In this document: in pieces, positions 1 through 64,000 of the stretch
How positions within the stretch are numbered: position 1 is the first letter of the stretch
How the letters are laid out: each line of letters starts with the position of its first letter
NCBI RefSeq assembly: GCF_013391105.1
Contig: NZ_CP058335.1
Span: 496,001-560,000 of the forward strand
DNA length: 64,000 nucleotides
From: Natronomonas salina
Lineage (GTDB): Archaea; Halobacteriota; Halobacteria; Halobacteriales; Haloarculaceae
Direction of reading: 5' to 3'
Notes under the pieces: generated by a model
What the model was told of the DNA's origin: nothing
What the model saw: the letters and a program-made list of their open reading frames with translations, nothing else
Database searches by the model: none
Program-made: the position numbers and the translations under genes

Positions 1-639
1 GGCGATCTGCTGGAAGACGGGCTGCTGGACGGCGCTGAACACCTGCGAGACGATCCGGCTGACGAGGATCGCGACGACGGTCGCCACCGGGTAGCGGACC
101 AGCGCGAAGCCGACGAGCGCGAACACGACGCCGGAGAACCCGACGACCGGGCCGAGCGCGAACGCCGCCGTGAGGATTGCGGCCACGAAGAGGCCGACGC
201 CCCACGCGGCGGCGCGGACGATCGGGTTGGTGCGGAGCGACGAGAACGAGGCGCTGCCACGCTCCCGGGGGAAGTGTCCCCAGGCGTACTCGGCGACCGT
301 GCCGAACACGAGCGCGCCGAGGAGGTTGCCCGTGAGGTGACCCAGGCCGGCGTGGGCGAAGCCCGCCGTGAGGATGCCGGTCGGGTAGAAGTAGCTCCAC
401 GCGCGGAACGGCACGACGACCGGGTCGGTGGGATTCGCGAGGCCGTCCTGGACGAACAGGTAGAACGCGGCGACACCGGCGCAGGCGACCAGCGTGCCCC
501 AGGGCAACCCCAGCAGGAGCCGTCGCCGCGCCAGCCGTCCCCAGCGGCCGTGCGGCTGGGCGAGGTAGTAGAGCGTGGCGAGCGAGACGAGCATCCCGGC
601 CAGGAGGACGACGTACCAGACGGCGGCCGGGGATGGCAT
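1..639 (-). CDS. rhomboid family intramembrane serine protease (C-terminus beyond window)
   Basis: Cleaves substrate proteins inside the membrane; substrates unknown. The 213 visible residues include several hydrophobic segments. The rhomboid pattern H96-x4-H101-x3-N105 lies in AGFAHAGLGHLTGN, and the nucleophile motif GFSG has Ser169. The partner catalytic histidine should lie in the missing C-terminal helices. The ATG at 639 is preceded by a TATA-like box (CTATAG on the minus strand, near 664-669), which fits a leaderless start. The reading frame is open to the window edge, so truncation is due to the window and not to mutation. Family assignment is firm because both motifs are present. Confidence 0.88.
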   Translation of the reverse strand, partial: MPSPAAVWYVVLLAGMLVSLATLYYLAQPHGRWGRLARRRLLLGLPWGTLVACAGVAAFYLFVQDGLANPTDPVVVPFRAWSYFYPTGILTAGFAHAGLGHLTGNLLGALVFGTVAEYAWGHFPRERGSASFSSLRTNPIVRAAAWGVGLFVAAILTAAFALGPVVGFSGVVFALVGFALVRYPVATVVAILVSRIVSQVFSAVQQPVFQQIA

Positions 640-714
640 GTGGCCGACGACGTGACGGATCCCTATAGAAGCCTGCGGTTTACCCAGGCCCCGAATCCGG
701 GCCGGCGGTCCCGG

Positions 715-1734
715 TCACCGATCGGGCTCGACGACGAGTTTCCCGAAGGCGTCGCGCTCGCTCATGTCGTCGAACGCCCGGCCGGTCTCCTCCAGTGAGT
801 ACGTCTCCCCGACCGGCGGCTCGAAGGCGCCGTCGGCGAGGAGGTCGACGAGCGTCTCCAGTTCCGGCTGGGTGCCCATCGTCGACCCGACGATGCGCTC
901 GTGCCGGAGGAAGAACGGCGCGACCTTGAACTCCGAGGTGGGGCCGGCCGTCCGGCCGCAGATGACCATCGTCCCGCCGCGTTTCATCACCTCGAGGCCG
1001 ACCTGCGTGAAGTCGCCGGCGAGGTGGTTGACGACGGCGTCCGGCGAGCCGATCGACCGGACCTCCCGGACCAGCTCGTCGGTGTCCGCCGACCGGATGG
1101 TGTGCTCGCAGCCGAGCTCCGACAGCCGGTCGAGCTTGCGTTCCGAGGTCGAGGTGCCGATGGCGTCGGCGCCCCGGACGGCGGCGAGCTGCACGGCGGC
1201 GACGCCGACGCCGCCGGTGGCGCCGGGGACGAACACGAGGTCCGTCGGCCCGACGTCGGCGACCTTCAGCATCCGCCAGGCGGTGAGGTAGGCGGTCGGC
1301 AGCGCGGCGGCCTCCCGGAAGTCCACGCCGTCCGGCAGGGGAATCAGCCGGCTGGCGTCGACCGACGCCCGCTCGGCGAGGGCGCCGTGGTAGAGCATGA
1401 ACTGCTCGCAGAGCGTCTCCGGCCCCTCGCGGCAGAACTCGCAGGTCCCGCAGGTCTGGTTGGGACAGAGCAGGACGCGGTCGCCCGCCTCGACGCCGCG
1501 GACGTCCTCGCCGACCTCGCTGACGTAGCCGGCCGCGTCGAGCCCGGAGACGAACGGCAGGGCGCCCCCGGTCACCATCGCGGAGTCGCCCTGCAGTATC
1601 CAGAGGTCGTGGCGGTTGATCGAGCAGGCCTCGACGTCGACGACGGCCTCGCCGGGGCCGGGCTCGGGGTCGTCGCGTTCCTGGATCTCGACCGCGTCGC
1701 CGTCGCCGAAGTCGGTGAAGGCTGCGACTCGCAT
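715..1734 (-). CDS. MDR-family zinc-binding alcohol dehydrogenase / quinone-oxidoreductase-like protein
   Basis: An NAD(P)-dependent medium-chain dehydrogenase/reductase of 339 residues. The structural-zinc lobe is clear (C90, C95, C98, C101 and a further C109). The Rossmann motif GATGGVGVAAVQLA lies near residues 171-184. The catalytic zinc site looks incomplete: the usual G-H-E after the first conserved Cys is replaced by G-L-D near residues 64-66, so the protein may be a reductase and not a classical alcohol dehydrogenase. The start at 1734 has a TATA-like CATAACC about 27 bases upstream. The substrate cannot be named. Confidence 0.87.
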   Translation of the reverse strand: MRVAAFTDFGDGDAVEIQERDDPEPGPGEAVVDVEACSINRHDLWILQGDSAMVTGGALPFVSGLDAAGYVSEVGEDVRGVEAGDRVLLCPNQTCGTCEFCREGPETLCEQFMLYHGALAERASVDASRLIPLPDGVDFREAAALPTAYLTAWRMLKVADVGPTDLVFVPGATGGVGVAAVQLAAVRGADAIGTSTSERKLDRLSELGCEHTIRSADTDELVREVRSIGSPDAVVNHLAGDFTQVGLEVMKRGGTMVICGRTAGPTSEFKVAPFFLRHERIVGSTMGTQPELETLVDLLADGAFEPPVGETYSLEETGRAFDDMSERDAFGKLVVEPDR

Positions 1735-1784
1735 GCCTCCACCTGTTCCGGCGCGGGGTTATGCGTTTGGGAGACGGTGACGGG

Positions 1785-2555
1785 CTAGCGGCCGGTCGCG
1801 TAGTTCGCCGCGGCGCCGACGAGGAGGACCACGCTCCCGAAGTAGAGCCAGGTGACGAAGAGGAGGAGGGCGCCGAGGATTCCGAGCGCCTTGTACTGAC
1901 CCGCGTTGCTGGCGTAGACGACGAAGAGGACCTGCAGGACGATGAACCCGACGGCGGCCAGGAGCGCCCCCGGGAGCACGCCGCGGACGGTCTCCTCGAC
2001 CGGCGGCAGGACGTAGTACAATGGGAGGAGGACGACGACCAGGGTCACGAACAGGAGCGCCGAGCCCACCAGGCCCGGGTTGGCGACCGGTACGTCGACG
2101 ACGGAGACGAGGATGCTGACCGCGATCATCGCGCCGATGGCGACGACGAGGAGCCCGATGACGACCGCCGCGTCGAGGAGCTGTCTGAGCAGTCCCGGTT
2201 CGGCCTCGTGGTCGTAGACGTTGGAGAACGCGATGTCGAGTCCCCGGAACACCTTCGAGCCGCTCCAGAACGCCACGACGATACCGACGACGCTCGCGCC
2301 GACCTGCCCCTGGATGCCGGTCAGGAGGCCGAGGAGGACTTCCTGACCGCTCTCTGAGAGCGCCGAACCGAGCCGGTCTTGGATGAGCGATTCGATGTAC
2401 GCGTCGCCGCCGATCAGCGTCCCGAGTGCCAGCGAGAGCAGCAACAGCGGGACGATCGACGCCAGGGCGTAGTACGTGATCGCCGCCGCCATGAACGTGA
2501 GCTCCCGGTCGCGGGCGACGTGCACGATCTCTCGAACCGCCGTAGTGGTCCCCAT
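1785..2555 (-). CDS. YihY/BrkB-type integral membrane protein
   Basis: A 256-residue polytopic membrane protein with about six hydrophobic helices, matching the YihY/virulence-factor-BrkB family (often mis-named ribonuclease BN). Features seen are an amphipathic N-terminal region, the segment AAITYYALASIVPLLLL typical of the first helix, and a closing helix near LLFVTWLYFGSVVLLVGA. No enzymatic motif is visible and the family's molecular function is poorly known. It is separated from the downstream dehydrogenase by about 50 bases and may share its transcript. Confidence 0.85.
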   Translation of the reverse strand: MGTTTAVREIVHVARDRELTFMAAAITYYALASIVPLLLLSLALGTLIGGDAYIESLIQDRLGSALSESGQEVLLGLLTGIQGQVGASVVGIVVAFWSGSKVFRGLDIAFSNVYDHEAEPGLLRQLLDAAVVIGLLVVAIGAMIAVSILVSVVDVPVANPGLVGSALLFVTLVVVLLPLYYVLPPVEETVRGVLPGALLAAVGFIVLQVLFVVYASNAGQYKALGILGALLLFVTWLYFGSVVLLVGAAANYATGR

Positions 2556-2696
2556 CGAACTTGCTAGTTGGGCGAGTATTTCAAAGAGCGTAGTGACCAG
2601 AAGCTGCGGGAGATATATCGGCTTTCTGAACGGGCGGGTCAGGTGGTCCCTCCGCGGGACGGCGTCCGGTCCCGGCCGGTGGAGGGGTGGTCGCGC

Positions 2697-3779
2697 CTAC
2701 AGCTCCATCTCCCCGTCGATGATCATCTGTGCCCGTTCGGCCAGTGCGGGGACGCCCTCCCGCATCTTCGGGTACATCGGGTCGTCGGAGTTGCCCTCGA
2801 GGTACCGGCGGAAGAACATCTCGCCGAGGCCGGCGAGCTTGTACACCGCGAGCACCCAGTAGAACCGCCAGTTGTCGAACTCGTAGCCGGTCTTCTCCTC
2901 GTAGCGCTCGACGAGGTCCCGGCGCGACGGGTACCCCTCGCGGGTCATGAACTCCGAGGCCAGCGACTGCGTCGGCGGCTCCGGGTCCTTCTCCTCGCTC
3001 CAGTAGGAGAGCATCCACCCGAGGTCCGTGAAGGGGTCGCCGAGCGTCGACATCTCCCAGTCGAAGATAGCCGCGATCTCGGGGTCGTCCGACGGCGCGA
3101 ACATGACGTTGTCGAGCTTGTAGTCGCCGTGGACGAGCGTGTTCGGGTACTCGTCGTCCTCCGGGACGTTGTCGTAGAGCCACTCCATGACGTCGTAGAG
3201 CGTCTCGACCTCCCGCTCCTCGGCGGTGACCTCGAAGGCCCACGTCAGCTGTTCGGACCAGCGGCGGACCTGCCGCTGGGTGAACTCCGGCGGGTAGCCG
3301 AAGTCGCCCTCCTCCAGCCCGACGGCCTCGTAGTCGACCTCGTGGATCTCGACGAGGCGGTCGACCATCTCGTGGCCGATCCGTTCGCGGGACTCGGGGT
3401 CGGCGAAGCGGTCGGGTTCCTCGTCCCGGAGCACGTCGCCCTCCTGGCGCTCCATCGCGTAGAAGTCGCTGCCGATGACGTCGTGGTCGTCGCAGGCCAG
3501 CACCGTCGTGGGAACCCTGACGTTCGTCTCCTGGAGGGCGTCGATGACCCGGTACTCCCTGAGGACGTCGTGGGCGTTCTCGGCGATGTCCCCCGGGGGC
3601 GGCCGGCGGACGACGAGTTCGCGGTCCCCCCAGGTGACGAAGAGGGTCTCGTTGGAGTGGCCCTCCTGGTGGTGCCGGACGTCGTACTCCTCGACGGTGC
3701 CGAGTTCGGCCTCCAGATACGAGCGGAGCGAGTCCTCGTCGACGATGCGCTCGAAGTACTCGGAATCCGCGTCGGTCAT
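2697..3779 (-). CDS. APH-like phosphotransferase (ACAD10/11-type kinase half)
   Basis: A kinase of the aminoglycoside-phosphotransferase/choline-kinase fold, 360 residues. The catalytic loop reads VHGDYKLDN (H217, D219, N224) and the metal-binding motif is FDWE (D240, E242). It is not expected to confer antibiotic resistance: proteins of this subgroup sit beside or are fused to acyl-CoA dehydrogenases. In mammalian ACAD10/11 and bacterial LvaA they phosphorylate the 4-hydroxyl of 4-hydroxyacyl-CoA. Here the gene is divergent from exactly such a dehydrogenase, with a 179-base shared promoter region. Fold call is strong; the substrate is inferred from the family and neighbour. Confidence 0.85.
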   Translation of the reverse strand: MTDADSEYFERIVDEDSLRSYLEAELGTVEEYDVRHHQEGHSNETLFVTWGDRELVVRRPPPGDIAENAHDVLREYRVIDALQETNVRVPTTVLACDDHDVIGSDFYAMERQEGDVLRDEEPDRFADPESRERIGHEMVDRLVEIHEVDYEAVGLEEGDFGYPPEFTQRQVRRWSEQLTWAFEVTAEEREVETLYDVMEWLYDNVPEDDEYPNTLVHGDYKLDNVMFAPSDDPEIAAIFDWEMSTLGDPFTDLGWMLSYWSEEKDPEPPTQSLASEFMTREGYPSRRDLVERYEEKTGYEFDNWRFYWVLAVYKLAGLGEMFFRRYLEGNSDDPMYPKMREGVPALAERAQMIIDGEMEL

Positions 3780-3797
3780 CCGTCCTCACCCGCGAGG

Positions 3798-3814
3798 CTT
3801 ACTAACATTGTAAG
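3798..3814 (-). promoter_or_regulatory. inverted repeat / promoter element upstream of the APH-like kinase
   Basis: The sequence CTTACTAACATTGTAAG has perfect 5-base arms (CTTAC/GTAAG) around a 7-base centre. Read on the minus strand it contains TTACAATGTT, about 24 bases from the kinase ATG, so it could act as the TATA region, an operator, or both. The same decamer occurs upstream of the divergent gene. Confidence 0.4.
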
Positions 3815-3925
3815 ACGAAGTGTGCGACGCTGACCCAAATAACTGCCGCCACCCCTCGCATGTCGGACATGTATCGGAGCGAGGGAGCCCGGTCGTGTGT
3901 ACCAGTCGACAGTTCCGCTCCCGGT

Positions 3926-3945
3926 CCTTTTACAATGTTGTGTCC
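3926..3945 (+). promoter_or_regulatory. shared TTACAATGTT promoter/operator element upstream of the acyl-CoA dehydrogenase
   Basis: The decamer TTACAATGTT occupies 3930-3939, ending 19 bases before the ATG at 3959. It is identical to the one facing the kinase at 3804-3813 (minus strand). Its distance fits an archaeal TATA region of a nearly leaderless transcript. Identity of ten bases in both halves of one short divergent spacer suggests a common regulator, but a shared TATA-like composition could also explain it. Confidence 0.4.
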
Positions 3946-3958
3946 AGATAGGTACGCC

Positions 3959-5173
3959 ATGGAGTACCACGACTCCCCCGAGGCGAAGGAGCTCGCAGAC
4001 CGCGCCCGCGAGTTCGTCGACGAGGTCGTCATCCCGACGGAACGCGAACACCTCGGCCAGGGCCCGGTCGGAGAGGACGTCATCGAGGACCTCCGAGAGG
4101 AGGCCCGCGACCGCGATATCTACTGCCCCCAGATCGACGAGGAGCACGGCGGCATGGGGATGGACCTCAGCGACGTCCTCCCGCTGTTCGAGGAGGCCGG
4201 CCGCTCGCTGCTCGGCGCCTCGGCGATGCGCGTCGACGCGCCCGACGAGGGGAACATGCACACCCTCGAGCTCGTCGGCAGCGAGGAACAGAAGGAGGAG
4301 TGGCTCGAGCCGCTCGTCGCCGGCGAGATCCGCTCGGCGTTCGGCATGACCGAGCCCCGCGACGGCGCCGGCTCCGACCCGAAGATGCTGAAGACGACCG
4401 CCGAGAAGGACGGCGACGAGTGGGTCATCGACGGCCACAAGTGGTGGACGACGCAGGGCAGCCACGCCGACGTCATCCTCCTGATGGCGGTCACCGACCC
4501 CGACGCCCACCCCTACCAGGGCGCCTCCATCATCCTCGTCCCGACCGACGCCGACGGCGTCGAGATGGTCCGCGACATCCCCCACCTCGGCCCCGACATG
4601 GACGGCCACGGCCACGCCGAGTTCCGGTTCGACGACGTCCGCGTCCCCGAGGAGAACCTGCTGGGCTCCGAGAACGCCGGCTTCGCGATTGCCCAGCAGC
4701 GCCTCGGCCCCGCTCGCCTGACCCACTGCATGCGCTTCTCCGGGATGGCCCGTCGGGCGCTCACCATCGCGAAGGCGTACATGTCCGAGCGGGAGTCCTT
4801 CGGCACCTCGCTGTCGGACAAGCAGTCGCTCCGCTACGACATCGCCGACAAGGAGACCGAACTCCACGCCGCCCGGACGATGGTCAGACACGCCGCCGAG
4901 GAGATCGCCCGCGGCGAGCAGGCCCGCGTCCCGGTCTCGATGTCGAAGGTCTTCACCGCGAACGTCTGCCAGGAGGCCATCGACCTCGCTATCCAGTGTA
5001 CCGGCGGCTCCGGCATCTCCCGGGACCTCCCGCTGGCGGACTTCTACGAGGGCGTCCGCGCCTTCCGCATCGTCGACGGCGCCGACGAGGTCCACCAGCG
5101 CGTCATCGCCCGCGACGCCTTCGAGGGCGCCGAGGAGCACACCGACGAACTGGAGAACCTGCCGACCTTCTGA
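3959..5173 (+). CDS. acyl-CoA dehydrogenase family protein, ACAD10/11 (LvaC-like) type
   Basis: A flavoprotein of 404 residues covering the full acyl-CoA dehydrogenase fold. The N-terminal helical domain is followed by the FAD/substrate segment (FGMTEPRDGAGSD) and the C-terminal helical domain. Near residues 370-379 it reads RIVDGADEVH where ordinary family members read YEGT/EIQ. The DGxDEVH form is typical of the ACAD10/11 subgroup, which removes a 4-phosphate and does not simply desaturate. The start at 3959 was chosen over an in-frame ATG at 3860 because homology begins at MEYHDS and the promoter-like element at 3926-3945 lies inside the longer version. It is divergent from the APH-like kinase. 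Confidence 0.88.
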   Translation: MEYHDSPEAKELADRAREFVDEVVIPTEREHLGQGPVGEDVIEDLREEARDRDIYCPQIDEEHGGMGMDLSDVLPLFEEAGRSLLGASAMRVDAPDEGNMHTLELVGSEEQKEEWLEPLVAGEIRSAFGMTEPRDGAGSDPKMLKTTAEKDGDEWVIDGHKWWTTQGSHADVILLMAVTDPDAHPYQGASIILVPTDADGVEMVRDIPHLGPDMDGHGHAEFRFDDVRVPEENLLGSENAGFAIAQQRLGPARLTHCMRFSGMARRALTIAKAYMSERESFGTSLSDKQSLRYDIADKETELHAARTMVRHAAEEIARGEQARVPVSMSKVFTANVCQEAIDLAIQCTGGSGISRDLPLADFYEGVRAFRIVDGADEVHQRVIARDAFEGAEEHTDELENLPTF

Positions 5174-5241
5174 CGGACACCTCGACCGCTCCCGAACCCA
5201 CCGAGGGTCGGTTCTTTTGTGCGTGCTCTAGAAGGAGATTC

Positions 5242-5572
5242 ATGGTTAGACTCCGCGACCGCCGTCGTCTTTATCGCCTCCAACGTCAGGCGGGCCCGTT
5301 CGGGGGCCCAGTCGACCGAGTGGCCAACGCCCTGGGAGCGAGGATGCTGGCCTCGGTCGCTGTGGCGGCGTACTTCGTCCTCGTCGATTTCCCACAGTAC
5401 TTTCTGACCGCCGGGTGTTCTGGGACTGCTCGTGGCGCCCGTGGGGCTGCTGTTGGGGTGTTCGACGCCGACGTCCACAGCCTCCCGCGAAGGCGTCAGG
5501 GATGACGTCCACGACGCGGCATTGAGCGATCCTGACACGACAAGTTGTTACCCGATGGTTTCCGATTGGTGA
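5242..5572 (+). pseudogene. possible frameshifted small membrane protein
   Basis: A purine-rich GAAGGAGA at 5231-5238 precedes an ATG at 5242. The frame encodes a basic N-terminus (MVRLRDRRRLYRL) and a hydrophobic stretch ending ...YFLTAG near 5409-5418, then loses hydrophobic character. A +1 shift at the GCCGGGTGT around 5412-5422 continues as GVLGLLVAPVGLLLG, a convincing second membrane helix, and runs to a stop at 5570. Without the shift the frame ends at 5505 (87 residues). This could be a decayed gene or a sequencing error; alternatively the second helix may be coincidence in GC-rich DNA. The rest of the 5174-5637 spacer shows no other gene. Confidence 0.35.
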
Positions 5573-5637
5573 CTAGAAGGCGGCGATTCAGCCCCGAGAC
5601 GGGTAATTTCAATACGGCTGAAATACCAACTCCGCAC

Positions 5638-6294
5638 ATGGACGACGACGAGAGGGGTCCGCCCCCGTCGCGGATCGGCGAACCGGACTCCTCGAGCAGC
5701 GCCGGATACGTGGTCCGGGACGTCGTCTCGAGTCTCCTCCTCGTGGCGGCCATCGGCGTGGCGGTGTTCCTCGTTAGCGGCGTCTGGCCGCCGCTGGTCG
5801 CCATCGAGAGCGGCAGCATGCAGCCGAACATGCAGAAGGGCGACATGGTGTTCGTGACCGAACCCGACCGCTTCGCCCCCGAGGAGTCGTTCCGCGGGAC
5901 GGGCATCGTCACCCACGCGTCGGGCGCGGACCAGGGCCACCGGGCCTTCGGCAAACCGGGGACGGTCGTCGTCTACGATGCCCCGGGACGGAACGGCCCC
6001 CCGATCATCCACCGGGTCAGATTCTGGGTCGAGCCGGGGGAGAACTGGTACGACCGGGCCAACGAGCAGTACCTCGACGCGGACAGTTGCGAGGAACTGC
6101 GGAACTGTCCGGCCCCACACGCCGGCTTCGTCACGAAGGGCGACAACAACGCCTACTACGACCAGGCCAGCGGCATCGCGCCGCCGGTGAAACCGCAGTG
6201 GGTCACCGGCACCGCCAGGTACCGGGTGCCGTACGTCGGGTGCGCCAGGCTGGCCTTCTCCCCGAACAGCTGTCGGATGCCGGCCGTCAGCTGA
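5638..6294 (+). CDS. archaeal-type signal peptidase I (S26B)
   Basis: Removes signal peptides from secreted proteins at the outer face of the membrane. The 218-residue protein has a cytoplasmic N-terminus, a membrane helix near residues 30-50, the nucleophile motif SGSMQP (Ser60), a second box with IIHRV (His125, where bacterial enzymes have Lys) and KGDNN (Asp169). The Ser/His/Asp arrangement is the archaeal/ER type. An insertion between boxes (residues about 75-105) is common in haloarchaeal versions. The ATG at 5638 was preferred over the upstream ATG at 5545 because a TATA-like region (GGTAATTTCAATA) lies about 30 bases before it. Confidence 0.88.
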   Translation: MDDDERGPPPSRIGEPDSSSSAGYVVRDVVSSLLLVAAIGVAVFLVSGVWPPLVAIESGSMQPNMQKGDMVFVTEPDRFAPEESFRGTGIVTHASGADQGHRAFGKPGTVVVYDAPGRNGPPIIHRVRFWVEPGENWYDRANEQYLDADSCEELRNCPAPHAGFVTKGDNNAYYDQASGIAPPVKPQWVTGTARYRVPYVGCARLAFSPNSCRMPAVS

Positions 6295-6309
6295 GCGGCG
6301 CCCCGACCG

Positions 6310-7083
6310 TCACGTCGCCGTCCAGCCGCCGTCGACAGTGAAGACGCTGCCCGTACAGTAGGCGGAGGCGTCGCTGGCGAGGAAGACGGCGATCCCCTTC
6401 AGGTCGTCCGGGTCCCCCAGGCGCCCGAGGATCGTCTCGTCGGCCATCTGGTCGTGCATCTCGTCGAGCCCCGAGTCCTTCCGGAAGGCGCCGCCGCCGA
6501 TGCCGGTGTGCGTCCAGCCCGGCGCGATGGCGTTGACGCGGATGTCGTCGTCGCCGAGGTCCGCGGCAGCCTGCTTGACGAGCTGTCGGACGCCGCCCTT
6601 CGAGGCGACGTAGGCGGCGACGCCCGGCCAGTCGGAGGCCACCTCGCTGAGCACCGACGCCGTCGCGACGATGCTGCCGCCGTCGTCCATCGCCGCCGCG
6701 GCCTCGCGGATGGTGTAGAAGACGCCGTCGAGGTTGACGTCCATCACGTCGTCCCACTCCTCGACCGGGTACCGGTCGATCGGCAGGCTCAGGCGCCCGA
6801 TGCCGGCGTTCGCGAAGACGACGTCCAGCCCGCCGAGTTCGTCCGTCGCCGTCTCGACCATCTCCTGGACCTGCTCGTGCTCGGAGACGTCGACCTCCAG
6901 GGGGAGCGTCTCCGCGTCGAGTTCGTCGGCGACCTCCCGGACACCCTCGTGGTCGACGTCCGCCAGCGCGAGGTCGGCGCCGGCGTCGGCACAGGCCTCC
7001 GCGTAGGCCTTGCCGATGCCCGAGGCCGCGCCAGTGATCAGTACCACGTCGTCGTCGAGCCTGAAGCGGTCGAGTACGCTCAT
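6310..7083 (-). CDS. SDR family oxidoreductase
   Basis: A classical short-chain dehydrogenase/reductase of 257 residues. It has the cofactor motif TGAASGIG (17-24), NAG (92-94), a catalytic Ser near 143, and YVASK with Tyr158 and Lys162. An acidic residue ends beta-2 (ADVD, about 41-44), which suggests NAD over NADP. It probably oxidises or reduces a secondary alcohol or keto group on an organic acid, sugar acid or acyl-CoA, but the substrate is not set by sequence. The ATG at 7083 is the start where homology begins; the open frame upstream is non-coding and overlaps the divergent small gene region. Confidence 0.87.
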   Translation of the reverse strand: MSVLDRFRLDDDVVLITGAASGIGKAYAEACADAGADLALADVDHEGVREVADELDAETLPLEVDVSEHEQVQEMVETATDELGGLDVVFANAGIGRLSLPIDRYPVEEWDDVMDVNLDGVFYTIREAAAAMDDGGSIVATASVLSEVASDWPGVAAYVASKGGVRQLVKQAAADLGDDDIRVNAIAPGWTHTGIGGGAFRKDSGLDEMHDQMADETILGRLGDPDDLKGIAVFLASDASAYCTGSVFTVDGGWTAT

Positions 7084-7163
7084 GGCCACCACCTCGCGGA
7101 GAAGGGGTTTGGTGGTTTTCCCTGCGATGGGAGGGCGCAGGGGGCGCCACCGGTACCGCGCCG

Positions 7164-7391
7164 TTACCTGTCCTCCTCGACTGACGCGTGCCGTGGCTGG
7201 AGCCGACGGTACCAGGGGAGCAGCGGCGGAGCGAGGAGGAGCGCAGCCACGACGAACACGAGGATCGACAGTAGCGGCATCGACGTGACGTACCAGACGG
7301 CGATCCCGGGCAGCAGGGCCACGAAGACGTGGGCGAAGAACAGCGCCGAGACCGGGAGGAACCCGTGGGCGGGATGGCCGACGACAGTCAT
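7164..7391 (-). CDS. small two-helix membrane protein, unknown function
   Basis: A 75-residue protein with two hydrophobic segments (about residues 11-32 and 35-55) and a basic/acidic C-terminal tail (WYRRLQPRHASVEEDR). The start at 7391 is preferred because a TATA-like TTTGTATC lies near -30 on the minus strand. No recognised domain. It is about 80 bases upstream of the SDR gene in the same direction and may be co-transcribed. Confidence 0.55.
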   Translation of the reverse strand: MTVVGHPAHGFLPVSALFFAHVFVALLPGIAVWYVTSMPLLSILVFVVAALLLAPPLLPWYRRLQPRHASVEEDR

Positions 7392-7587
7392 CGTATATTC
7401 TACCGACGTGGACCTGATACAAACACGTTCGCATCGATTCTCCATCTGACTGTCGCGGAACCGGAATCACGGACCAAAGCATCCGCGCGAGCAGAGCGAG
7501 CGCGGTAATCGACGGCGAGCGATGCGTGGCGCGAACGAAGTGAGCGCCACGGGAATGCGAACGGCGAGCGGAGCGAGCCGTGAGCAG

Positions 7588-7677
7588 CGAGCCGCCGTAG
7601 CGTTCGGAAATCGCCCTTGGCGATTTCCGCAGCCCGTCAGAAGTGCTTCGCACTTCTGAGGACGCCCGACGACTAAC
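7588..7677 (-). repeat. 90-nt structured intergenic repeat, copy A
   Basis: Read on the minus strand, these 90 bases match 17430-17519 (plus strand) at 88 positions. The repeat carries two perfect hairpins: CAGAAGTGC-GAA-GCACTTCTG and GGAAATCGCC-AAG-GGCGATTTCC. A third hairpin at 7677-7705 (stem CGCTGGCCC/GGGCCAGCG) precedes it, and a U-tract hairpin at 7733-7785 opens the element. No coding frame is conserved in a convincing way. The flanking bases 7450-7587 contain more GC-rich dyads (for example GTGGCGC/GCGCCAC) but no gene. Confidence 0.8.
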
Positions 7678-7732
7678 GCTGGCCCGAACGGAGTGAGGGC
7701 CAGCGGCTGGAGGAGGGCGCGCCTATTTACAC

Positions 7733-7785
7733 CCACGTTTTTGCCGCGAGGCGCGGCGGAGCCGCGCCGAGCGTGCAAAAAGTGG
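7733..7785 (-). terminator. terminator-like hairpin 3' of the SDR gene
   Basis: Directly after the stop at 7791 (minus strand) comes CCACTTTTTGC, then a perfect GGCGCGGC/GCCGCGCC stem (7750-7757 with 7761-7768, loop 58-60), then GCAAAAACGTGG. The outer TTTTTGC/GCAAAAA arms also pair. The same arrangement follows the ThDP enzyme gene at 17335-17371, where it likewise opens the repeat element. Confidence 0.55.
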
Positions 7786-7790
7786 AGGTT

Positions 7791-8570
7791 CTAGAAACTG
7801 AAGAGGTCGATGCCGCCGGTGACGCCGATGACCTGGCCGGTGATGTAGTTGGACTGCTCGGAGGCGAGGTAGGCGACGAGATTGGAGACGTCCTCCTCCT
7901 TGCCGAGCTTGCGCATCGGGGTGGCCTTCGCGATCCGGGCGAAGTGCTCGTCGACCTGCTCGAGCTGGTCGATGGGGAGGTCGGCGAGCTGGCCGACGAC
8001 GATGCTGGGAGCGATGACGTTCGAGGTGACGCCGTGCTGGGCGCCCTCGAGGGCGAGCGTCTTGCCGAAGCCGATGAGCGCGGCCTTCGTCGCGGAGTAC
8101 GAGAGCTGGCCGAAGCCGCCCTGCCAGCCGGCCATCGAGGACATGTTGATGATGCGGCCCCACTCCCGCTCCTTCATGTGGGGATAGACCTCCTGGGTGA
8201 TGTTGTAGGCGCCGGTGAGGTTGACGGCGATGTCGCGGTCCCAGATGTCGTCGTCGAAGTCCTCGACCTTGTCGCGGGCGTCGACCATCCCGGCGTTGTT
8301 CACGAGGATGTCGATGCCGCCGGTCTCCTCCTCGAGGGCGGCGACGGTGTCGGAGACGTCGGCGCGGTCGGTGAGGTCGCACTCGACGGCGTGGGCGGTC
8401 GCGTCGTAGTCCTCCTCGAGTTCGTCGACGACGTTCTCCGCCTTGTCGAGGGCGACGTCGAGGACGACGACGTCGGCGCCCTCCTGGGCGAGTACGCGGC
8501 AGTCTTCGCTCCCGATACGTCCGGCACCGCCGGTGACGAGGGCGGTCTTGTCGTCAAGTCCGAAGTCCAT
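7791..8570 (-). CDS. SDR oxidoreductase, acetoacetyl-CoA/3-oxoacyl reductase-like
   Basis: A short-chain dehydrogenase of 259 residues: TGGAGRIG (13-20), D38 at the end of beta-2, NNAGM (91-95), Ser144/145, and YSATK with Tyr158 and Lys162. The general look (INMSSMAGWQGGFGQLSYSATKAALIGFGK) resembles PhaB/FabG-type 3-oxoacyl reductases, which would fit the acyl-CoA genes around it, but D38 suggests NAD(H). The start at 8570 has a TATA-like CTTATAG at about -27. Its 3' end is followed at once by a terminator hairpin and repeat copy A. Confidence 0.85.
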   Translation of the reverse strand: MDFGLDDKTALVTGGAGRIGSEDCRVLAQEGADVVVLDVALDKAENVVDELEEDYDATAHAVECDLTDRADVSDTVAALEEETGGIDILVNNAGMVDARDKVEDFDDDIWDRDIAVNLTGAYNITQEVYPHMKEREWGRIINMSSMAGWQGGFGQLSYSATKAALIGFGKTLALEGAQHGVTSNVIAPSIVVGQLADLPIDQLEQVDEHFARIAKATPMRKLGKEEDVSNLVAYLASEQSNYITGQVIGVTGGIDLFSF

Positions 8571-8663
8571 TGCAAGGGGGTAATCTCCGGGTTTCGCTAT
8601 AAGGATTGGGACGGTGATGGGAGGGTCGTTTAGTAGGGCGGGCGAGAACGGCGTTCTCGGCGG

Positions 8664-9362
8664 TTATCGAACGACGCCGACGACGTCGAGCAGCTCGCGC
8701 AGGTCGTCGATCTCGTAGTCGGCCTCGGGTCCCCGGCCGTCCTCGCCGTAGCCGACGGTCCCGATGCCGAGGTCGGCGGCGCCGGCGACGTCGTGGGAGT
8801 GGCGGTCCCCGACCATCAGCGCGCGCTCGGGATCGACGTCGAGGGCGTCCAGGGCGTCGCGGAACATCCGCGCGTCGGGCTTGGTGTGGCCGACGTCCTC
8901 GGAGGTGGTGACGTGGTCGAAGCGCTCGCGGACGCCGAAGGTCTCGAGCATGTTCTCGGCCTCGCGGGTGTCGATGTCGGAGACGATGGCCAGTTTGAGC
9001 CCCGCCTCGTCGAGCGCCCGGATGGTCTCGACGGCGCCGTCCTCGGCGCGGAGCGTGGCGTCTGTCGCCTCGGCGAAGGTAGCCTCCCAGTCGTCAGGCG
9101 GATCGCCGTCGAACAGCGCGGTGGTGGCCTTCTCGTAGCCCTCGCGTGCGGTCCGGTACTCGGTTCCCTCGCGGCCCTTGAAGTGCTCGCCGAGGGTCGA
9201 CTTCCAGGTGTCGAGCGCCGCCTCGGGGTCGAGGTCGTGTTCGTCGGCGAGTTCGGCGACGAAGGTCGCGTACCCCTCCCGGACGGACTTCAGTTCGACG
9301 ATGACGCCGCCGATGTCCCAGAGGACGGCGTCGTAGGCGCGGTCGGGGTCGCCCTCGCTCAT
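8664..9362 (-). CDS. HAD-superfamily hydrolase (phosphatase-like)
   Basis: A 232-residue HAD subfamily IA protein with motif I WDIGGV (nucleophile Asp16), a helical cap, motif II VSDID, motif III Lys in TKPDARMF and motif IV GDRHSHDVAGA. The second acidic residue of motif I is Gly (DxG), as in several HAD-IA subgroups, so activity as a general phosphatase is not certain. Its ATG overlaps the stop of the upstream MBL gene (ATGA), indicating translational coupling. ACAD10 of mammals carries a HAD domain, so its closeness to the kinase/dehydrogenase pair may be meaningful, though 3.5-5 kb separate them. Confidence 0.82.
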   Translation of the reverse strand: MSEGDPDRAYDAVLWDIGGVIVELKSVREGYATFVAELADEHDLDPEAALDTWKSTLGEHFKGREGTEYRTAREGYEKATTALFDGDPPDDWEATFAEATDATLRAEDGAVETIRALDEAGLKLAIVSDIDTREAENMLETFGVRERFDHVTTSEDVGHTKPDARMFRDALDALDVDPERALMVGDRHSHDVAGAADLGIGTVGYGEDGRGPEADYEIDDLRELLDVVGVVR

Positions 9363-10321
9363 GCCTCGTAGAAGCGGACGCCGTCGCGCATCTCGCTTCC
9401 GACCGCGCCGGTCTCCTCGAGGTGCGCCAGCGCACTCATCGTCTCGGGGATGAGGTACTTGACGTCCCGGTCGCCGGCCAGCGCCATGGCGACGCCGGGG
9501 ACCGTCGAGTAGCCGTCCTCGACGAGGTCGGTCACGTTCTCGAGGCGGTCGTCCAGGCTCTCGCGGTGGCGCTCGACGGCGCCGGCGAGGTCGTCGTGGA
9601 CGGGACCGTGCCCCGGGTAGACGCGGTCGACGTCCACGTCGTCAAGGCGGTCCAGCGCGGTGTAGAAGGCCTCGAAGGCCTCGCGGTGGCCGTCGTCGAG
9701 GCCGTCGTGCATGACGACGGGACGGAAGGGCTGGATGCCCATGTCGCCGGCCAGCAGGACCGACTCGCCGCCGAGTTCGGTCGGGTAGCAGAGGTGGTCG
9801 GCCTGGTGGCCGGGCGCGTGGACCGCGCCGATCTCGACGTGACCGATCGTCGTCGTGTCGCCGGGTTCGATCCAGACGTCGACGTCATCCGGCGGGAGCA
9901 GCGCGGAGTCCCGTTCGAGCGACTCGACGGCCATCTCGACGGCCATCTCGAGTTGCTCGTCGGGGAAGCCGGCCGCCTCGCAGTTCCGGCGGACCCGCGA
10001 CTCGAGGCCCTCGGGGTCGCGGGCGAACCGCTCGCGGACGCCGGCGGGCGCGTAGACGGTCGGGTCGCCCGCCTCGAGTATGGTGGGGACCTGGCCGACG
10101 TGGTCGACGTGCGGGTGGGTGACCAGCAGGTGTTCGACGTCGCTGGGTTCGTAGTCGTGTTCGGCGAGGGCGTCGCGGAGCGCGGCGTCGTGGTCGGGGA
10201 GCGCGGCGTCGACGAGGATCGGCTCGGGGCCGTCGACGAGGTAGCAGGCGACGTGTCCCGGTCGCCAGTCCACCTCGAACTCGAGCCGGTGGACGTCGTC
10301 CACACTGTTCCGGAGTTCCAT
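9359..10321 (-). CDS. MBL-fold metallohydrolase with C-terminal winged-helix-like domain
   Basis: A metallo-beta-lactamase-fold hydrolase of 320 residues. Metal ligands are THPHVDH (H69, H71, D73, H74), a later APGHQ histidine, AGD aspartate and PGHG histidine. A C-terminal region of about 70 residues (ending ALAHLEETGAV...GVRFYEA) looks like a small winged helix, as in the LACTB2-like group. The start at 10321 was chosen over 10387 because a strong TATA-like TATTTAAA (minus strand, about 10347-10354) lies 27-30 bases upstream. It is coupled to the HAD gene by a 4-base overlap. A paralogue with the same architecture lies at 31186-32136. Confidence 0.85.
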   Translation of the reverse strand: MELRNSVDDVHRLEFEVDWRPGHVACYLVDGPEPILVDAALPDHDAALRDALAEHDYEPSDVEHLLVTHPHVDHVGQVPTILEAGDPTVYAPAGVRERFARDPEGLESRVRRNCEAAGFPDEQLEMAVEMAVESLERDSALLPPDDVDVWIEPGDTTTIGHVEIGAVHAPGHQADHLCYPTELGGESVLLAGDMGIQPFRPVVMHDGLDDGHREAFEAFYTALDRLDDVDVDRVYPGHGPVHDDLAGAVERHRESLDDRLENVTDLVEDGYSTVPGVAMALAGDRDVKYLIPETMSALAHLEETGAVGSEMRDGVRFYEA

Positions 10322-10411
10322 CTGCCGGAAGTTCGCCGCGGTTCCGTTTAAATATTCGTTTCCCCACAAGCGCCCGCGACTTACCATTGTTCAGCGACCC
10401 CGTCGAACTCT

Positions 10412-10427
10412 TACCTTTATTAAGGTA
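10412..10427. promoter_or_regulatory. dyad over the promoter of the SDR leader
   Basis: TACCTTTATTAAGGTA has perfect 6-base arms (TACCTT/AAGGTA). It contains the likely TATA box TTTATTAA, placed 27-35 bases before the ATG at 10451. A repressor bound here would block TBP access. It lies in the spacer between the MBL gene and the SDR gene, so it could affect both. Confidence 0.45.
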
Positions 10428-10450
10428 GCAGCGGAACGTACTCGCGTCAC

Positions 10451-10501
10451 ATGACAGCGACACGCACGAGCGCGCACACGGCGCGGGAGGACCGATGCTA
10501 G
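10451..10501 (+). CDS. possible 16-residue leader peptide upstream of the SDR gene
   Basis: The ATG at 10451 is correctly placed for a leaderless start from the TATA-like box at 10416-10423. It encodes MTATRTSAHTAREDRC and stops with TAG at 10499-10501, overlapping the first codons of the SDR gene (ATG 10495) in another frame. GGGAGG at 10485-10490 serves as a ribosome-binding site for the SDR gene. This would couple SDR translation to the short frame. Nothing but position supports it being translated. Confidence 0.35.
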   Translation: MTATRTSAHTAREDRC

Positions 10502-11271
10502 ACCAGTTCAGCGTCGACGGGCAGACGGCCATCATCACCGGCTCCAGCCAGGGCATCGGCGAGGTGACGGCCCGGCGGTTCGCCGACGACGGCGCGAACG
10601 TCGTGGTCACCTCGCGGTCCCCGGAGGAGATCGAGGAGGTCGCCGAGGACATCAACGCCGGCGACGCGCCCGGCGAGGCCATCGCCGTCGAGTGCGACGT
10701 CCGCGAGCGCGACTCGGTGGAGGCGCTCGTCGAGGCGACCGTCGAGGAGTTCGGCGGCGTCGACGCGATGATCAACAACGCCGGCGCCTCCTTCATGGCC
10801 GGCTTCGACGACATCTCCGAGAACGGCTGGAAGACCATCGTGGACATCAACCTCCACGGCACGTTCCACTGCTCGCAGGTCGCCGGCCAGCAGATGCAGG
10901 AGCAGGGCGACGGCGGCAGCATCGTCAACTTCGCCTCCGTCGCGGGGACGATGGGCTCCAGGTACATGAGCCACTACGGCGCCGCGAAGGCGGCGGTCGT
11001 GAACCTCACGACGTCGCTGTCAGCCGAGTACGCCGAGGACGACATCAAGGTCAACTGCATCGCGCCGGGGCTGGTCGGGACCGCCGGCGTCGCCTCCCAG
11101 ATGGGCATCGACCCCGCGAACGTCGAGCGAAGCGACATCGCCAAGGAGATGGGCCTGCCCGAGGAGATCGCCGACATCGTCCAGTTCCTCGCGAGCGACG
11201 CCTCCTCGTACGTCGTCGGCGAGACCATCGTCGCCCAGGGCGTCCCCCCGCTGGAGGACTCGAACCTGTGA
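10495..11271 (+). CDS. SDR family oxidoreductase (glucose-1-dehydrogenase/FabG-like)
   Basis: A 258-residue SDR with TGSSQGIG (15-22), CDVR acidic loop, NNAGA (94-98), Ser148, and YGAAK with Tyr161 and Lys165. Unlike most genes here it has a good Shine-Dalgarno sequence (GGGAGG at 10485-10490, five bases before the ATG), so it is probably not leaderless. It is followed after 7 bases by the F420-dependent oxidoreductase and likely forms an operon with it. SDR plus F420 enzyme suggests sequential redox steps on one compound; which compound is unknown. Confidence 0.86.
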   Translation: MLDQFSVDGQTAIITGSSQGIGEVTARRFADDGANVVVTSRSPEEIEEVAEDINAGDAPGEAIAVECDVRERDSVEALVEATVEEFGGVDAMINNAGASFMAGFDDISENGWKTIVDINLHGTFHCSQVAGQQMQEQGDGGSIVNFASVAGTMGSRYMSHYGAAKAAVVNLTTSLSAEYAEDDIKVNCIAPGLVGTAGVASQMGIDPANVERSDIAKEMGLPEEIADIVQFLASDASSYVVGETIVAQGVPPLEDSNL

Positions 11272-11278
11272 TCCGACC

Positions 11279-12277
11279 ATGACCGAACGAGACGTCTTCC
11301 TCCCCGTCGCGGCCCAGCCGAGCGTCGACGCGCTCGTCGAGCAGGCGCGACTGGGCGAGGAACTCGGCTACGACACCGCGTGGCTCCCGGAGACCTGGGG
11401 CCGCGACGCGGTGACGACGCTGACCAGCATCGCCCACGGGACCGAGGACATCGACATCGGGACCTCCATCATGCCGGTGTACTCGCGGTCGCCGGCGCTC
11501 ATCGGCCAGACCGCCGCGACGCTCCAGGAGGTCGCCGACGGCCGCTTCCGGCTCGGGCTCGGCCCCTCGGGCCCCATCGTCATCGAGAACTGGCACGGCG
11601 TGGACTTCGGGAACCCGCTCCGCCGGACCCGCGAGACCGTCGACGTCGTCAAGCAGGTCCTCTCGGGGGAGCCCGTCGACTACGACGGCGAGTACTTCGA
11701 CCTCGAGGGGTTTCGGCTGCGCTGCGACCCGCCGGACCCGGTCCCGTCCGTCGAGACCGCCGGGATGGGCCCGAAGGCCGTCGAACTCGCCGGCCGGTTC
11801 GCCGACGGCTGGCACGCGCTGATGCTCACCCGCGACGGGCTCCGGGACCGCCTGGAGGACTTCGAGCGCGGCTCCGAGATGGGCGACCGCGACCGCTCCG
11901 AGCAGCGCGTCACCCTCTCGCTGACCTGCTGTGCCCTGGAGGACGCCGAGGAGGCCAAGCAGCTCGTCAAGCAGCACTCGGCCTTCTACGTCGGTGGGAT
12001 GGGCACCTACTACCGGGACAACCTCGCCCGGCAGGGCCACGAGGAGGTCGCCCACGAGATCCACGACAAGTGGCAGGGCGGTGACAAGCAGGCCGCGATC
12101 GCGGCGCTGCCCGACGACCTGCTCGAGCAACTGGCCGTCTGGGGGACCCCGGAGGAGGCCCGCGAGCACTTCGAGCGGTTCACCGACGTCGACGGCATCG
12201 AGGCCGTCTCCGTGTCGTTCCCGCGCGGTGCCGACCTCGACCAGATCGAGTCGACGGTCCGGGCGCTGGCGCCCTGA
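11279..12277 (+). CDS. LLM-class F420-dependent oxidoreductase
   Basis: A luciferase-like TIM-barrel oxidoreductase of 332 residues, resembling the haloarchaeal NP1902A-type coenzyme-F420 family. The features are a YDTAWLPETWGRD substrate/cofactor segment, DIGTSIMPVYSRSPA, the phosphate-binding FRLGLGPSGP and a C-terminal half with TPEEAREHFERF. It would transfer a hydride between F420 and an organic substrate. It sits 7 bases behind the SDR gene. An intrinsic-type hairpin with a T-rich tail follows at 12296-12330, marking the end of this two-gene unit. Confidence 0.82.
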   Translation: MTERDVFLPVAAQPSVDALVEQARLGEELGYDTAWLPETWGRDAVTTLTSIAHGTEDIDIGTSIMPVYSRSPALIGQTAATLQEVADGRFRLGLGPSGPIVIENWHGVDFGNPLRRTRETVDVVKQVLSGEPVDYDGEYFDLEGFRLRCDPPDPVPSVETAGMGPKAVELAGRFADGWHALMLTRDGLRDRLEDFERGSEMGDRDRSEQRVTLSLTCCALEDAEEAKQLVKQHSAFYVGGMGTYYRDNLARQGHEEVAHEIHDKWQGGDKQAAIAALPDDLLEQLAVWGTPEEAREHFERFTDVDGIEAVSVSFPRGADLDQIESTVRALAP

Positions 12278-12295
12278 CCGTTCCGGTACGCGCCA

Positions 12296-12330
12296 CCAGG
12301 GCCCCGGCGCGTCGGCCCTGGATCTGTTCT
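12296..12330 (+). terminator. hairpin terminator after the F420 oxidoreductase
   Basis: CCAGGGCC at 12296-12303 pairs perfectly with GGCCCTGG at 12314-12321, followed by ATCTGTTCTTT. The T-rich tail fits archaeal termination. It separates the SDR/F420 unit from the TRAP transporter genes. Confidence 0.55.
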
Positions 12331-12429
12331 TTCCACCCGGTCTGTCGGGAGAAATACAAACTCGGATGAACGGTACTGAAGTTGATGATTGGCGCGGCAT
12401 TCATTATCCCTGGGCATCTCTTGGCGGAC

Positions 12430-13509
12430 ATGGCAGGTAACCAGCCACTGCGCGGGACGACGCGTCGACGCTTCCTGACGGCGACCGGCACCGGAGTCGG
12501 GGCGCTCGCCCTCGCCGGCTGCTCCGGCGGTGGCAACGGTGACGACGGCGGTAGCGACGAATACGAGCGCGTCAGCGTCGGCTACGGCGAACAGGGCAGC
12601 GCGATGAACGAGGGTCGCCTGGACGTCGGCGTCGGGACCTACCTCAACTTCCAGATCGCGCCCGGCTGGTTGCAGGACATGATGGCCCAGGTCGACCTCC
12701 GCATCCTCGGCGTCCCGGACGACGTCCTCGAGGACTGGGAGGGCGACGACCGGCTACTCGTCCAGTCGTTCCCCGGCGAGGAACTCGAGAACGCGGCGTA
12801 CATCCCGGACGAGGTCCACTGTCCGACCTTCGCGTACAACTTCGTCACGCGGAACGACCTCGACTACGACACGGTCTACGAGTTCATGACGACGCTGTAC
12901 GAGAACCGCGACCAGCTGGGCGAGTACAGCGCCGTCCTCGAGCGCCTCGAGAACGAGGAGTTCTGGCTCGAGAACATGTACGATGGGGTCCCGTTCCACC
13001 CGGCGGCTGCCGACTTCTACCAGGAGAACGGCCTCTGGAGCGACGAATTCGAGCGCGCCGACGAACCCGACGAGCAGGTCGGCGGCTCCCAGGACGGCGA
13101 GGCGCAGTTCCGGATGCGGACGTCCGGGTCGACGACCTCCGCCTACGCGGCGAACCAGGGGATGGCCGCCGTGGTCAACGAGAACACCGACGAGGTGTTC
13201 GTCGAGGCCCAGACCAGCCCCGGCACCGAGGCCAACATGGGCGCGCTGAACAACGAGGAGGCCGAGAGCGTCTACATCCAGAACTGGTCGGCCCAGGACG
13301 TCCGTGACGGCAACGAGCCGTACGACAACCTGAACTTCGAGATGACCCAGGTCATGCACTTCTACGACCTCCCGTGGTTCTTCTGTACGGCCAACGAGGG
13401 CTGGGAGACGCTCGCGGACATCGAGTCCGGGAGTTCCATCTCGCCCACGCCGAGCGGTTCGGGGACGGCACCGGCGCTCGAACACGCACTGGGATACGTC
13501 TTCGACTGA
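12430..13509 (+). CDS. TAXI-family TRAP transporter substrate-binding lipoprotein
   Basis: The extracellular solute receptor of a tripartite ATP-independent periplasmic-type transporter, 359 residues. A twin-arginine signal (TTRRRFLTATG, residues 10-20) leads into a lipobox LAGC with Cys31, followed by an acidic Gly/Ser linker. The mature part has the TAXI-family look (VSVGYGEQGSAMNEG early, and a late DLPWFFCTANEGWETL). The ATG at 12430 is chosen because the Tat signal starts there; the ATG at 12382 would add unrelated residues. The fused permease gene begins 6 bases after its stop. The ligand is likely an organic acid, judging from the family and the downstream ThDP enzyme. Confidence 0.86.
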   Translation: MAGNQPLRGTTRRRFLTATGTGVGALALAGCSGGGNGDDGGSDEYERVSVGYGEQGSAMNEGRLDVGVGTYLNFQIAPGWLQDMMAQVDLRILGVPDDVLEDWEGDDRLLVQSFPGEELENAAYIPDEVHCPTFAYNFVTRNDLDYDTVYEFMTTLYENRDQLGEYSAVLERLENEEFWLENMYDGVPFHPAAADFYQENGLWSDEFERADEPDEQVGGSQDGEAQFRMRTSGSTTSAYAANQGMAAVVNENTDEVFVEAQTSPGTEANMGALNNEEAESVYIQNWSAQDVRDGNEPYDNLNFEMTQVMHFYDLPWFFCTANEGWETLADIESGSSISPTPSGSGTAPALEHALGYVFD

Positions 13510-13515
13510 CACTCG

Positions 13516-15555
13516 ATGTCCGTAACCACCCGGTTCGCGGACGACGCGGGTCCGAAGTCGGTGCTCGACGCCATCGTGTCGCTGCTGGGCGTCTCGCTGA
13601 CGCTGTTCACCGTCGGGTACGCGACCACGCTGGTGTTCAACCTCCCGACGTTCGACCAGGTGGAGGCGTACATGAACATCTTCCTGGGGATCGGTCTGGC
13701 GCTCTTCTACCTCCACTACGCGAGCGAGCGGTTCGACGCCGACAACTGGCCGCCCCACACCCCGGCAGGCTCCAGGTCGGCGCTCGACCGCGTCCGGGAC
13801 GGGTACGCGCGGATCGACCCGTTCGTGGCCGTCGCCCTGGCGCTGCTGGCCCTCGCCGCGACGGGCTACGTCCACTACCACTTCGAGCGGCTCATGGAGG
13901 ACGTCTTCCTGCAGGGCCACACCCAGGTCGACTACTACGTCGGCGTCGTCCTCATCGTGCTGGCCATCGACTCGACGCGGCGGGCCTTCGGGAACGTCAT
14001 CGCGGCGTTCGCGGTGCTGTCTGTCCTGTACTCCCACTCGCTCGTCGGCCCCGAGATGCCGGGCGCGCTCCGGCACACCGGCTTCACGTGGCAGCAGATC
14101 TCCCGGACCGGCGCCATCGAGATCACCGGCGTCTACCACGAGACGCTGATGCGGATCGGCGCGACGTGGGTCGCCATCTTCATCATGTTCGCCGGCATCG
14201 CGAAGGCGTTCGGGCTGATGGACTTCGTCCTCGACGTCGGGAGCGAACTCGGGACCAGCCTCCGGACGGGCGTCGTCCAGATCGCCGTCGTGGCGAGCAT
14301 GATCATGGGCTCGATCACCGGGAGCGCGGCGGCGAACACGGCCACGACGGGGAGCTTCACCATCCCGATGCTGAAGGAGCAGGGCGTCCAGGACGACTTC
14401 GCGGCCGCCATCGAGGCGGTCGCCTCGGCCGGCGGACAGATGCTCCCGCCCGTGATGGGCGTCGCCGCCTTCATCATGGCCGACCTGCTCGACGTCCCGT
14501 ACGTCGACATCATCCAGGCCGGCACCATCCCCGCGATGCTGTTCTACCTCAGCGTCGGGGTCGGCGTCCACTACACCGTGCTCAAGCACGGCTGGATCTC
14601 CGAGGACCTCGACTCCTTCGAGTGGCGGATGCTCGCGGAGGGGGCGCACTTCCTCATCCCGCTCTGCGTCCTGCTGTACACGCTCATCTGGCTGCGGTAC
14701 TCGCCGATGACGGCGGGGATGTACTCCATCTTCACCATCGTCGGCGTCGTCGCCATCAGGAACGCCTACTCCCGGGGGATCTCCGCGGAGTCGGCGAAGA
14801 CGACCGCCGCCCAGACCGTCGACGGACTCCGGCAGGGCGGCGTCGACATGGCGCCGCTCATCGGCGTCCTCGCCGCGATGGGCCTCATCGTCCAGTTGCT
14901 GGAGGGGACCGGCCTCACCCAGCGGGTCGGGACGCTCATCATCAGCCTCGGCGGCGGCTCGCTGATCGTCGTCCTGCTGCTGGCGATGGTCGCGTCGGTG
15001 CTCTTCGGACTGGGGATGCCGACGCCCGCGGCCTACATCCTGGTGGTCATCCTGGTCGCCCCGGGCGTCATCGAGATGGGCGTTCCGGACATCGCGACCC
15101 ACATGTTCGTCTTCTACTTCGCGATGCTGTCGGCGATCACGCCGCCGGTCGCCATCTCGGTGGCCGTCGGCTCCCGCATCGCCGACACCAGCTTCACGCG
15201 CTCCTGCGTGCAGGCGCTCCGGCTCGGGGCCCCCGGGTTCGTCATCCCCTACGCCTTCGTGGCGAACGACAGCCTCATCTACTGGTCGGTCCCGGACACG
15301 CTCATCCAGTTCCCGCTGGTCCTGTCTGGGACGATCGGACTAATCGTGGCCATGGTCGGCTACGACGGCGCCCACGACCTGGCGTACCACTGGCGGGCCG
15401 GCTACGTCGTGCTGGCCTTCGGCGCGATGTTCGGCAGCGTCGTCCACTTCGGCCTGCAGGTGGCCGCCGCAGTCGTCCTCGGGGCGGCGCTGATCTACGG
15501 GAGCTTCGTCGCCGAGACGGAGATCGGCGGGGCGTCGACGCAGGTCGGCGACTAG
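13516..15555 (+). CDS. TRAP transporter permease, fused small and large subunits (DctQM-type)
   Basis: A 679-residue integral membrane protein. About four N-terminal helices correspond to the small (Q) subunit, followed by a long block of about 12-14 helices of the large (M) subunit. Conserved large-subunit elements are GSITGSAAANTATTGSFTIP, GGQMLPPVMG and FGLGMPTPAAYIL. It drives sodium-coupled uptake together with the TAXI receptor just upstream. The fused architecture is typical of TAXI-type TRAP systems, so no separate dctQ gene is expected. It likely belongs to one operon with the receptor gene, and the ThDP enzyme follows after a 77-base gap that has its own promoter. Confidence 0.9.
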   Translation: MSVTTRFADDAGPKSVLDAIVSLLGVSLTLFTVGYATTLVFNLPTFDQVEAYMNIFLGIGLALFYLHYASERFDADNWPPHTPAGSRSALDRVRDGYARIDPFVAVALALLALAATGYVHYHFERLMEDVFLQGHTQVDYYVGVVLIVLAIDSTRRAFGNVIAAFAVLSVLYSHSLVGPEMPGALRHTGFTWQQISRTGAIEITGVYHETLMRIGATWVAIFIMFAGIAKAFGLMDFVLDVGSELGTSLRTGVVQIAVVASMIMGSITGSAAANTATTGSFTIPMLKEQGVQDDFAAAIEAVASAGGQMLPPVMGVAAFIMADLLDVPYVDIIQAGTIPAMLFYLSVGVGVHYTVLKHGWISEDLDSFEWRMLAEGAHFLIPLCVLLYTLIWLRYSPMTAGMYSIFTIVGVVAIRNAYSRGISAESAKTTAAQTVDGLRQGGVDMAPLIGVLAAMGLIVQLLEGTGLTQRVGTLIISLGGGSLIVVLLLAMVASVLFGLGMPTPAAYILVVILVAPGVIEMGVPDIATHMFVFYFAMLSAITPPVAISVAVGSRIADTSFTRSCVQALRLGAPGFVIPYAFVANDSLIYWSVPDTLIQFPLVLSGTIGLIVAMVGYDGAHDLAYHWRAGYVVLAFGAMFGSVVHFGLQVAAAVVLGAALIYGSFVAETEIGGASTQVGD

Positions 15556-15632
15556 CGTCCCGTCGCCCACTTCCCTGAGGGCCGGTCGCCGAAGGGATGA
15601 ACTATTTATCGGTGGCAACGACAGGAAGAGCC

Positions 15633-17327
15633 ATGGCAAATTCCTACACGGGAGCGGATCTCTTCGTCGACGCACTCGAGCAGTACGGCGTCCAGCACGT
15701 CTTCGGCAATCCCGGGACGACGGAGCTGCCCATCATGAACGCGCTCTCCCACAGCGACCTGGAGTACGTCCTCGGCCTCCAGGAGGACGTCGCCACGGGG
15801 ATGGCCGCCGGCTACGCCTCCACCCGCCGCTACCACGCCGACGACGACCCCGACGTCAACCCCGTCGGCGTCGTCAACCTCCACGTCACGCCCGGCCTCG
15901 CCCACGGGCTCGGCAACGTCTTCGGCGCGATGTACGGCGGCGCCCCGGTCGTCGTCACCGCCGGCAACCACGAACTGGACTTCCGGCACGAGGAGCCCAT
16001 CCTGACCGGCGATCTCGAGCGACTCGTCGACCAGTTCTGCAAGATGTCCGCGGAAGTCACCCACGTCGACTCGCTGCCGATGCTGCTACGCCGGGCGTTC
16101 CGTGTCGCGCTGACGCCGCCGACCGGTCCCGTCTTCCTCGCGCTTCCGGCGGACGTGATGCAGACCGAGACCGACCGCACGCCCGAACGCCTCGGCCCGA
16201 TCCCGGACGCCGGCCGCGGCGACCCCCAGCAGATCGAGGCCGCCGCCGACTACTTCGTCGAGGCCGACCAGCCCGTGCTGGTGCTGGGCGACCACGTCGC
16301 CCGCGCCGGCAAGCAGGCCGTCGACGCCGCCATCGAACTGGCCGAGGCTGCCGGCGCGCGCGTCCACGGCGAGATCCTCGCCAGCGAGGTGAACTACCCC
16401 ACGGAACACGACCACTGGATCTCCTTCATGGCCGCCGACGAGGGGCTGGCCTCGATGATGATGGACACCGACACGCTGGCGCTGGTCGGCACCTCCACGA
16501 ACACGACGCTGCTCCGCCACGAGAACCCGCTCGTCGACGAGGACACGACGACCATCCAGATCTCCAGCGACCCCTGGGAGGTCGGGAAGAACCACCCCGC
16601 CGACGCCGCCGTCGTCGGCGACCCCGGCCACGTGATGGGCGAGATCGCCGAGCGCGTCGACGACCGCCTGGACGACGAGGAGCAGGAAGCCCGTGCCGAC
16701 TACGTCCAGACAATGAAGCAGTCGCTGGCGGGGACGATGCAGGACATCGGCGAGGACGAGAAACCCGAGGGCGACGAGCGCTCCTCGAAGGCCGAACTCG
16801 TCGACAACATGATCGAGGTCGACGACGAGGTCTACATCGTCGACGAGGGGGTCACCTCCAAGTTCGCGATGCTCACCCGCTTCCCGTTCGACAAGGAGCA
16901 GTACCTCTCGAACAAGGGCGGCGGTCTCGGCTACGGCCTCCCGGCGGCCGTCGGCGCCGCCTTCGCCGAGTCCATCCAGGACGACCCCCGGACCGTCGTC
17001 GGCTACGTCGGCGACGGCTCGTACCTCTACTACCCCCACTCCATCTACTCCGCCGCCCGGCACGACCTCGACCTGACGGTCGTCGTCTCCGACAACCGCA
17101 ACTACCGGATCCTCAAGAACAACACGCTGAAGATGCTCGGCGGGGAGGAAGCGGACTACGACTTCGTGGGGATGGACTTCGACCCCCACGTCGACATCCC
17201 GAAGAACGCCGAGAGCCACGGCGCCCGCGGCCACCTCGTCGAGACGCCCGAGGCGTTCCCCGACGTCTACGAGGAGGCCCTGGAGTCGAGCGGCACCGAC
17301 GTCATCGACGTGCTCGTCCACGACTGA
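15633..17327 (+). CDS. ThDP-dependent enzyme, benzoylformate-decarboxylase/acetolactate-synthase-like
   Basis: A thiamine-diphosphate enzyme of 564 residues with all three domains. The N-terminal motif FGNPGTTELP holds the cofactor-activating Glu, and NLHVTPGLAHG holds a His matching the active-site His of benzoylformate decarboxylase. The Mg/ThDP motif begins GDGSYLYYP and ends SDNRNY. It should decarboxylate or carboligate a 2-keto acid. The ATG at 15633 is preferred over 15597 because ACTATTTATC at 15602-15611 is a TATA box at the right distance. It lies directly behind the TRAP transporter genes, so the imported compound may be its substrate or precursor. Its 3' end carries a terminator hairpin and repeat copy B. 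Confidence 0.87.
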   Translation: MANSYTGADLFVDALEQYGVQHVFGNPGTTELPIMNALSHSDLEYVLGLQEDVATGMAAGYASTRRYHADDDPDVNPVGVVNLHVTPGLAHGLGNVFGAMYGGAPVVVTAGNHELDFRHEEPILTGDLERLVDQFCKMSAEVTHVDSLPMLLRRAFRVALTPPTGPVFLALPADVMQTETDRTPERLGPIPDAGRGDPQQIEAAADYFVEADQPVLVLGDHVARAGKQAVDAAIELAEAAGARVHGEILASEVNYPTEHDHWISFMAADEGLASMMMDTDTLALVGTSTNTTLLRHENPLVDEDTTTIQISSDPWEVGKNHPADAAVVGDPGHVMGEIAERVDDRLDDEEQEARADYVQTMKQSLAGTMQDIGEDEKPEGDERSSKAELVDNMIEVDDEVYIVDEGVTSKFAMLTRFPFDKEQYLSNKGGGLGYGLPAAVGAAFAESIQDDPRTVVGYVGDGSYLYYPHSIYSAARHDLDLTVVVSDNRNYRILKNNTLKMLGGEEADYDFVGMDFDPHVDIPKNAESHGARGHLVETPEAFPDVYEEALESSGTDVIDVLVHD

Positions 17328-17334
17328 GCACCCA

Positions 17335-17371
17335 CTTTTTGCACGGGCGGCCTTCGGCCGCCCGGCAAAAG
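17335..17371 (+). terminator. terminator-like hairpin 3' of the ThDP enzyme
   Basis: CTTTTTGC at 17335-17342, then a perfect GGGCGGCC-TTC-GGCCGCCC stem (17345-17363), then GGCAAAAG. The outer TTTTGC/GCAAAA arms also pair. It has the same form and position as the hairpin after the SDR gene at 7733-7785. Confidence 0.55.
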
Positions 17372-17400
17372 CTTGGGGAAAATATGCGCGCCATCCTCCG

Positions 17401-17430
17401 TGCCGCGGCGCTCACTTTGTTCGCGCCGCG
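17401..17430 (+). ncRNA. hairpin of the structured element, with paired changes between copies
   Basis: CGCGGCGC (17404-17411) pairs with GCGCCGCG (17423-17430) around the loop TCACTTTGTTC. In copy A (minus strand, 7677-7705) the stem is CGCTGGCCC/GGGCCAGCG while the loop is TCACTCCGTTC. Both stem sides changed and pairing was kept, which argues for selection on RNA or DNA structure. Typing as ncRNA is tentative. Confidence 0.4.
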
Positions 17431-17519
17431 TTAGTCGTCGGGCGTCCTCAGAAGTGCGAAGCACTTCTGATGGGCTGCGGAAATCGCCAAGGGCGATTTC
17501 CGAACGCTACGGCGACTCG
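17430..17519 (+). repeat. 90-nt structured intergenic repeat, copy B
   Basis: Matches copy A (7588-7677, minus strand) at 88 of 90 bases. Hairpins are CAGAAGTGC (17449-17457) with GCACTTCTG (17461-17469), and GGAAATCGCC (17479-17488) with GGCGATTTCC (17492-17501). Both are perfect in both copies. The remaining spacer to 17797 holds further GC-rich dyads and one TTCTTAAGTACGATAA segment near 17582-17600 that may be a promoter, but no gene was recognised. Confidence 0.82.
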
Positions 17520-17797
17520 GCCTGCGGCCTCGTCGCCGCGGACCGCGCTCCCTCCGGTCGCGCGGTTTCTGGACCTGACCCGGCTTCTTAAGTACGATAA
17601 CCCGACCAGACAGCCCGTGCTCTGAGCAGCCACCGACGGGCCGCCGAGGCGGTAGCGAGGTGGCGGAGTCACCTCGATGCGAGCGGTGAGCGGAAGCGAG
17701 CCGCGAGCGCGACCCACGGCTCGTCGAATTAGCGGGTCGCCTGTACGCAGTTCCGGAAACGGCAGGGATATCACGGCAACGCGGCAACACCGATGAC

Positions 17798-18700
17798 GTG
17801 TCCAGGGCCTACGCCGCCACGATGTTCGCCGCCCTCGCCGTGATGTGGGGCCTCTCCTTCCCGGCCATCTCCGTCGGCCTCGAGTACCTCCCGCCGCTGC
17901 TGTTCGCGGCGTTCCGCTACGACGTCGCCGCCGTGCTCCTCCTGGGCTACGCCGTCGCGACGACCGACACCTGGCGGCCGGTCGGGTGGAACAACGTCTC
18001 GGCCATCCTCGGGGGCGGCGCGTTCCTCATCGCCGGCAACGGGCTGCTGTTCATCGGCCAGCAGACCGTCCCCAGCGGCGTCGCCGCGATCCTGCAGGCG
18101 CTCGTCCCGATCCTCACCGCGCTGTGGGCGCTCGCACTGCTCGGCGAGCGTCTCTCGGCGGTCGGCGCGGTCGGCGCCGGCCTCGGCTTCCTCGGCGTCG
18201 GGCTCATCGTCCAGCCCGACCCGAACAACCTGCTGGCCGGCGACACCGTCGGCCGACTCATCATCGTCGGCCAGGTGGTCCTGGTCTCCCTCGGCGGCGT
18301 CATCGTCCAGCGGGCCGGCCCCACCATGGAACGGGTCGCGCTGACCGGCTGGTCGATGCTCGTCGGCGGACTCCTCCTGCACGCCTTCAGCCTCGGCGCC
18401 GGCGAGCTGCCCGGAGCGAGCGCGCTGTCGTCGACCGCCGTCGGCGCCGTCGTCTACCTGGGCGTCTTCTCGACGGCGCTGGCGTTCCTCATCTACTTCA
18501 CGTTCCTCGAGGAGCGCGGCGCCTTCGAGACGAGCCTCGTGGCCTACCTCGTCCCGGTCGTGGCGACCGTCGCCGGGGTCTTCCTGCTCGACGAGACCAT
18601 CGGCCTCCTCTCCGTCGCCGGGTTCGTCGTGGTCTTCGTCGGCTTCGCGTTGCTGAAACGCCACGCGCTGGTCGACCTCGTCGGCGCCGGCGTCAGTTGA
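17798..18700 (+). CDS. EamA/DMT-superfamily transporter
   Basis: A ten-helix drug/metabolite transporter of 300 residues made of two EamA repeats (about residues 8-140 and 150-290). Typical features are MWGLSFPAISVGL near the start and the closing helix VAGFVVVFVGFALLKR. It probably exports a metabolite such as an amino acid or keto acid. The start is GTG at 17798; no in-frame ATG lies just upstream. It is convergent with the CoA-transferase gene, overlapping its 3' end by 8 bases. Confidence 0.85.
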   Translation: MSRAYAATMFAALAVMWGLSFPAISVGLEYLPPLLFAAFRYDVAAVLLLGYAVATTDTWRPVGWNNVSAILGGGAFLIAGNGLLFIGQQTVPSGVAAILQALVPILTALWALALLGERLSAVGAVGAGLGFLGVGLIVQPDPNNLLAGDTVGRLIIVGQVVLVSLGGVIVQRAGPTMERVALTGWSMLVGGLLLHAFSLGAGELPGASALSSTAVGAVVYLGVFSTALAFLIYFTFLEERGAFETSLVAYLVPVVATVAGVFLLDETIGLLSVAGFVVVFVGFALLKRHALVDLVGAGVS

Positions 18701-19862
18701 TCGCGCCTTCGTCGCGGAGCCGGTCGATGGACTCGTCGTCCAGTCCGGCGTCTCGCAGGAGTTCGTCGGTGTGTTCCCCGTGTCCCGGCGGGTCGATGGC
18801 GCCAGCATCCGGTACGTCGGACCCGCAGAGCGGGAACCCGACACGCGGGGAGCCGTCCTCGGGACGTTCGACGTAGCCGCGGGCCTCGATCTGCGGGTGG
18901 TCGAACGTCTCCGCCGGCCGGTAGACGCCGTCGACGGCGGCGTCCACGTCGGCCATCGCCTCGGCCCACTCGTCGCGGGTCCGCTCCGCGAAGAGTTCCT
19001 CCAGTTCCTCGCGGACGGCCTGCCGCTCGGCAGGGTCCCCGGTCATGTGCTTGCCCGCGAGGTCGGGGCGGTCGACGGCCTCGCAGAACGCGGCCCAGAA
19101 CTGCGGCTCGAGGGCGCCGAGGGTGACGTACTGGCCGTCCTTGGCCTCGTAGACGTCGTACCAGGGATACTCGCCGGTGAGCGCGGTCTCGCCGGGGCGA
19201 GGGTCCTCGCCGCGCAGCGCCTCGGGAGCTATCGCCTGCGAGAAGGAGACGACGGCGTCGGTGAGCGCGACGTCGAGGTACTCGCCGCCGGAGTTGCCGA
19301 GTTCCCGAGAGAGCAGCGCCGAGCACACCGAGAACGCGGCGAGCAGCCCGCCGGCCATGTCGGCGATCTGGTAGCCGGGGGTTCGCGGTTTCTCGTCGTC
19401 GTCGTCGCGGGTCATGTCGAGCAGCCCGGCGAGGCCGATGTAGTTGAGGTCGTGGCCGACGCGGTCGGCGTGGGGGCCCTCCTGGCCGTAGCCGGTCAGC
19501 GAGCAGTAGACGAGGTCCTCGCGGTACTCGGTGAGCGTTTCGTAGTCGACGCCGAGCCGTTCGGTGACGCCGGGCCGGAAGCTCTCGATGACGACGTCGG
19601 CGTCGGCGACGAGTTCGTAGAACGCCTCCTGGCCGGCGTCGCTCTTGAGGTCGAGGGCGACGCTTCGCTTGCCGCGGTTGACGGCGTCGAAGACGGCGCC
19701 GACGCCCTCGTCGGTCGTCGGGGGCATGTGTCTCGCGTAGTCGCCCGCGCCGGTGTCCTCCACTTTCACCACGTCGGCGCCGGCGTCGGCGAGCAGCTGC
19801 GTCGCGTACGGGCCGGGGAGCAGTCGCGTGAGGTCGAGCACGCGAACGCCATCGAGTCGCAT
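18693..19862 (-). CDS. CaiB/BaiF-family (class III) CoA-transferase
   Basis: A 389-residue family III CoA-transferase, closest in look to the alpha-methylacyl-CoA racemase branch. It has the N-terminal signature VRVLDLTRLLPGPYATQLLADAGADVV (split here by residue limits: VRVLDLTRLLPGPY then ATQLLADAGADVV), the Asp in YQIADMAGG expected to form the CoA-linked intermediate, and a C-terminal swap region. It would move CoA between carboxylic acids or epimerise a branched acyl-CoA. The start at 19862 has TTAAGTACCC about 25 bases upstream on the minus strand. It fits the acyl-CoA catabolism theme of this region. Confidence 0.85.
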   Translation of the reverse strand: MRLDGVRVLDLTRLLPGPYATQLLADAGADVVKVEDTGAGDYARHMPPTTDEGVGAVFDAVNRGKRSVALDLKSDAGQEAFYELVADADVVIESFRPGVTERLGVDYETLTEYREDLVYCSLTGYGQEGPHADRVGHDLNYIGLAGLLDMTRDDDDEKPRTPGYQIADMAGGLLAAFSVCSALLSRELGNSGGEYLDVALTDAVVSFSQAIAPEALRGEDPRPGETALTGEYPWYDVYEAKDGQYVTLGALEPQFWAAFCEAVDRPDLAGKHMTGDPAERQAVREELEELFAERTRDEWAEAMADVDAAVDGVYRPAETFDHPQIEARGYVERPEDGSPRVGFPLCGSDVPDAGAIDPPGHGEHTDELLRDAGLDDESIDRLRDEGAIN

Positions 19863-20013
19863 ACCTCGGCGGTGTGCGTGCGGGTACTTAACACCCGACG
19901 AAACCGCCGGGACGCGGCCCGGAGTTTACGTGACGGCGCCGGAGTCGGGTGCTCTTAAAGCAGCCGTGGAGGACTCGCACAGTTATTAAGGGCGGCTGGG
20001 TGCATGACATTCT

Positions 20014-21237
20014 ATGGCAACCCAGGACGCGGCCTCCACCGGCGTGAACTTCGAGACCGACGAGGAGACCAACCTCATCCTCTCGAGCCTCGACGAGTTC
20101 ATCGAACAGGAGGTCCAGCCGATCGAGGACGAGCTGGGCGAGACGTGGTCGAACCCCCGGAAGCGCCACGAGGACGACGGGCGACTCGTCCCGGAGGTGC
20201 TGGAGGCGATCCAGGAGGTCCGGAAGAAGAGCGCCGACGCCGGCTTCTACGCGATGAACCTCCCCGAGGAGGTCAGCGGCGAGGGCGTCTCGAACGTCAC
20301 CTGGTACCGCGCCGTCAAACACGTCGCCTCGAAGGGACCGGGCATCACCGAGTACGTCCTGGCCGGCCCGGAGGGCCCGAAGCCGCTGCTTGCGCAGGCC
20401 GAGGGCGACCAGGTCGAGGAGTACCTGCTGCCCTGCGTCCGCGGCGAGAAGTCGACGGCGTTCGCACAGACCGAACCCGGCGTCGGCTCCGACTCGCCGA
20501 ACATGTCGACGACCGCCGAGAAGGACGGCGACGAGTGGGTGCTGAACGGCCAGAAGCAGTGGATCACCAACGCGCCGTACGCCGACTTCGTGCAGGTGTT
20601 CGCCCGGACGTCGCCCATCGACGAGATGGGCCGGTACGGCGGCATCTCCTGTTTCATCGTCGAGGCCGACGAGTACGAGATCGCCTCGATGAACAACGCC
20701 GTCGGGATGACCGGTATGCAGGGCGAGATCGTCCTCGACGACGTCCGCGTCCCCGACGACCGCATGCTCGGCACGGAGGACGGCGCCTTCTACGACGCCA
20801 TGGAGTTCCTGTCGCTGGGTCGCCTCGAGATCGGCGCGCGGGCACTCGGCCACGCCGAGTTCCTCATCGACCGCGGCGTCGAGTACGCCAACGACCGGGA
20901 GGCCTTCGGCCGTCCCATCGGCAAGTTCCAGGGCATCTCCCACAAGCTGGCGCGGGGCCGGGCGAACGCCTTCGCCGCCGACGCGGCGGGCCTCCGGCTG
21001 GCGTGGCTCATGGACAACGGCGAGCAGGCCATCGAGGAGTCCTCCATCGTCAAGTACCTCGCGTCGAACGTGCTCTTCGATATCGCCGACGACGTCGTGC
21101 AGGTCCACGGCGGCAACGGCCTCGCGGAAGACAACCCGTTCATGGACGAACTGCAGACCGCCCGCATCCTCCGCATCGTCGAGGGGACCGACGAGATCCA
21201 GCTGAACACCATCGCGAAGGAGCTCGGCCTGCCGTAA
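20014..21237 (+). CDS. acyl-CoA dehydrogenase
   Basis: A 407-residue FAD-dependent acyl-CoA dehydrogenase with all three domains. The FAD/substrate motif is FAQTEPGVGSDSP. The C-terminal motif RIVEGTDEIQ keeps the canonical catalytic Glu, unlike the two other family members in this window. This copy is thus the most likely to be a normal alpha,beta-desaturase. TTATTAAG at 19983-19990 is a good TATA box for a leaderless start at 20014. A small gene and an aldolase gene follow closely on the same strand. Confidence 0.89.
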   Translation: MATQDAASTGVNFETDEETNLILSSLDEFIEQEVQPIEDELGETWSNPRKRHEDDGRLVPEVLEAIQEVRKKSADAGFYAMNLPEEVSGEGVSNVTWYRAVKHVASKGPGITEYVLAGPEGPKPLLAQAEGDQVEEYLLPCVRGEKSTAFAQTEPGVGSDSPNMSTTAEKDGDEWVLNGQKQWITNAPYADFVQVFARTSPIDEMGRYGGISCFIVEADEYEIASMNNAVGMTGMQGEIVLDDVRVPDDRMLGTEDGAFYDAMEFLSLGRLEIGARALGHAEFLIDRGVEYANDREAFGRPIGKFQGISHKLARGRANAFAADAAGLRLAWLMDNGEQAIEESSIVKYLASNVLFDIADDVVQVHGGNGLAEDNPFMDELQTARILRIVEGTDEIQLNTIAKELGLP

Positions 21238-21244
21238 CGGAGCC

Positions 21245-21508
21245 GTGAGCCGACTCCGACCCGCGTCGCCGCCGTGGCCGCGGCCCGTCCGCGCGGAGCT
21301 GGCGGCGACCGACTGGGAGCGCCACCCGATCGTCGACGTGGTGACGTTCGCGCCGGCCACCTCGCGGGGGCTGGAGGGCGACCGCCAGCAGATCGAGGTG
21401 TACCGCTACCGCGAGGCGCCGTCGCCGTCGGTCTACGAGAACGGCGAACGGACGTTCCGCGTCGAGCGGCTGACCCGGCCGCTGTTCGAGCGGACCGTCG
21501 AGTCGTAG
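21245..21508 (+). CDS. small hypothetical protein
   Basis: An 87-residue frame starting at GTG 21245, seven bases behind the acyl-CoA dehydrogenase. The later part (DVVTFAPATSRGLEGDRQQ, IEVYRYREAP, RLTRPLFERTVES) has protein-like composition and is rich in charged residues. No domain was recognised. Its place in a tight run of same-strand genes supports it, but GC-rich DNA gives many spurious frames. Confidence 0.45.
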   Translation: MSRLRPASPPWPRPVRAELAATDWERHPIVDVVTFAPATSRGLEGDRQQIEVYRYREAPSPSVYENGERTFRVERLTRPLFERTVES

Positions 21509-21548
21509 CGACGCCGGCCTTCTTCCGGCTGGCGACCGAAGATTCGGT

Positions 21549-22346
21549 GTGACATCCGAACTCCAGCAGAACCGGCTCCGGCGGACCGTCGAGAACGGCG
21601 ACGTCGCCTTCGGCGTCATCGACGGCGTCTACAGCCCGAAGCTCGTGGAACTGGTCGGCGGGATGGGATTCGACTTCGTCTGGATCGACCTCGAGCACGG
21701 CGGGCCGAGCCCGATGGACGGCGAGCGCCTGGAGGACCTCCTGCGGGCCGCCGACGCGGTCGACACCGAGCTCCTCGTCCGGGTGCCCTCCAGCGACCCG
21801 GCGACGGTCCGGAAGGTCCTGGACGTGGGCGCGCGGAACGTGTTCGTCTCCCGCGTCGAGACGGCCGAGGAGGTCCGGACGGCCGTTGAAGCCGCGCGGT
21901 TCGAGTACGACGACGGGCCCGGTCGGCGCGGCCTGGCCGCGCCGCGGGCGAGCCGGTGGGGCGGCGCCGGCGACTCGTATCCGGCCACCGAGGACGAAGA
22001 GGTGCTGGTCGGCGTCACCGTCGAGACGGAGCGGGCCGTCGAGAACATCGAGGAGATCGTCTCGGTCCCGGAACTCGGCTTCGTCTTCGTCGGCCCGAAC
22101 GACCTGTCGGTGTCGATGGGCCGTCCCGGCGAGGTGGACGCCGACCCGGTCGAGGAAGCCGTCGAGACCGTCCGGACGACCGGCCTGGAGAACGACGTGG
22201 CGGTCGGCGGCCTCACCTTCGGGATGGACGACGTCCGCGCGAAGGTCGACGACGGCTACCAGTTGCTCAACGTCGGGAGCACGACGGGCGCCGTCAGCAA
22301 ACAGCTCGGCTCCTGGCACGAGCAGTACGAGGACGCAGGGAACTGA
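21549..22346 (+). CDS. HpcH/HpaI-family aldolase
   Basis: A 265-residue class II (metal-dependent) aldolase of the HpcH/HpaI/2-keto-3-deoxy-sugar-acid family. Key features are WIDLEHGGPSPMD with the catalytic region, LLVRVPS (substrate-binding Arg) and FVGPNDLSVSMG (metal-binding Asp). It would split or form a 2-keto-4-hydroxy acid, releasing pyruvate or glyoxylate. The start is GTG at 21549. Placement with the ThDP enzyme, CoA-transferase and SDR genes suggests aromatic or sugar-acid degradation, but no specific pathway is complete here. Confidence 0.85.
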   Translation: MTSELQQNRLRRTVENGDVAFGVIDGVYSPKLVELVGGMGFDFVWIDLEHGGPSPMDGERLEDLLRAADAVDTELLVRVPSSDPATVRKVLDVGARNVFVSRVETAEEVRTAVEAARFEYDDGPGRRGLAAPRASRWGGAGDSYPATEDEEVLVGVTVETERAVENIEEIVSVPELGFVFVGPNDLSVSMGRPGEVDADPVEEAVETVRTTGLENDVAVGGLTFGMDDVRAKVDDGYQLLNVGSTTGAVSKQLGSWHEQYEDAGN

Positions 22347-22397
22347 ACGGGGAGGACGGTCGCCCACTCTTACCAGTCTGGCGGCCGTCGGGTCGGT

Positions 22398-23261
22398 ATG
22401 GACGCGACCGCACTCGTCACCGGTTGTTCGTCGGGCATCGGGCGCGCGACCGCAGGGGCGTTCTGCGAGGACGGCTGGGAGGTATACGCCACGGCGCGAG
22501 ACCCGACCGACCTGGAGGACCTCGCGGCGCGGGGCTGTCACACCGCGGCCCTCGACGTCACCGACCCGGAGACCATCGAAACGACTGTCGACCGGGTCTT
22601 CGACGAGCAGGGAGGGCTCGACTGCCTCGTCAACAACGCCGGCTACGGGCAGTTCGGCCCCGTCGAGGACGTCCCGATGGAGAAGGTCGTCCGCCAGTTC
22701 GAGGTCAACACGTTCGGGCCGCTCCGGCTGATCCACGCCGTCCTGCCCCGGATGCGGGAGGAGGGTCGCGGCACCGTCGTCAACGTCGGCGGCGGGTTCC
22801 GCGGCGTCACCGGGCCCGGCCTGGGCGTCTACACCGGCTCGAAGTACGCGCTGCACTCGATTACCGACGCGCTCCGACAGGAGGTGACGGGGACCGGCGT
22901 CGACGTGGTCCTGGTGCTCCCCGGTGCCGTCGCCACCGACTTCTACGACCGCGTCCTCGAGGAGGTGACGAGCTACGACCACTCGAGCGCCTACGACGAC
23001 CTCTACCGGGTGCTCGACGACACGCCGGCGGTCGAGTGCGGCGGTCCGGGGATCAACGCCCCGGAGCGCGTCGCCGAGACGATCCTCGAGGCCGCGTCGG
23101 CCGACAGTCCCGCCCCGGCCTACTACGTCGGCCGGCTGTCGCTGCTCGGGAGCCTCGTCGGCGGCGCCGTCAAAGGGCGGGCCCGCGACGCCGTCTCGCG
23201 GGCCGGCATCAGGGCACTCGCCAGCGAACCGGCGCAGCGACTCCTGGAGTCCCGTCGCTAG
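22398..23261 (+). CDS. SDR family oxidoreductase
   Basis: A 287-residue SDR with TGCSSGIG near residues 8-15, NNAGYG, and YTGSK as the catalytic Tyr/Lys motif. The C-terminal extension after the catalytic domain resembles retinol-dehydrogenase-like SDRs. The stop TAG at 23259-23261 shares the palindrome CTAG with the stop of the convergent Zn-ribbon gene. The ATG at 22398 is the only good start and lies about 50 bases after the aldolase. Confidence 0.86.
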   Translation: MDATALVTGCSSGIGRATAGAFCEDGWEVYATARDPTDLEDLAARGCHTAALDVTDPETIETTVDRVFDEQGGLDCLVNNAGYGQFGPVEDVPMEKVVRQFEVNTFGPLRLIHAVLPRMREEGRGTVVNVGGGFRGVTGPGLGVYTGSKYALHSITDALRQEVTGTGVDVVLVLPGAVATDFYDRVLEEVTSYDHSSAYDDLYRVLDDTPAVECGGPGINAPERVAETILEAASADSPAPAYYVGRLSLLGSLVGGAVKGRARDAVSRAGIRALASEPAQRLLESRR

Positions 23262-23491
23262 CCATTGCCGGCCTCCTCCGTTCCGAACGCGAGGTCGTGC
23301 TCCGACGGGACTCGTTCGACGCCGGTGTTGCAGGACTCGCACGTCGCCAGGTCCGTCGAGAGGTAGACCGACTCGCAGTCGGGACACTCGTAGAGGCGAG
23401 TCTGCTGCCGTCCGTCCCCGGCCGACTCCGCGTCGGCGCCGTCGTCCGAACTCGCGCCGTCGCCGACGAGCCTCGTTACGAACCCCAGCAC
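23258..23491 (-). CDS. small zinc-ribbon protein
   Basis: A 77-residue protein with an N-terminal hydrophobic patch (VLGFVTRLVG), an acidic linker and a four-Cys ribbon: CPDC near residue 45 and CESC near 61. The chosen start is the GTG at 23491, one base after the stop of the upstream gene (TGA-C-GTG), which implies translational coupling; a longer version from 23521 would overlap that gene. Zinc ribbons of this kind often bind nucleic acids or act as regulators. Function unknown. Confidence 0.65.
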   Translation of the reverse strand: MLGFVTRLVGDGASSDDGADAESAGDGRQQTRLYECPDCESVYLSTDLATCESCNTGVERVPSEHDLAFGTEEAGNG

Positions 23492-23492
23492 G

Positions 23493-23705
23493 TCACCGCC
23501 ACTCCTCGAGGGTCCGTTCACCGCCGACCTCGACGGCGAGCCAGGCGTCGTCGCGGTCGACGGCGGCGAGGATGAACGCGTCCGTCCCCTTGACGGCGTC
23601 GTAAGCGCCGAGGACCGGCGGCCGCTCCGCGTCCGTCCACGCCAGTCGCCGGTTCGACTCGACGGAGGCAGTACGACTCCGGTCGTGTGTCTCGTCTCCT
23701 GTCAT
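23493..23705 (-). CDS. small haloarchaeal protein, unknown function
   Basis: A 70-residue soluble acidic protein without Cys. The C-terminal half (VKGTDAFILAAVDRDDAWLAVE followed by VGGERTLEEWR) has a regular strand/helix pattern typical of real small proteins. No family is claimed. It is coupled to the Zn-ribbon gene downstream. Confidence 0.6.
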   Translation of the reverse strand: MTGDETHDRSRTASVESNRRLAWTDAERPPVLGAYDAVKGTDAFILAAVDRDDAWLAVEVGGERTLEEWR

Positions 23706-23833
23706 GGTGCCACACCCACCACGGTGTGAACAGCACGTGGCACACGACCCACATCAGTATGAGCCAGCTACCACCCAGATAGTTACCGATTAATCTCCAC
23801 GCCGGTAGCTAGACGGCGCACATCAGCACTGAA

Positions 23834-24310
23834 TCAGAGGTCGCCGACGGCCGACTCGACCTCCTCGCGCGGCACCGGGTAGATCCACTCGTCGGTGTCC
23901 CAGGCGTACCGGACCGTCCCCTCGTCGTCGAGGACGAAGACGGCGCGGCGGGCGGTCTTCGTGCCGGCCATCCCCTCGCGTTCGACGAGGAGGCCGTAGG
24001 CGTCGGCCGCGTCGGCGTTGAGGTCCGAGAAGATGGAGAAGGGGCTGTCGAGCTGCCGGAGGAACTCGTTGATGGAGTACGGTCCGTCCCGGACGACGCC
24101 GTAGACGGGGAAGCCGTCGAAGTCGTCCCAGCCGGCGTGCTCGTAGCGGAACCACCAGTTCTGCGCGATGGCCGAGAAGACGAAGCCGTCGAAGACGAGG
24201 ACGGCGCCGCGGTCGCCGAGCGCGTCGTGCAGCGCCGTCGGCCGGAACGTCTCGCCGTCGCACAGCAGTGCCTCGAACGCGGGCGCGTCGTCGCCGACTG
24301 CGGGTGGCAT
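23834..24310 (-). CDS. peroxiredoxin-like (AhpC/TSA fold) protein lacking the catalytic cysteine
   Basis: A 158-residue thioredoxin-fold protein with an AhpC/TSA layout: the N-terminal VGDDAPAFEALLCDGE matches the family start, VYGVV and FSIFSDLNADAADAYGL match the middle strands, and RRAVFVLDDEGTVRYAW matches the end. At the place of the peroxidatic Cys it reads FVFSAIAQNWW, with no Cys. The only Cys (near residue 17) is outside the active site. It is therefore unlikely to be a normal peroxidase; a structural or regulatory role is possible. Confidence 0.75.
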   Translation of the reverse strand: MPPAVGDDAPAFEALLCDGETFRPTALHDALGDRGAVLVFDGFVFSAIAQNWWFRYEHAGWDDFDGFPVYGVVRDGPYSINEFLRQLDSPFSIFSDLNADAADAYGLLVEREGMAGTKTARRAVFVLDDEGTVRYAWDTDEWIYPVPREEVESAVGDL

Positions 24311-24396
24311 ACCGTCACACCCGTCGGCCGGCGACTTAAACGCCCCGTCCCCGGCGGCTGCGGGTATTTATTGGCGCCGCCCGCGTAGGCGTGGGT

Positions 24397-24672
24397 ATGT
24401 CCGTCACGTACTACAGGCTGGAGGGGTGTCCCTACTGCGAGTTCGTCACCGACAAGCTCGACGAACTCGACGTCGAGTACGACAGCGTCTGGGTCGAGGG
24501 GCTCCACTCCAAGCGCAACGAGGTCAAGGCGATCACCGGCCAGCGGCAGGTCCCGGCCATCGTCGACGAGGAGTACGGCGTCTCGATGAGCCAGTCGGCC
24601 CGCATCTTCGAGTACCTGGAGACGACCTACGGCGACGCCGACTCGTCGTCGGAGGTCGACGTCGAGTTCTGA
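24397..24672 (+). CDS. glutaredoxin-like protein
   Basis: A 91-residue thioredoxin-fold protein with the redox motif CPYC near residues 10-13, the cis-Pro segment QVPAIVD, and YGVSMSQSARIFEYLE at the end, as in glutaredoxins and GST N-terminal domains. Haloarchaea lack glutathione, so the partner thiol is probably gamma-glutamylcysteine or another protein. The TATA-like TATTTATTGG at 24365-24374 supports the start at 24397 over the GTG at 24391. A membrane-protein gene follows after 3 bases. Confidence 0.85.
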   Translation: MSVTYYRLEGCPYCEFVTDKLDELDVEYDSVWVEGLHSKRNEVKAITGQRQVPAIVDEEYGVSMSQSARIFEYLETTYGDADSSSEVDVEF

Positions 24673-24675
24673 ACC

Positions 24676-25014
24676 GTGGCCCAGGGAATCACCCACTTCG
24701 CCGTCGGGGCGACCCTGACGACGCTCCTCGAGACCCTCGCGGTCCCCGACGTCCGCTACCCGCGGGTGTGGGCGCTCCTCGGGGGCGGCTGGGCGATGCT
24801 CCCCGACGCCGCGAAGCTCGTCGACAGCGACGCCGTCTACGCCTTCCACTACACCCGCTGGGCCGACCTGTTCTGGGGCCACCGCACGCTGGACCGGGCC
24901 GACGCGGACGACTCGACGCTCCTCGGCGCCGTCGCGGTCGCGCTGTTCATCCTGGTCACCGCGGTCGCCGAGCACCGGGAGTATCGGACGCCGGGCGTCG
25001 CCGAATCCGAGTAG
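24676..25014 (+). CDS. small membrane protein, unknown function
   Basis: A 112-residue protein beginning at GTG 24676, three bases behind the glutaredoxin-like gene and so probably co-translated. ITHFAVGATLTTLLE at the start and LLGAVAVALFILVTAV near the end are hydrophobic. Between them are WAMLPDAAKL and a run of His/Asp/Trp residues (FHYTRWADLFWGH), which recall membrane-bound metal-dependent hydrolase-like proteins, but it is shorter than those. Function unknown. Confidence 0.65.
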   Translation: MAQGITHFAVGATLTTLLETLAVPDVRYPRVWALLGGGWAMLPDAAKLVDSDAVYAFHYTRWADLFWGHRTLDRADADDSTLLGAVAVALFILVTAVAEHREYRTPGVAESE

Positions 25015-25027
25015 CGCCGCGTCCCGG

Positions 25028-25429
25028 TCAGTCGTCCAGTTCGTGGGGGTCGAGCCCCGGGTCCTCGACCGGCGGCGCGCCCACGGAGAGGACGATCCCC
25101 TGGTCGTCGCCGACGTAGCGGTGTCCGTGGCCGATCTCGGGTTTGGCGACCCAGAACGAGCCCTCGTCGGCGTCGACGTACTCCGCCTCGCCGGAGCGGC
25201 CGAGCTTCAGCGAGAACTCTCCCTGGACGACGAAGTACAGCTCCTCCTGCTCGCTGTGGGCGTGGTACTGGATCTCCTCGCCCGGTTCGAAGTACCAGAC
25301 GGTCGCGCGCATCTCGGAGAGGCCGAGCTGGTCGCCGACGGGCTTGATGTCCAGGTCCGGCGGCACCCCCTCGATCTCCGAGAGGTCCGTGACCGGTACG
25401 TCGTCGAGGTCGATGACCTTGTAGTCCAT
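25028..25429 (-). CDS. cupin-domain protein
   Basis: A single-domain cupin of 133 residues. The first cupin motif is YHAHSEQEELYFVVQGE, with two His and one Glu as metal ligands; the second includes GHGHRYVG. Such proteins bind metals or small ligands and may be isomerases or dioxygenases. The ATG at 25429 is preferred because the cupin fold begins there. No partner gene fixes its role. Confidence 0.8.
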   Translation of the reverse strand: MDYKVIDLDDVPVTDLSEIEGVPPDLDIKPVGDQLGLSEMRATVWYFEPGEEIQYHAHSEQEELYFVVQGEFSLKLGRSGEAEYVDADEGSFWVAKPEIGHGHRYVGDDQGIVLSVGAPPVEDPGLDPHELDD

Positions 25430-25474
25430 GGCGACCGTCAACACGGAGCGGAGGGGCAAAAAGGGTCGCGTCGG

Positions 25475-26230
25475 TCAGTCCTCGACGGCGTCGACGAGCG
25501 CCGGCAGCGCCTCGGTGACGTCCTCGCGGAAGTCGTACTCGGCGCGGTCCGAGACGGCGGTCCGGTCGAGGTTGACGACGATCAGGGTCGCGCCGCTCTC
25601 GGCGGCCTTCCGCGGCAGCGACGCGGCCGGTTCGACGGTGAGCGACGAGCCGACCGCGAGGAAGGCGTCGGCGCTCTCCGCGGCCGAGTGCGCCCGGAAC
25701 AGCGCCTCGTCGGGGAGCTGTTCCCCGAAGAGGACGACGTCCGGCTTCAGCACCTCCCCGCAGTGCTCGCAGGTCGGCGGCACCTCGCCGTCGCGCACGC
25801 GGTCGAAGACCGGGTCGGCCTCGAACCGGCGGCGACAGCCCGTACAGACCACGCGGCGACCGTTGCCGTGGATCTCGATGGGGTCCGAGTTGCCGGCCGA
25901 CTGGTGGAGGCCGTCGACGTTCTGGGTGACGAGCGTGTCGAGGTGGCCGGCGGCCTCCAGGTCGGCGAGCGCCTCGTGGGCGGCGTTCGGCTCGACGCCG
26001 CCGCCGAACAGCTCCTCGACGAGTTCGACGCGCTCGGCCCAGAACCCCTCGGGGTCCGAGCGGAAGCGCCTGACGTGGAAGTCGTTCGGGTCGTACTCGG
26101 TCCAGAGGCCGTCCTCGGAGCGGAAGTCGGGGATGCCGGAGGCGGTGGAGACGCCGGCGCCGGTCAACGCGACGACGGAGTCGGCGTCGCGGATCGCCGA
26201 CGCGGCGAAGGAGAGTTCCCGGTCGTCCAT
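25475..26230 (-). CDS. Sir2-family NAD-dependent protein deacylase
   Basis: A 251-residue sirtuin. The NAD-binding motif is GAGVSTASGIPDFR (from about residue 21) and the catalytic segment is TQNVDGLHQ, with the His as general base. A zinc site comprises CTGC and CEHC pairs; GSSLTVEPA closes the NAD pocket. It removes acyl groups from protein lysines using NAD, for example from acyl-CoA synthetases or chromatin proteins. The large number of acyl-CoA genes nearby makes regulation of those enzymes plausible, but this is inference. Confidence 0.9.
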   Translation of the reverse strand: MDDRELSFAASAIRDADSVVALTGAGVSTASGIPDFRSEDGLWTEYDPNDFHVRRFRSDPEGFWAERVELVEELFGGGVEPNAAHEALADLEAAGHLDTLVTQNVDGLHQSAGNSDPIEIHGNGRRVVCTGCRRRFEADPVFDRVRDGEVPPTCEHCGEVLKPDVVLFGEQLPDEALFRAHSAAESADAFLAVGSSLTVEPAASLPRKAAESGATLIVVNLDRTAVSDRAEYDFREDVTEALPALVDAVED

Positions 26231-26323
26231 GGGTCGACTCGGTCGGCGACGAGCAAAAATCCACGGCCGACGCGTATAGGGTCCCGACCAGGGCGGACCG
26301 GATGAAGGTCCAGTCGCCCGTCG

Positions 26324-27511
26324 CTACTTGTACGCGGCGATGCCCGTCAGCTCCTTGCCGACGACGAGCTGCTGGATGTCGGTGGTGCCGTCCGGGATGG
26401 TCATCGTGCGGGCGTCGCGGTAGTAGCGCTCGAGGGGGTAGTCCTTCGAGAGGCCGTTGCCGCCGTAGACCTGCAGGGCCACGTCGGCGACGTCGACGGA
26501 CTTCTCGCAGACCCACCCCTTCGCCAGCGAGGAGTACATCCGGGCCTCGTCGTCGCCGGCCGCGACCTTCCGGGCGGCCTCGTAGGTGAGCAGCCGCCCG
26601 GTCTCGAGGCCGGCGCGGATCTCGTAGAGCTTCTCCTGGACGAGCTGGTGACCGCCGATGGGGCCGCCGAAGACCTCCCGGTCCTTCGAGTAGTCGAGGG
26701 CCGCCTCGTAGGCCGCCTGCATGATGCCGACCGACATCGCCGCCATCCCGGTCCGCATGTACGCGAACATCGCGTTCAGCGGGTTCTGGTTCTGGAACAT
26801 CTCGTTGTCGGTGATGTCGGACTCTCCGGAGGCGATCATCTTCGTCACCGCGTTCATCAGCTTGTTGTCCTCGGGAACCCGGACCTCGTCGAAGAAGATC
26901 TGACCGGTCGGAGAACCCTTCCAGCCGAGCTTGTGCAGCTCTCGGGTCTCGACGTCGTTGGTGACGGTGTCGACGATGAAGAAGTCGCGCTGCTCGGCGT
27001 CCTCGTCGTAGGCGACGACCAGCGCCATGTCGGCGATGGGCGCGTTCGAGACCCACGTCTTCTCGCCGTCGATGACGTACTCGTCGCCGTCCTTCGTCGC
27101 CGTCGTCCCGGGGTGGGCCGTGTCGGAGCCGCCGTCCGGTTCGGTGACGGCCATGCAGCCGATGCAGGACCCCTCGTCGAGCCTGTCGCGCAGTGCGTCC
27201 TGGGTCTCCTCGCCGGCGTACCGGGCGAAGATCGTCGGGAACGACATGTTCAGCGTCACGTTCAGCGACGGCCAGATGCGCGATATCTCCTCGGAGGTGA
27301 CTGCGTAGGTCAGCGGGTCGTCGAAGCCCTCGCCCTCGACGGAGCCCGGACCGATGCCCAGTTCGCCGAGCATCTGCTGGTACTGGATGGCCTCGTCCTT
27401 GCTCATCGCCTCCCGGTCGGCCTCCGGCAGGTCCGGCTGGATCTCCTCCTCCAGGAACTCCCGCAGCGAACTCCGGATCATCTCGTGCTCCTCGTCCAGG
27501 TGGGCACTCAT
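26324..27511 (-). CDS. acyl-CoA dehydrogenase family protein
   Basis: A 395-residue acyl-CoA dehydrogenase. MAVTEPDGGSDTAHPG is the FAD/substrate motif, and the C-terminal active-site region reads TIPDGTTDIQQ, where Asp stands in the usual Glu position. Several bacterial and archaeal subgroups share the PDGT form, so activity is still expected, but the substrate may differ from standard fatty acyl-CoA. The ATG at 27511 marks the start of homology (MSAHLDEEHEMIRSSLREF). Confidence 0.86.
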   Translation of the reverse strand: MSAHLDEEHEMIRSSLREFLEEEIQPDLPEADREAMSKDEAIQYQQMLGELGIGPGSVEGEGFDDPLTYAVTSEEISRIWPSLNVTLNMSFPTIFARYAGEETQDALRDRLDEGSCIGCMAVTEPDGGSDTAHPGTTATKDGDEYVIDGEKTWVSNAPIADMALVVAYDEDAEQRDFFIVDTVTNDVETRELHKLGWKGSPTGQIFFDEVRVPEDNKLMNAVTKMIASGESDITDNEMFQNQNPLNAMFAYMRTGMAAMSVGIMQAAYEAALDYSKDREVFGGPIGGHQLVQEKLYEIRAGLETGRLLTYEAARKVAAGDDEARMYSSLAKGWVCEKSVDVADVALQVYGGNGLSKDYPLERYYRDARTMTIPDGTTDIQQLVVGKELTGIAAYK

Positions 27512-27628
27512 GGGAGGGAATGACGGGCATACCAGCAAATCGGTTTACCGTCTCATGGGAGGCGGTTTATGTGACGGTAGTGCCGTCGAAATATCGGTTC
27601 GAGGGAACGCTGGACCGCGAACTCCCGG

Positions 27629-29071
27629 TCAGTCCCGCTCGGCGGAGCGAACGCCCGACGGGAGTTCCACCCGCCCGCCCTCCGCCTCCGTCTCGGGGAA
27701 CATCTTCCCGGGGTTGAGAATGTCCTTCGGGTCGAAGGCGGCCTTCAGCGCGCGCATCGCCTGGACCCCGCCCTCGCCGTGCTCCAGTTCGAGGAACTTC
27801 TGTTTCCCCATGCCGATGCCGTGCTCGCCGGTGGCGGTCCCGCCCCACGAGATGGCCTTCTCGACGATCGAGTCGTAGATCTCCTCGGCGGTCTCGACCA
27901 TCTCCTCGTCGTCGGGGTCGACGAGCACCGTGTAGTGGACGTTGCCGTCGCCGGCGTGGCCGAAGCAGGGTAGCAGGACGTCGTGCTCCTCGCCGAGGTC
28001 CTTCGCGTAGCGGATGATGTCGGGGTACCGGCTGATGGGGACGGTGACGTCGCCGGGGTGCCGCGGCTCGAGGTCGGGGTCGTACTGCTGGACGGCGAAG
28101 GCGAGTTCGTCGCGGGCGCGCCAGAGTTCGTCCATCCGCTCCTCGTCGGCGATCTCGAACTCCGCGACGTCGTGGGAGTCGACGATGGTCCGGAAGAAGT
28201 CGATCTCCTCGTCGACGTTGTGGTTGGCGTGGAACTCGAAGAAGATCATCGAGCCGTCCGGGAGCCCGGTGTCGAAGTAGCGGTTGGCCATCTCCGCGGC
28301 CAGCGGGTCGATGAGCTCGATCTTCGCGACGTCGACGCCGGAGCGGACGACGTCGAAGACCGCCTCAGCGGCGTCGTCCATCGACTCGAAGACCGCGCGG
28401 CCGCCCTTGATCTGCTCGGGGAGCCCCTCCAGTTCCAGGGTGGCGCGCGTGACGACGCCGAGGGTGCCCTCGCTGCCGACGATGACGTCCTTGAGGTTGT
28501 ACCCCGAAGAGGTCTTGACGGCCTTGCTGCCGGTCTCGATGACGGTGCCGTCGGCGAGGACGACCTCCAGTTCCAGCACCCAGTCGCCGACCTCGCCGTA
28601 CTTGACGGTCTTCTGGCCGGAAGCGTCGTTGACGATCATGCCGCCGATGGTCGAGAGGTTGGCCGACGACGGCATCGGCGGGAAGAACATGCCGTGCTCG
28701 GCGGCCGTCTCGTCGACGACGTTGCCCATCACGCCGGGTTCGACGTCGATCTGGAAGTCGTCGGGGCGGACGTCCAGGACGTCGTCCATCTTCGTCATGT
28801 CCAGGCTGATCCCCTTGAACAGCGGGACGGCGTTGCCCTCCATCGACGTGCCGGCGGCGTATGGCGTCACCGGCACCTCGCGGTCGTTGGCCGCCTCGAG
28901 GACCGTCGCGACGTCGGCGGTCGAGGCCGGCCAGACGACGGCGTCGGGCGTCACGCCGAGGCCGGCCTCCTGGGCGACCCAGTCGGCGGCGTGGCTCTCG
29001 CGAGCCGAGTCGTCGAAGGAGACCTCCCCGTCAAGGTCGAGGTCCGAGAGGAACGAGCAGTCGTACGTCAT
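27629..29071 (-). CDS. FAD-binding oxidase (GlcD/D-lactate dehydrogenase type)
   Basis: A 480-residue VAO/PCMH-fold flavoenzyme oxidising a 2-hydroxy acid such as glycolate, D-lactate or D-2-hydroxyglutarate. Features are the FAD-binding TPYAAGTSMEGNAVPL, SGYNLKDVIVGSEGTLGVVT, the C-terminal metal/substrate residues in CFGHAGDGNVHY, and GEHGIGMGKQKFLE. It lacks the iron-sulfur C-terminal half of fused versions. It would feed 2-keto acids to the pathway genes of this region. Confidence 0.87.
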   Translation of the reverse strand: MTYDCSFLSDLDLDGEVSFDDSARESHAADWVAQEAGLGVTPDAVVWPASTADVATVLEAANDREVPVTPYAAGTSMEGNAVPLFKGISLDMTKMDDVLDVRPDDFQIDVEPGVMGNVVDETAAEHGMFFPPMPSSANLSTIGGMIVNDASGQKTVKYGEVGDWVLELEVVLADGTVIETGSKAVKTSSGYNLKDVIVGSEGTLGVVTRATLELEGLPEQIKGGRAVFESMDDAAEAVFDVVRSGVDVAKIELIDPLAAEMANRYFDTGLPDGSMIFFEFHANHNVDEEIDFFRTIVDSHDVAEFEIADEERMDELWRARDELAFAVQQYDPDLEPRHPGDVTVPISRYPDIIRYAKDLGEEHDVLLPCFGHAGDGNVHYTVLVDPDDEEMVETAEEIYDSIVEKAISWGGTATGEHGIGMGKQKFLELEHGEGGVQAMRALKAAFDPKDILNPGKMFPETEAEGGRVELPSGVRSAERD

Positions 29072-29181
29072 ACCTCCACAGGGAGAGCGGACCCGCTTAA
29101 AGGTGTCCGCGTCGCAGGGAGGATGTTTAACTCGTCACCCCCGGCCGAACGTTTATGTGATGGTCGGTGGACATCTCGGCG

Positions 29182-29640
29182 ATGGTCGAAACGCCGACAG
29201 GAGGTCACGAGGAAGCGATCGGGGTTCTCGACATCCTGCTCGGCGTCTCACCGGTCGTCTTCGTCGTGGGACTGCTCACCGGTCTCGCCGCGTCGGGATG
29301 TGCATACCCGTTGGCGAGACGGGTGGACGCCGGGTTCATCCCGTCCGATCGGTTCGGGCGTCGGCAACACCTGACCCCGATGGCGCTAGGCGGCGTCGGG
29401 TTGCTGGCGTCCGCGTGGATCGCGGTGGCCGCGGCTGACGTCTGGCGGGTCGACGCGATTTGGTGGACGCTGGCCCGGAACGTCCTCGTCGGCGGCTCGC
29501 TGGCAGTCCCCGTCCAGGTTCTGCAGTACCAGGACGCGGATTCGGAGCGTCGGCGAGCGAGCCGGTACGTTTACACCACCTTCGTCCTCGCTTGGACAGC
29601 GATCGCGTCGCTCGTTACGGTCCTGTTGTTCGGCGCTTGA
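29182..29640 (+). CDS. membrane protein, unknown function
   Basis: A 152-residue protein with about four hydrophobic helices (starting near residues 15, 55, 90 and 125) and short basic loops (ARRVDAGFIPSDRFGRRQ, SERRRASR). The start at 29182 fits a leaderless transcript from TTTATG at 29152-29157; a GTG at 29167 is possible. No family recognised. Confidence 0.6.
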   Translation: MVETPTGGHEEAIGVLDILLGVSPVVFVVGLLTGLAASGCAYPLARRVDAGFIPSDRFGRRQHLTPMALGGVGLLASAWIAVAAADVWRVDAIWWTLARNVLVGGSLAVPVQVLQYQDADSERRRASRYVYTTFVLAWTAIASLVTVLLFGA

Positions 29641-29746
29641 CGTTGCATCGGTCGAATCGACCCGGTTCGGCCAGGAGCTTAACAGTTTGTCGTATGAACC
29701 GATTCAAGGGTTAACGTTGATAAGGAAGGCGACTCCACGTCACGGC

Positions 29747-30724
29747 ATGACCATGCGAGCAGCCGAGATCACCGAGTTCGGCGACGCCGACGTCCTGGAC
29801 GTATCGGAGACGGACCGACCCGAGCCCCGCGAGGGGCAGGTGCTGATCGACGTCGAGGCCGCCGGCATCAACTTCGCGGACATCATGCAGCGCCGCGGCC
29901 ACTACCAGGGCGGCCCGGAGCCGCCGTACGTCCCCGGCATGGAGGTCGCGGGCACCATCGCCGAGACCGGCGACGGCGTCGACCGCGACGAGGGAGAGGA
30001 GGTCGTCTCGCTCGTCAACGGCGGGGGTTACGCCGAGTACGCGATCGCGGACGCCCGTGGGCTGCTCGACGTTCCCGGCGACATGAGCTACGAGGAGGCC
30101 GCCGGCTTCCCGGTCCAGTGGCTCACCGCCCACAACTGCCTCCACGAGTGGGGCGAAATCGAGGAGGGCGAGACGGTCCTGATTCACGCCGCGGCAGGCG
30201 GCGTCGGCAGCGCCGCCGTCCAGCTGGCCGACGAGGCCGGCGCGGAGGTCGTCGGCACCGCCTCGACCGAGGAGAAGCTCGAGATGGCCGCCGACCTCGG
30301 GATGGACCACGGCATCCGCTACACCGAGGAGGACTTCGTCGACCGGGTCGACGAGATCACCGACGGAGCGGGCGTCGACCTCGTGCTGGACGGCATCGGC
30401 AGCGACACGACCGACCGTAGCCTCGACGCGCTCGCGTCGTTCGGCCGGATGGTCTCCTACGGCGCCGCCGGCGGCGAACCCGGGCGGCCGAACACCGCGG
30501 ACCTCCTGTTCGGCAACAAGCGCGTCATCGGCTACCACCTCGGCCGCGCTATCGACCAGAAGCCGATGAAGGTCATGGGTGCGGTCCCGGAGCTGACCCA
30601 GCTGCTGGGCGACGGCACCCTCGAGGTGCAGGTGGGCCACACCTTCGACCTCGAAGAGGCCGCGGAGGCCCACCAGTTCATCGAGGACCGCAAGTCCAGC
30701 GGGAAGGTCGTCCTGCTGCCGTAG
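29747..30724 (+). CDS. NADPH:quinone oxidoreductase-like MDR protein
   Basis: A 325-residue zinc-free medium-chain reductase. It has AAGINFADIMQRRGHY, the family signature VPGMEVAGTI, and the NADPH motif AAAGGVGSAAVQLA near residue 150. It reduces quinones or enones. The ATG at 29747 (or 29753) suits the TATA-like TTGATAAGG at 29717-29725. It differs from the zinc-bearing paralogue at 715-1734 in lacking the Cys cluster. Confidence 0.87.
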   Translation: MTMRAAEITEFGDADVLDVSETDRPEPREGQVLIDVEAAGINFADIMQRRGHYQGGPEPPYVPGMEVAGTIAETGDGVDRDEGEEVVSLVNGGGYAEYAIADARGLLDVPGDMSYEEAAGFPVQWLTAHNCLHEWGEIEEGETVLIHAAAGGVGSAAVQLADEAGAEVVGTASTEEKLEMAADLGMDHGIRYTEEDFVDRVDEITDGAGVDLVLDGIGSDTTDRSLDALASFGRMVSYGAAGGEPGRPNTADLLFGNKRVIGYHLGRAIDQKPMKVMGAVPELTQLLGDGTLEVQVGHTFDLEEAAEAHQFIEDRKSSGKVVLLP

Positions 30725-30746
30725 CGTTCCCTGGCCGACGTTCTCG

Positions 30747-30902
30747 TCAGCGCTCGTCGTCGGTGTCGCGACGAGCGGCCCGCTCGGCCTCCTGGCGGTC
30801 CATCGTCTCCCGCTGGCCGTGTTCGGCCCGGACCGCGGCGTAGAGCACGAGCGGGAACGCGACGCACGCGATCAGGACGAGGACGACCGCGCCGGACGTC
30901 AT
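30747..30902 (-). CDS. 51-residue single-helix membrane protein
   Basis: One hydrophobic helix (TSGAVVLVLIACVAFPLVLYA) is followed by a charged cytoplasmic tail rich in Arg, Glu and Asp. Its ATG overlaps the stop of the upstream Zn-ribbon gene by ATGA, which strongly suggests a real, coupled gene. Function unknown. Confidence 0.65.
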   Translation of the reverse strand: MTSGAVVLVLIACVAFPLVLYAAVRAEHGQRETMDRQEAERAARRDTDDER

Positions 30903-31117
30903 CCGAGGAAGACGTCGACGATGTCGCTCGACCCGGGCGTGGTGTCCCGGTAGAGCTCCGAGTAGCCGCAGTTCGTACAGGAGACGACCTTGAAGCTGTT
31001 CGTCTGGATGTCGAACATCTTGCTCAGGCCGCCGCCGGTCGTCGAGATCGTACCGACCTCGGTCTCGGTGTTCCCGCACTTCTCACAGCCGCGCGCCGTA
31101 TCCGATTCGGAGGGCAT
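30899..31117 (-). CDS. zinc-ribbon nucleic-acid-binding protein (COG3478-like)
   Basis: A 72-residue ribbon with CEKCGN near residue 11 and CTNCGY near residue 47, plus TISTTGGGLSKMFDIQTNSF in between. That layout matches the COG3478 family of predicted nucleic-acid-binding Zn-ribbons. A TATA-like GCATATTAC about 25-30 bases upstream fits a leaderless start at 31117. It is the first gene of a two-gene unit with the 51-residue membrane protein. Confidence 0.75.
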   Translation of the reverse strand: MPSESDTARGCEKCGNTETEVGTISTTGGGLSKMFDIQTNSFKVVSCTNCGYSELYRDTTPGSSDIVDVFLG

Positions 31118-31185
31118 GGCCGTCGTTCCCCGCGGAATCGTAATATGCTTTTCTCCCGTCGAGGTGGCGTCCAGCCGGCGGTCGG

Positions 31186-32136
31186 TCAGGCGACGTAACG
31201 GCGGACGTCCCCGTCGAGCCGCGAGTCGATCTCGCCCTGGCGTTCCAGCCGGGCCAGCGCGCCGAGGGACTCGAAGACGGAGAACTGCATCCGCCGGGGG
31301 TCGTCGATCCGTTCGTCGGTCACCCCGTAGGCCGTCGCCTCGCCGATGTCCGACAGCGTCGATTCGACGTCCTCGACGAGCGCGTCGAGGTCCGCCCGCG
31401 CCCGCTCGATCGCGCCGGCGGCGTCCTCGAACACCGGGCCGTGCCCCGGGTGGACGCGGTCGACGTCGTAGCCGGCCAGCCGGTCGAGGCCCTCGTAGAA
31501 GGCGTCGACGCAGTCGTAGCAGCCGCGGTCGAAGCCGGTGTGGAGCGCCGCCGGGCGGAACGGTTCGACCAGGGCGTCGCCGGCGAAGAGCTGGCCGTCG
31601 GCGAGATACGCCGCCTGGTCGATCTGGTGGCCCGGAACGTGGATCGGTTCGAACGTCACCTCGCCGGCGGCGAAGCGGTCGCCGAACGGGAGGTCGACGT
31701 CGATCTCCTCGGGCGGTAGACACGAGCGGTTCCGGTGTAGCGAGTCGACCGACTCCTCGACGGCGACGTCGACGTCCGGCAGCCCGACCTCGGTCGCGTT
31801 CGCCCGCACTGCCGCCGCGAGGTCGTCGGAGTCGCGGGCGAGCCGCTCGCGGACGCCCACTGGGGCGTACACCGTCGGGTCGGCGACGTCGACCAGTTCT
31901 GCGGCCTGGCCGTCGTGGTCGGTGTGCGGGTGGGTGACAAGGAGGTGATCGACGTCCTCGGGGTCGTACCCGGCTTCGGCGAGGCCGTCGACGAGGGCGG
32001 CCCAGCCGTCCTCGCCCGGCGTCCCGGCGTCGATCAGCACCGGTTCGGCGGCAGGAACGAGGTAGGCGTACGCGGTGTGCGGAGGCCACGGGATGTCGAA
32101 CTCGATGCGGTGGGCCTGCGCCGAGGTGTGTGCCAT
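31186..32136 (-). CDS. MBL-fold metallohydrolase, paralogue of the 9.4-kb gene
   Basis: A 316-residue metallo-beta-lactamase-fold protein. Ligands are THPHTDH, VPGHQ, AGD and PGHG. A C-terminal winged-helix-like region ends in ALARLERQGEI...DVRRYVA. Sequence and architecture match the protein at 9359-10321, so the two are duplicates within one genome. CTTTATAG on the minus strand near 32163-32170 gives a leaderless start at 32136. The upstream in-frame extension overlaps mptE and is rejected. Confidence 0.85.
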   Translation of the reverse strand: MAHTSAQAHRIEFDIPWPPHTAYAYLVPAAEPVLIDAGTPGEDGWAALVDGLAEAGYDPEDVDHLLVTHPHTDHDGQAAELVDVADPTVYAPVGVRERLARDSDDLAAAVRANATEVGLPDVDVAVEESVDSLHRNRSCLPPEEIDVDLPFGDRFAAGEVTFEPIHVPGHQIDQAAYLADGQLFAGDALVEPFRPAALHTGFDRGCYDCVDAFYEGLDRLAGYDVDRVHPGHGPVFEDAAGAIERARADLDALVEDVESTLSDIGEATAYGVTDERIDDPRRMQFSVFESLGALARLERQGEIDSRLDGDVRRYVA

Positions 32137-32192
32137 CCGGTCGCCCGGTTCGACGGGCCCGGCTATAAAGCGCACGCCGTCGAGCGACGCCG

Positions 32193-32885
32193 CTACAGCC
32201 AGGGGAGTTCGATGCGGTCCCGGCGGCCGTCGAGGAGGGCGAACCGTTCCTCGCGCCGGACCTCGAGCCAGCGGAGCAGGCGCTCGGCCCACAGCAGCTT
32301 CCGTGCCTTCTCTGGGCCCACCGAGGAGTCGTCGAACTGCCAGCCCGGGAAGACGAGACGGTCGGCGCCGCAGGCGTCGGCGAGGAACGCCGCCCGGTCG
32401 CCGTCGGTGAAGCCGCCGGGGTTGGCGACCGGCGGGGTCGGCTCGGCCTGGGTCGTCGGGAGGACGGCGTCGGCGTCGAACGTCGGGACGACCTCGCGGA
32501 CCGCGTCAACGTTGTCGCCGTGGGCGTGGACCGCGACGGGCGTTCCCGCCTCGGTCAGTCCACGGGCGGTGTCGGGGTTCTTGTCGAGGTCGGTCACCAT
32601 GCAGTCGACGGCGACCCCGGCGTCCCGCAGGACGTCCACGGCCGTCGAGGCGGCGACGACGGTGTCAGCCGCTCGCGCAGCGTCGAGGTCGCCGGCCAGC
32701 GTCGGAGCGGCGCCGCAGACGGCGACGGTCCCCGAGAACCGGAGGTCCTCGAGACCGAGCGGCGTCTCGTCGGCCAGCAACGCCGCCAGTACGTCCCGCG
32801 ACCGCTCGTCGGCCGCCCGGTCGTAGCCGAGATCGGCCAGTATCGCCCCGTACGCCGGTCGCCAGTCCTGGTATTGCATAGCCAC
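32193..32885 (-). CDS. mptE: 6-hydroxymethylpterin diphosphokinase, MptE-type
   Basis: Archaeal enzyme that activates 6-hydroxymethyl-7,8-dihydropterin with ATP for folate or methanopterin-type cofactors. The 230-residue protein has the DUF115/MptE core: VAVCGAAPTLAGDL near residue 54, CMVTDLDKNPD with the acidic metal site near residue 95, VHAHGDN, and the closing GWQFDDSS. Replacement of bacterial FolK by MptE is typical of archaea. The gene lies just downstream of a dihydropteroate synthase gene, the next step of the pathway, which supports the call. Start may be 32885 or the in-frame ATG at 32879. Confidence 0.85.
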   Translation of the reverse strand: MAMQYQDWRPAYGAILADLGYDRAADERSRDVLAALLADETPLGLEDLRFSGTVAVCGAAPTLAGDLDAARAADTVVAASTAVDVLRDAGVAVDCMVTDLDKNPDTARGLTEAGTPVAVHAHGDNVDAVREVVPTFDADAVLPTTQAEPTPPVANPGGFTDGDRAAFLADACGADRLVFPGWQFDDSSVGPEKARKLLWAERLLRWLEVRREERFALLDGRRDRIELPWL

Positions 32886-33024
32886 TATAAGACGTGAAGA
32901 CTGGGCCCAGAGCGCACCAAGGTACCCCTACCCAGATGTGCCCCCCGGGCTTCCAGTCGGGGCTTCCGGTCGATTCGCCATAAGTTTTCCCGTGACGTAC
33001 GCCGCCCGTACGCCGGTCGTCAGA

Positions 33025-34158
33025 CTACGCGAGGTCGTCGCAGACTCGCGCCAGCGCGCGGTCGACGGTCGGGTGTTCCGGGGTCGCCGACTCCCGGAGC
33101 GCCCGGAACCCTTCGGCCGTCCCGACGAGCAGCGCGCTGTCGCCGCGGAACACACGTACGTCCGTCTCACTGGCGAGTTCCTCGACGTGCGCCGTCGCCT
33201 GCTCGGACAGCCGGAGTTCGACGGCGTGGGTCACGACGGCGCTGTCGGCGTCGCCCGCGTCGCCGGTCACGCGGTGGAGGTGGCGGGCGAACTCGGCGTC
33301 GGTCGTCACGTCGAGTTCCTCGACGCCCGCGTCGGCGTCCCGGAGGCGGTCGCGGGTGAACTCGTGGCCGACGAGTGCCGCGTCGCGGGTCTCAGCGACG
33401 TCGTGGGTGCGGACGACGTGGGCGCCGCGCTCGACGGCCATCGAGGTGGCCGCCAGCGAGACCGGGAGGGCGGCCTCGGTCGAGCGGCCGGCGATCTCCC
33501 GGAGGAAGTTCTTCCGGTTGATGGAGACGAGCAGCGGGCGGCCGTAGCCGCGGAACTCCCGGAGCCGGCGGAACGTCTCGCGGTCGTCCTCGAGTGTCTT
33601 GGCCTCCGACCAGCCGCCGAAGGCCGGGTCGAGGATCGTCTTGTCGGTGAAGCCGTTCAGTTCGAGGGCGTCGTAGATGTCGTCGACCGCCTCGACTGCG
33701 CCGGGGCGCTCCAGGTCCGGCGGCGAGGCCATCTTCGCGACCGCCACGTCGTAGTCCGCGCAGACGCGGGGCATCTCGGGGTCCGCGAAGCCGCAGATGT
33801 CGTTGACCATGTCGAAGCCGGCGTCCAGCGCGGCCTCGGCGACCTCGTGGTAGCGGGTCTCGATGGACCAGACGGCGTCGCCGGCGGTCGACTCCATCGC
33901 CTCGACGGCGGTCTCCAGGCGGTCGAGTTCGCCCTCGGCGGACAGCACCTCGAAGCGCTTGTTCGCCGACTCCAGACCGACGTCGACGATGTCGGCGCCC
34001 TCGTCGATCAGCTCCTCATCGACGTAGGCGGCGGCCTCGCCGGGGTCGTCGAAGACGCTCGGGTCGTAGGGGGACTCCGCGGAGACGTTCAGGACGCCCA
34101 TGATCCGCGGCGGGTGGTCGTCGCCGATGGCGAGCCCGGCGGCGTCTACCGTTCGCAT
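33025..34158 (-). CDS. folP: dihydropteroate synthase with C-terminal extension
   Basis: Joins pterin diphosphate to p-aminobenzoate. The 377-residue protein has a DHPS barrel: IMGVLNVSAES, DIVDVGLESAN (where bacterial enzymes have GGESTRPG), WSIETRY, MVNDICG, ILDPAFGGW, SINRKNF and VRTHDV. The Ser/Thr-Arg loop is altered, as in archaeal homologues. About 100 residues beyond the barrel (from about 275) form an extra domain of unknown role. The ATG at 34158 begins the homology. It is followed by mptE on the same strand. Confidence 0.85.
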   Translation of the reverse strand: MRTVDAAGLAIGDDHPPRIMGVLNVSAESPYDPSVFDDPGEAAAYVDEELIDEGADIVDVGLESANKRFEVLSAEGELDRLETAVEAMESTAGDAVWSIETRYHEVAEAALDAGFDMVNDICGFADPEMPRVCADYDVAVAKMASPPDLERPGAVEAVDDIYDALELNGFTDKTILDPAFGGWSEAKTLEDDRETFRRLREFRGYGRPLLVSINRKNFLREIAGRSTEAALPVSLAATSMAVERGAHVVRTHDVAETRDAALVGHEFTRDRLRDADAGVEELDVTTDAEFARHLHRVTGDAGDADSAVVTHAVELRLSEQATAHVEELASETDVRVFRGDSALLVGTAEGFRALRESATPEHPTVDRALARVCDDLA

Positions 34159-34270
34159 ACCCCGCCTCTGGGACCGCGGTGGGTAAAGCCGTCCGGTATC
34201 GGCAGCCGCGTTTCGAGCGCCGAACCGGTCCGTGCATACAAGCCGGACCGTCTCGTCCCGGCGGACACGC

Positions 34271-34666
34271 ATGCCCATCGACGAACACCTGGACGTGGGG
34301 GAGCTCCAGTCGGAGCTCGGTGGTGCGCTCCGGACCGCCGCGGTGGGCGACGTCGAGAGCGGCGAGTACGAGGTCCGCTACATGCGGCCCGACGTCGAAC
34401 GGGAGTACAGCCGGGAGACCCAGGACCGCATCTTCGAGAGCCTGGTCTTCGAGTACCTCGGCAGCCCCGCCCGGGAGTCGGACTTCGAGCCGCTCGGCGA
34501 ACTCCAGTTCACGACCCGCTCCTTCGAGAACGGCCACGTCGTCATGTGCTGGAGCGACGAGACGCTCCTGTTCGTCGCCCTCGACGGGTCCGAGCACTTC
34601 GTCCCGGTGACGATGCGGCTGCTCCGCGAACAGGCCGAGCGGCCACCGGTTGCCTCCGCGGACTGA
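34271..34666 (+). CDS. conserved haloarchaeal protein, unknown function
   Basis: A 131-residue soluble acidic protein. The segment RTAAVGDVESGEYEVRYMR and the later LFVALDGSEHFVPVTMRLLRE give a mixed alpha/beta pattern. It lacks Cys clusters or signal peptide. The ATG at 34271 is preferred over 34232. No family role can be stated. Confidence 0.65.
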   Translation: MPIDEHLDVGELQSELGGALRTAAVGDVESGEYEVRYMRPDVEREYSRETQDRIFESLVFEYLGSPARESDFEPLGELQFTTRSFENGHVVMCWSDETLLFVALDGSEHFVPVTMRLLREQAERPPVASAD

Positions 34667-34729
34667 CCCCCGACCGGCCGGCGGCCGCGGACGAACGCGC
34701 TTATACCGGCCGGATACCAACCCCGCCAC

Positions 34730-35245
34730 ATGGGAAAGGTCTCTATCGCGCTGCGGGGGTGGCGCTTCGACGAGGAGGAGGTCTTCGACGAGGACGACCA
34801 GATCCGGCCGCTCGAGGAGATGAGCGAGGAGACGCGGGAGCGGCTCATCCGGCTCCGCGTCGTCGCCGGCGAACCGTGCGACTGCTGTTACCTCCTCTCG
34901 GAGTCGAAGGCCGACTGCAACGTCGCCCGCATCGTCTACGGCGAACCGCTCTCCGAGGTGCTGCTCTGCCCGGAGCACGAACCCGACTTCCTCTACTGGT
35001 TCCGCGAGGACGGCGGCAGCCGCGAGAAGGGCGAGTCCCACTTCGCAGACGTCTTCCACGAGTGGTTCGCCGCCGGCAACCGGGCGCCGGAGGGCTACGG
35101 CGGGATGGACCACGTCGACACCGAACCCGACCGGGTGCCGGCCCCCGACATGGGCGAGAACGTCCCCGAACTGGAGGAGGCCCTGGAGGACCTCGACGAC
35201 GAGGACCTCGACGTCCTCGGGACCGACTACTCCGACGTGACGTAA
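34730..35245 (+). CDS. cysteine-bearing haloarchaeal protein, unknown function
   Basis: A 171-residue acidic protein with a possible metal site: CDCCY near residue 50, a following Cys in SKADCN, and LLCPEHE near 83. The C-terminus is a low-complexity acidic tail (LEEALEDLDDEDLDVLG). CTTATACC at 34700-34707 is a well-placed TATA box. The trmJ gene starts one base after its stop (TAA-G-ATG), so the two are probably co-translated; a role in RNA modification or translation is conceivable but unproven. Confidence 0.68.
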   Translation: MGKVSIALRGWRFDEEEVFDEDDQIRPLEEMSEETRERLIRLRVVAGEPCDCCYLLSESKADCNVARIVYGEPLSEVLLCPEHEPDFLYWFREDGGSREKGESHFADVFHEWFAAGNRAPEGYGGMDHVDTEPDRVPAPDMGENVPELEEALEDLDDEDLDVLGTDYSDVT

Positions 35246-35246
35246 G

Positions 35247-36011
35247 ATGCCGCAGATCGCAGTCGCCGTCGTCGGCGCCGAGACGCCCGGCAACGTCGGC
35301 ACCATCGCCCGGTCGATGAAGAACTTCGGGCTGACGGACCTCTACCTCGTCGACCCGCCCGAACTCGACCCGGAGGGCGAGGCCTACGGCTTCGCCGGCC
35401 ACGCCCGCGAGGACGTCCTCCCGAACGCGACGACGGTCGACTTCGAGTACCTCGTCGAGAACTTCTACACCGTCGCCTGCACCGCGATCACCAACGAGGA
35501 CGCGACCAAGCACGTCCGCTACCCGTTCGTCCGGCCCGCGGAGCTACCCGACGAGCTCCGGGACCTCGAGGCGGACGTCTGCATCGTCTTCGGCCGCGAG
35601 AGCGTCGGCCTGGCCAACGAGGAGCTCGAGCGGCTCGACCGCGTCTGCTCGATCCCCGCCAGCGGCGACTACCCGGTCCTCAACCTCGCGCAGGCCGCGA
35701 CGATCGTCCTGTACGAGCTTCGGGAGCTGACCGTCTCGGAGACCCAGCATCCCGACGAGGCCCACGAGCGAGCGAACGAACACGAACTCGAGGGGCTCTA
35801 CGAGACGTTCGACGACTACCTCCGCGACGTCGGCCACCCCGAGGAGAAAATCCCGAAGACGAACCGGCTGTTCCGGCGCCTCCTCGCCCGGGCGCACCCG
35901 ACCGGCCGGGAGGCCCGGACGTTGCGCGGCGTGCTCCGTCGCGGGGCGATGCGGGCGACCGGAGAGATACCCCGGCCTGACGACGAACCGGACAGCAGAG
36001 AAGAAAACTAA
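35247..36011 (+). CDS. trmJ: tRNA 2'-O-methyltransferase, TrmJ-like (SPOUT)
   Basis: A 254-residue SPOUT-class methyltransferase. Motif 1 is GAETPGNVGTIARSMKNFG (Asn and Arg as usual), motif 2 is VFGRESVGLANEEL, and motif 3 is SIPASGDYPVLNLAQA. This is the TrmJ/TrmH pattern; archaeal TrmJ methylates cytidine 32 of tRNA. The C-terminal region (about 180-254) is an extra helical/basic stretch. It is coupled to the upstream Cys-bearing gene. Confidence 0.88.
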   Translation: MPQIAVAVVGAETPGNVGTIARSMKNFGLTDLYLVDPPELDPEGEAYGFAGHAREDVLPNATTVDFEYLVENFYTVACTAITNEDATKHVRYPFVRPAELPDELRDLEADVCIVFGRESVGLANEELERLDRVCSIPASGDYPVLNLAQAATIVLYELRELTVSETQHPDEAHERANEHELEGLYETFDDYLRDVGHPEEKIPKTNRLFRRLLARAHPTGREARTLRGVLRRGAMRATGEIPRPDDEPDSREEN

Positions 36012-36032
36012 TCGCCGGCCGCCGCCAGATCC

Positions 36033-36461
36033 CTACTGCCCGACCAGTTCGCCGCGCGTCCTGAGGACCGCGTTCCGCAACCGCGGGAGGTAGTGGGTGA
36101 GGTTCGTCGTCGTCAGGATTCCGACGAGCGCCCCGTCGTCGACGACCGGTAGCCGACGGATCGAGTGCTCCTTCATCATCGCGGCCGCCTCGTGGATCGA
36201 CTCCGAACTGTCGATCGTGACGAGGTGCTCGGACATGAACGAGCCCACGGCGACGGTCGCGACGTCGGCGTCGATGGCGACCTGGTGCATCACGTCGGAC
36301 TCGGTGACGATGCCGAGCAACTCGCCGCTCCCCGGGTCGACGACGACCGCCGAGCCGATGTCGTGGTCGGCGAACAGCCGGGCCACGTCGCTCGCCGTCG
36401 TCTCCGCCGTGACCGTCCGCACAGACTCCATCATCACGTCCGCGACCGACTGATCTATCAT
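36033..36461 (-). CDS. two-CBS-domain protein
   Basis: A 142-residue protein made only of a CBS pair (about residues 6-60 and 73-128). Typical strands read GSAVVVDPGSGELLGIVTES and RRLPVVDDGALVGILTTTN. Such proteins sense adenine nucleotides or other ligands and regulate partners. The dyad GCAGAC/GTCTGC at 36478-36495, surrounding GGTTAT, sits over its likely TATA region and could be an operator. Confidence 0.87.
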   Translation of the reverse strand: MIDQSVADVMMESVRTVTAETTASDVARLFADHDIGSAVVVDPGSGELLGIVTESDVMHQVAIDADVATVAVGSFMSEHLVTIDSSESIHEAAAMMKEHSIRRLPVVDDGALVGILTTTNLTHYLPRLRNAVLRTRGELVGQ

Positions 36462-36551
36462 AGATAATATACGTTCCGCAGACGGTTATGTCTGCTGCCC
36501 GGATACGGAACCAGGATCGTCCGAACACTTGAATAATCGAATTTCTGATAG

Positions 36552-38405
36552 CTAGCTCCGCTTGCCGATCTCCTCGCGCAGCACCTCGGAGACGACCTCG
36601 CCGTCGGCCTTGCCGCGGAGCGCGCCCATGGCCTCGCCCATGAGCCCCGAGAAGGCGCCCATCCCCTCCTCGGCGACCTGCGCTTCGTTCCGCTCGACGA
36701 CCTCGACGACGGCCTCGCGGACGGCCTCGCGGTCGACGCCCGAGAGGCCGGCCGCCTCGACGCCCTCCTCGGCCGACAGCGTCGGGTCCTCCGCGAGTTC
36801 CGTCAGCACCGGGCCGATGCCCTCCTTCGCGAGGTCGCCGTCCTCGACGAGTTCGAGCACGCCCAGCAGGTGAGCCTCGGTGAGGTTCCCGACGGGGACG
36901 TCGTCCCGGCGGAGCTCGGTGACCGTCGACTCGAGGGTCCCGGCCGCGGTGGTCGGGTCGATGCCGCGGGCGACCGCCTCCTCGAAGGTCGGCATGAAGC
37001 GCCCGTAGGCCACCTGCTCGGCGAGGCCCGCGTCCAGGTCGTACTCCGCCTGGTAGCGCTCGACCTTCTCGGTCAGGAGTTCGGGCGTCTCGACGTCGGC
37101 GAGGTCAGGCTCGACCGGCGGGACGTCGGTCTCGGGGTACATCCGCGCGGCGCCGGGTAGCGGCCGGAGGTACCGTGAGGTACCGTCCTCGTTGGCGCCA
37201 CGGGTCTCCTCCGGCACGTCCTCGATGGCGACTTCGGCCCGTTCGGCGACGGCCTCGATGGCCCCCTCGGCGACCTCGCTGTCGGCGGCGACGAGCGCGA
37301 CCGCGTCCTCCTCGTCGGCGCCGACGGCGTCGCGCAGCGACTCGACCTCGGCCTCGGTGACGCCGTAGGCCGGCAGCTCGTCGGTGTGGAAGATGCCGCC
37401 GGCGCCGTGGCGCTTGGCGTGGTCGGAGAGCTCGGTGCCGAGGCGGCGGTCGGGCTGGATCTCCCGGCCGACGAGGCCGTCGAAGCCCTCCAGTCGGACC
37501 GCGGTCACCGCCTCCGCGCCGGCGATGACGCCGCTGTCGGTGTCAGCGAAGACCTCACTGACGCCCCGGGGGTCGGCGACCGCGGCGTCACGCGCCTGGA
37601 GCTCCTCGGCGATCTCGAGGAGTTCGACCTGCCGGTCGACCTCGTTGCGGACGAGGTCGTCGATGTCGTCGAGGCTCTGGACGCCCTTCATCTCGACGCG
37701 GGCACCCTCCGCGATGGAGACGTTGACGTCCTGGCGGATGGTGCCGAGGCCGCGCTTGACCTTGCCGGTCGAGCGCAGGAGCATACCGATGCGCTCGGCG
37801 GCTTCGCGGGCCTGCTCGGGCGAGCGGATGTCGGGCTTGGTGCCGATCTCGACGAGCGGGATGCCGAGGCGGTCGAGCCCGTAGGTGACACCCGCGTCCG
37901 TCTCCTCGATGCGAGCCGCGGACTCCTCCTCCAGCAGCATATCGGCGATGCCGACCGGGCCGTCGTCGGTCTCGATCTCGCCGTCGGTGGCGATCAGCGA
38001 CGACCGCTGGAAGCCGGTGGTGTTGGAGCCGTCGACGACGATCTTCCGCATGACCTGCGCCTGGTCGACGACCTCGCAGTCCAGCAGCGAGGCGATCTCC
38101 ATGGCGGTCTCCATGGCCTCCTCGTCGAGACGGTGGGGCGGTTCGTCGTCCTCCTCGACGAGGCAGGTGGTGTCGAAGGCGAGGTACTCGAACTCGCGGT
38201 CGACCCGGGACTCCTCGAGGGCCGCCTCGTCGATCTCTCCCAGTTCGGACTTCGTCGGGTGGAGGTACCGGGTGAACGACCGGACGGACTCCTCGGGTTC
38301 CCGGCGCTCCGTCGGGCAGTTACAGAAGAGCTTGGTCTCGGTGTCGAGCTGCTGGTGGATCTCCAGCCCGGCGACGAGACCGAGGTCCTCGTAGTCGTGG
38401 CTCAT
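36552..38405 (-). CDS. gatE: glutamyl-tRNA(Gln) amidotransferase subunit E
   Basis: The tRNA-binding kinase/transamidase subunit of the archaeal GatDE complex, which converts Glu-tRNA(Gln) to Gln-tRNA(Gln). The 617-residue protein has the GatB/E cradle (GLVAGLEIHQQLDTETKLFCNCP at the start, shown here in parts: GLEIHQQLDTE and LFCNCPTE), the archaeal-only AspRS-like insertion in the middle, and the GatB/YqeY tail domain at the C-terminus. Its partner gatD is not in this window. Length and domain order fit the family. Confidence 0.93.
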   Translation of the reverse strand: MSHDYEDLGLVAGLEIHQQLDTETKLFCNCPTERREPEESVRSFTRYLHPTKSELGEIDEAALEESRVDREFEYLAFDTTCLVEEDDEPPHRLDEEAMETAMEIASLLDCEVVDQAQVMRKIVVDGSNTTGFQRSSLIATDGEIETDDGPVGIADMLLEEESAARIEETDAGVTYGLDRLGIPLVEIGTKPDIRSPEQAREAAERIGMLLRSTGKVKRGLGTIRQDVNVSIAEGARVEMKGVQSLDDIDDLVRNEVDRQVELLEIAEELQARDAAVADPRGVSEVFADTDSGVIAGAEAVTAVRLEGFDGLVGREIQPDRRLGTELSDHAKRHGAGGIFHTDELPAYGVTEAEVESLRDAVGADEEDAVALVAADSEVAEGAIEAVAERAEVAIEDVPEETRGANEDGTSRYLRPLPGAARMYPETDVPPVEPDLADVETPELLTEKVERYQAEYDLDAGLAEQVAYGRFMPTFEEAVARGIDPTTAAGTLESTVTELRRDDVPVGNLTEAHLLGVLELVEDGDLAKEGIGPVLTELAEDPTLSAEEGVEAAGLSGVDREAVREAVVEVVERNEAQVAEEGMGAFSGLMGEAMGALRGKADGEVVSEVLREEIGKRS

Positions 38406-38531
38406 TACGAGTCGGTCCGGGGGGGAACGCCAAAAAAGACACCATCCCCGCGGCGCCGCGAGGCTGGGCCGTCGCGGCCGGGGACGACCGCCGGAGTCGG
38501 AGACTCCCGACGAATCGGTCCGGAATCCGAC

Positions 38532-39029
38532 CTACGCGAAGTCGCCCTTCTGGAGGGCCGCGTGGAGGACCATCCCGAGGGCGAGGTGCTGGCGGGCGGC
38601 GTCGGCGACGTTTTCGCGGGCGGTCTCGAGGTCGTCGATGGTGTACTCCTTCGTCTTGACGAGCTCGCGCTGCTCGAGGACGTCGGCGTCGCAGAGGCCG
38701 TGCAGCCGCGGGTACACCGTCCCGGGGCTGAGGATGGTGTCGAACTCCTCTGCGAGGTCGTCGAGCAGCTGCTTGCCGTGGGTGTCGGCCGACCGGACGG
38801 CGACGAGCGTCACGAGCAGTTCGTCGAGCGAGGACTTGACGTGCTCCTCGTCGAAGGTGAACGCATCGCCGTCGAAGAGGCCGGCCTCGACGTCGGCGAC
38901 GATGTCGGCGATCGCTGTCGCGGACTCGTCGTCGGAACTGCTACCCCGCAGCTCCGCCTGGAGCTGCTGGACCGTGACTGACTGACTGTTCTCCGACGCG
39001 TCGGACGTGGTGGGAGTCTCCATCGCCAT
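38532..39029 (-). CDS. PadR-like winged-helix regulator
   Basis: A 165-residue protein whose C-terminal part (about 85-165) is a PadR-type winged helix: LLDDLAEEFDTILSPGTVYPRLHGL with the typical TVYPRL recognition segment, followed by the wing ELVKTKEYTI. The N-terminal half is acidic and low in structure. The start at 39029 has GTTATGTG at about -30. Effector and targets are not visible; the glycine-zipper gene at 39256 is divergent from it. Confidence 0.8.
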   Translation of the reverse strand: MAMETPTTSDASENSQSVTVQQLQAELRGSSSDDESATAIADIVADVEAGLFDGDAFTFDEEHVKSSLDELLVTLVAVRSADTHGKQLLDDLAEEFDTILSPGTVYPRLHGLCDADVLEQRELVKTKEYTIDDLETARENVADAARQHLALGMVLHAALQKGDFA

Positions 39030-39255
39030 ATCAACCACAAAGTACTCGGTACACATAACCCTGCGAGAGCGTTTTCAGCCGGAGAATAATCGACGAAGGG
39101 TTTATCCGTGTGTGGAGGACTCGCATAAAGCTGTGCTGGCCGACTCACGCCAGAACCGCAGGACAGCGCCGGGACGGTCTGATCGGAGCACGTCGCCGTC
39201 GGTCAATGCGCCCGGAGGGAGTACGTTTATCCGCCAGACGCTCGTCCGTCCACGT

Positions 39256-39480
39256 ATGCGTGAACGAATCCAGCGCGTTCTCGGTCGAGCACGGTACGCA
39301 GCCATCGGCGCCGGCATCGGCGCCGGCATCGGCGGCCTCGTCAGCCGCAACGCCGCCAGCACGGGCGGCGCCATCGGCGGCCTGATCGGCGCGGCCGTCG
39401 GCGAGACGCGCGCCAACGCGGACACGGTCATCGCGGAGTTCCGGGAGCGGCGCAAGGAGATCCCGCTGCCCGAGAAGTAA
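39256..39480 (+). CDS. small glycine-zipper membrane-associated protein
   Basis: A 74-residue protein with a central glycine zipper (AAIGAGIGAGIGGLV then GGAIGGLIGAAVG) between basic ends. Such segments pack tightly in membranes. GTTTATCC at 39224-39231 is a good TATA box for a leaderless start. Function unknown. It is divergent from the PadR-like regulator. Confidence 0.7.
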   Translation: MRERIQRVLGRARYAAIGAGIGAGIGGLVSRNAASTGGAIGGLIGAAVGETRANADTVIAEFRERRKEIPLPEK

Positions 39481-39507
39481 CGGTCGAACGCGGTCCGGTA
39501 CCGCCCG

Positions 39508-40923
39508 CTAGTCGTCGCCGAGGATGACCCGCTCGGTCATCGCCCGCGGGTCGAGCACCTCGTCGGCCTCTTCCTCGGAGAGGTAGCCCTCGTCGACGGC
39601 GACCTCTCTGACGGTCTTGTTGTCCTCGAGCGCCTGCTTTGCGACCTTCGAGGCCTTGTCGTAGCCGATCGCCGGGTTGAGCGCGGTCGCGAGGGCCATC
39701 GACTGGTCGACCTGCTTGCGGCAGTGGTCGGCGTTGGCCTCGAGTTTGCCGACGAACCGCTCGCCGAACACCTCGGCGGCGTTCGAGATGAGCTTCGCGC
39801 TCTGCAGGAAGTTGTGCGCGAGGACGGGCTTGTAGAGGTTGAGGTCGAGTTCGCCGCGGGCGGCGCCGGCCGAGACGGCGGCGTCGTTGCCGACGACCTG
39901 CTTGTGGACCTGGTTGACCGACTCGGCGATGACCGGGTTGATCTTCCCGGGCATGATGGAGCTGCCGGGCTGGTTCTCGGGCTGTTCGATCTCCCCGAGC
40001 CCGTTCCGGGGGCCGGAGGCCAGCAGACGGAGGTCGTTGGCGATCTTGTTCATCGAGCCCGCCACCGTCCGGAGGGCGCCGTGGGCCTCGTTCATCGCGT
40101 CGTGGGCGGCCTGGGCCTCGAAGTGGTTGTCCGCCTCGCGGAACTCCAGTCCGGTCTCGCTGGAGATGAACTGCGCGGCGAGGCCGGGGAACTCGGGGTG
40201 GGTGTTCAGGCCGGTGCCGACGGCGGTGCCGCCGAGCGCGAGTTCGCCGAGGTGCTCGCGCGTGGAGGCGACGCGCTTGATCCCCTTCTCGACCTGGGTG
40301 CGGTAGCCGCCGAACTCCTGGCCGAGGCGGACCGGCGTCGCGTCCTGGAGGTGGGTGCGACCGGTCTTGACGACGTCGTCGAACTCCTGTTCCTTGGCCT
40401 CGAGCTCGTCGGCCAGCGTGTTCAGCGCCGGGATGACGTCCTTCTCGACGGCCTCGAGGGAGGCGACGTGCATCGCCGTCGGGACGACGTCGTTGGACGA
40501 CTGCCCGTAGTTGACGTGGTCGTTGGGGTGAATCTCCCGCGTGCCGACTTCACCGCCGTAGATCTCGGTCGCGCGGTTGGCGATGACCTCGTTGGCGTTC
40601 ATGTTCGAGGAGGTCCCCGAGCCGGTCTGGAAGACGTCGACCGGGAAGTGGCGGTCGTGGTTGCCGGCGATGACCTCGTCAGCGGCTTCGACGATGGCGT
40701 CGGCCTTGTCCTCCTCCAGGAGGCCGAGCTCGAGGTTCGCCTTCGCAGCCGACTTCTTCACGATGCCGAGCGCGCGGACGAACCGCCGCTGGAAGGTGAT
40801 ATCGGAGATGGGGAAGTTCTGGAGGGCCCGCTGGGTCTGGGCGCCCCAGTAGGCCTCTTCGGGGACCTGCATCTCGCCGAGGCTGTCGCGTTCGATCCGG
40901 TAGTCCTGCTCGTCGTCGGTCAT
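39508..40923 (-). CDS. fumC: class II fumarate hydratase
   Basis: Interconverts fumarate and malate in the TCA cycle. The 471-residue protein has the superfamily signature GSSIMPGKINPV near residue 320, TGSGTSSNMNANEV near 120 and TGRTHLQDATP near 190. Length matches bacterial and haloarchaeal FumC. It is preceded by its own promoter region and is not in an evident operon. Aspartase is an alternative for this fold, but the overall motifs favour fumarase. Confidence 0.92.
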   Translation of the reverse strand: MTDDEQDYRIERDSLGEMQVPEEAYWGAQTQRALQNFPISDITFQRRFVRALGIVKKSAAKANLELGLLEEDKADAIVEAADEVIAGNHDRHFPVDVFQTGSGTSSNMNANEVIANRATEIYGGEVGTREIHPNDHVNYGQSSNDVVPTAMHVASLEAVEKDVIPALNTLADELEAKEQEFDDVVKTGRTHLQDATPVRLGQEFGGYRTQVEKGIKRVASTREHLGELALGGTAVGTGLNTHPEFPGLAAQFISSETGLEFREADNHFEAQAAHDAMNEAHGALRTVAGSMNKIANDLRLLASGPRNGLGEIEQPENQPGSSIMPGKINPVIAESVNQVHKQVVGNDAAVSAGAARGELDLNLYKPVLAHNFLQSAKLISNAAEVFGERFVGKLEANADHCRKQVDQSMALATALNPAIGYDKASKVAKQALEDNKTVREVAVDEGYLSEEEADEVLDPRAMTERVILGDD

Positions 40924-41013
40924 ACTCCGAGCGTCGCTCCGGGGGACGTAAAGTTCATCGAAAACGGGAGATTTCGCCCCGCCGTCGCGGGGACCCGCGG
41001 GTATCCGGCGCCG

Positions 41014-41442
41014 TCACCCGGAGGGGACGACGAGCACCGGCCGGTCGGCGTCGAGGATGACCGACTGCGTGACGCTGCCGAAGAGCGCCTTCCCCGCGGG
41101 GGAGCGCTTTCGGCCGGCCATCGCCACGACCGCGGCGTCCTCGTTCGCGGCGGCCGCGAGGATGCGCTCGGCGGGGTCGCCGTGCTCCCGCCGGAGTTCG
41201 ACGTCGATGCCCTCGGCCTCCAGCAGGTCGCGCGCGGCGACGGCGCTGTCGGGGAAGTCGTCCTCGTCGTAGAGGTCCTTCGAGCGGACCTGTCCGGCCT
41301 CGTCGGCGACGCTGAACTCCTCGAAGACGTTGAGGACCGTCACGGCCAGGTCGTCGGGGGCGCCCGGCATCGACGCGACGCCCTCCGCCGCCCGCCGCGC
41401 CCGTTCCTCGTCCGAGTCGACCGCCAGGAGTACGCGCTTCAT
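41014..41442 (-). CDS. universal stress protein (UspA family)
   Basis: A 142-residue Usp domain. The start is VLLAVDSDEE and the ATP-binding loop is GRKRSPAGKALFGSVTQSV, close to G-x2-G-x9-G-(S/T). It should bind ATP and act in stress adaptation. A second Usp lies at 62746-63198 with an almost identical loop. The BolA-family gene lies just upstream on the same strand. Confidence 0.87.
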   Translation of the reverse strand: MKRVLLAVDSDEERARRAAEGVASMPGAPDDLAVTVLNVFEEFSVADEAGQVRSKDLYDEDDFPDSAVAARDLLEAEGIDVELRREHGDPAERILAAAANEDAAVVAMAGRKRSPAGKALFGSVTQSVILDADRPVLVVPSG

Positions 41443-41506
41443 ACCGGGACGTCGGTCGCGGGGAACTTAGTTCGTTGGCGCTGCGGCGGGCCGGCCGGAC
41501 ACGCAA

Positions 41507-41755
41507 TCACTCGCCGGCGTGCTCTTCCGGCGTCCGCGTCGTCAGTTCCAGCGCGTGGATGTCCGTGGTCATCGCGTCGCCGAGGGCGTCGTAGACGAGG
41601 TCGTGCTGCTGGACGAGCGGGAGGCCCTCGAAGGCCGGCGAGACGACGGTCGCCTGCAGGTGGTCGTCGTCGTGGTCGCCGCGGGCGCGCCTGACGGTCG
41701 CCTCGCAGTCCTCGATCTCGGCTTCGATGAGCTCCTCGACGTCTGCTGGGTCCAT
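41507..41755 (-). CDS. BolA-family protein
   Basis: An 82-residue BolA-like domain: IEAEIEDCEATVRRARGD at the start, HLQATVVSPAFEGLPLVQQHDLVYDAL (in parts, HLQATVVSPAFEG and VQQHDLVYDAL) and a closing IHALELTTRTPEE. The FEG...R/QH arrangement is diagnostic. BolA proteins partner monothiol glutaredoxins in iron-sulfur metabolism; the glutaredoxin-like protein at 24.4 kb is a dithiol type and so not an obvious partner. Confidence 0.85.
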   Translation of the reverse strand: MDPADVEELIEAEIEDCEATVRRARGDHDDDHLQATVVSPAFEGLPLVQQHDLVYDALGDAMTTDIHALELTTRTPEEHAGE

Positions 41756-41819
41756 ACCGGTCGGTGGGTCGGCCGACCGTAAAAACGCGCCGCCGCGGTC
41801 GTCGCGCTCGCGGTCGGGG

Positions 41820-41954
41820 CTACGAGTCGCCGAAGACCCGAAGGGCGACGCCGGCGACGATGGTGAGCACGCCGAGGATGGTGGCGATCGGCGGGATCGG
41901 GACGAACAACAGTACCACGCCGGCGAGGATGACGCCGGTGGAGAGTCTGACCAT
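41820..41954 (-). CDS. 44-residue two-helix membrane peptide
   Basis: A very short protein with two hydrophobic helices (TGVILAGVVLLFVPIPPIA and TILGVLTIVAGVALRVFG). The ATG at 41952-41954 is clear. Such mini membrane proteins are common in haloarchaea and usually uncharacterised. Confidence 0.6.
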   Translation of the reverse strand: MVRLSTGVILAGVVLLFVPIPPIATILGVLTIVAGVALRVFGDS

Positions 41955-42042
41955 ACCGTCGGTTCGGCCGGCCGACTGAAATGCGTGGGGGCGGCGACCG
42001 TCGAGAGGCGAGTATTTACCGCTCGGGCGACGAGTGGCGGGC

Positions 42043-43191
42043 ATGGATTGCGTCGTCGTCCGGTACGGGGAGCTCGGGACCAAGGGGCGGTCGGTGCGCC
42101 GGCGGATGGAGGAGCGGCTGCGCGGGAACGTCGCCGCGGCGCTCGAGGACCGCGACGTCTCGGGGAGCGTCGAGCGGACCGACGGCCGCCTCGTCGTCCA
42201 CGCGAACGACGCCGAGGCGGCGGCCGACGCCGCGGCCGCGCTGCCCGGCGTCGTCTCCGCCAGCCCGGCCCGGGAGGTCGTCCCCGAGACCGAGCGCATC
42301 TACGAGGCGCTGGTCGAGTTAGCCGAGGCGCGGGACGGGGGATTCGACACCTACGCCGTGCGCGCCTCGCGGGCGCGCGACGATTACCCGTTCACGAGTC
42401 CGGAACTGGAGCGGGAGGGCGGTGCCGCGGTCGGCCGGGCGGTCGACGCCGGCGTCGACCTCGACGACCCGGACGTCACCTTCGAGGCGGACGTCCGGCC
42501 GGACACCGCCTACGTCTTCGACGAGCGCCGCGAGGGGCCGGGCGGGCTTCCGGTCGGGACCCAGGCGCCGCTCGTCGCGCTCGTCTCCGGCGGCATCGAC
42601 TCGCCGGTCGCCGCCTTCGAGGCGATGCGCCGCGGCTCGCCGGTCGTCCCGGTGTACGTCGACCTCGGGGACTACGGCGGCGTCGACCACCGCGCCCGCG
42701 CCATCGCCGCCTGCGAACACCTCGCCGAGCGCGCGCCGAACCAGGACCTCCGGCCCTACGTCGTCGACGGCGGCGAGACGCTGGCGTACGTCGTCGAGAA
42801 CGTCGACCGCGGGCGGATGCTCTCCGTGCGGCGGTACTTCTTCGCCGTCGCCGAGGAGATCGCCCGGCGGGCGGACGCCGCGGGCATCGTCACGGGCGAG
42901 GCGCTCGGCCAGAAGTCCAGCCAGACCGCGCTGAACCTCCGGGTGACCTCCGCCGCGGTCGACCTCCCGGTCCACCGGCCGCTGCTGTCGATGGACAAGC
43001 CGGACATCACCGCACGGGCCCGCGACCTCGGCACCTACGCGGAGGCGGCGATCCCCGCGGGCTGCAACCGGCTCGTCCCGGAGCACCCGGAGACGAGCGG
43101 CAAGCTCGAGGGGTTGCTGAAGGTGGAGCCGGAAGACCTCCTCGACCAGGCGGCCGAAGACGCCGGCGCGGCGAGCCGGATCGAGTGGTGA
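42043..43191 (+). CDS. thiI: tRNA 4-thiouridine synthetase ThiI
   Basis: Adenylates and thiolates uridine 8 of tRNA. The 382-residue protein has an N-terminal ferredoxin-like part, a THUMP domain (about 55-165) and the PP-loop SGGIDSP at 182-188, followed by ALGQKSSQTALNL. The rhodanese domain of some bacterial ThiI is absent, as usual in archaea. GTATTTACC at 42012-42020 is the TATA box for a leaderless start at 42043. Confidence 0.9.
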   Translation: MDCVVVRYGELGTKGRSVRRRMEERLRGNVAAALEDRDVSGSVERTDGRLVVHANDAEAAADAAAALPGVVSASPAREVVPETERIYEALVELAEARDGGFDTYAVRASRARDDYPFTSPELEREGGAAVGRAVDAGVDLDDPDVTFEADVRPDTAYVFDERREGPGGLPVGTQAPLVALVSGGIDSPVAAFEAMRRGSPVVPVYVDLGDYGGVDHRARAIAACEHLAERAPNQDLRPYVVDGGETLAYVVENVDRGRMLSVRRYFFAVAEEIARRADAAGIVTGEALGQKSSQTALNLRVTSAAVDLPVHRPLLSMDKPDITARARDLGTYAEAAIPAGCNRLVPEHPETSGKLEGLLKVEPEDLLDQAAEDAGAASRIEW

Positions 43192-43201
43192 CGGCGGTCG
43201 C

Positions 43202-44524
43202 TCACTCCCGATCGCGGTAGAACGGCGACCGGACCTCGACGTCGGGGAAGCGCCAGCGGAGTTCCAGCCCGGCCAGCACGAGGAGGGAGACCAGCGACGC
43301 GCCCGCGGCGAGGAACTGCGGGCGACCCATCCAGACCGGCGAGATGTAGATGACGCCGTTGACGAGCCTGGAGGGGAACAGCGACTTCACCCCGCCGACG
43401 AACGCCGAGATCGGGTTGAAGCCGCCCTCTTCGTTCTCGGCGTCGCCGGTCCGGGATTCCAGATCGAGTTCGGTGGCGCTCTGCCCGGAAGAGCTCCCCC
43501 CGCCGGTCCCGAGGCGCTCGGCGTCGTAGGGGTGGGTGACCGGCACGGACCACGCGACGGAGCCGTTCGGTGCGATCTCGGCGACGCGCTTGCCGTGGGT
43601 GTCGGCGACCAGCGTGTTGCCGTTCGGGAGCCGGTCGGCGTCGCGCGGCCACTGCATCCGGTCGTCCGACCACTCCCAGGACTGCGTCCACTCGTCGCCG
43701 TCGCGCTGGTACTCGACGATGCGGCCGTTCTCGGAGTCGGCGACGAGCACCGCCGGGCCGCCGCGTTCTTCGGGGATGTAATCGGGGTTGTGCTGCTCGT
43801 GGAGCGTCCCGTAGTCGTTCTCGCTGCCGAGCGTCTGGTTCTCGATCAGACCGGTCTCCCGGTCGAGGAAGACGACCTGGTCCTGGTTGCGGAGGCTGAC
43901 CATCACGCGGCCGTCCTCGAGCACCTCGACGTCGTTGAGGTGCGCCCAGTCGTCGGGGAAGTCGCCGGCCTCTTCGACCGGGAAGTCGGCCTGGGCGTCC
44001 CAGAGCCACTCGACGATCTGGGTCTCGGTGTCGACGAGGAACACCTGGTCGTCGATCATGTCGGCGATCACGATGTGATTCTCGTCGACCCGGTCGTGGT
44101 CGTGCCACTCGGCGGCGAGCTCCTCGGCGTCGTAGCGAGCGTACACCTCCTCGACCTCGCCGGTCGAGAGGTTCGCCCGCTCGACGATGTTCCGGGTGCA
44201 GGGTGGCGACGAGCAGGTCGGCCCCTCCGTGTGGATGGTCTCCGTCGCTGCGTACTCGACGGTCATCGACTCGTTCGCCACGGGGTCGACATCGTAGTAC
44301 TTCGTGTGTTCGTCCTCGTAGTACAGCACGGACCCGTCGGGGTTCCAGGCGATGAGCGTGCCGTACTTCGCGGACTCCGTCACGACGGTCACGTTGTCGC
44401 GCGGTTCGGGTTCGGGGACCGTGTCGGCGCTGGCCGTCCGCGGCGCGGTGGCGGCACCGTGGGCCAAGGCGACGGCCGAGAGGACGAGTATCGCGACGAC
44501 GACGGCGCGTATCTTCCAGCGCAT
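43202..44524 (-). CDS. arylsulfotransferase-like (ASST family) membrane-anchored protein
   Basis: A 440-residue exported protein with an N-terminal signal/anchor helix (VVVAILVLSAVALAHGAA), a beta-propeller region with repeated motifs (LIAWNPDGSVLYYED, DAEELAAEWHDHDRV, WPRDADRLPNGNTLVADT), and a C-terminal membrane helix near 395-420. This is the layout of haloarchaeal proteins annotated as ASST or aryl-sulfate sulfotransferase-like. A CSSPPC pair near residue 105 may form a disulfide. Enzymatic activity is not assured; a binding propeller is possible. It is divergent from the Lrp gene. Confidence 0.8.
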   Translation of the reverse strand: MRWKIRAVVVAILVLSAVALAHGAATAPRTASADTVPEPEPRDNVTVVTESAKYGTLIAWNPDGSVLYYEDEHTKYYDVDPVANESMTVEYAATETIHTEGPTCSSPPCTRNIVERANLSTGEVEEVYARYDAEELAAEWHDHDRVDENHIVIADMIDDQVFLVDTETQIVEWLWDAQADFPVEEAGDFPDDWAHLNDVEVLEDGRVMVSLRNQDQVVFLDRETGLIENQTLGSENDYGTLHEQHNPDYIPEERGGPAVLVADSENGRIVEYQRDGDEWTQSWEWSDDRMQWPRDADRLPNGNTLVADTHGKRVAEIAPNGSVAWSVPVTHPYDAERLGTGGGSSSGQSATELDLESRTGDAENEEGGFNPISAFVGGVKSLFPSRLVNGVIYISPVWMGRPQFLAAGASLVSLLVLAGLELRWRFPDVEVRSPFYRDRE

Positions 44525-44590
44525 CTCGATGCCGGATACGCGCGTTGTGGCGCCAAAAGAGTATCCTTCTCCACGACAGGACCGCCGGTC

Positions 44591-45112
44591 ATGCCAACGG
44601 AACTACATTTGGGGCTGGAGGGCGTATCCACGCCCGTGGAACAGTACGAACTCGACGACGTCGACCGGGGTATCCTGCACGCGCTCCAGGAGAACGCCCG
44701 GGACGCGACCATCGAGGACATGGGCGAGGCGGTCGGCGTCTCCGCCAGCACCGTCCGCAACCGGATCAACGACATGGAAGCCGCCGGCGTCATCGAGGGG
44801 TACTCTCCGCACGTGAACTACGCGAGGGCCGGCTACGACCTGCACGTCCTCTACCTCTGCCAGACCGACGTCGACGAGCGCGAGCGGCTCTCGAAGGCCG
44901 CCCTGGAGGTCGACGGCGTCGTCAACGTCCACGAGTTGCTCGACGGCCGGCAGAACGTGATCATCGAGGCCGTCGCGAGGGACACCGAGCACATGACCGA
45001 CATCCACGACTCCGTCGTCCGCGCCGGCCTGGAGATCAGAGAGACCGAGTACGTCCGCAACAACTACGCCCAGCCGTGGAACCACTTCGGTGCCGAGGTC
45101 GTCGACGACTGA
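44591..45112 (+). CDS. Lrp/AsnC-family transcription regulator
   Basis: A 173-residue regulator: N-terminal winged helix (LDDVDRGILHALQENARDAT, then GVSASTVRNRINDMEAAGVI) and a C-terminal ligand/dimer domain with VHELLDGRQNVIIEAVAR. Lrp proteins sense amino acids or metabolites. The ATG at 44591 gives a short N-terminal extension before the HTH. It is divergent from the ASST-like gene across only 66 bases, so it may control that gene and itself. Confidence 0.87.
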   Translation: MPTELHLGLEGVSTPVEQYELDDVDRGILHALQENARDATIEDMGEAVGVSASTVRNRINDMEAAGVIEGYSPHVNYARAGYDLHVLYLCQTDVDERERLSKAALEVDGVVNVHELLDGRQNVIIEAVARDTEHMTDIHDSVVRAGLEIRETEYVRNNYAQPWNHFGAEVVDD

Positions 45113-45166
45113 GCACGTCGACGTCCCTCCCCACTCCCCGAGAATCGTACCGCGCGAAGCGGGCCG

Positions 45167-46153
45167 TCAGGTCCAGCGGTCCAGCCCGGTCTGGACGACG
45201 GCGTCCTCGATGCGTTCGAAGCCGCGCTCGACCTCGTCGGCCGGCACCTCCCACTCCTCGGTGACGTAGCGCCGGGCCGCGTCCATGTCCGGGTCGATGT
45301 CGGTGTCGTAGTCGTAGTCGTCGGTGACCGCCGGGTCGAGAAACAGGTTCCGGATGCGGTCGGCGTGGGGGATGGACTCCTCGCGGGCGTCCAGGGCGCC
45401 CCAGAGGTCGCCGTGCTCGTGGATGAGCTTCACCGCGGTCTTCGGGCCGACCCCGGAGATGCCCTCGTTGAAGTCGGTGCCGACGAGGATGGCCGCGTCG
45501 ACCAGTTCCTCCCAGGTGAGGTCGTGCTCCTCGAGGGTCGCCTCGAAGTCCATGCACTCTGGATTCCCTTTGCTCGTGAGTTGGCGGAGCGTGAACGGCG
45601 CGCCGAGCAGCAGCGTGTCGTAGTCCTCCGAGCCGGCGTAGTCGGCATCGCCCCGTCTGGCCATGTAGGCGGCCTGGGCTTCCCCCTCCGCGGGCGCCTT
45701 CACCACCGGCACGTCGAGCAGTTCCAGCAGTTCGCGGGTCGTGTCGACGATGGTCTCGGTGAGGCGCTGGGTCCGGGAGTCCAGCGTCGCGATCTCCGCG
45801 GCGTCGGCGTCGTCGCGCTCGCGGGCCTCCTCGAGCTGTTCCTCGTAGGACTGCCGCTGTTCCCGGCGTGACTCGACCTCGTCGTCCTTCAGCTCCGTGA
45901 CGCCGCCGTCGAAGACGAAGACCGGCGTGATGTCGTTCTCGAGGAACTTCGGGAGCCCCTGGACGACGCCGACGAGGTTGGCGACCTCCTCGCCGTCGGC
46001 GGTCGTGTACACCTCCGAGCGGGTGAACCGGACGGTCGTCGTGAGGTAGCGGTACAGCCAGTTGTGCGCGTCGATGGCGACGGTCGAGCCGGCCAGCTCC
46101 CCGAAGGGCTTGGGCTCGAGGACAGCCAGTTGCCGGAGGTCCGCGTTTCCCAT
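45167..46153 (-). CDS. fen: flap endonuclease 1
   Basis: Structure-specific nuclease that removes 5' flaps in Okazaki-fragment processing and repair. The 328-residue protein has the N-domain ([17 protein letters not shown]; nucleases normally have this first Asp) and the I-domain ([18 protein letters not shown] with acidic metal ligands, then [12 protein letters not shown]). A helix-hairpin-helix near [15 protein letters not shown] follows. A PCNA-binding tail is expected near the C-terminus; the ending [10 protein letters not shown] holds Q-x2-L-x2-W-like residues. Confidence 0.92.
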
Positions 46154-46210
46154 CGGCGGCGGTATGCGGTCCGGCGGCTTGAAACCGCCGGTGCCCGACG
46201 GCGCGGGCGG

Positions 46211-46786
46211 TCAGCGCTCCGGGTCCGCCGCGGCTGCCGTCGGCGGCTCCGACCCAGTCTTCCGGGCCAGGAACGCGACCTCGGCGTCGGAGAGGTCCCG
46301 TTCCCGGTAGCGGTCGAGGCCGGCCTGGTAGGTCTCGGCGGAGCGGTCGGGGGCGACCTGCGAGGTCGGCCGCTCCAGGACGAGTTCCGCGACGCCCGTA
46401 TCCTCGCCGGTGAACGCGAAGCCGGCCCGGTAGAGCGCCTCGTAGGCGTAAGGGTTGTTGACGCCGATCCGGACGCGGTCGTAGCCCCGTTCGGCCGCCC
46501 GATCGGATACGAACCGGCAGAGTCGCGGGCCGAGCCCCTCGCCCCGAAGGTCGTCCCTGACGGTCACGTATCGGAGCCACAGCGTCGACGGGTCGGTCCG
46601 GTCCTCGTTGAAGGCGACGGCCGCGAGCACGGCGTCGTCCCACTCCGAGTCGGTGGCCGCATTGGGCTCCCGGACGACCGCCTTCCCCGTGTTCGACATG
46701 ACGAACTTGCCGGCGTAGCTGAACCGGCGGTAGTCCAGCCGGAGCGTCGGCCCGTCCGGGGGCCACCCCAGGACCTCGATCTCCAT
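46211..46786 (-). CDS. GNAT-family N-acetyltransferase
   Basis: A 191-residue acetyltransferase-fold protein. The acetyl-CoA site reads VRDDLRGEGLGPRLCRFV, and IGVNNPYAYEALYRAGFAFTG is the last GNAT motif. The N-terminal region (LRLDYRRFSYAGKFVMS) is specific to a haloarchaeal group. Substrate unknown. It is divergent from the methyltransferase gene. Confidence 0.82.
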   Translation of the reverse strand: MEIEVLGWPPDGPTLRLDYRRFSYAGKFVMSNTGKAVVREPNAATDSEWDDAVLAAVAFNEDRTDPSTLWLRYVTVRDDLRGEGLGPRLCRFVSDRAAERGYDRVRIGVNNPYAYEALYRAGFAFTGEDTGVAELVLERPTSQVAPDRSAETYQAGLDRYRERDLSDAEVAFLARKTGSEPPTAAAADPER

Positions 46787-46836
46787 GCCGACGCTTGCGG
46801 GGCAACGGTGTTAGGTTCGACGCTCGTAGCCCGGGT

Positions 46837-47394
46837 ATGGACTGGGACGTCCGCGCCTTCGACGCCTTCGCCCCGGCCTACGACCTGTTGATGCCGTCGG
46901 CCGACGCCGTCGCGCTCCGGAAGGGACTGTACTGCGCCGACCGCGACGTCGAGCGCATCGTCGAGGTGGGCGGCGGGTCGGGACGGGCCGCCCGGGAGGT
47001 CGACGCGACGGTCCTGGACCCGGCCCGCGGGATGCTCGAACGGGCCCGCCGGAAGGGGCTGGAGACGGTCCAGGGCAGCGCGGCCGATCTGCCGCTGGTC
47101 GACGGGTCGGTCGACGCCGTGCTGGTGGTGGATGCCCTCCACCACTTCCCCGACCACGCGCGCTGCCTCTCGGAGATGGCGCGCGTCCTCGCGCCGGGCG
47201 GCGTCCTCGTCGTCAGGGAGTTCGACCGCTCGACGCGCCGCGGTCGGCTGGTCGAGCGGGCCGAACCCCTCTTCGGCTTCGATTCGCAGTTCTACACCGC
47301 GGCGGAGCTACTGGAGGCCGTCGACGCTGCAGGGCTGGACGCCAGGCCCGTCGAGTACGGCTTCGAGATGACCGTCGTCGGCGTCAAGAAGTAG
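46837..47394 (+). CDS. class I SAM-dependent methyltransferase
   Basis: A 185-residue methyltransferase. Motif I is VEVGGGSGRAA, a post-I acidic residue lies in ATVLDPARGML, and motif III-like segments are GSVDAVLVVDALHHFPDH and VLAPGGVLVVREFDR. The layout resembles UbiE/COQ5-like small-molecule methyltransferases. Substrate unknown. The ATG at 46837 begins the homology. Confidence 0.85.
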   Translation: MDWDVRAFDAFAPAYDLLMPSADAVALRKGLYCADRDVERIVEVGGGSGRAAREVDATVLDPARGMLERARRKGLETVQGSAADLPLVDGSVDAVLVVDALHHFPDHARCLSEMARVLAPGGVLVVREFDRSTRRGRLVERAEPLFGFDSQFYTAAELLEAVDAAGLDARPVEYGFEMTVVGVKK

Positions 47395-47429
47395 TACCCG
47401 GGTCGAACGCGGCCGGGGGTGGTCGGAAT

Positions 47430-47843
47430 CTACGCGATCTGGAAGTAGAGGAAGCGCCAGATCGCCAGCACGACGGCGCCGCCGACCAGCATGATGGCGG
47501 CGAAGACCGGTTCGGCGCCGCGGGCGGGGAGGGCGACGACGCGGATCACGAGCGCGATCAGCACCGCCGGGATCCACGACCGGATCGCCAGCGGGATCGA
47601 GGAGTTCGGCGCGGAGCCGCCGCCCGGGGAGTAGGCGCCGATCAGGGGCGCACAGATCAGCCAGCCGAGGACGAACGGCCCGGCGACGATCAGGTAGAGT
47701 GATGGTTCGGCCTGTATCTCTTCGACGGTGCTGTGCTCGAGAGTCCCCACGAACAGGAACGCCAGCAGGGCCACGAGGTCCCCGACGGCGATGGGCCACG
47801 TGCTCGCGTCGAGGCGCTGTTCGAGGAACGACTGCTCTGGCAT
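47430..47843 (-). CDS. DUF3054-type membrane protein
   Basis: A 137-residue protein with four hydrophobic helices. WPIAVGDLVALLAFLFVGTLEH at the start (a conserved GD pair), PFVLGWLICAPLIGAY in the middle and IRVVALPARG after the third helix match DUF3054. Function unknown. It lies between the methyltransferase and the MFS gene. Confidence 0.82.
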   Translation of the reverse strand: MPEQSFLEQRLDASTWPIAVGDLVALLAFLFVGTLEHSTVEEIQAEPSLYLIVAGPFVLGWLICAPLIGAYSPGGGSAPNSSIPLAIRSWIPAVLIALVIRVVALPARGAEPVFAAIMLVGGAVVLAIWRFLYFQIA

Positions 47844-47919
47844 GCGCGACCGTTCGGCGCCACCCCTTCAAGTCCTTGCGGATTCGGGCGTCCGTGGGAC
47901 GGACCGACACCCCGGACCG

Positions 47920-49215
47920 TCAGCCGGCGGCGTCCGGGTCGGCGTCGCCCATGCCGGACCCGGCGGGCGGCCGGAGGACGAGGGCGGCCAGCCCCGCGGC
48001 GACGGCGAGGCCGCCGCCCAGCGCGAACGTCGACACCCAGCCGAAGCCGGCGACGAGGAAGCCGGCGACGGTGCCGGCGATGACGCCGCCGCCGACCTTC
48101 GCGGTGTAGAGGACGGCGTAGTTGCTCGAGGAGAACTCCGCGCCGTAGTAGTCGGCCAGCATCGCCGGGAAGTAGACGTACAGCGGCGAGGAGAAGAACA
48201 TCGCCGCCATCACCAGCCCGACGAAGGCGATCTCGGCGTCGGTCTCGCCGGCGGCGATGAGCCCGAACCGGAACACCCCCGCCAGGAGGAACGACCCGGC
48301 CATGACGTACTTGCGGGGGTAGCGGTCCGAGACCTCGCCGAGGACGAGCCGGGAGACGCCGGCGGCCAGCGGGAGCAGCGTCGCGGAGGCGGTGGCGACG
48401 ACCGCGGCGAAGCCGAACGCCTCGGCGAAGCGGACGACGTTGGCGATGACGAGGAGGTCGGCGCCCGCGATGGCGACGAACATGGCGTAGAGCAGCCAGA
48501 ACTGCCAGGTCCGGAGCACCTCGGTCGTCTTGTACGCGCGACCGCGGAGGGAGGCGGCGAGGTCGGAGTCGTCCTCCTCGGCGCCGTTTTCGCGGGCGAG
48601 CCACTCGCTCGGCGGGTCCCGGAGGACGACCGTCCCGAGGAGGAGGACGATGAGGATGCCGAGGCCCATGTTCCGGAGGACGTCCTGGTATCCGCCGACG
48701 GTGGCGTTCGCGCGGACGTAGGGGACGACGAGCGTGCTGCCGGCGGCGAAGGCCATCGTCCCGATGCCGGTCGTCAGGCCGCTCCGGTCGGGGAACCACT
48801 TGACGGCGGTGTTGACGGCGACGGTGTAGACGATGCCGACGCCGACGGCGCCGACCGAGTAGAGGACGTACAGCTGCCAGATCGACGTCGCGTACGCGAG
48901 GCCGAGGTAGCCGCCGCCCGCGAGGATCGCCGCGAGGAACGTCAGGTAGCGCGGCCCGGAGCGGTCGCGCCACCAGCCAGCGGGGAACTGCGAGAGCGAC
49001 TGGAAGACGACGTAGAAGGAGAAGACGGCGCCGAGCGCCGGCAGCGAGATCTCCAGGCTCTCGGCCAGCGGACCCTCGATCGACGACCAGACGTACTGGT
49101 AGGGGCTGACGGCGGCCATCATCGCCGCCGCGGCGAGAATCTGCCACCACCGCGAGAAGCCGAGGGCGTCGCGTGCGCGGCCCGCGTAGTCGACGGACGA
49201 CGAGTCGCCACTCAT
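47920..49215 (-). CDS. MFS transporter, oxalate/formate-antiporter (OFA) type
   Basis: A 431-residue transporter with 12 predicted helices. The N-terminal half contains FSFYVVFQSLSQFPAGWWRDR and the motif-A-like loop RSGPRYLTF; the second half has the inverted counterpart VLGEVSDRYPRKYVM. Layout and a long central loop (LARENGAEEDDSDLAASLRG) fit OFA-type carriers of small carboxylates. Start at 49215. Confidence 0.86.
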   Translation of the reverse strand: MSGDSSSVDYAGRARDALGFSRWWQILAAAAMMAAVSPYQYVWSSIEGPLAESLEISLPALGAVFSFYVVFQSLSQFPAGWWRDRSGPRYLTFLAAILAGGGYLGLAYATSIWQLYVLYSVGAVGVGIVYTVAVNTAVKWFPDRSGLTTGIGTMAFAAGSTLVVPYVRANATVGGYQDVLRNMGLGILIVLLLGTVVLRDPPSEWLARENGAEEDDSDLAASLRGRAYKTTEVLRTWQFWLLYAMFVAIAGADLLVIANVVRFAEAFGFAAVVATASATLLPLAAGVSRLVLGEVSDRYPRKYVMAGSFLLAGVFRFGLIAAGETDAEIAFVGLVMAAMFFSSPLYVYFPAMLADYYGAEFSSSNYAVLYTAKVGGGVIAGTVAGFLVAGFGWVSTFALGGGLAVAAGLAALVLRPPAGSGMGDADPDAAG

Positions 49216-49521
49216 TGCCCGCGGCTTCTCGCGGTGTCGGGATAAACGGACGGACTTCGGTCGCTGAACTCAGTTCTCGAAACGAGTATGCGCAGGAGGA
49301 ATTACGACGTGGCCGCGACTGAATCGAACGGTTACTGATAAGTGGGTTTGAGAATCCGATTCTGAGCCGATATCACCGCACTTTTCGGGCCCCTAACCAC
49401 GTCATAAGTTATAGAGATAGCTCTCGTTTACCATTCAGGACCAACTCATCAATGGCAGATACAGTATCCAGCCCGTTTGGGAAACACTTATATGGTTATT
49501 CCTCATAGACTGTAATGTATT
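49216..49521. other. intergenic region with low GC, no gene seen
   Basis: This 306-base spacer is richer in A and T than its surroundings. It holds the likely promoters of the MFS gene (left end) and of the small membrane protein (ACTTATATGG at 49485-49494 is a TATA box at about -30). GAGAATCCGATTCTGAG near 49350 is a short dyad. No coding frame or RNA gene was recognised. Confidence 0.5.
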
Positions 49522-49761
49522 ATGACTGGTTATTACGACGTCGTCCTGGGGCTCATCCCGCTTTCACTCGCCGGCCTGACCGCACTCCTCTTCGTCGCCG
49601 GGATGTCGTTGTCTGTCTCGATCCCGCTCGCCTCCGTCGTCACCCTCGGCCTGATGGGCCACGCCATGTTCGTGAACGCCCCCGTCTCGCCGACGCCCGC
49701 GGACGCGAACGCACAGCAGTCCAGCGACTCCTCCTCGACGACCGGATTCACGGCCGACTGA
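49522..49761 (+). CDS. small haloarchaeal membrane protein
   Basis: A 79-residue protein with two hydrophobic helices (VVLGLIPLSLAGLTALLFVAG and VSIPLASVVTLGLMGHAMFV) and a Ser/Asp-rich tail. A strong TATA box (TTATATGG) lies at the right distance for a leaderless start. Function unknown. Confidence 0.7.
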   Translation: MTGYYDVVLGLIPLSLAGLTALLFVAGMSLSVSIPLASVVTLGLMGHAMFVNAPVSPTPADANAQQSSDSSSTTGFTAD

Positions 49762-49815
49762 ACGTCACGCCAGCACACCCGCAGCACTAAGCGCACCGCA
49801 TCCGAACCCCTTCCT

Positions 49816-50814
49816 ATGACGGACGTCCTGTTCCTGCAGAGCGACGAGCTATCGGACCTCGCGACCCCCGCCGAGTACGTCGAGTGGGTCCGCGACGGCT
49901 ACGAGAGCCACGGCAACGACGGGTCCGCCGAGCCACGGACCAAACTCGTCAGCGCCGACCCGCCGGGCATGTGCACTGGCTACCTCGCGATCCTCCCGGA
50001 GGTCGGCGGCATGGGCGGGTACACCTACGCGGCGGGCTTCGGCGACGGCGACGTCCACTTCGCGCTGCCGCTGTTCGACGCCGAGTCCGGCCGGATGGAG
50101 GCGCTGCTCGACGGCGCGTCGATGAACCCCTTCAAGACCGGCGCGGCCGGCGCGGTCGGCGTCGACGCGCTCGCCCGGGAGGACGCGACCACGCTCGCGA
50201 TGATCGGCTCCGGAGCCCAGGCCCGCGGCCAGCTGAAGGCCACCGCCACGGTGCGGGACTTCGAGACGGTCCGTGTCTTCTCGCCGACCCGCGAGAGCCG
50301 CGAATCCTTCGCCGCCGACTTCGACGACCGGCTCGACGCTGACGTCTCGGCAGTCGAGTCCGCGGCCGAGGCCCTCGAGGAGGCCGACGTCGTCGTCACG
50401 GCGACGAAGGCCGAGGACCCGGTCTTCGACGACGCGGACCTCCCGGACGACGCCCACGTCACGGCGATGGGCCAGTACGACCGCGGGAAGCAGGAGATTC
50501 CCCCGGAGACGGTCGCCCGGTCGACGTACGTCCCGGACCTCCGGGAGCGCGCCTTCCAGGACGCGGGGGCGTTCCTCGCGGCGCTCGACGACGGGCTCGT
50601 CGACGAGGACCACGTCCACGCCGAGCTGGGCGAGGTGGTCGCCGGCCACGAGGCCGGCCGCACGAGCGACGACGAGGTGACGGTGTTCGACAGCGGGGGA
50701 ACGGGCATCGAGACGGTCGCCGCCGCCTGGAACCTCTATCGCCGGGCGGAAGAACAGGGTCTGGGTCGCCCCCTCGAGTTCGCGCCGGGCAGTGAAGCGT
50801 TGACCGGCGAGTGA
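49816..50814 (+). CDS. ornithine cyclodeaminase/mu-crystallin family protein
   Basis: A 332-residue NAD(P)-binding protein with family features: EPRTKLV near residue 40 (substrate Arg/Lys), the Rossmann motif MIGSGAQARGQL near 135, and DADLPDDAHVTAMGQY further on. Members include ornithine cyclodeaminase, alanine dehydrogenase (archaeal Ala-DH) and ketimine reductases; sequence alone does not decide. The stop TGA abuts the stop of the convergent presenilin gene (TGATCA). Confidence 0.85.
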   Translation: MTDVLFLQSDELSDLATPAEYVEWVRDGYESHGNDGSAEPRTKLVSADPPGMCTGYLAILPEVGGMGGYTYAAGFGDGDVHFALPLFDAESGRMEALLDGASMNPFKTGAAGAVGVDALAREDATTLAMIGSGAQARGQLKATATVRDFETVRVFSPTRESRESFAADFDDRLDADVSAVESAAEALEEADVVVTATKAEDPVFDDADLPDDAHVTAMGQYDRGKQEIPPETVARSTYVPDLRERAFQDAGAFLAALDDGLVDEDHVHAELGEVVAGHEAGRTSDDEVTVFDSGGTGIETVAAAWNLYRRAEEQGLGRPLEFAPGSEALTGE

Positions 50815-51858
50815 TCAGAGGTAGGGGGCCAGGCCGACGGCCTCGACGAGGGCGACGCCCACGTAGATCGAGCCGAGCAGGTACCCCGCGATTGCGCCGC
50901 CGTTGAGCAGCGGCAGGCCGGCGTGGGCCCGCCCCTTCATCACCATCCACATCAGGATCAGGAGGCCGACGATGGTCCCGACCATCGCACCGAGCGCCGG
51001 CACCGTCAGCGCGACGCCCTCTATGTAGGCCACCCGGACGTCGCCGGGCCGGAAGAACGCCGCCGACGCGACGAGGATGGTCGGCATGACGGCGTCGCCG
51101 AGCCCGATGAAGAACGAGTCGCGCTCGAAGGGCTCGGGCGCGTCCCCGTCCGGCGTCTGGCCGTCGGGTTCCTCGGGAGCCGCGGGACCGGGGTCTTCCG
51201 GGGCTGCAGCGTCGTCGGCTTCGGTCCCGTCTTCCTCCTCTGCGAGTGTCTCCGGGCCTTCGTCCTCGATGAACGAGTACGACGCGGTGAGCGGAACGAC
51301 GAGGACGACCGGGAGCTTGAGGTCCATCACCCCGGAGGCCAGCGTCAGCATGTGTTCGGTGCCGTACACCGAGACCGCGTCGTAGACGGCGAGGACGACG
51401 AGGAGGACGATGGCCGGCAGGAGGCCGAAGCTGATGCCGAAGAGGCCGGCCGCGCCGGCGCCCATCACCACGCCGGCCGCGTCGATGACGTACCACTCGG
51501 GGTAGACGAGCAGGCCGACGCCGAGGCCGAGCGCCGCCAGGACCGCCACGACGTTCACGCCGGCGACGGAGACGACGTCCGGGACGATCACCGAGAAGAC
51601 GTAGAACGACAGGAACACCGACGCGAAGATGACGAGCCCCTGGAGCAGCTGGTCGACGCCGAATCGCATCGCGACGAGCATGAACGCCGTCGCGACGAGG
51701 ATGGCGCCGACGTAGACGACGCTGTTCGTCGGGTCGGAGGGGTCCTCGACGGTCTGGTAGCCGGCGTCCATGAACGGCTGGACGAGCGCGAGCGCGCCCA
51801 CCTGGACGAGCAGGAAGAGTCCGACGGTGGCGGCGACGGCGGCGTACGCCCGATTCAT
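50815..51858 (-). CDS. presenilin-type intramembrane aspartyl protease (PSH)
   Basis: A 347-residue GxGD protease with about nine membrane helices. Catalytic aspartates are YD at 159-160 and GLGD at 251-254, and the third motif PxL appears as LPLL near 314. Between helices 6 and 7 lies a long acidic, Pro-rich loop (about residues 196-246), typical of haloarchaeal salt adaptation. It cleaves membrane proteins within the bilayer; substrates unknown. Rhomboid and signal peptidase genes are also in this window but far away. Confidence 0.88.
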   Translation of the reverse strand: MNRAYAAVAATVGLFLLVQVGALALVQPFMDAGYQTVEDPSDPTNSVVYVGAILVATAFMLVAMRFGVDQLLQGLVIFASVFLSFYVFSVIVPDVVSVAGVNVVAVLAALGLGVGLLVYPEWYVIDAAGVVMGAGAAGLFGISFGLLPAIVLLVVLAVYDAVSVYGTEHMLTLASGVMDLKLPVVLVVPLTASYSFIEDEGPETLAEEEDGTEADDAAAPEDPGPAAPEEPDGQTPDGDAPEPFERDSFFIGLGDAVMPTILVASAAFFRPGDVRVAYIEGVALTVPALGAMVGTIVGLLILMWMVMKGRAHAGLPLLNGGAIAGYLLGSIYVGVALVEAVGLAPYL

Positions 51859-51939
51859 ACCCCACGGTTCCGGGGGCGGTCGTTTGGGCGTTGTGGTCTC
51901 GCCGATGCCCCCGATGGTCCGGCCGGTCCCGGTGGCGAG

Positions 51940-52392
51940 TCAGGGGGCGTACGTTCCCTCGAGGGTCGCCTCCGCGAGGACGAAGTCGTCCATCGTGTCT
52001 CGGAGGGTTTCGGCGTTCGTCTCCTCGTCGACGTCGAGCGTTCGGTCCAGGGCGTACAGTTCGAACCGGTAGGTGTGCTCGCCGTCCGGCGGGTTCGGGC
52101 CGCCGTACCCCTGTTCGCCGTAGTCGTTGCGCCCTTCGACCGCGTCGTCGGCGTCCCAGTCCTCCGGGATCTGCTGGTGGTCGGTGTCGACGTTCCAGAC
52201 GACCCAGTGGTCCCACACCTTCCCGGCCGGGTCGACCGCGTCGGGGTCGTCGACGATCAGCGCCAGCGACTCGGCGGTCGGCGGGACGCCCTCGATCTCC
52301 AGCGGCGGGTTGACGTTGCGCTCCTCGTAGCCGTACTCGTCGGGGATCGGTCCTCCGTCCTCGAACGCTGAGCTTGACAGCGACAGCGCCAT
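51940..52392 (-). CDS. YbhB/YbcL-type PEBP family protein
   Basis: A 150-residue phosphatidylethanolamine-binding-like protein. Signature segments are SLALIVDDPDAVD, VWDHWVVWNVD, GGPNPPDGEHTYRFELYAL. The family (Raf kinase inhibitor-like) binds small anions or phospholipid heads; role in archaea unknown. Length is normal. Confidence 0.88.
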   Translation of the reverse strand: MALSLSSSAFEDGGPIPDEYGYEERNVNPPLEIEGVPPTAESLALIVDDPDAVDPAGKVWDHWVVWNVDTDHQQIPEDWDADDAVEGRNDYGEQGYGGPNPPDGEHTYRFELYALDRTLDVDEETNAETLRDTMDDFVLAEATLEGTYAP

Positions 52393-52449
52393 GTGAGAAG
52401 CTACGACGTCCAGTCCTGTTTTTCTATCGGGGGGCGGGACCGCGGGGCG

Positions 52450-52677
52450 TCACCGCGCGTAGAGCTTTTTCCCGAGGAGGTTGGGGAGGACGACGCCGTC
52501 GGCGGGGGAGACGGCCACGTAGGGACGGTCGACGGGACCGAAGACGTCGACGACCTCCCCGACGTCGTCGAGGTCCTGGTCGACGACGCGGTCGCCGACG
52601 TCCGGGTGCTCCTCGTCGGGACAGCGGACGACCGCGAGCCCCTGGGCGGTCCTGACGACCTCGCCGACGCGCTTCAT
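52450..52677 (-). CDS. gar1: H/ACA ribonucleoprotein subunit Gar1
   Basis: A 75-residue Gar1-like protein for RNA-guided pseudouridylation with Cbf5, Nop10 and L7Ae. The small beta barrel reads [35 protein letters not shown] and a closing LLGKKLYAR. Its ATG overlaps the stop of srp19 (ATGA), an arrangement known in haloarchaea. Start at 52677. Confidence 0.88.
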
Positions 52678-52952
52678 TCGCGGAGGGCGGTGACGTACGC
52701 GGCGACGGCGCCGAGCAGGTCGGACTTGCTGGCGTCCTCGGCGCCCTTGACGACGACGCGGCCGCGCTCCTCGTACTCTCGTGGATACGTCTTGTCGCGC
52801 TCGATGACGGCGTCGTAGCCGACCTGCTGGACCGCCTGGGCGATCTCGTCGACGGTGGGCTCCGGCACCGCGAGGTCCTGGGGGACGCGGCGACCCTCGC
52901 GGCGGGAGCACTCGGCGTCGAGATAGGCGGGCCAGATGACGTTCTCGACCAT
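52674..52952 (-). CDS. srp19: signal recognition particle 19 kDa protein
   Basis: Binds SRP RNA and helps SRP54 assembly. The 92-residue protein starts [20 protein letters not shown], the SRP19 hallmark, and continues [20 protein letters not shown] and the Lys/Tyr-rich [16 protein letters not shown]. It is translationally coupled to gar1 downstream. Confidence 0.92.
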
Positions 52953-52997
52953 ACGCGAGCGTGCGCGACGCCGGCCTAAAAAGAGGGCGGTTGCGGG

Positions 52998-54065
52998 TTA
53001 CTGTCGGCGGGCCAGCAGCGCGGCGGCCGCCAGCGCGGCCGCGGCGACGCCGACGCCGAAGCCGGCGCCGTCACCGTCGCTGCCGTCGTCGCCGCCGGGC
53101 GTCGACTTGCCGGTCTCGTCGGGCGTCGCGGTCGCGTTCTGCTCGGCGAAGGCCTCGGGGTGGAACGTCTCGGCCATCGTCCGGAGCGGTTCGACGACGC
53201 GCGGGGCGGCCTGGCTGACGAGGTTCGCGTCGACGCGCAACACCTGGTCGTTCTCGACGGCGCTCGTGCTCGGGAACGGCTCCGCCTCCGCGTCGAAGGC
53301 GCCGTCCTCGTCGGTGGTGACGATCCACTCGGGGTCCTGCTCTAAGATCACCTCGTCGGAGATCTCGCCGTACTGCTCGATGCCGGCCTCGGCGGCGACG
53401 TTGTTCCCGCCGGCGGTCTCGACGATGTCGTCGATGAACGTCCCGTTGCCCGCGGCCGTGCCGAAGAAGTAGTAGAGGACGTCCGGACTGTCGCGGTCCG
53501 CGGTCGCGTTGCGGATGGTCTCGACCTCCTCGCGGGTCTCCTGGGCGGTCGTCGCGCCCGCCTCGCAGTCGCCGACGAAGTGGCCGTACAGTTCGGTCTT
53601 CGCGTAGATGTCCTCGAAGGACGACTCGAAGGGCGAGCGGTAGACGGTCTGGTCGGCGTCCCGGAGCTGCTGGACGGTCTCGTCGCTCGCGTAGTTCGGG
53701 ACGACGACGAGGTCGGCGTCGAGTTCGATGATGGTCTCGACGTCGAGGCCCATCCCGTCGTCGGAGATGACGTCGGTCCGGTTCTGGGAGCCGTTCAGGT
53801 ACTGGGTGTAGTCGCGGACCGGCATGCCGACGACGCGGTCCGCGGCGCCGATCTCCCAGAACGTCTGGGCCGAGGCCGCGTCGGCAGCGACGACGGTCTC
53901 CGCGGATTCGTTCAGCGTCACCTCACTCCCGGTGCCGTCGGTGACCGACACGGGGAACGAACAGTCGGTCCCGCCGTCGTGGCTCGCGGTCGCGGGGGTC
54001 ACCGCGATACCGCAGAGGGACACGACCAGCAGGGTCGCGATCAGTGTGGCTCGGAGCTTGCGCAT
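52998..54065 (-). CDS. btuF: vitamin B12 ABC transporter substrate-binding protein (PGF-CTERM anchored)
   Basis: The exported cobalamin-binding receptor, 355 residues. It has a signal peptide (LIATLLVVSLCGIAV up to ATA-SHD), a PBP type III fold (VVAADAASAQTFWEIGAADRVVGM, ELDADLVVVPNYASDE), then a Thr/Asp/Gly linker and a C-terminal GAGFGVGVAAAALAAAALL helix ending ARRQ. That last segment is a PGF-CTERM-like anchor for archaeosortase processing. The gene is divergent from btuC across 58 bases. Confidence 0.88.
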   Translation of the reverse strand: MRKLRATLIATLLVVSLCGIAVTPATASHDGGTDCSFPVSVTDGTGSEVTLNESAETVVAADAASAQTFWEIGAADRVVGMPVRDYTQYLNGSQNRTDVISDDGMGLDVETIIELDADLVVVPNYASDETVQQLRDADQTVYRSPFESSFEDIYAKTELYGHFVGDCEAGATTAQETREEVETIRNATADRDSPDVLYYFFGTAAGNGTFIDDIVETAGGNNVAAEAGIEQYGEISDEVILEQDPEWIVTTDEDGAFDAEAEPFPSTSAVENDQVLRVDANLVSQAAPRVVEPLRTMAETFHPEAFAEQNATATPDETGKSTPGGDDGSDGDGAGFGVGVAAAALAAAALLARRQ

Positions 54066-54084
54066 CGTTCACGCCAAGAAGCGT

Positions 54085-54110
54085 ATACAATAAGTATTTG
54101 GCTAAACCAA
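54085..54110. promoter_or_regulatory. overlapping divergent promoters of btuF and btuCD
   Basis: The AT-rich stretch TATACAATAAGTATTTGG serves both strands: ACTTATTG (minus) lies about 27 bases before btuF and AAGTATTT (plus) about 27 before btuC. Directly adjacent, TTGG-CTAAA-CCAA at 54098-54110 is a small dyad that could be an operator. The spacer is too short for a cobalamin riboswitch. Confidence 0.4.
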
Positions 54111-54123
54111 CCATGCTTGTATC

Positions 54124-55182
54124 ATGGTCCTCCGTCGGACGGTCGCGTGGTCGACGACCCTCGTCGCGCTGCTCGTCGCCGTCGCCGTCGGCAGCGCGAT
54201 GGTCGGGCCGGCCGACATCGGTCCCCTCGAGGTCGTGATGGCGGCGCTGAACGGTGTCGCGCTGCCGCTGCCGACGCGGAGTGGAATCTCCTGGGTTCGC
54301 CCGTTCGACTTCGAAGTGCCGGCGACCAGCGAGGCCATCGTCCGCACCGTCCGGCTGCCGCGCATCCTGCTCGGCGCCATCGTCGGCTTCGCGCTCGCGC
54401 TCGCCGGCACCGTCATGCAGGGGTTCTTCCGCAATCCGATGGCCGACCCATCGATCATCGGCGTCTCGACGGGCGCCGCGGTCGGCGCGGTCGCCTTCAT
54501 CGTCTTCGGGGCGGCGCTACCGCTGTCGGCGGGCTTCGGGCTGCCGGCGTTCGCCTTCGTCGGCGCGCTGGTGACCGCATTCGGCGTCTACCTGATCGCC
54601 ACGGAGGGCGGGCGGACGCCCGTGGCGACGCTGCTGCTTGCGGGCGTCGCCGTCCAGACGTTCCTGGGGGCCGTCATCTCGTACATGCTGCTGCACGCCG
54701 GCGAGACCCTCCAGCGGGCCGTCTACTGGCTGATGGGCCACCTCCACGACAGCACGTGGCCGAAAGTCTGGCTCGCCCTCCCGGTGGTCGCCGTCTTCTT
54801 CGTCCTCCTGTGCGCGTACGCCCGCGACCTGAACGTCCTGCTGCTCGGGGAGGAGGACGCCCACACCCTGGGTATCGAGGTCGAGCGTACCAAACGCATC
54901 CTGCTGGCGGCCTCCAGCGTCGTCACCGCGGCGGCCGTCGCCGTCTCGGGCGTCATCGGCTTCGTCGGCCTCATCGTCCCCCACGCGATGCGGCTGGTCG
55001 TCGGTCCCGACCACCGCATCCTCCTGCCGACCAGCGCGCTCGCCGGTTCGGTCTTCCTCGTGGCGACCGACACCGTCGCCCGCTCGGGGGCCGCCGAGAT
55101 GCCGGTCGGCATCGTCACCGCCGCGCTGGGCGCGCCGTTCTTCCTGTACCTGCTGGTCGACCGGGAGGTGCACGCGCTGTGA
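54124..55182 (+). CDS. btuC: vitamin B12 ABC transporter permease
   Basis: A FecCD-type permease of 352 residues with about ten helices. [22 protein letters not shown] is the family start and [22 protein letters not shown] the coupling-helix region for the ATPase. Its stop overlaps the GTG start of the ATPase gene (GTGA), so the two are co-translated. Confidence 0.91.
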
Positions 55183-56360
55183 TCGACGTCGACGGGGTCC
55201 GCGTCGACCTCGGCGGGTCGACCGTCCTCGAGGAAGTTTCGCTGACCGCCGAGGAGGGGCAGTTCCTCGCGCTGGTCGGCCCGAACGGCGCCGGGAAGAC
55301 GACCCTGCTGCGGACCTGTAACGGCCTGCTGGCGCCGACGAGCGGTCGCGTCACCGTGGATGGGGCGGACGTGGCGTCGCTGTCGGCCCGGGAGATCGGC
55401 CGCCGGGTCGCGACCGTCCCCCAGGAGACGGCGCTGGCCTTCGACTTCGACGTCGAGGACGTCGTCGCGATGGGTCGGACGCCGCACCGGTCGCGGTTCT
55501 CGTCGACGACGGTCGCCGACCGCGAGGCCGTCCGGGGGGCCATGGAACGGACAGACACCGCGCGGTTCGCCGAGCGGTCGGTCGGCGACCTCTCGGGCGG
55601 TGAGCGTCAACGTGTCGTCCTCGCGCGGGCGCTCGCCCAGGAGACGCCCGTCCTCCTGCTCGACGAGCCGACGGCGAGCCTCGACGTGAACCACCAGATC
55701 CGGACGCTGTCGCTGGCCCGCGAGCTCGCCGCCGAGGGCAAGGCGGTCGTCGCGGCCATCCACGACCTGGAGCTGGCGGCGCGGTTCTGCGACGCCGTCG
55801 CGCTGCTCTCGGACGGCCGGGTGCTGGCCGCCGGTCCTCCAGAAGACGTGCTGACGGCCGGCCACGTCGAGACCGCCTTCGACGTCCGCGCGGCGGTGAC
55901 GACGAACCCCGTGACGGGGACGCGGGCCGTGACGCCGCTGTCCGACGCGCCCCCGGGCGATCGACGCGTCCACGTCTTCGGTCGCGGGGAGGCCGCGGCC
56001 CGAGTGATCGGCCGGCTGGTCGACGCCGGCATCGAGGTGACCGTCGGCGTGCTCCCGGAGGGCGACGTCGCGGCCGCGACGGCCCACAGCGTCGCGAGCG
56101 AGGTCGTCACCGCGCCGCCGTTCGACACCGTTTCGGACGACCGACGGAGTCGGGTCGCCGAGCTGGTCGCGGCTGCCGACGCGACGGTGATCGCCGGGCC
56201 ACTCGACGAGGCGAACCGGGCGTTGGCCCGCGACTGCGACCCCCTGTTCGCGCTCGATGGCGTCGATGCGCCGCCGACCGCCCACCCCGTTTCGGAATCC
56301 GAACTCGTCGAGCGGCTCCGAACCCCGCCGGCCAGACACTCCTCGCCGACTCGTTCGTAG
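55179..56360 (+). CDS. btuD: vitamin B12 ABC transporter ATP-binding protein with C-terminal extension
   Basis: The 393-residue protein has a complete ATPase domain in residues 1-250: Walker [10 protein letters not shown] (about 34-42), signature LSGGERQR, Walker [11 protein letters not shown] and the switch His in [10 protein letters not shown]. From about 255 to 393 an extra domain ([34 protein letters not shown]) resembles a nucleotide-binding Rossmann-like fold. Haloarchaeal BtuD proteins often carry such an extension; its job is unknown. The start is GTG at 55179 overlapping btuC. Confidence 0.88.
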
Positions 56361-56465
56361 CGCCGACGCTGCTACCACTCGCCTCCCGGACGTATCTATC
56401 CGGTAACAGCTCAACCAATACTGTTATGTGGTACCACGTCGCATATATTGCCGGAGGGACAATCG

Positions 56466-56726
56466 ATGGCAGCCAGCCCAGAGTGGACGCATCCGGCAGA
56501 CGAGCGCATCCTGCGATACCTCGAGGAGCACCCGCCAGATTACGTGCCGCTCATCGCGAACCGACTGGGGATGCACCTGGGATACGTCGAGCGGCGCGTC
56601 GAGGCGCTCGTCGACCACGGGCTGGTCGAACCGATCAGTGGGGAGTCCATCTACGCGGTCACCGAGCGGGGAGAACGGTTCCTCGCCGACGAGGCCGCGG
56701 CCGCGGCGGCCGATTGCGACGACTGA
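56466..56726 (+). CDS. winged-helix DNA-binding protein (PhiH1-like)
   Basis: An 86-residue winged helix: ADERILRYLEEH, PLIANRLGMHLGYVERRVEAL (helix-turn-helix) and the wing HGLVEPISGESIYAVTERG. It resembles the small haloarchaeal regulators related to PhiH repressor. CATATATT at 56441-56448 fits a leaderless start at 56466. Its stop codon abuts the convergent Zn-protein gene. Confidence 0.8.
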   Translation: MAASPEWTHPADERILRYLEEHPPDYVPLIANRLGMHLGYVERRVEALVDHGLVEPISGESIYAVTERGERFLADEAAAAAADCDD

Positions 56727-56885
56727 TCAGTTCTGTCGCGTCGACCGGGCCTCGCGGACCTCCGCGCCGTCCCTCAACTTGTCCTCGCAGTTCGGGCAGA
56801 CGCGGACCGTCTCCATGCCCTGCGGCGCGAAGACGCGCACGTAGTTGTCCGTCACGAACGTCTCGCAGTTGCGACAACGTGGCAT
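56727..56885 (-). CDS. 52-residue four-Cys zinc protein (DUF7563-like)
   Basis: A tiny zinc-finger protein with CxxC pairs at C4/C7 and C30/C33: PRCRNCETFVTDNYVRVF and RVCPNCEDKLRDGAEVREA. The layout looks like the haloarchaeal DUF7563 family (name from memory). Too short for most gene finders, but the Cys spacing, the clean ATG and the tail-to-tail fit with the neighbour support it. Function unknown. Confidence 0.75.
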   Translation of the reverse strand: MPRCRNCETFVTDNYVRVFAPQGMETVRVCPNCEDKLRDGAEVREARSTRQN

Positions 56886-56965
56886 ACGTACACTCCCCAC
56901 ACGAAGTTCAAAGTATCTTTCCTTCCGGCGCGAAAACTAGGCGCTCGTCCCGGCCAGCGACTGGT

Positions 56966-57466
56966 TCAGAACGTGACCTCGTTGCCGCACTCCTGGCAGG
57001 TGAACTCGAAGCGGTTCTCGTCGGTCAGCGAGAGGCCGTGGCCGGTCTCCTCGCCGCACTCGCTGCAGTGCAGCACCGACTCGATGGACTCCCAGTCGTG
57101 CTTCGAGGACGGCGCGCCGAAGGCGAAGCCGACGACCGACTCCTCCTCGTCGTCGTTGTACCCCTCCTGGTACTGCCCCGGCGGGAACCGGATCACCTCG
57201 CCGGCGGAGACGGTGACCGGCTCGGTGGCCTCGGAACTCGGTTCGTCCGCGACGTCGAAGGTCGCCTCGCCCTCCAGGACGTAGAAGACCTCCTCCTGGT
57301 CGTGGTGGGTGTGGAGGCCCCCGGAGAACGACTCGCCGGGTTTCAGTTCGAAGTAGTTCATCGCGAAGTGCTCGGTGCCCAGCGCGTCCGAGACGGGTTT
57401 GCGGACGCTGTGGACCCCGAGGGGACTCCGTTCGACGTCGACGTCGTCGATGGCGACCTTGCGCAT
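56966..57466 (-). CDS. cupin domain fused to a C-terminal zinc ribbon
   Basis: A 166-residue protein. The cupin part (about 10-115) has GGLHTHHDQEEVFYVLEGE with three metal-binding His/Glu residues and VIRFPPGQYQEGYND. The C-terminal part (about 133-166) is a four-Cys ribbon, CSECGEE and CQECGNE. TTTATAAG on the minus strand at 57488-57496 is a good TATA box for the start at 57466. It is divergent from a Bat-type regulator, and palindromes lie in the spacer. It may sense a small molecule; function unknown. Confidence 0.82.
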   Translation of the reverse strand: MRKVAIDDVDVERSPLGVHSVRKPVSDALGTEHFAMNYFELKPGESFSGGLHTHHDQEEVFYVLEGEATFDVADEPSSEATEPVTVSAGEVIRFPPGQYQEGYNDDEEESVVGFAFGAPSSKHDWESIESVLHCSECGEETGHGLSLTDENRFEFTCQECGNEVTF

Positions 57467-57502
57467 ACGGCCGCCTCGCCCGCACTTCTTATAAACGGTT
57501 TC

Positions 57503-57516
57503 CCTGTTGTAACAGG
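57503..57516. promoter_or_regulatory. inverted repeat next to the cupin promoter
   Basis: CCTGTTGTAACAGG has perfect 6-base arms. It lies just upstream of the cupin gene's TATA box, where activators of the Bat type usually bind. Confidence 0.45.
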
Positions 57517-57563
57517 TGTTGAAAATACCCGGGGGACCCAAACGATTACCCCGGTCGATGCAA

Positions 57564-57575
57564 TACACCGGTGTA
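57564..57575. promoter_or_regulatory. 12-base palindrome upstream of the Bat-type regulator gene
   Basis: TACACCGGTGTA is a perfect palindrome ending 9 bases before the ATG at 57585. Position between promoter and start suits auto-repression. Evidence is symmetry and place only. Confidence 0.4.
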
Positions 57576-57584
57576 GAACAGCGC

Positions 57585-58259
57585 ATGCGATACTTCGACC
57601 TCGTCCTGACGTCGGACCACAACGGGATTCACCCGGTCGACGCGGAGCTGGCCACCCTCGGCGGGGTCGAACGGGAGGCACTGCTCCACATCGACGCCTT
57701 CGGCGACGGGACGGGCGTGTTGCTCTACCGGCTCGCGGGCGACCGCAACGCCGTCGTGGAGTCCGTCGAAGCCAACGACTACGTCATCAGCTACGATATC
57801 CTCAAGGTGGAGGCCGAGAACACCTTCCACCTCTACCTCCATGTCCACCCCGGCGAGCCCGCCGGGACGCTGATGGCGCTGTGCTACGAGTTCGCGCTCA
57901 TCATCGACACGCCGATCGAGTTCACCGACCGCGGCGGCGTCCTCGTCACCATCGTCGGCACCCACGACATGCTCCGCGAGGCCCTGAAGGCCGTCCCGGA
58001 CGACATCAACATCTCCATCCAGCAGGTCGGCCAGTACTCACCGGGAACCCGGGACATGCTGTCGATGCTGACCGACCGCCAGCGCGAGGTCTTCGAGACG
58101 GCCGTGGACATGGGCTACTACGACATCCCGCGACAGGTCAACCAGAGCGACCTGGCAGAGACCCTGGAGTGTGCCCCCTCGACTGTCGACGAGCACCTCC
58201 GCAAGGCCGAATCGAAGATGCTGTCGGCGCTTCTCCGCACCGCGGAGTCGAGCGGCTGA
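57585..58259 (+). CDS. bacterio-opsin activator-type HTH regulator
   Basis: A 224-residue regulator with a C-terminal HTH_10 domain (about 160-215): MLTDRQREVFETAVDMGYYD, IPRQVNQSDLAETL and STVDEHLRKAESKML. The N-terminal part is a sensing domain of unknown ligand (FHLYLHVHPGEPAGTLM, VLVTIVGTHDMLREAL). Bat-type regulators govern light, oxygen or metabolite responses in haloarchaea. Start at 57585 is preferred over 57516 because homology begins at MRYFDLVL. It is divergent from the cupin gene. Confidence 0.84.
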   Translation: MRYFDLVLTSDHNGIHPVDAELATLGGVEREALLHIDAFGDGTGVLLYRLAGDRNAVVESVEANDYVISYDILKVEAENTFHLYLHVHPGEPAGTLMALCYEFALIIDTPIEFTDRGGVLVTIVGTHDMLREALKAVPDDINISIQQVGQYSPGTRDMLSMLTDRQREVFETAVDMGYYDIPRQVNQSDLAETLECAPSTVDEHLRKAESKMLSALLRTAESSG

Positions 58260-58299
58260 GAAGCGGGAGTCGCCACCAGAATTCGGTGTTTTCAGAGCG

Positions 58300-59319
58300 T
58301 TACCACCGACGAGTCAGCAGCGCCGCCGACAGCAGTGCGAACACGGTGACGAGTGCCCCGAAGCCCGGCCCGTCACCCGGCGTCGGGGTGGACTGGCCGT
58401 TCGCTCCGGCGCTGTTCGCTCCCGCATCCTGACCGTCGGCGGTCGAATCCTCCGCGGTACTCCCACCGTCACTCCCCTCGTCGTTCACTGCGTCCGTCGA
58501 CGTGGGTGCAGGCGTTCCGGTTTGTGAGCTTCCCTCCTCGGACGTCGATTCCGCCCCATCGTCACCATTCTCGTCAGAGGAATCGTCGGTGCGAGTCGGC
58601 GTCGCCTCCTGTTCGGTGGTTCCCTCTCCAGTACTCCCGTCACTATCGCCGTTTCCGTCGCTCGGTCCATCTTCCGACGGCGGCGGTCCGAGTTCCTCAC
58701 GGGCCCCCGCTTCCGACTCGAAGTCGCCGATCCAGAAGTAGTGGGAGTCCAGGTAGACCTCCTCGTAGCTGTCGTCGTACGTGGTCCCGTTCACGTATCC
58801 CTGAAACTGGTACCAGCCGGGGTCGCCGGTGTTCTCGACGCAGTCCGCGAGGACGGCGATCGTCGCGTCGGGGGCGTTGAGGTTGATCGGGTCACCGCCG
58901 AAGTCCCCTTCGTCGAAGAGTTCGAGGGTGATCCGGTTGTCGCCCACGTTGTAGTTCTTCATGTGCTCGAGCAGGTCGACGTCGGTCTGGGTGCCGGTGT
59001 TGTTGTTCCCCCGGTCGATGCCGAACGTCCGGGCGTTGTCCGGGTTACAGCCCGTGAAGCTCGCCTGGTCGCTCTCGATCCAGTAGAAGTCGACGTACTT
59101 GAGCCCGCGTTCGCTATCGAAGGCGTCGGCGCCCGCCGAGCTCATCACGTAGTTCCCGGTGGTCGTGGAGGGGCTCCGATCCTCGGTGGTCTCCGGGTAG
59201 ACGGTGAAGTTCGCCGGCGAACCGTGCCCGGCTGCCGCGACGCCTGCGAACTGTACCGCGACGATGGCGACGACGAAGAGCACGCTACCAACCAACAACC
59301 TGTTTCTGATTTCTCCCAT
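58300..59319 (-). CDS. PGF-CTERM-anchored surface protein
   Basis: A 339-residue secreted protein with a signal peptide (LLVGSVLFVVAIVAVQFAGVAAA), an extracellular domain of about 190 residues (two Cys, near positions 92 and 155), a long Ser/Thr/Glu/Asp linker (likely glycosylated) and the sorting signal PGFGALVTVFALLSAALLTRRW. The PGF-CTERM tail is cut by archaeosortase A and lipid-anchored. The globular domain was not recognised. Confidence 0.85.
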   Translation of the reverse strand: MGEIRNRLLVGSVLFVVAIVAVQFAGVAAAGHGSPANFTVYPETTEDRSPSTTTGNYVMSSAGADAFDSERGLKYVDFYWIESDQASFTGCNPDNARTFGIDRGNNNTGTQTDVDLLEHMKNYNVGDNRITLELFDEGDFGGDPINLNAPDATIAVLADCVENTGDPGWYQFQGYVNGTTYDDSYEEVYLDSHYFWIGDFESEAGAREELGPPPSEDGPSDGNGDSDGSTGEGTTEQEATPTRTDDSSDENGDDGAESTSEEGSSQTGTPAPTSTDAVNDEGSDGGSTAEDSTADGQDAGANSAGANGQSTPTPGDGPGFGALVTVFALLSAALLTRRW

Positions 59320-59515
59320 GTGTCTAGGTACGCCGGAGCGGTGGGTGCAAGTAATAGTTGTGTAACGGGTAGGGGGTTGCTTTCAGTTTCCACGGACTGT
59401 TCGATCGCTGAGAACCAGGCCCTCGTGTTCTACTAGACAGCCTGGGAGGGATGGTCACCCTGCCCCGATACGACACGTACTGTGTTCTCAATCGCCGAAA
59501 CAACTATATTCGAAG

Positions 59516-59531
59516 GTGCTAATATTAGCAC
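59516..59531. promoter_or_regulatory. ArsR operator palindrome
   Basis: GTGCTAATATTAGCAC is a perfect 16-base palindrome. It lies between the TATA-like ACTATATT (59502-59509) and the arsR ATG at 59540, exactly where an ArsR dimer would block transcription start. Confidence 0.65.
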
Positions 59532-59539
59532 TATCTAAG

Positions 59540-59914
59540 ATGTCCGAGAACGCAAGCGACGCCGATTCGAGCGGTTCCGGCCCCGCCAGGTCCGATGCGT
59601 GCTGTTCCGCCGACCACGGGTTGACCGAGGAGGAGCTAGCCAACGACGTCCAGTTGCTCACGACGCTGGGCAACGACACGCGCTACGAGGCGCTGCGCCT
59701 CATCGCGGGGGCCGACGACGAGATCTGCGTCTGCGAGCTCGAACCGTCGCTCGGCGTGAGCCAGGGTGCCGTCAGTCAGGCGCTCTCCCGGCTCTTCGGG
59801 GCGGGACTTGTCGAGCGTCGCAAGGAGGGCCGGTGGCGCTACTACTCCACGACGCCGCGAGCCGAACGGGTCCTGAGCGTGCTCGACGAGACGAGGGCGA
59901 TGACCGATGACTGA
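59540..59914 (+). CDS. arsR: ArsR-family arsenic-responsive repressor
   Basis: A 124-residue winged-helix repressor. The metal site motif ICVCEL has C63 and C65 in the recognition helix region, as in arsenite-sensing ArsR; an extra CC pair (21-22) near the N-terminus may be a third ligand. The HTH reads LGVSQGAVSQALSRL and the wing is RRKEGRWRYYS. It overlaps arsM by 8 bases and is preceded by a palindromic operator, so it should regulate its own operon. Confidence 0.88.
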   Translation: MSENASDADSSGSGPARSDACCSADHGLTEEELANDVQLLTTLGNDTRYEALRLIAGADDEICVCELEPSLGVSQGAVSQALSRLFGAGLVERRKEGRWRYYSTTPRAERVLSVLDETRAMTDD

Positions 59915-60725
59915 CGAGTCGACGTCCGCCGGGGTGGAACCGGGACTCGACGCCGCGGAACAGCGCGCCGCCGTCCGGGAACGGTACGGCACCATCGCCG
60001 CCGAGGGATCGACATGTTGCGGTGGTGGACAGGATAGCTGTGAGTCGTCTGACGAGGCAGCCCTGGAACGGGGTTACGCGGCCGAGGACGTAGCTGCCGT
60101 CGCCTCTGGGGCGAACCTGGGGCTGGGCTGTGGCAATCCGACGGCCATCGCCAGTCTCGAGGCGGGCGATGTGGTCCTTGACCTCGGGGCGGGCGCCGGC
60201 TTCGACTGCTTCCTGGCCGCCCAGGAGGTCGGCGACGATGGACGCGTCGTCGGTGTCGACATGACGCCGGCGATGGTCGAGAAGGCCCGCGAGAACGCCG
60301 CGGAGAACGACGCCTCGAACGTCGAGTTCCGGCTCGGCGAGATCGAGCACCTGCCCGTCGCCGACGCGTCCGTCGACGTGATCATCTCGAACTGCGTCGT
60401 CAACCTCTCGCCCGACAAGCCGCAGGTGTTCCGCGAGGCTTACCGTGTCCTGCGGCCGGGCGGCCGACTCGCCATCTCGGACGTCGTCCTGACCGCAGAG
60501 TTACCGTTCGACCTCCAGGCAGACCCGGAGTCGGTGGCGGCCTGCGTCGGTGGTGCCTCGTCGATACCGGACCTCGAGTCGATGCTGTCAGAGGCGGGGT
60601 TCATCGACGTCGCCATCGACTCGAAGTCCGACAGCGAGTCGTTCATCCGCGAGTGGGACGAGGAACGCGACCTGAGTGACTACGTCGTCTCGGCGACGAT
60701 CGAAGCCGAGAAGCCGACCACCTGA
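59907..60725 (+). CDS. arsM: arsenite methyltransferase ArsM
   Basis: Methylates As(III) with SAM to methylated, partly volatile forms. The 272-residue protein has STCCGGGQDSCE near residue 33, the SAM motif VLDLGAGAGFDCFLAA, the diagnostic IISNCVVNLSPDK and a later ACVGGA. The Cys residues needed for arsenite binding are all present (in GLGCGNP, SNCVVN and ACVGGA). It overlaps arsR and is followed 29 bases later by arsN2. Confidence 0.9.
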   Translation: MTDESTSAGVEPGLDAAEQRAAVRERYGTIAAEGSTCCGGGQDSCESSDEAALERGYAAEDVAAVASGANLGLGCGNPTAIASLEAGDVVLDLGAGAGFDCFLAAQEVGDDGRVVGVDMTPAMVEKARENAAENDASNVEFRLGEIEHLPVADASVDVIISNCVVNLSPDKPQVFREAYRVLRPGGRLAISDVVLTAELPFDLQADPESVAACVGGASSIPDLESMLSEAGFIDVAIDSKSDSESFIREWDEERDLSDYVVSATIEAEKPTT

Positions 60726-60754
60726 TTCGACAATCGTTCCGAGAATACGAGTCT

Positions 60755-61198
60755 ATGACCGACACCTCGATCACCTTCCAGCCGGCCACGGACGAGGAAC
60801 TCGATCGGATAGAGACCCTCCTGACCGAGAACGACCTTCCCACAGCGGACGTCCGGGACGGACTGGGGCGATTCGTCGCCGCGCGCTCGGAGAACACCGT
60901 GGTCGGGGCGGGCGGCCTCGAACTGTACGAATCGGTCGGGCTACTCAGGTCGCTCGTCGTCGACGAGTCGGCCCGGGGCCAGGGACTGGGATCGACGCTG
61001 TGTGACGAACTGGAAGAGCGTGCGAAGGCTGCCGGCGTCGATACGCTATATCTGCTGACGACGACCGCCGAGGACTTCTTCCGGCGACGGGGGTACGAGA
61101 GGATCGACCGTGACGCTGCACCGTCCGAGATCCGAGGGACGACAGAGTTCCGAGACCTCTGTCCCACGTCTGCGACCTGTATGGTCAAAGAGCTCTGA
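60755..61198 (+). CDS. arsN2: arsenic-resistance GNAT acetyltransferase ArsN2
   Basis: A 147-residue GNAT protein: GAGGLELYESVGLLRSLVVD and the acetyl-CoA site ARGQGLGSTLCDELEERA, followed by LLTTTAEDFFRRRGYERI. This form is typical of ArsN2, found in arsenic operons. Its substrate is not established; modification of an arsenical is possible. It closes the arsR-arsM-arsN2 unit. Confidence 0.85.
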   Translation: MTDTSITFQPATDEELDRIETLLTENDLPTADVRDGLGRFVAARSENTVVGAGGLELYESVGLLRSLVVDESARGQGLGSTLCDELEERAKAAGVDTLYLLTTTAEDFFRRRGYERIDRDAAPSEIRGTTEFRDLCPTSATCMVKEL

Positions 61199-61250
61199 GC
61201 AGTCTCTGGATCGGTTTCTGACTGGAACCGAGAATCGGGCAGGTGGATCC

Positions 61251-62387
61251 CTATTCCTCGTCTTCGTCTTCTTCCTCGGGGGGACTGTCCGCTACGAACG
61301 TATCCTGCATCTCCCCGAAGTAGTCCTCGTTCGAGATCTGGTGGAGTTTGTCCAGTTGGGCGATGTGGATGTCGTGATAGAACTGGTTGCCGCGGTAGGC
61401 CTCGCTGTAGGCCTCCTCACCGTTCTCGTACCAGTTGTAGCTGTCGAGGCCGTAGTAGCTGACCTCGCCCGGGACGCGGAACTTCTCCATAGTGTCCTCG
61501 AGCGTCGTCAGGGAGGCTTCGAGGACCGCGCGACTCTCAGCAGATCGAGTATGCAGCCAGTAGTCGTAGACACCCCACAGCCCGACGCAGTACCCGTTCA
61601 GCACGTGCGTGGGTGGATCGGCCGGGTACTCCTCGATCCAGTAGTAGCCGTCGTCGACCATGCTCGTCCACGGACCGTCGGTGTGGCGGTCGAGCGTCGT
61701 GAAGCTCCGGAAGACGCGGTCGGCGTTCTCCCGGTGCCGGTCCTCGCCGGTCAGTTCGTGGAAGTACGTGTACGCCGAGAGCGCTACGCCCTGGACCATC
61801 CCCGAGAACCACGGGGCCTCCAGTTGCGTGCTCGAACCGCCCTTGTCCACCCGATAGGGGAAGTAGGGTGTGCCGGCCTCGTCGGTCACGGCGTCCTCGA
61901 GGAACGCTTCCGACATCTCCTCGGCGCGGTCGAGGTATCCCTCGTCGCCGGAGACGCGATAGCAATGGAGGAGCCGGAGGAGCCACCGCGCCGACCGCAA
62001 CGGGAAGTGACCGGTCTGGTCGCCGACGGTCGCCTCCTGAAGGTCGTCGACGCGCTGGACACGCTCGACGCTGTAGAGGCACTCGGGTTCGTCACGACGG
62101 AAGTCGCCGAAGAACTGCGGTCGACGTTCGTACGGTAGCTCCGCGAGGTCGTAGCTGCGGCGCTCGACCGGGACGCCCGCGATTCGAGTCTCGTCGGGTG
62201 TGGACTCCTCGGTAGTGGGCTCCGGCGTCGGCGATTCGTCGGTCGTCGGCTCCGGGGTGGGTGTCTCGTCGTCGTCGGCGTCGGTCGTACAGCCGGCGAG
62301 GAGCACACTCCCCGAGGCGGCGAGCGAAACGCGACGGGCGAGGGCGCGACGAGTGAGATCGTTTGCGTCCGACTCCTGTCCAGTCAT
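61251..62387 (-). CDS. D-glucuronyl C5-epimerase-family lipoprotein
   Basis: A 378-residue secreted protein. The N-terminus has RRALARRVSLAASG and a lipobox LLAGC (Cys33), then a Thr/Pro/Glu linker with repeated TPEPTTDE units (about 40-68). The catalytic part (from about 90) is an (alpha/alpha) barrel: HFPLRSARWLLRLLHCYRVSG, WFSGMVQGVALSAY, YYWIEEYPADPPTHVLNGY, matching the C-terminal glucuronyl epimerase family. It may epimerise or bind uronic-acid polymers at the cell surface. TATAATAA on the minus strand near 62411-62418 supports the start at 62387. Confidence 0.8.
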   Translation of the reverse strand: MTGQESDANDLTRRALARRVSLAASGSVLLAGCTTDADDDETPTPEPTTDESPTPEPTTEESTPDETRIAGVPVERRSYDLAELPYERRPQFFGDFRRDEPECLYSVERVQRVDDLQEATVGDQTGHFPLRSARWLLRLLHCYRVSGDEGYLDRAEEMSEAFLEDAVTDEAGTPYFPYRVDKGGSSTQLEAPWFSGMVQGVALSAYTYFHELTGEDRHRENADRVFRSFTTLDRHTDGPWTSMVDDGYYWIEEYPADPPTHVLNGYCVGLWGVYDYWLHTRSAESRAVLEASLTTLEDTMEKFRVPGEVSYYGLDSYNWYENGEEAYSEAYRGNQFYHDIHIAQLDKLHQISNEDYFGEMQDTFVADSPPEEEDEDEE

Positions 62388-62745
62388 TCGACTCAATCTT
62401 CTTGGTCCCTCATCGTTATTATATCTGTGATAATCTGGTGTTAGAACTCCGTTCAACTGTGCTGGAGGAGACGTCACGAGAGGGGAGGCAATTAGGGGTT
62501 CAATGGAAATGGAATCGAGGCACCGACCTAGATGATGTAGGAGCTTACCCTTCTGAGTCCGAACTGATTCGACGGTGTAACCGTGCGCTACGGGTCCGCC
62601 TCGTCCCCGTCGTCAGAGAGGCTTCCACGCAGGTGCCTGGACCGCGAGATAGGACGGGATAGCCTTCAGCAGCGACCGCCGAAACGACCAGCGGAGAGAT
62701 CGGGAATCGGAGAATATATGTAGAATAAATTGTATTAAATAATAT
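62388..62745. other. intergenic region, no gene recognised
   Basis: A 358-base spacer between two divergent genes, AT-rich at both ends where promoters lie (TATAATAA near 62411 for the lipoprotein; AATATATG at 62713-62720 for the stress protein). The middle has a possible frame reading QWKWNRGTDLDDVGAYPSES, which could be a gene remnant, but no family was recognised and no start or ribosome site supports it. Confidence 0.4.
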
Positions 62746-63198
62746 ATGACAATATTGGCGACCGTCGACGGCGACGACGAACGCGATCCAGTCGTCGAGA
62801 CCGGCTATGACCTGGCGACCGCGTACGAGACGGAACTGCACGTCCTCCACGTCGTCACGCAGGAGGCCTTCGAATCCCGGAAGAAGACCGTCGAGCAGGT
62901 CGACGAGTTCCGGGGGTACAGCAAGGAACAGCGAGCCGATGCCGCGGCGAACGTCGCCAATGAAGTGGTGATGGAGACCCTCGACGAACCGAACTTCGAG
63001 ATGGTATCGACGGTCGGACAAGTAGGCGATCCTGTCGACTCCATCATCGACGTCGCCCGTGACGTGGAGGCGGAGTACATCGTCGTGGGCGGGCGGAAAC
63101 GGTCACCCGCGGGGAAGGCTCTCTTCGGTAGTACCGCCCAGTCCGTGCTCCTCGAGTCTGATCGACCGGTCGTGACGGTCATCGACGAAGACGGGTGA
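62746..63198 (+). CDS. universal stress protein (UspA family)
   Basis: A 150-residue Usp domain. It starts TILATVDGDDERDPV, has ETGYDLATAYETELHVLHVV, and the ATP loop VVGGRKRSPAGKALFGSTAQ. The loop is nearly the same as in the Usp at 41014-41442, but the rest differs. A strong AT-rich promoter lies upstream. Confidence 0.87.
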   Translation: MTILATVDGDDERDPVVETGYDLATAYETELHVLHVVTQEAFESRKKTVEQVDEFRGYSKEQRADAAANVANEVVMETLDEPNFEMVSTVGQVGDPVDSIIDVARDVEAEYIVVGGRKRSPAGKALFGSTAQSVLLESDRPVVTVIDEDG

Positions 63199-63208
63199 CT
63201 ACAGGCCA

Positions 63209-64000
63209 TCACGATACGGTCACGCTGGATTCGTCGGTATCGAGCGAGGAGGTGGACTGCGAGTTGGTAGCTCCCGTGTTCGTGATCTCCACCCGCTCGA
63301 TCCGTGTCGTGTCGACCGCTTCGACGGTCAGTTCGTGGCCCTCGTAGGCGAACGTCTCACCGGCGCTGACGAGCCGCCCGGACCGATCGAAGATGAAGCC
63401 GGCGACGGTCTCGTAGGCCTCACCCTCCGGCAGGTCGACGTCGAGGACTTCGTTGACGCTCTCGACGTTCACCGTGCCGTCGACGCGGACCGTGCGCTCG
63501 TCGACGACCTCGAGGGATTCCGACTCCCGGGCGTCCAGAATCTCACCGACGATCGTCTCGACGATATCCTCGGTCGTGACGAGGCCCTCGATGGTGCCGA
63601 ACTCGTCGACGACGACCACCTGTTCGATTCGCCGCCGCCGCATCTCCCGGAAGAGCTCGTCGGCCGGCTTGCTCTCGGGGACGGTGAGGGTCTCGGCGAC
63701 GAACCGGTCGATCCGGTCACCCGCCGGCGCGTTGGCGATGTCACCCAGTTCGATCACGCCGACGATGGTATCGAGGTCGCCGTCGTACGTCGGGAGTCGG
63801 GTGTGACCGCTGTCGACGCACGTCGATACGGTCTCTTCCACCGTCGCGGTCCGGGGGACCGCCGTGACGTCGAGTCGCGGCGTCATCAGTTCCTTGGCGA
63901 TGGTCGCCTCGAACCGGAGCACCCTTCGAAGCAGTTGTTGCTCCACGGAATCGATCACCCCCTCGCTCTCCCCCGTCTGTATCACCTCCCGTATCTCCTC
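63209..64000 (-). CDS. CNNM/CorC-HlyC-type CBS protein (N-terminus beyond window)
   Basis: The C-terminal 263 residues of a divalent-cation transport-associated protein. The visible part starts in EEIREVIQTGESEGVID, the linker that follows the DUF21 membrane domain. A CBS pair follows (ELMTPRLDVTAVPRTATVEE and RRIEQVVVVDEFGTIEGLVT) and then a CorC_HlyC domain (DERTVRVDGTVNVESVNEVL, EAYETVAGFIFDRSGRLV). The membrane domain should lie to the right of 64000. Confidence 0.87.
   Translation of the reverse strand, partial: EEIREVIQTGESEGVIDSVEQQLLRRVLRFEATIAKELMTPRLDVTAVPRTATVEETVSTCVDSGHTRLPTYDGDLDTIVGVIELGDIANAPAGDRIDRFVAETLTVPESKPADELFREMRRRRIEQVVVVDEFGTIEGLVTTEDIVETIVGEILDARESESLEVVDERTVRVDGTVNVESVNEVLDVDLPEGEAYETVAGFIFDRSGRLVSAGETFAYEGHELTVEAVDTTRIERVEITNTGATNSQSTSSLDTDESSVTVS

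Follow-up and report, generated by a model that had tools for sequence, protein, structure and literature searches.

A divergent kinase and acyl-CoA dehydrogenase gene pair of Natronomonas salina as a predicted split ACAD10/ACAD11-like module of haloarchaea

A kinase gene and an acyl-CoA dehydrogenase (ACAD) gene lie head to head in the genome of Natronomonas salina, and their arrangement raises the question of whether the two products act in one pathway. A sequence-only reading of the surrounding 64,000 nucleotides (contig NZ_CP058335.1, positions 496,001 to 560,000; hereafter the window) had proposed a split ACAD10/ACAD11-like module, a proposal supported here by the residues retained in both proteins, the phylogeny of the dehydrogenase, and the conservation of the pair. 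We consider it probable (about 0.77) that the pair comprises a split haloarchaeal 4-hydroxyacyl-CoA kinase and a phosphate-eliminating dehydrogenase that feed beta-oxidation, with the reactions and the substrate deduced from sequence comparison. The features of the pair are as follows.

2697..3779, minus strand: predicted 4-hydroxyacyl-CoA kinase with an APH fold, of the ACAD10/11 kinase-domain type (Pfam APH at 152 bits, structural relatives, and kept residues)
3780..3958, no strand: shared divergent spacer with both promoters (from sequence; a divergent layout is common among haloarchaeal pairs)
3802..3814, minus strand: palindromic element TTACAATGTTAG / TAACATTGTAAG, 28-29 bp upstream of the kinase start
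3930..3941, plus strand: palindromic element TTACAATGTTGT, the same as the kinase-side one, ~30 bp upstream of the ACAD start
3959..5173, plus strand: atypical, ACAD10/11-LvaC-like acyl-CoA dehydrogenase, predicted to eliminate phosphate from 4-phosphoacyl-CoA (4hr3 and ACAD11 relatives, kept motifs, and tree)

The kinase gene encodes 360 amino acids, including LVHGDYKLDN and IFDWE, and both motifs of the APH3-type kinase core (HGDxxLDN and DWE) are present. The open reading frame and its Pfam match thus agree with the APH-fold kinase recognized earlier from VHGDYKLDN and FDWE. Among solved structures, the top matches were 9o56, 3dxp, and the kinase domain of ACAD11 (8v3u/8v3v; E 1e-45), and the next match reached only 48 bits. 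The catalytic Asp and Asn are retained in the alignment. The arginines of RE[YFH] and RQV, which align to the CoA-contacting R86 and R176 of ACAD11, are kept in haloarchaeal kinases from pair-bearing loci; the second of these arginines is missing from a distant 39% kinase homologue (L068). We predict that the window kinase is a 4-hydroxyacyl-CoA kinase.

The ACAD gene encodes 404 amino acids, including RIVDGADEVH. Its start was set at 3959 and not at 3860, because homologues align from residue 1 and a promoter element sits at 3930-3941. Its best relatives among solved structures are 4hr3 and ACAD11, and haloarchaeal ACADs are 36% identical to mouse ACAD11 and up to 42% identical to 4hr3. All ACAD11 residues tied to 4-phosphoacyl-CoA chemistry (R626, H634, R637, the catalytic D753, and the APDxGN proline) are retained in the window ACAD, and the functional residues of ACAD11-type enzymes named in PMC12440821 and PMC11342911 are retained in each aligned haloarchaeal copy. 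The segment RLGPARLTHCMR of the window ACAD covers the RLGP Arg and the HCMR motif (mouse ACAD11 R626, H634, and R637), both of which are found in all aligned haloarchaeal copies, and the cavity-opening proline motif reads APDEGN in the window and AP[DQH]EGN across the aligned copies. The catalytic Asp lies in DGxDEVH in all aligned haloarchaeal copies, whereas ordinary ACADs have EGT. The replacement of EGT..IQ by DGxDEVH, as claimed from the sequence alone, was correct by comparison with ACAD11 (8v3u, 2wbi) and 4hr3, which have LADGPDEVH, with FadE3 (GEGTNEIQ), and with ordinary haloarchaeal ACADs near homologous loci (IYEGTSEIQ). The window ACAD is a putative phosphate-eliminating enzyme acting on 4-phosphoacyl-CoA.

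The phylogenetic tree separated an ACAD10-like group, including the haloarchaeal ACADs, from ordinary ACADs with support of 100/100. A first AU test, with haloarchaeal and ordinary rows on one side, gave p 0.53 and does not speak against the ACAD10-like grouping. It only permits the haloarchaeal branch to be basal among ACAD10-like sequences, and the nested placement was therefore tested directly; nesting of the haloarchaeal rows with the nearest ordinary ACADs was rejected (p-AU 5e-87). The tree check suggested by the sequence-only reading thus keeps the window dehydrogenase out of the ordinary ACADs. In the best tree, the haloarchaeal ACADs make up a separate branch; neither joining this branch to the ACAD11/4hr3 crown (p-AU 0.41) nor giving it a basal position (p-AU 0.53) was rejected. 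Since the identities are just 36-42% and the branch is separate, the substrate could differ from that of ACAD11. The best explanation is that the haloarchaeal ACADs would work like ACAD10/11 and LvaA/LvaC yet form a separate subfamily.

Conservation of the pair was surveyed in 145 haloarchaeal genomes. The kinase and the ACAD were found in the identical 70 genomes, the other 75 had neither, and no genome was discordant (Fisher p 4e-43; the surveyed genomes are related, so that Fisher values overstate independence). Both genes were present even in the 24 of the 70 genomes in which they are unlinked. Linked pairs were divergent in 36 of 52 cases, 33 of these 36 being less than 500 bp apart, and genomes carried up to three copies. 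Neither this survey nor the tree, two of the three refuting checks named in the sequence-only reading, went against that reading. Conserved neighbours of the haloarchaeal loci include genes for 3-hydroxyacyl-CoA dehydrogenase, CoA ligase, MaoC, enoyl-CoA hydratase, thiolase, and SDR, with differences between genera; no CoA ligase lies close to the pair in the window cluster. DUF6285, which we take to be the LvaB family, is absent from the genome and 20 relatives and was not kept as a partner.

The kinase and ACAD start codons point apart across a spacer of 179 bp, in line with the earlier claim of divergent transcription from one short spacer. The pattern TWACAWTGTTRK occurs twice in the whole 3.75-Mb genome, once per divergent promoter and nowhere else, and it is enriched at the kinase and ACAD genes of haloarchaeal loci (48 observed vs 0.7 expected). 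The copy at 3930..3941 overlaps the TATA-box position expected for a leaderless transcript. From the observed element we infer that the kinase and ACAD genes are co-regulated, both responding to the one palindromic element of their common spacer. The pair appears to own its operator, and a regulator is therefore worth looking for. A conserved HTH gene was not adopted as the dedicated regulator because its correlation with the pair is only partial (55 of the 70 pair-bearing genomes, and also 17 of the 75 without the pair).

Further genes in the window are candidate pathway partners.

6310..7083, minus strand: third SDR, with the weakest link to the module (a single conserved neighbour match, L066)
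7791..8570, minus strand: second SDR, 3-oxoacyl-ACP reductase-like (an 83% orthologue lies 5' of the unlinked kinase of genome G099, L057)
8664..9362, minus strand: HAD-superfamily protein, predicted pathway partner (motif I DIGGV, first Asp only)
10495..11271, plus strand: SDR, candidate 4-oxoacyl-CoA/4-hydroxyacyl-CoA or 3-hydroxyacyl-CoA oxidoreductase (63% identity to the SDR of the Haloferax mediterranei cluster)
11279..12277, plus strand: F420-dependent LLM-class oxidoreductase, a possible accessory gene (TIGR04024, 575 bits, above its cut-off)

Among genomes with loci fetched, the SDR family of 10495..11271, a single-linkage cluster that also includes the SDR at 7791, lay close to a kinase or ACAD gene in 42, and the F420-dependent oxidoreductase was near the kinase in 13 genomes. 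An orthologue of the HAD gene was found in 51 of the 70 pair-bearing genomes vs none of the 75 others; in 40 of these 51 it lay at most 10 kb from the kinase or ACAD gene, and in 19 it sat immediately upstream of the kinase gene. The plasmid pHME132 of H. mediterranei carries the same divergent pair, WP_004060557 and WP_004060558, together with genes for HAD, SDR, CoA ligase, and 3-hydroxyacyl-CoA dehydrogenase.

In the proposed mechanism, the kinase would phosphorylate the 4-hydroxyl of a 4-hydroxyacyl-CoA, using ATP. The ACAD-like flavoenzyme, with Asp instead of Glu as the base and an Arg/His-lined pocket to hold the phosphate, would eliminate the phosphate to yield a 2-enoyl-CoA for beta-oxidation. 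An SDR could make the 4-hydroxyacyl-CoA from a 4-oxoacyl-CoA or oxidise the later 3-hydroxyacyl-CoA, and the HAD protein may have either the phosphorylated intermediate or the kinase as its target. Levulinate and similar gamma-hydroxy or 4-oxo acids would be the starting compounds. H. mediterranei grows on levulinic acid (PMC12455835), and one species that both carries the cluster and grows on levulinate makes use of levulinate or gamma-hydroxy acids by the pair more plausible; its levulinate growth gains a concrete gene candidate.

Both protein families are large, and their generic annotations ('acyl-CoA dehydrogenase family protein' and 'phosphotransferase family protein') would fit an ordinary short-chain acyl-CoA dehydrogenase lying by chance beside an APH protein that resembles antibiotic or sugar kinases and is unrelated to it. 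Such a coincidence is extremely improbable given the rejected nesting, the conserved residues in both proteins, the lack of discordant genomes, and the promoter element common to both genes. A more serious alternative is that the same phosphorylation and elimination act on a different hydroxyacyl-CoA, which could be branched, cyclic, longer-chain, or derived from isoprenoids, and not on levulinate-type short acids. The separate branch of the haloarchaeal ACADs, the multiple copies per genome, which suggest differing substrates, and the varying neighbours are in its favour; however, H. mediterranei has the pair and grows on levulinate, and the catalytic residues are identical to those of ACAD11, which leaves this alternative rather unlikely. 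H. mediterranei is also a PHBV producer, and levulinate has been discussed as a 3HV precursor, but the conserved neighbours are beta-oxidation genes and not polyhydroxyalkanoate synthase genes, making it very unlikely that the pathway supplies polyhydroxyalkanoate synthesis (3-hydroxyvalerate monomers) instead of energy catabolism.

The role of the HAD protein within the preferred kinase and phosphate-eliminating pathway is a separate matter. The sequence-only reading had placed a HAD phosphatase and SDRs near the pair; the HAD gene and three SDR genes are indeed present, and the phosphatase label is doubtful because motif I lacks the second Asp (DxGG). This motif reads DIGG, with Gly for the second Asp, in each orthologue covering it (the L035 call is truncated), and the nucleophile Asp, the motif III Lys, and the motif IV acids are retained. 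Against TIGR02247, presumably the ACAD10-type HAD model, the window protein scored 46.8 bits (cut-off 125.4) and three other orthologues 36.9, 30.5, and 28.9, which does not support direct orthology with the ACAD10 HAD domain. That domain shows the same loss and negligible phosphatase activity (PMC11342911). An active phosphatase recycling 4-phosphoacyl-CoA, as opposed to a regulator or an unrelated neighbour, would suit the strict co-occurrence with the pair, the position 5' of the kinase, and the remaining catalytic residues, but it is unlikely when the usual acid/base is Gly in all copies with motif I. We tentatively suggest, at somewhat less than even odds, that haloarchaea encode the three parts of ACAD10 in separate genes. 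The kinase and the phosphate-eliminating ACAD would share a palindromic operator of their own, and a DxG-type HAD would control or proofread phosphorylation by the kinase. The HAD domain of human ACAD10, which is unexplained, would then have a functional counterpart in archaea that stands as a separate protein, whether related by descent or not. As the HAD is a separate gene, its role can be tested by deletion in haloarchaea, which offer a simple system for an open question about ACAD10.

Several known systems resemble this pair. The lva operon of Pseudomonas putida (Rand et al. 2017), as far as it is described in PMC12440821 and PMC11342911, likewise has a two-gene kinase and ACAD (LvaA/LvaC), with an SDR and a CoA ligase in the wider pathway. 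It is a single operon, whereas the haloarchaeal genes are divergent, include a HAD, and lack DUF6285, and LvaC, at 62% identity (PMC11342911), is closer to the ACAD10 domain than the archaeal ACAD is. A P. putida locus in our set (L127) was not accepted as the lva operon, since BLAST found no kinase match within 6 kb. Clusters of Thermus (L228) and Pseudomonas (L215) with kinase, DUF6285, histidine phosphatase, and ACAD genes also place a kinase beside an ACAD10-like gene, with SDRs nearby and a phosphatase-family gene; their kinases are only ~24-32% identical to the haloarchaeal ones, and the phosphatase is not a HAD. The histidine phosphatase was not accepted as the usual bacterial counterpart of the HAD, being seen in Thermus and one Pseudomonas cluster but with only one weak match in 80 sampled loci. 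The closest solved structure to the window ACAD, the putative acyl-CoA dehydrogenase 4hr3 of Mycobacterium abscessus (42% identical), differs in having HAMR for HCMR, the other residues being the same, and belongs to a bacterial branch with ACAD11.

The reaction of ACAD10/11, the removal of the 4-hydroxyl from fatty acids that allows their breakdown in humans, was assigned in mammals only in 2024-2025, with bacterial pairs as the model (PMC12440821, PMC11342911). These two papers do not mention archaea, and our literature search found neither a paper joining ACAD11 with haloarchaea nor an assay of any haloarchaeal enzyme of this kind. New here are the palindromic element common to both promoters, the co-occurrence of the HAD with the pair, and the pHME132 cluster. 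Mammalian ACAD11 and ACAD10 (8v3u, 8v3v, 2wbi) share with the haloarchaeal proteins the kinase and ACAD catalytic residues, R626/H634/R637/D753, and the active-site proline, and, like the haloarchaea, do without LvaB; in addition, ACAD10 has a HAD domain that keeps only the first motif-I Asp. They differ in that the mammalian enzymes are one fused chain and the haloarchaeal genes are split and divergent, that the haloarchaeal ACAD, ~36% identical to mouse ACAD11, forms a separate branch, and that the haloarchaeal HAD scores far under the TIGR02247 cut-off. With these likenesses and differences, the haloarchaeal pair would place ACAD10/11 chemistry in the third domain of life.

The kinase and the acyl-CoA dehydrogenase (ACAD) lie on opposite strands at the following positions in the window, which is part (496,001-560,000) of a haloarchaeal genome assembled as a single contig of 3.75 Mb:

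2697-3779, minus strand: APH-fold kinase gene, 360 aa
3959 (ATG) to 5173, plus strand: atypical ACAD gene, 404 aa

The two start codons are divergent and 179 bp apart, consistent with the claim of the sequence-only reading that both genes are transcribed from one short spacer. A longer ACAD form starting at 3860, listed mechanically, is unlikely, and 3959 was favoured on two grounds: alignments with homologues begin at residue 1 of the shorter product, and 3930-3941 is occupied by a promoter element. The genome contains three copies of this ACAD, namely that of the window pair, one in a second divergent kinase/ACAD10-like pair (69,731-72,106), and an orphan (659,703-660,881). The kinase and ACAD of the second pair are 58% and 64% identical to those of the window, respectively. 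No APH kinase was found near the orphan, upstream of which a histidine-kinase-like gene takes its place. Two ordinary ACAD matches (145,014-146,153 and 237,962-239,080) each contain one in-frame stop (TAG and TGA, respectively) and are possibly pseudogenes or sequence errors.

The nearest solved relatives of the ACAD are 4hr3 of M. abscessus and ACAD11 (8v3u, 8v3v, 2wbi), which precede every ordinary ACAD. Residues R626, H634, R637, and D753 of mouse ACAD11 serve 4-phosphoacyl-CoA chemistry (NSMB 2025, PMC12440821), and to these CMLS 2024 (PMC11342911) adds a proline that opens the cavity and an arginine that binds the phosphate. The window ACAD carries the motifs RLGPARLTHCMR, APDEGN, and DGADEVH, and the Arg, HCMR block, proline, and catalytic Asp are conserved across every haloarchaeal copy aligned. 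FadE3, an ordinary ACAD, has neither the RLGP Arg nor the HCMR motif nor the proline, and shows EGT where the others have DGx; the alignment thus upholds the proposed contrast between DGxDEVH and the ordinary EGT motif. The predicted APH-fold kinase was likewise recovered, with HGDYKLDN, DWE, and both CoA-contacting arginines retained. Its top solved relatives are 9o56, 3dxp, and the ACAD11 kinase domain, after which the score falls from 156 to 48 bits. A remote kinase homologue (39%) at 6933-7985 of locus L068 has HGDFHLGN and lacks the second CoA-contacting arginine, and perhaps acts on a different substrate.

In a phylogenetic tree whose outgroup comprised FadE3 and 17 ordinary ACADs from this genome, one fully supported branch placed all ACAD10-like sequences (haloarchaeal, bacterial, ACAD11, and 4hr3) on one side, as did a smaller, careful tree. 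Forcing the haloarchaeal sequences beside their nearest ordinary ACADs cost 189 log units (p-AU 5e-87), which sets the dehydrogenase apart from ordinary ACADs, as the sequence-only reading had supposed. The haloarchaeal ACADs form one clade (100/100) adjoining a Chloroflexota sequence. Both a basal position among ACAD10-like enzymes (p-AU 0.53) and a position with the ACAD11/4hr3 crown (p-AU 0.41) are compatible with the data, and by sequence the clade is best described as a sister subfamily to the crown, outside the crown itself. All matches in a phylum sample of 393 genomes fell within the window's own order.

Across 145 genomes of the class Halobacteria (at least 90% complete), ACAD (>400 bits) and kinase (at least 320 bits, set at a gap in the score list between 320 and the next values, 247 and 160) were both present in the same 70 genomes and both missing from the same 75. 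The pair is thus conserved beyond this genome, with 36 divergent pairs, 33 of them less than 500 bp apart. At least one pair lay within 10 kb in 46 genomes; in the other 24 the genes were unlinked, so linkage alone is insufficient to explain the matched presence. A Fisher value for this co-occurrence is a guide only, since the 145 genomes are not independent. Several genera (e.g., those labelled g1, g11, g13, and g18) include genomes with and without the pair, implying more than one gain or loss.

Comparison of 38 divergent spacers revealed a shared promoter element. TTTTACAATGTT recurs 5' of the ACAD at the distance expected for a TATA-box, and a CTAACAWTGTTAG-like palindrome is close to the kinase start in about 10 of the 38. 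All three window matches to TWACAWTGTWRK (two overlapping; 0.11 expected) fall in the kinase/ACAD spacer, a figure that is partly circular because the pattern was derived from these same sites. The circularity is smaller for uniqueness within the whole genome and for repeated occurrence across other genera: TWACAWTGTTRK has two matches in the entire 3.75-Mb genome, one in each promoter of the pair, and a related pattern gave 48 matches (overlapping palindromic ones scored twice) against 0.7 expected over 1.39 Mb of haloarchaeal loci, nearly all adjoining a kinase or ACAD10-like gene. The palindromic element was not found in the spacer of the second pair. Kinases without an adjacent ACAD (loci L051, L054, L070, L071, L073, L075, L079-L082, L085, and L089) retain TTTTACAATGTT about 130-140 bp upstream, oriented away and at the place expected for an ACAD promoter; it looks like a remnant of that promoter, kept after the gene itself had gone from there.

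Recurrent neighbours of the kinase or ACAD included an SDR family (42 genomes), 3-hydroxyacyl-CoA dehydrogenase and an HTH protein (22 each), HAD (21 by neighbourhood count), and the F420-LLM protein TIGR04024 (13), together with ordinary ACAD, CoA ligase, MaoC, enoyl-CoA hydratase, and thiolase. A search of the same 145 genomes found orthologues of the window HAD (8664-9362, minus strand) in 51, all pair-bearing, and in none of the 75 without the pair. In 40 genomes the orthologue and the kinase or ACAD were no more than 10 kb apart, and in 19 it was the gene immediately 5' of the kinase, in the same orientation. Motif I reads DIGG in each orthologue covering it, with the second Asp missing. 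According to PMC11342911, the HAD of ACAD10 has likewise lost this Asp, has no appreciable phosphatase activity, and restrains the kinase; it was not evaluated further in the NSMB paper (PMC12440821). The archaeal HAD shares the missing second motif-I Asp but does not qualify as a member of the ACAD10-type HAD family by score, so the parallel would be functional at most. Beside the kinase/ACAD module, positions 12382-23261 of the window hold genes for a TAXI-TRAP transporter, TPP enzyme, CoA-transferase III, further ACAD, HpcH/HpaI aldolase, and SDR, which look like another CoA-thioester catabolic cluster.

The same divergent arrangement of kinase and ACAD is present on plasmid pHME132 of H. 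mediterranei, accompanied by genes for a HAD, an SDR, a fatty acid-CoA ligase, an ordinary ACAD, a 3-hydroxyacyl-CoA dehydrogenase, an ALDH, and an ADH; identities to the window are 66% (kinase), 68% (ACAD), 63% (SDR), and 48% (HAD). This species grows on levulinic acid at 0.097 per hour at 0.6 g/L (PMC12455835). Haladaptatus, Natrinema, Halococcus, and halophilic archaeon DL31 are among the other named carriers. In Thermus (L228, 10128-11128) and a Pseudomonas (L215, 403-1478), genes for DUF6285, the presumed family of LvaB, and a histidine phosphatase adjoin the kinase and ACAD10-like genes. DUF6285 was absent from the window's own genome and 20 relatives, which fits a kinase that resembles the ACAD10/11 type more closely than it does the bacterial kinases linked to DUF6285.

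By homology, the SDR would reduce 4-oxoacyl-CoA to 4-hydroxyacyl-CoA, the kinase would convert this to 4-phosphoacyl-CoA, and the ACAD would yield 2-enoyl-CoA for entry into beta-oxidation, with the HAD predicted to act on the kinase step. The best reading is that the module functions like ACAD10/11 and LvaA/LvaC (the kinase and ACAD of the Pseudomonas putida lva system), whereas by sequence the archaeal pair is a separate subfamily of the same kind.

Follow-up and report, generated by a model that had tools for sequence, protein, structure and literature searches.

A probably mobile, RPE-like double-hairpin module of Halobacteriales within a stop-codon-proximal repeat of Natronomonas salina

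Introduction

CGTC-tagged REPs, whose units bear a CGTC (or TGTC or CCTC) tag at one end and are mostly arranged as head-to-head dimers, occur in five bacterial phyla and in some cases lie in frame within ORFs, the Rickettsia RPEs being among them, and the accessible text of their description reports no associated transposase (PMC3733652). REPINs and GTAG-REPs with RAYT are defined by a GTAG tag and a linked RAYT. Fungal mitochondria harbor compact elements of two adjacent hairpins, which are organellar and thought to be mobile, and which resemble the module treated here by description. In Archaea, only IS200-type TnpA of subclass 1.1 has been reported, according to the accessible part of PMC6006769. 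The nearest archaeal elements to the module, as far as the accessible text of PMC3119063 extends, are the PATEs and SMRs of Haloquadratum.

Here we analyze a 64,000-nt stretch of the Natronomonas salina genome (the window), in which a preliminary description made from the letters alone had noted a 90-nt repeat with two perfect hairpins, proposed to be a 3' UTR RNA, a small RNA or a REP/MITE-like element. The 64-nt core of this repeat is very probably a non-autonomous, RPE-like mobile palindromic element, as judged from its presence and absence between species.

With CGTC-tagged REP dimers and RPE-4/RPE-6, as described in the accessible text of PMC3733652, the module shares two stem-loops in head-to-head order, heterodimers and a short length, and most of its copies bear a CGTC tag at one outer end. 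Both occur between genes or in frame within ORFs (where the bacterial elements add 20-30 aa), and for neither has a dedicated transposase been found. The module differs from them, so far as that text describes them, in being archaeal, in its second tag (CGTT) and in the CG on both sides that is deduced from empty sites. The stems of CGTC-tagged REPs are 8-9 bp and start with AT, whereas those of the module are mostly 9-10 bp and start with TCAG..; the loops are 4-5 nt versus mostly 3 nt, and the unpaired tail is CCA versus a TGGGCTG linker. Because the stem, loop and tail definitions differ in this way, the module is not filed as a member of the CGTC-tagged REPs. From REPINs and GTAG-REPs it is set apart by its CGTC tag and by the 75 of 240 module-bearing genomes that give no Y1 transposase match. 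Like the SMR-A element of Haloquadratum, the module is transposase-free and inserts into palindromes of other repeats, but SMR-A, in the accessible text of PMC3119063, has a length of about 110 bp, bears terminal inverted repeats and leaves no target duplication, whereas the module is a double hairpin of 55-64 nt with CG on both sides. In the literature on in-frame or REP-like haloarchaeal palindromes we did not find the module described, which is a weak negative, subscription papers being mostly outside the literature covered.

The composite repeat in the window

A repeat search of the window returns an inverted pair (7588-7679 and 17428-17519) of 92 nt with 98% identity, in agreement with the 88 of 90 matching positions counted earlier. 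Both hairpins are perfect in copies A and B, as had been claimed, and their patterns are absent from 100 shuffles; reading of the ORFs likewise bears out a TTTTTGC...GCAAAA hairpin 3' of the stop codon and in the direction of the gene at both loci. The repeat is confirmed, but its 90 nt do not form a single unit: they divide into a 64-nt core module and a remainder that belongs to an outer repeat (Table 1). The window feature is a composite, in which a probably mobile, RPE-like double hairpin lies within a stop-codon-proximal repeat. Folded as RNA, a 93-nt stretch lies far below its shuffles (z -6.2), and a second fold of the window repeat is also strong (z -6.6). Searching the genome with the 93-nt block gives five near-full copies (93-100% identity) and one diverged copy, together with many sites that match one end alone and more diverged copies of the module only. 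Of the five composites of module and outer repeat in this genome, two lie in the window; recombination between outer repeats, and not five insertions of the module, may account for the spread of these five.

Table 1. Features of the two composite copies, in window coordinates (bit scores refer to the covariance model of the module)
Feature	Position	Strand	Remarks
Double-hairpin module, copy A	7601..7664	-	64 nt, CGTCC-hp1-linker-hp2-AACG; 87.7 bits to model R1
Hairpin 1, copy A	7638..7658	-	CAGAAGTGC GAA GCACTTCTG
Hairpin 2, copy A	7606..7628	-	GGAAATCGCC...GGCGATTTCC
Outer repeat A	7478..7788 (approximate bounds)	-	L214; from stop-codon side to GCGGATGCT; contains the module
TTTTTGC...GCAAAAA hairpin, outer repeat A	7738..7781	-	directly 3' of SDR gene stop codon
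Conserved core, outer repeat A	7712..7733	-	GGTGTAAATAGGCGCGCCCTCC
Putative SDR-type gene	7791..8570	-	stop codon precedes outer repeat A; name from sequence alone
Double-hairpin module, copy B	17443..17506	+	64 nt; 90.2 bits to model
Hairpin 1, copy B	17449..17469	+	perfect stem
Hairpin 2, copy B	17479..17501	+	perfect stem
Outer repeat B	17331..17569	+	L211; 3' end diverged, GCGCGGTTTC in place of GCGCGGATGCT
TTTTTGC...GGCAAAA hairpin, outer repeat B	17336..17370	+	3' of stop codon
Conserved core, outer repeat B	17375..17396	+	GGGGAAAATATGCGCGCCATCC
Putative ThDP-dependent-enzyme-like gene	15597..17327	+	stop codon precedes outer repeat B; name from sequence alone

Anatomy of the module and pairing of its stems

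The module is 55-64 nt long and consists of CGTCC, stem 1, a TGGGCTG linker (present in 176 of 205 distinct modules), stem 2 and AACG. Among the same 205 modules, the stems are 8-12 bp (mostly 9-10), the loops are mostly 3 nt and hairpin 1 mostly starts with TCAGAA. The start is CGTCC in 144 of 154 flank-distinct copies and TGTCC in four, while the other end is mostly AACG (= CGTT), and the inverted match between the ends is limited to CGT/ACG. From the module alignment and the 205 parsed modules, the arrangement is that of a head-to-head dimer with its tags outside.

The stems vary in sequence (119 variants of stem 1 and 153 of stem 2) and nevertheless pair, both being perfect in 152 of the 205 modules. 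A pattern blind to hairpin 2 (9 of its 114 occurrences were dropped as having no recognizable end) recovers 78 distinct stems of hairpin 2, of which 63 are perfect. In the module alignment, changes on both sides are seen at 12 of 26 pairs, and one-sided changes are absent among those pairs. The mismatches among 3908 stem positions comprise 22 G.T, 18 A.C and 26 others, with no excess of G.T over A.C (p 0.64). If an RNA were kept on one strand, G.U should be tolerated more readily than A.C, so the near-equal counts point to a constraint on DNA; taken together with the lack of one-sided changes in the 12 pairs, they argue for DNA palindromes and not for an RNA.

Occupied and empty insertion sites

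Orthologs from the same genus lack the insert in all six aligned sequences for TrpB, in nine of nine for NAD kinase (three of the 12 other genus genomes being left out, as their matches are split or end at the site) and in four of four for an alpha/beta hydrolase (leaving out two paralogs, L339 and L340, and the matches L336 and L337, which begin only past the site). The occupied hydrolase is in the N. salina genome itself (G000:11651). At conserved sites, one CG is present when the site is empty and CG stands on both sides of the insert when it is occupied, some orthologs having a changed base. In TrpB, for example, the occupied CGC-GACG[insert..GGACG]-ACC compares with the empty CGC-GACG-ATC. 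The same contrast of a single CG with flanking CG is found at AAAAACG^TCGATG sites, and in tnpB, five empty matches of the form GAATCAACG^CCTG (one with TCTACG) among the loci examined stand against 23 occupied copies. Flank preferences are moderate (C or T at +1, G at -2), and there is no strict longer target.

Judged from these pairs, the comparisons show the module to insert at CG and to leave CG on both sides. The flanking CG could be read as a target duplication, and an IS605-type insertion with CG at its right end would look identical. The contexts of the module include the outer repeat, stretches between genes, AAAAACG^T sites, tnpB (in sense orientation) and enzyme genes, in which it lies in frame.

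Copies within genes

The calling of intragenic copies relied on the GC content by codon position, scored across the 210 nt to either side, and not on annotation. After removal of copies with identical flanks, 224 of 254 remained, eight of them lying at contig edges, with 16 in frame, one frame-broken, 23 at the tnpB site and 176 in none of these classes. The 16 in-frame copies among 17 clearly intragenic ones exceed an expectation of one third (p 2.7e-7) and the proportion among non-genic copies (odds 33, p 6.7e-7), the unit of this mod-3 test being copies, which are not proven independent events. The net length is 60 nt for 15 of the in-frame copies and 57 nt for one. All 23 tnpB copies also have a net length of 60 or 57 nt, but share one common site and are not independent events, whereas the 176 non-genic or other copies are of mixed lengths, divisible by three in 57. 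Reading frames are broken by L179 (the strict call) and by L078 (seen by eye).

All 16 in-frame copies are antisense to the host gene. In each of 14 copies scanned in six frames, the frame used is the antisense frame in which the CG is split C3|G1, which is open in all 14; sense frame 0 is also open in all 14, yet is never used. The frame used has the lowest mean hydropathy (-1.52 versus -1.05 across the 14 copies). Use of a single frame, the most hydrophilic one, despite an open sense frame 0 makes selection at the protein level the simplest reading of the in-frame copies.

The insert adds 19-20 mostly hydrophilic residues to unrelated enzymes. Pfam names among 20 scanned proteins are ECH, NAD kinase, PALP (TrpB), LeuRS, DsbH/DUF255, DUF2797, NTPase_I-T, methyltransferase, MinD/ParA, AAA_18, PurL-like AIRS, LplA, DUF5807, alpha/beta hydrolases and TnpB, with no family for two of the 20. 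Eleven of the 16 strict in-frame hosts carry different Pfam names, L118 and L151 were scanned without a match, and the scan leaves out L138, L220 and L281. A Pfam domain spans or surrounds the insert in TrpB, LeuRS, NTPase_I-T, MinD/ParA, AAA_18, LplA, DUF2797 and ECH. Alignment to solved structures places the TrpB insert between IGLFHAFR and DDPVEFYGAE, and the NAD kinase gave no match to solved structures. Some hosts (LeuRS and NAD kinase) are expected to be essential.

Where the module is inserted in tnpB (L085, L092, L170 and others), it is close to the 3' end of the gene. In TnpB systems, the 3' stretch of tnpB overlaps the guide RNA, of which the module might become part.

Taxonomic range and mobilization

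A covariance model built from 17 copies extends the search proposed earlier to other haloarchaea and finds the module in 240 of 293 Halobacteriales genomes (E 0.001), the copy counts per genome being lower bounds (18 candidates per genome). In a sample of 294 genomes from the phylum, 38 match at E 1e-6, all within Halobacteriales, and there is no match outside that order. Across genomes from 84,980 species, the exact two-part pattern occurs in at least 114 stretches, and all 80 of those listed have haloarchaeal titles. The module family extends across the order Halobacteriales and has so far been found only in salt-loving archaea. IMG/VR viral sequences give no match to the exact module pattern, and a plasmid tblastn search with a 21-aa peptide, a query too short to be informative, gave none either.

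A Y1 transposase is detected in 186 of the 293 Halobacteriales genomes; module and Y1 occur together in 165, the module alone in 75, Y1 alone in 21 and neither in 32. The two are associated in presence (odds 3.35, p 1.2e-4, uncorrected for phylogeny or incompleteness), and the copy number of the module is independent of Y1 (p 0.25). No mobilizing enzyme was found. A Y1 transposase is undetectable in the 75 genomes with the module alone, and is not necessary for the presence of the module; it is a candidate mover.

It is rather unlikely that the module is a terminal-only IS605 derivative (PATE), in which the palindromes from the left and the right end of an IS200/IS605 element are joined and moved by TnpA. 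The terminal-only PATEs known from Haloquadratum resemble the module in being haloarchaeal and transposase-free, at about 52 bp with two palindromes, but in the accessible text of PMC3119063 they are not described as in-frame inserts. The association with Y1 and the location of some module copies near IS605 genes also fit such an origin, but the IS605 elements that were read carry the module inside tnpB and not at the ends, no element ending in the two module halves was seen among them (a set outside a systematic search), and the genomes without a Y1 match carry the module all the same. In one genome, L115 and L103 (G109:C1:1855408 and 1856805) flank a Y1 transposase gene at 1855992-1856354, one of the two being in frame in tnpB.

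The outer repeat

The outer repeat set comprises 16 copies, 15 from a search of the genome with the conserved core and L039. The order of parts is CCCACTTTTTGCAC-hairpin-GGCAAAAAC, followed by GGGGAAAATATGCGCGCCCTCC and more hairpins, with the end at GCGGATGCT. Fourteen of the 16 begin 2-20 nt 3' of the stop codon of a long ORF on the same strand with a clear coding signal; in the remaining two, the coding signal is weak in one and absent in the other. The module occupies one fixed site in five outer repeats, and the site is empty in seven and unrecognized in four. Occupied sites read ..GGGYGTCCTC (n=5) against ..GGGCGCTAC when empty (n=7), and an empty ..GTAGTCGTCGGGCG^CTACGG.. compares with ..GGGCG-TCCTCAGAA...CCGAACG-CTACGG.. 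in the window. Outer repeats that lack the hairpins at the matching site imply that the 64-nt module has been set into a longer repeat. The position of the outer repeat would fit a 3' repeat associated with terminators, and this is the part of the earlier 3' proposal that survives. Behind orthologous or related ThDP-enzyme genes, no outer repeat is present in seven of seven same-genus loci in which the 3' side was read.

One could suppose that the composite spreads as a transcription-terminator repeat by supplying a good 3' end, the double hairpin being part of the terminator. This explanation would account for the T5/A5 hairpin directly behind stop codons and for the lineage-specific presence of the composite at the ThDP-enzyme locus, but at least seven of the 16 outer repeats have no module at the same site, and in other genomes the module occurs without an outer repeat; the hairpins are therefore not needed for a terminator, and we regard the explanation as distinctly improbable.

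A conserved 3'-UTR regulatory RNA, or a small RNA processed from the 3' ends of catabolic genes, has very little probability left, since its support from strong folding (both z scores), from outer repeats behind stop codons in gene direction (14 of 16) and from the two-sided changes in the stems is outweighed by the genomic spread of the module (antisense in coding sequence, sense in tnpB, at unrelated intergenic sites), the balance of G.T and A.C mismatches, the outer repeat missing at the seven loci above, and the absence of any Rfam family at gathering score in the window (0 matches; ALIL at 17331-17428 has 20.9 bits against 50 needed). Among the options first offered, REP/MITE-like is retained on the unrelated contexts, empty sites and flanking CG, whereas the lack of strand-specific G.U tolerance in the stems argues against the 3' UTR and small RNA options.

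Proposed mode of spread and implications

As a mobile palindromic element, the module has two inverted DNA hairpins, tagged on the outside by CGTC and AACG (= CGTT), and TGGGCTG as its fixed linker. Its spread would be driven by an enzyme acting on hairpin DNA (single-stranded or cruciform), which may recognize the feet of the stems, the tags and the linker. The in-frame insertions into genes, all in one frame, would be what selection leaves over, and any effects on transcripts at the 3' site would be a by-product of position.

A broader reading, to which we give about even chances, is that the module represents an order-wide archaeal family of protein-invading palindromes with its own CG-duplicating route and repeated additions of hydrophilic segments of 19-20 residues to enzymes, some of them expected to be essential, that is, an archaeal counterpart of the RPEs. 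Its origin would then be either independent or from a common ancient replicator of hairpin DNA.

Rickettsia and other bacteria already provide examples of in-frame palindromic elements, to which the module adds a compact archaeal family with clean pairs of occupied and empty sites. Through the module, indels can arise in haloarchaeal proteins, and its many hosts and the tractable genetics of haloarchaea make the mover, the CG duplication and the effect of the 20-residue inserts testable. It also calls for caution: a hairpin repeat 3' of a haloarchaeal gene is not necessarily a regulatory RNA.

Neighboring and related elements

Downstream of composite B, the stretch 17600-17760 (+), upstream of an EamA-like gene at 17798, may be a structured leader according to its modeled fold. 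It contains CCGTGCnCTGAGCA..GACGGGCCGCC..CGCGACCCACGG..GGGTCGCCTGTTCGC, common to three relatives of the same genus, with an extra insert in N. salina and one relative. RNAalifold predicts 16 pairs, two of them with changes on both sides, and there is no Rfam match to this stretch.

In five genomes, modules of 57-58 nt (L168, L178, L183, L191 and L196) lie in the fixed context ..CACCAGAAATC-hp-GATTTCTGGGGA, module, CTGTATCC... This CACCAGAAATC/CTGTATCC context is another composite of several palindromes, in some genomes near IS605 genes.

A second double-hairpin family (L063, L064 and L052) has the same layout with other motifs, GGTTCGAGAG-hp-CTCTCGTCATCACGAA-hp-TTCGAACGACC, and is found at G000:1067517, at G000:2538450 and in one relative, which suggests a wider group of such modules.
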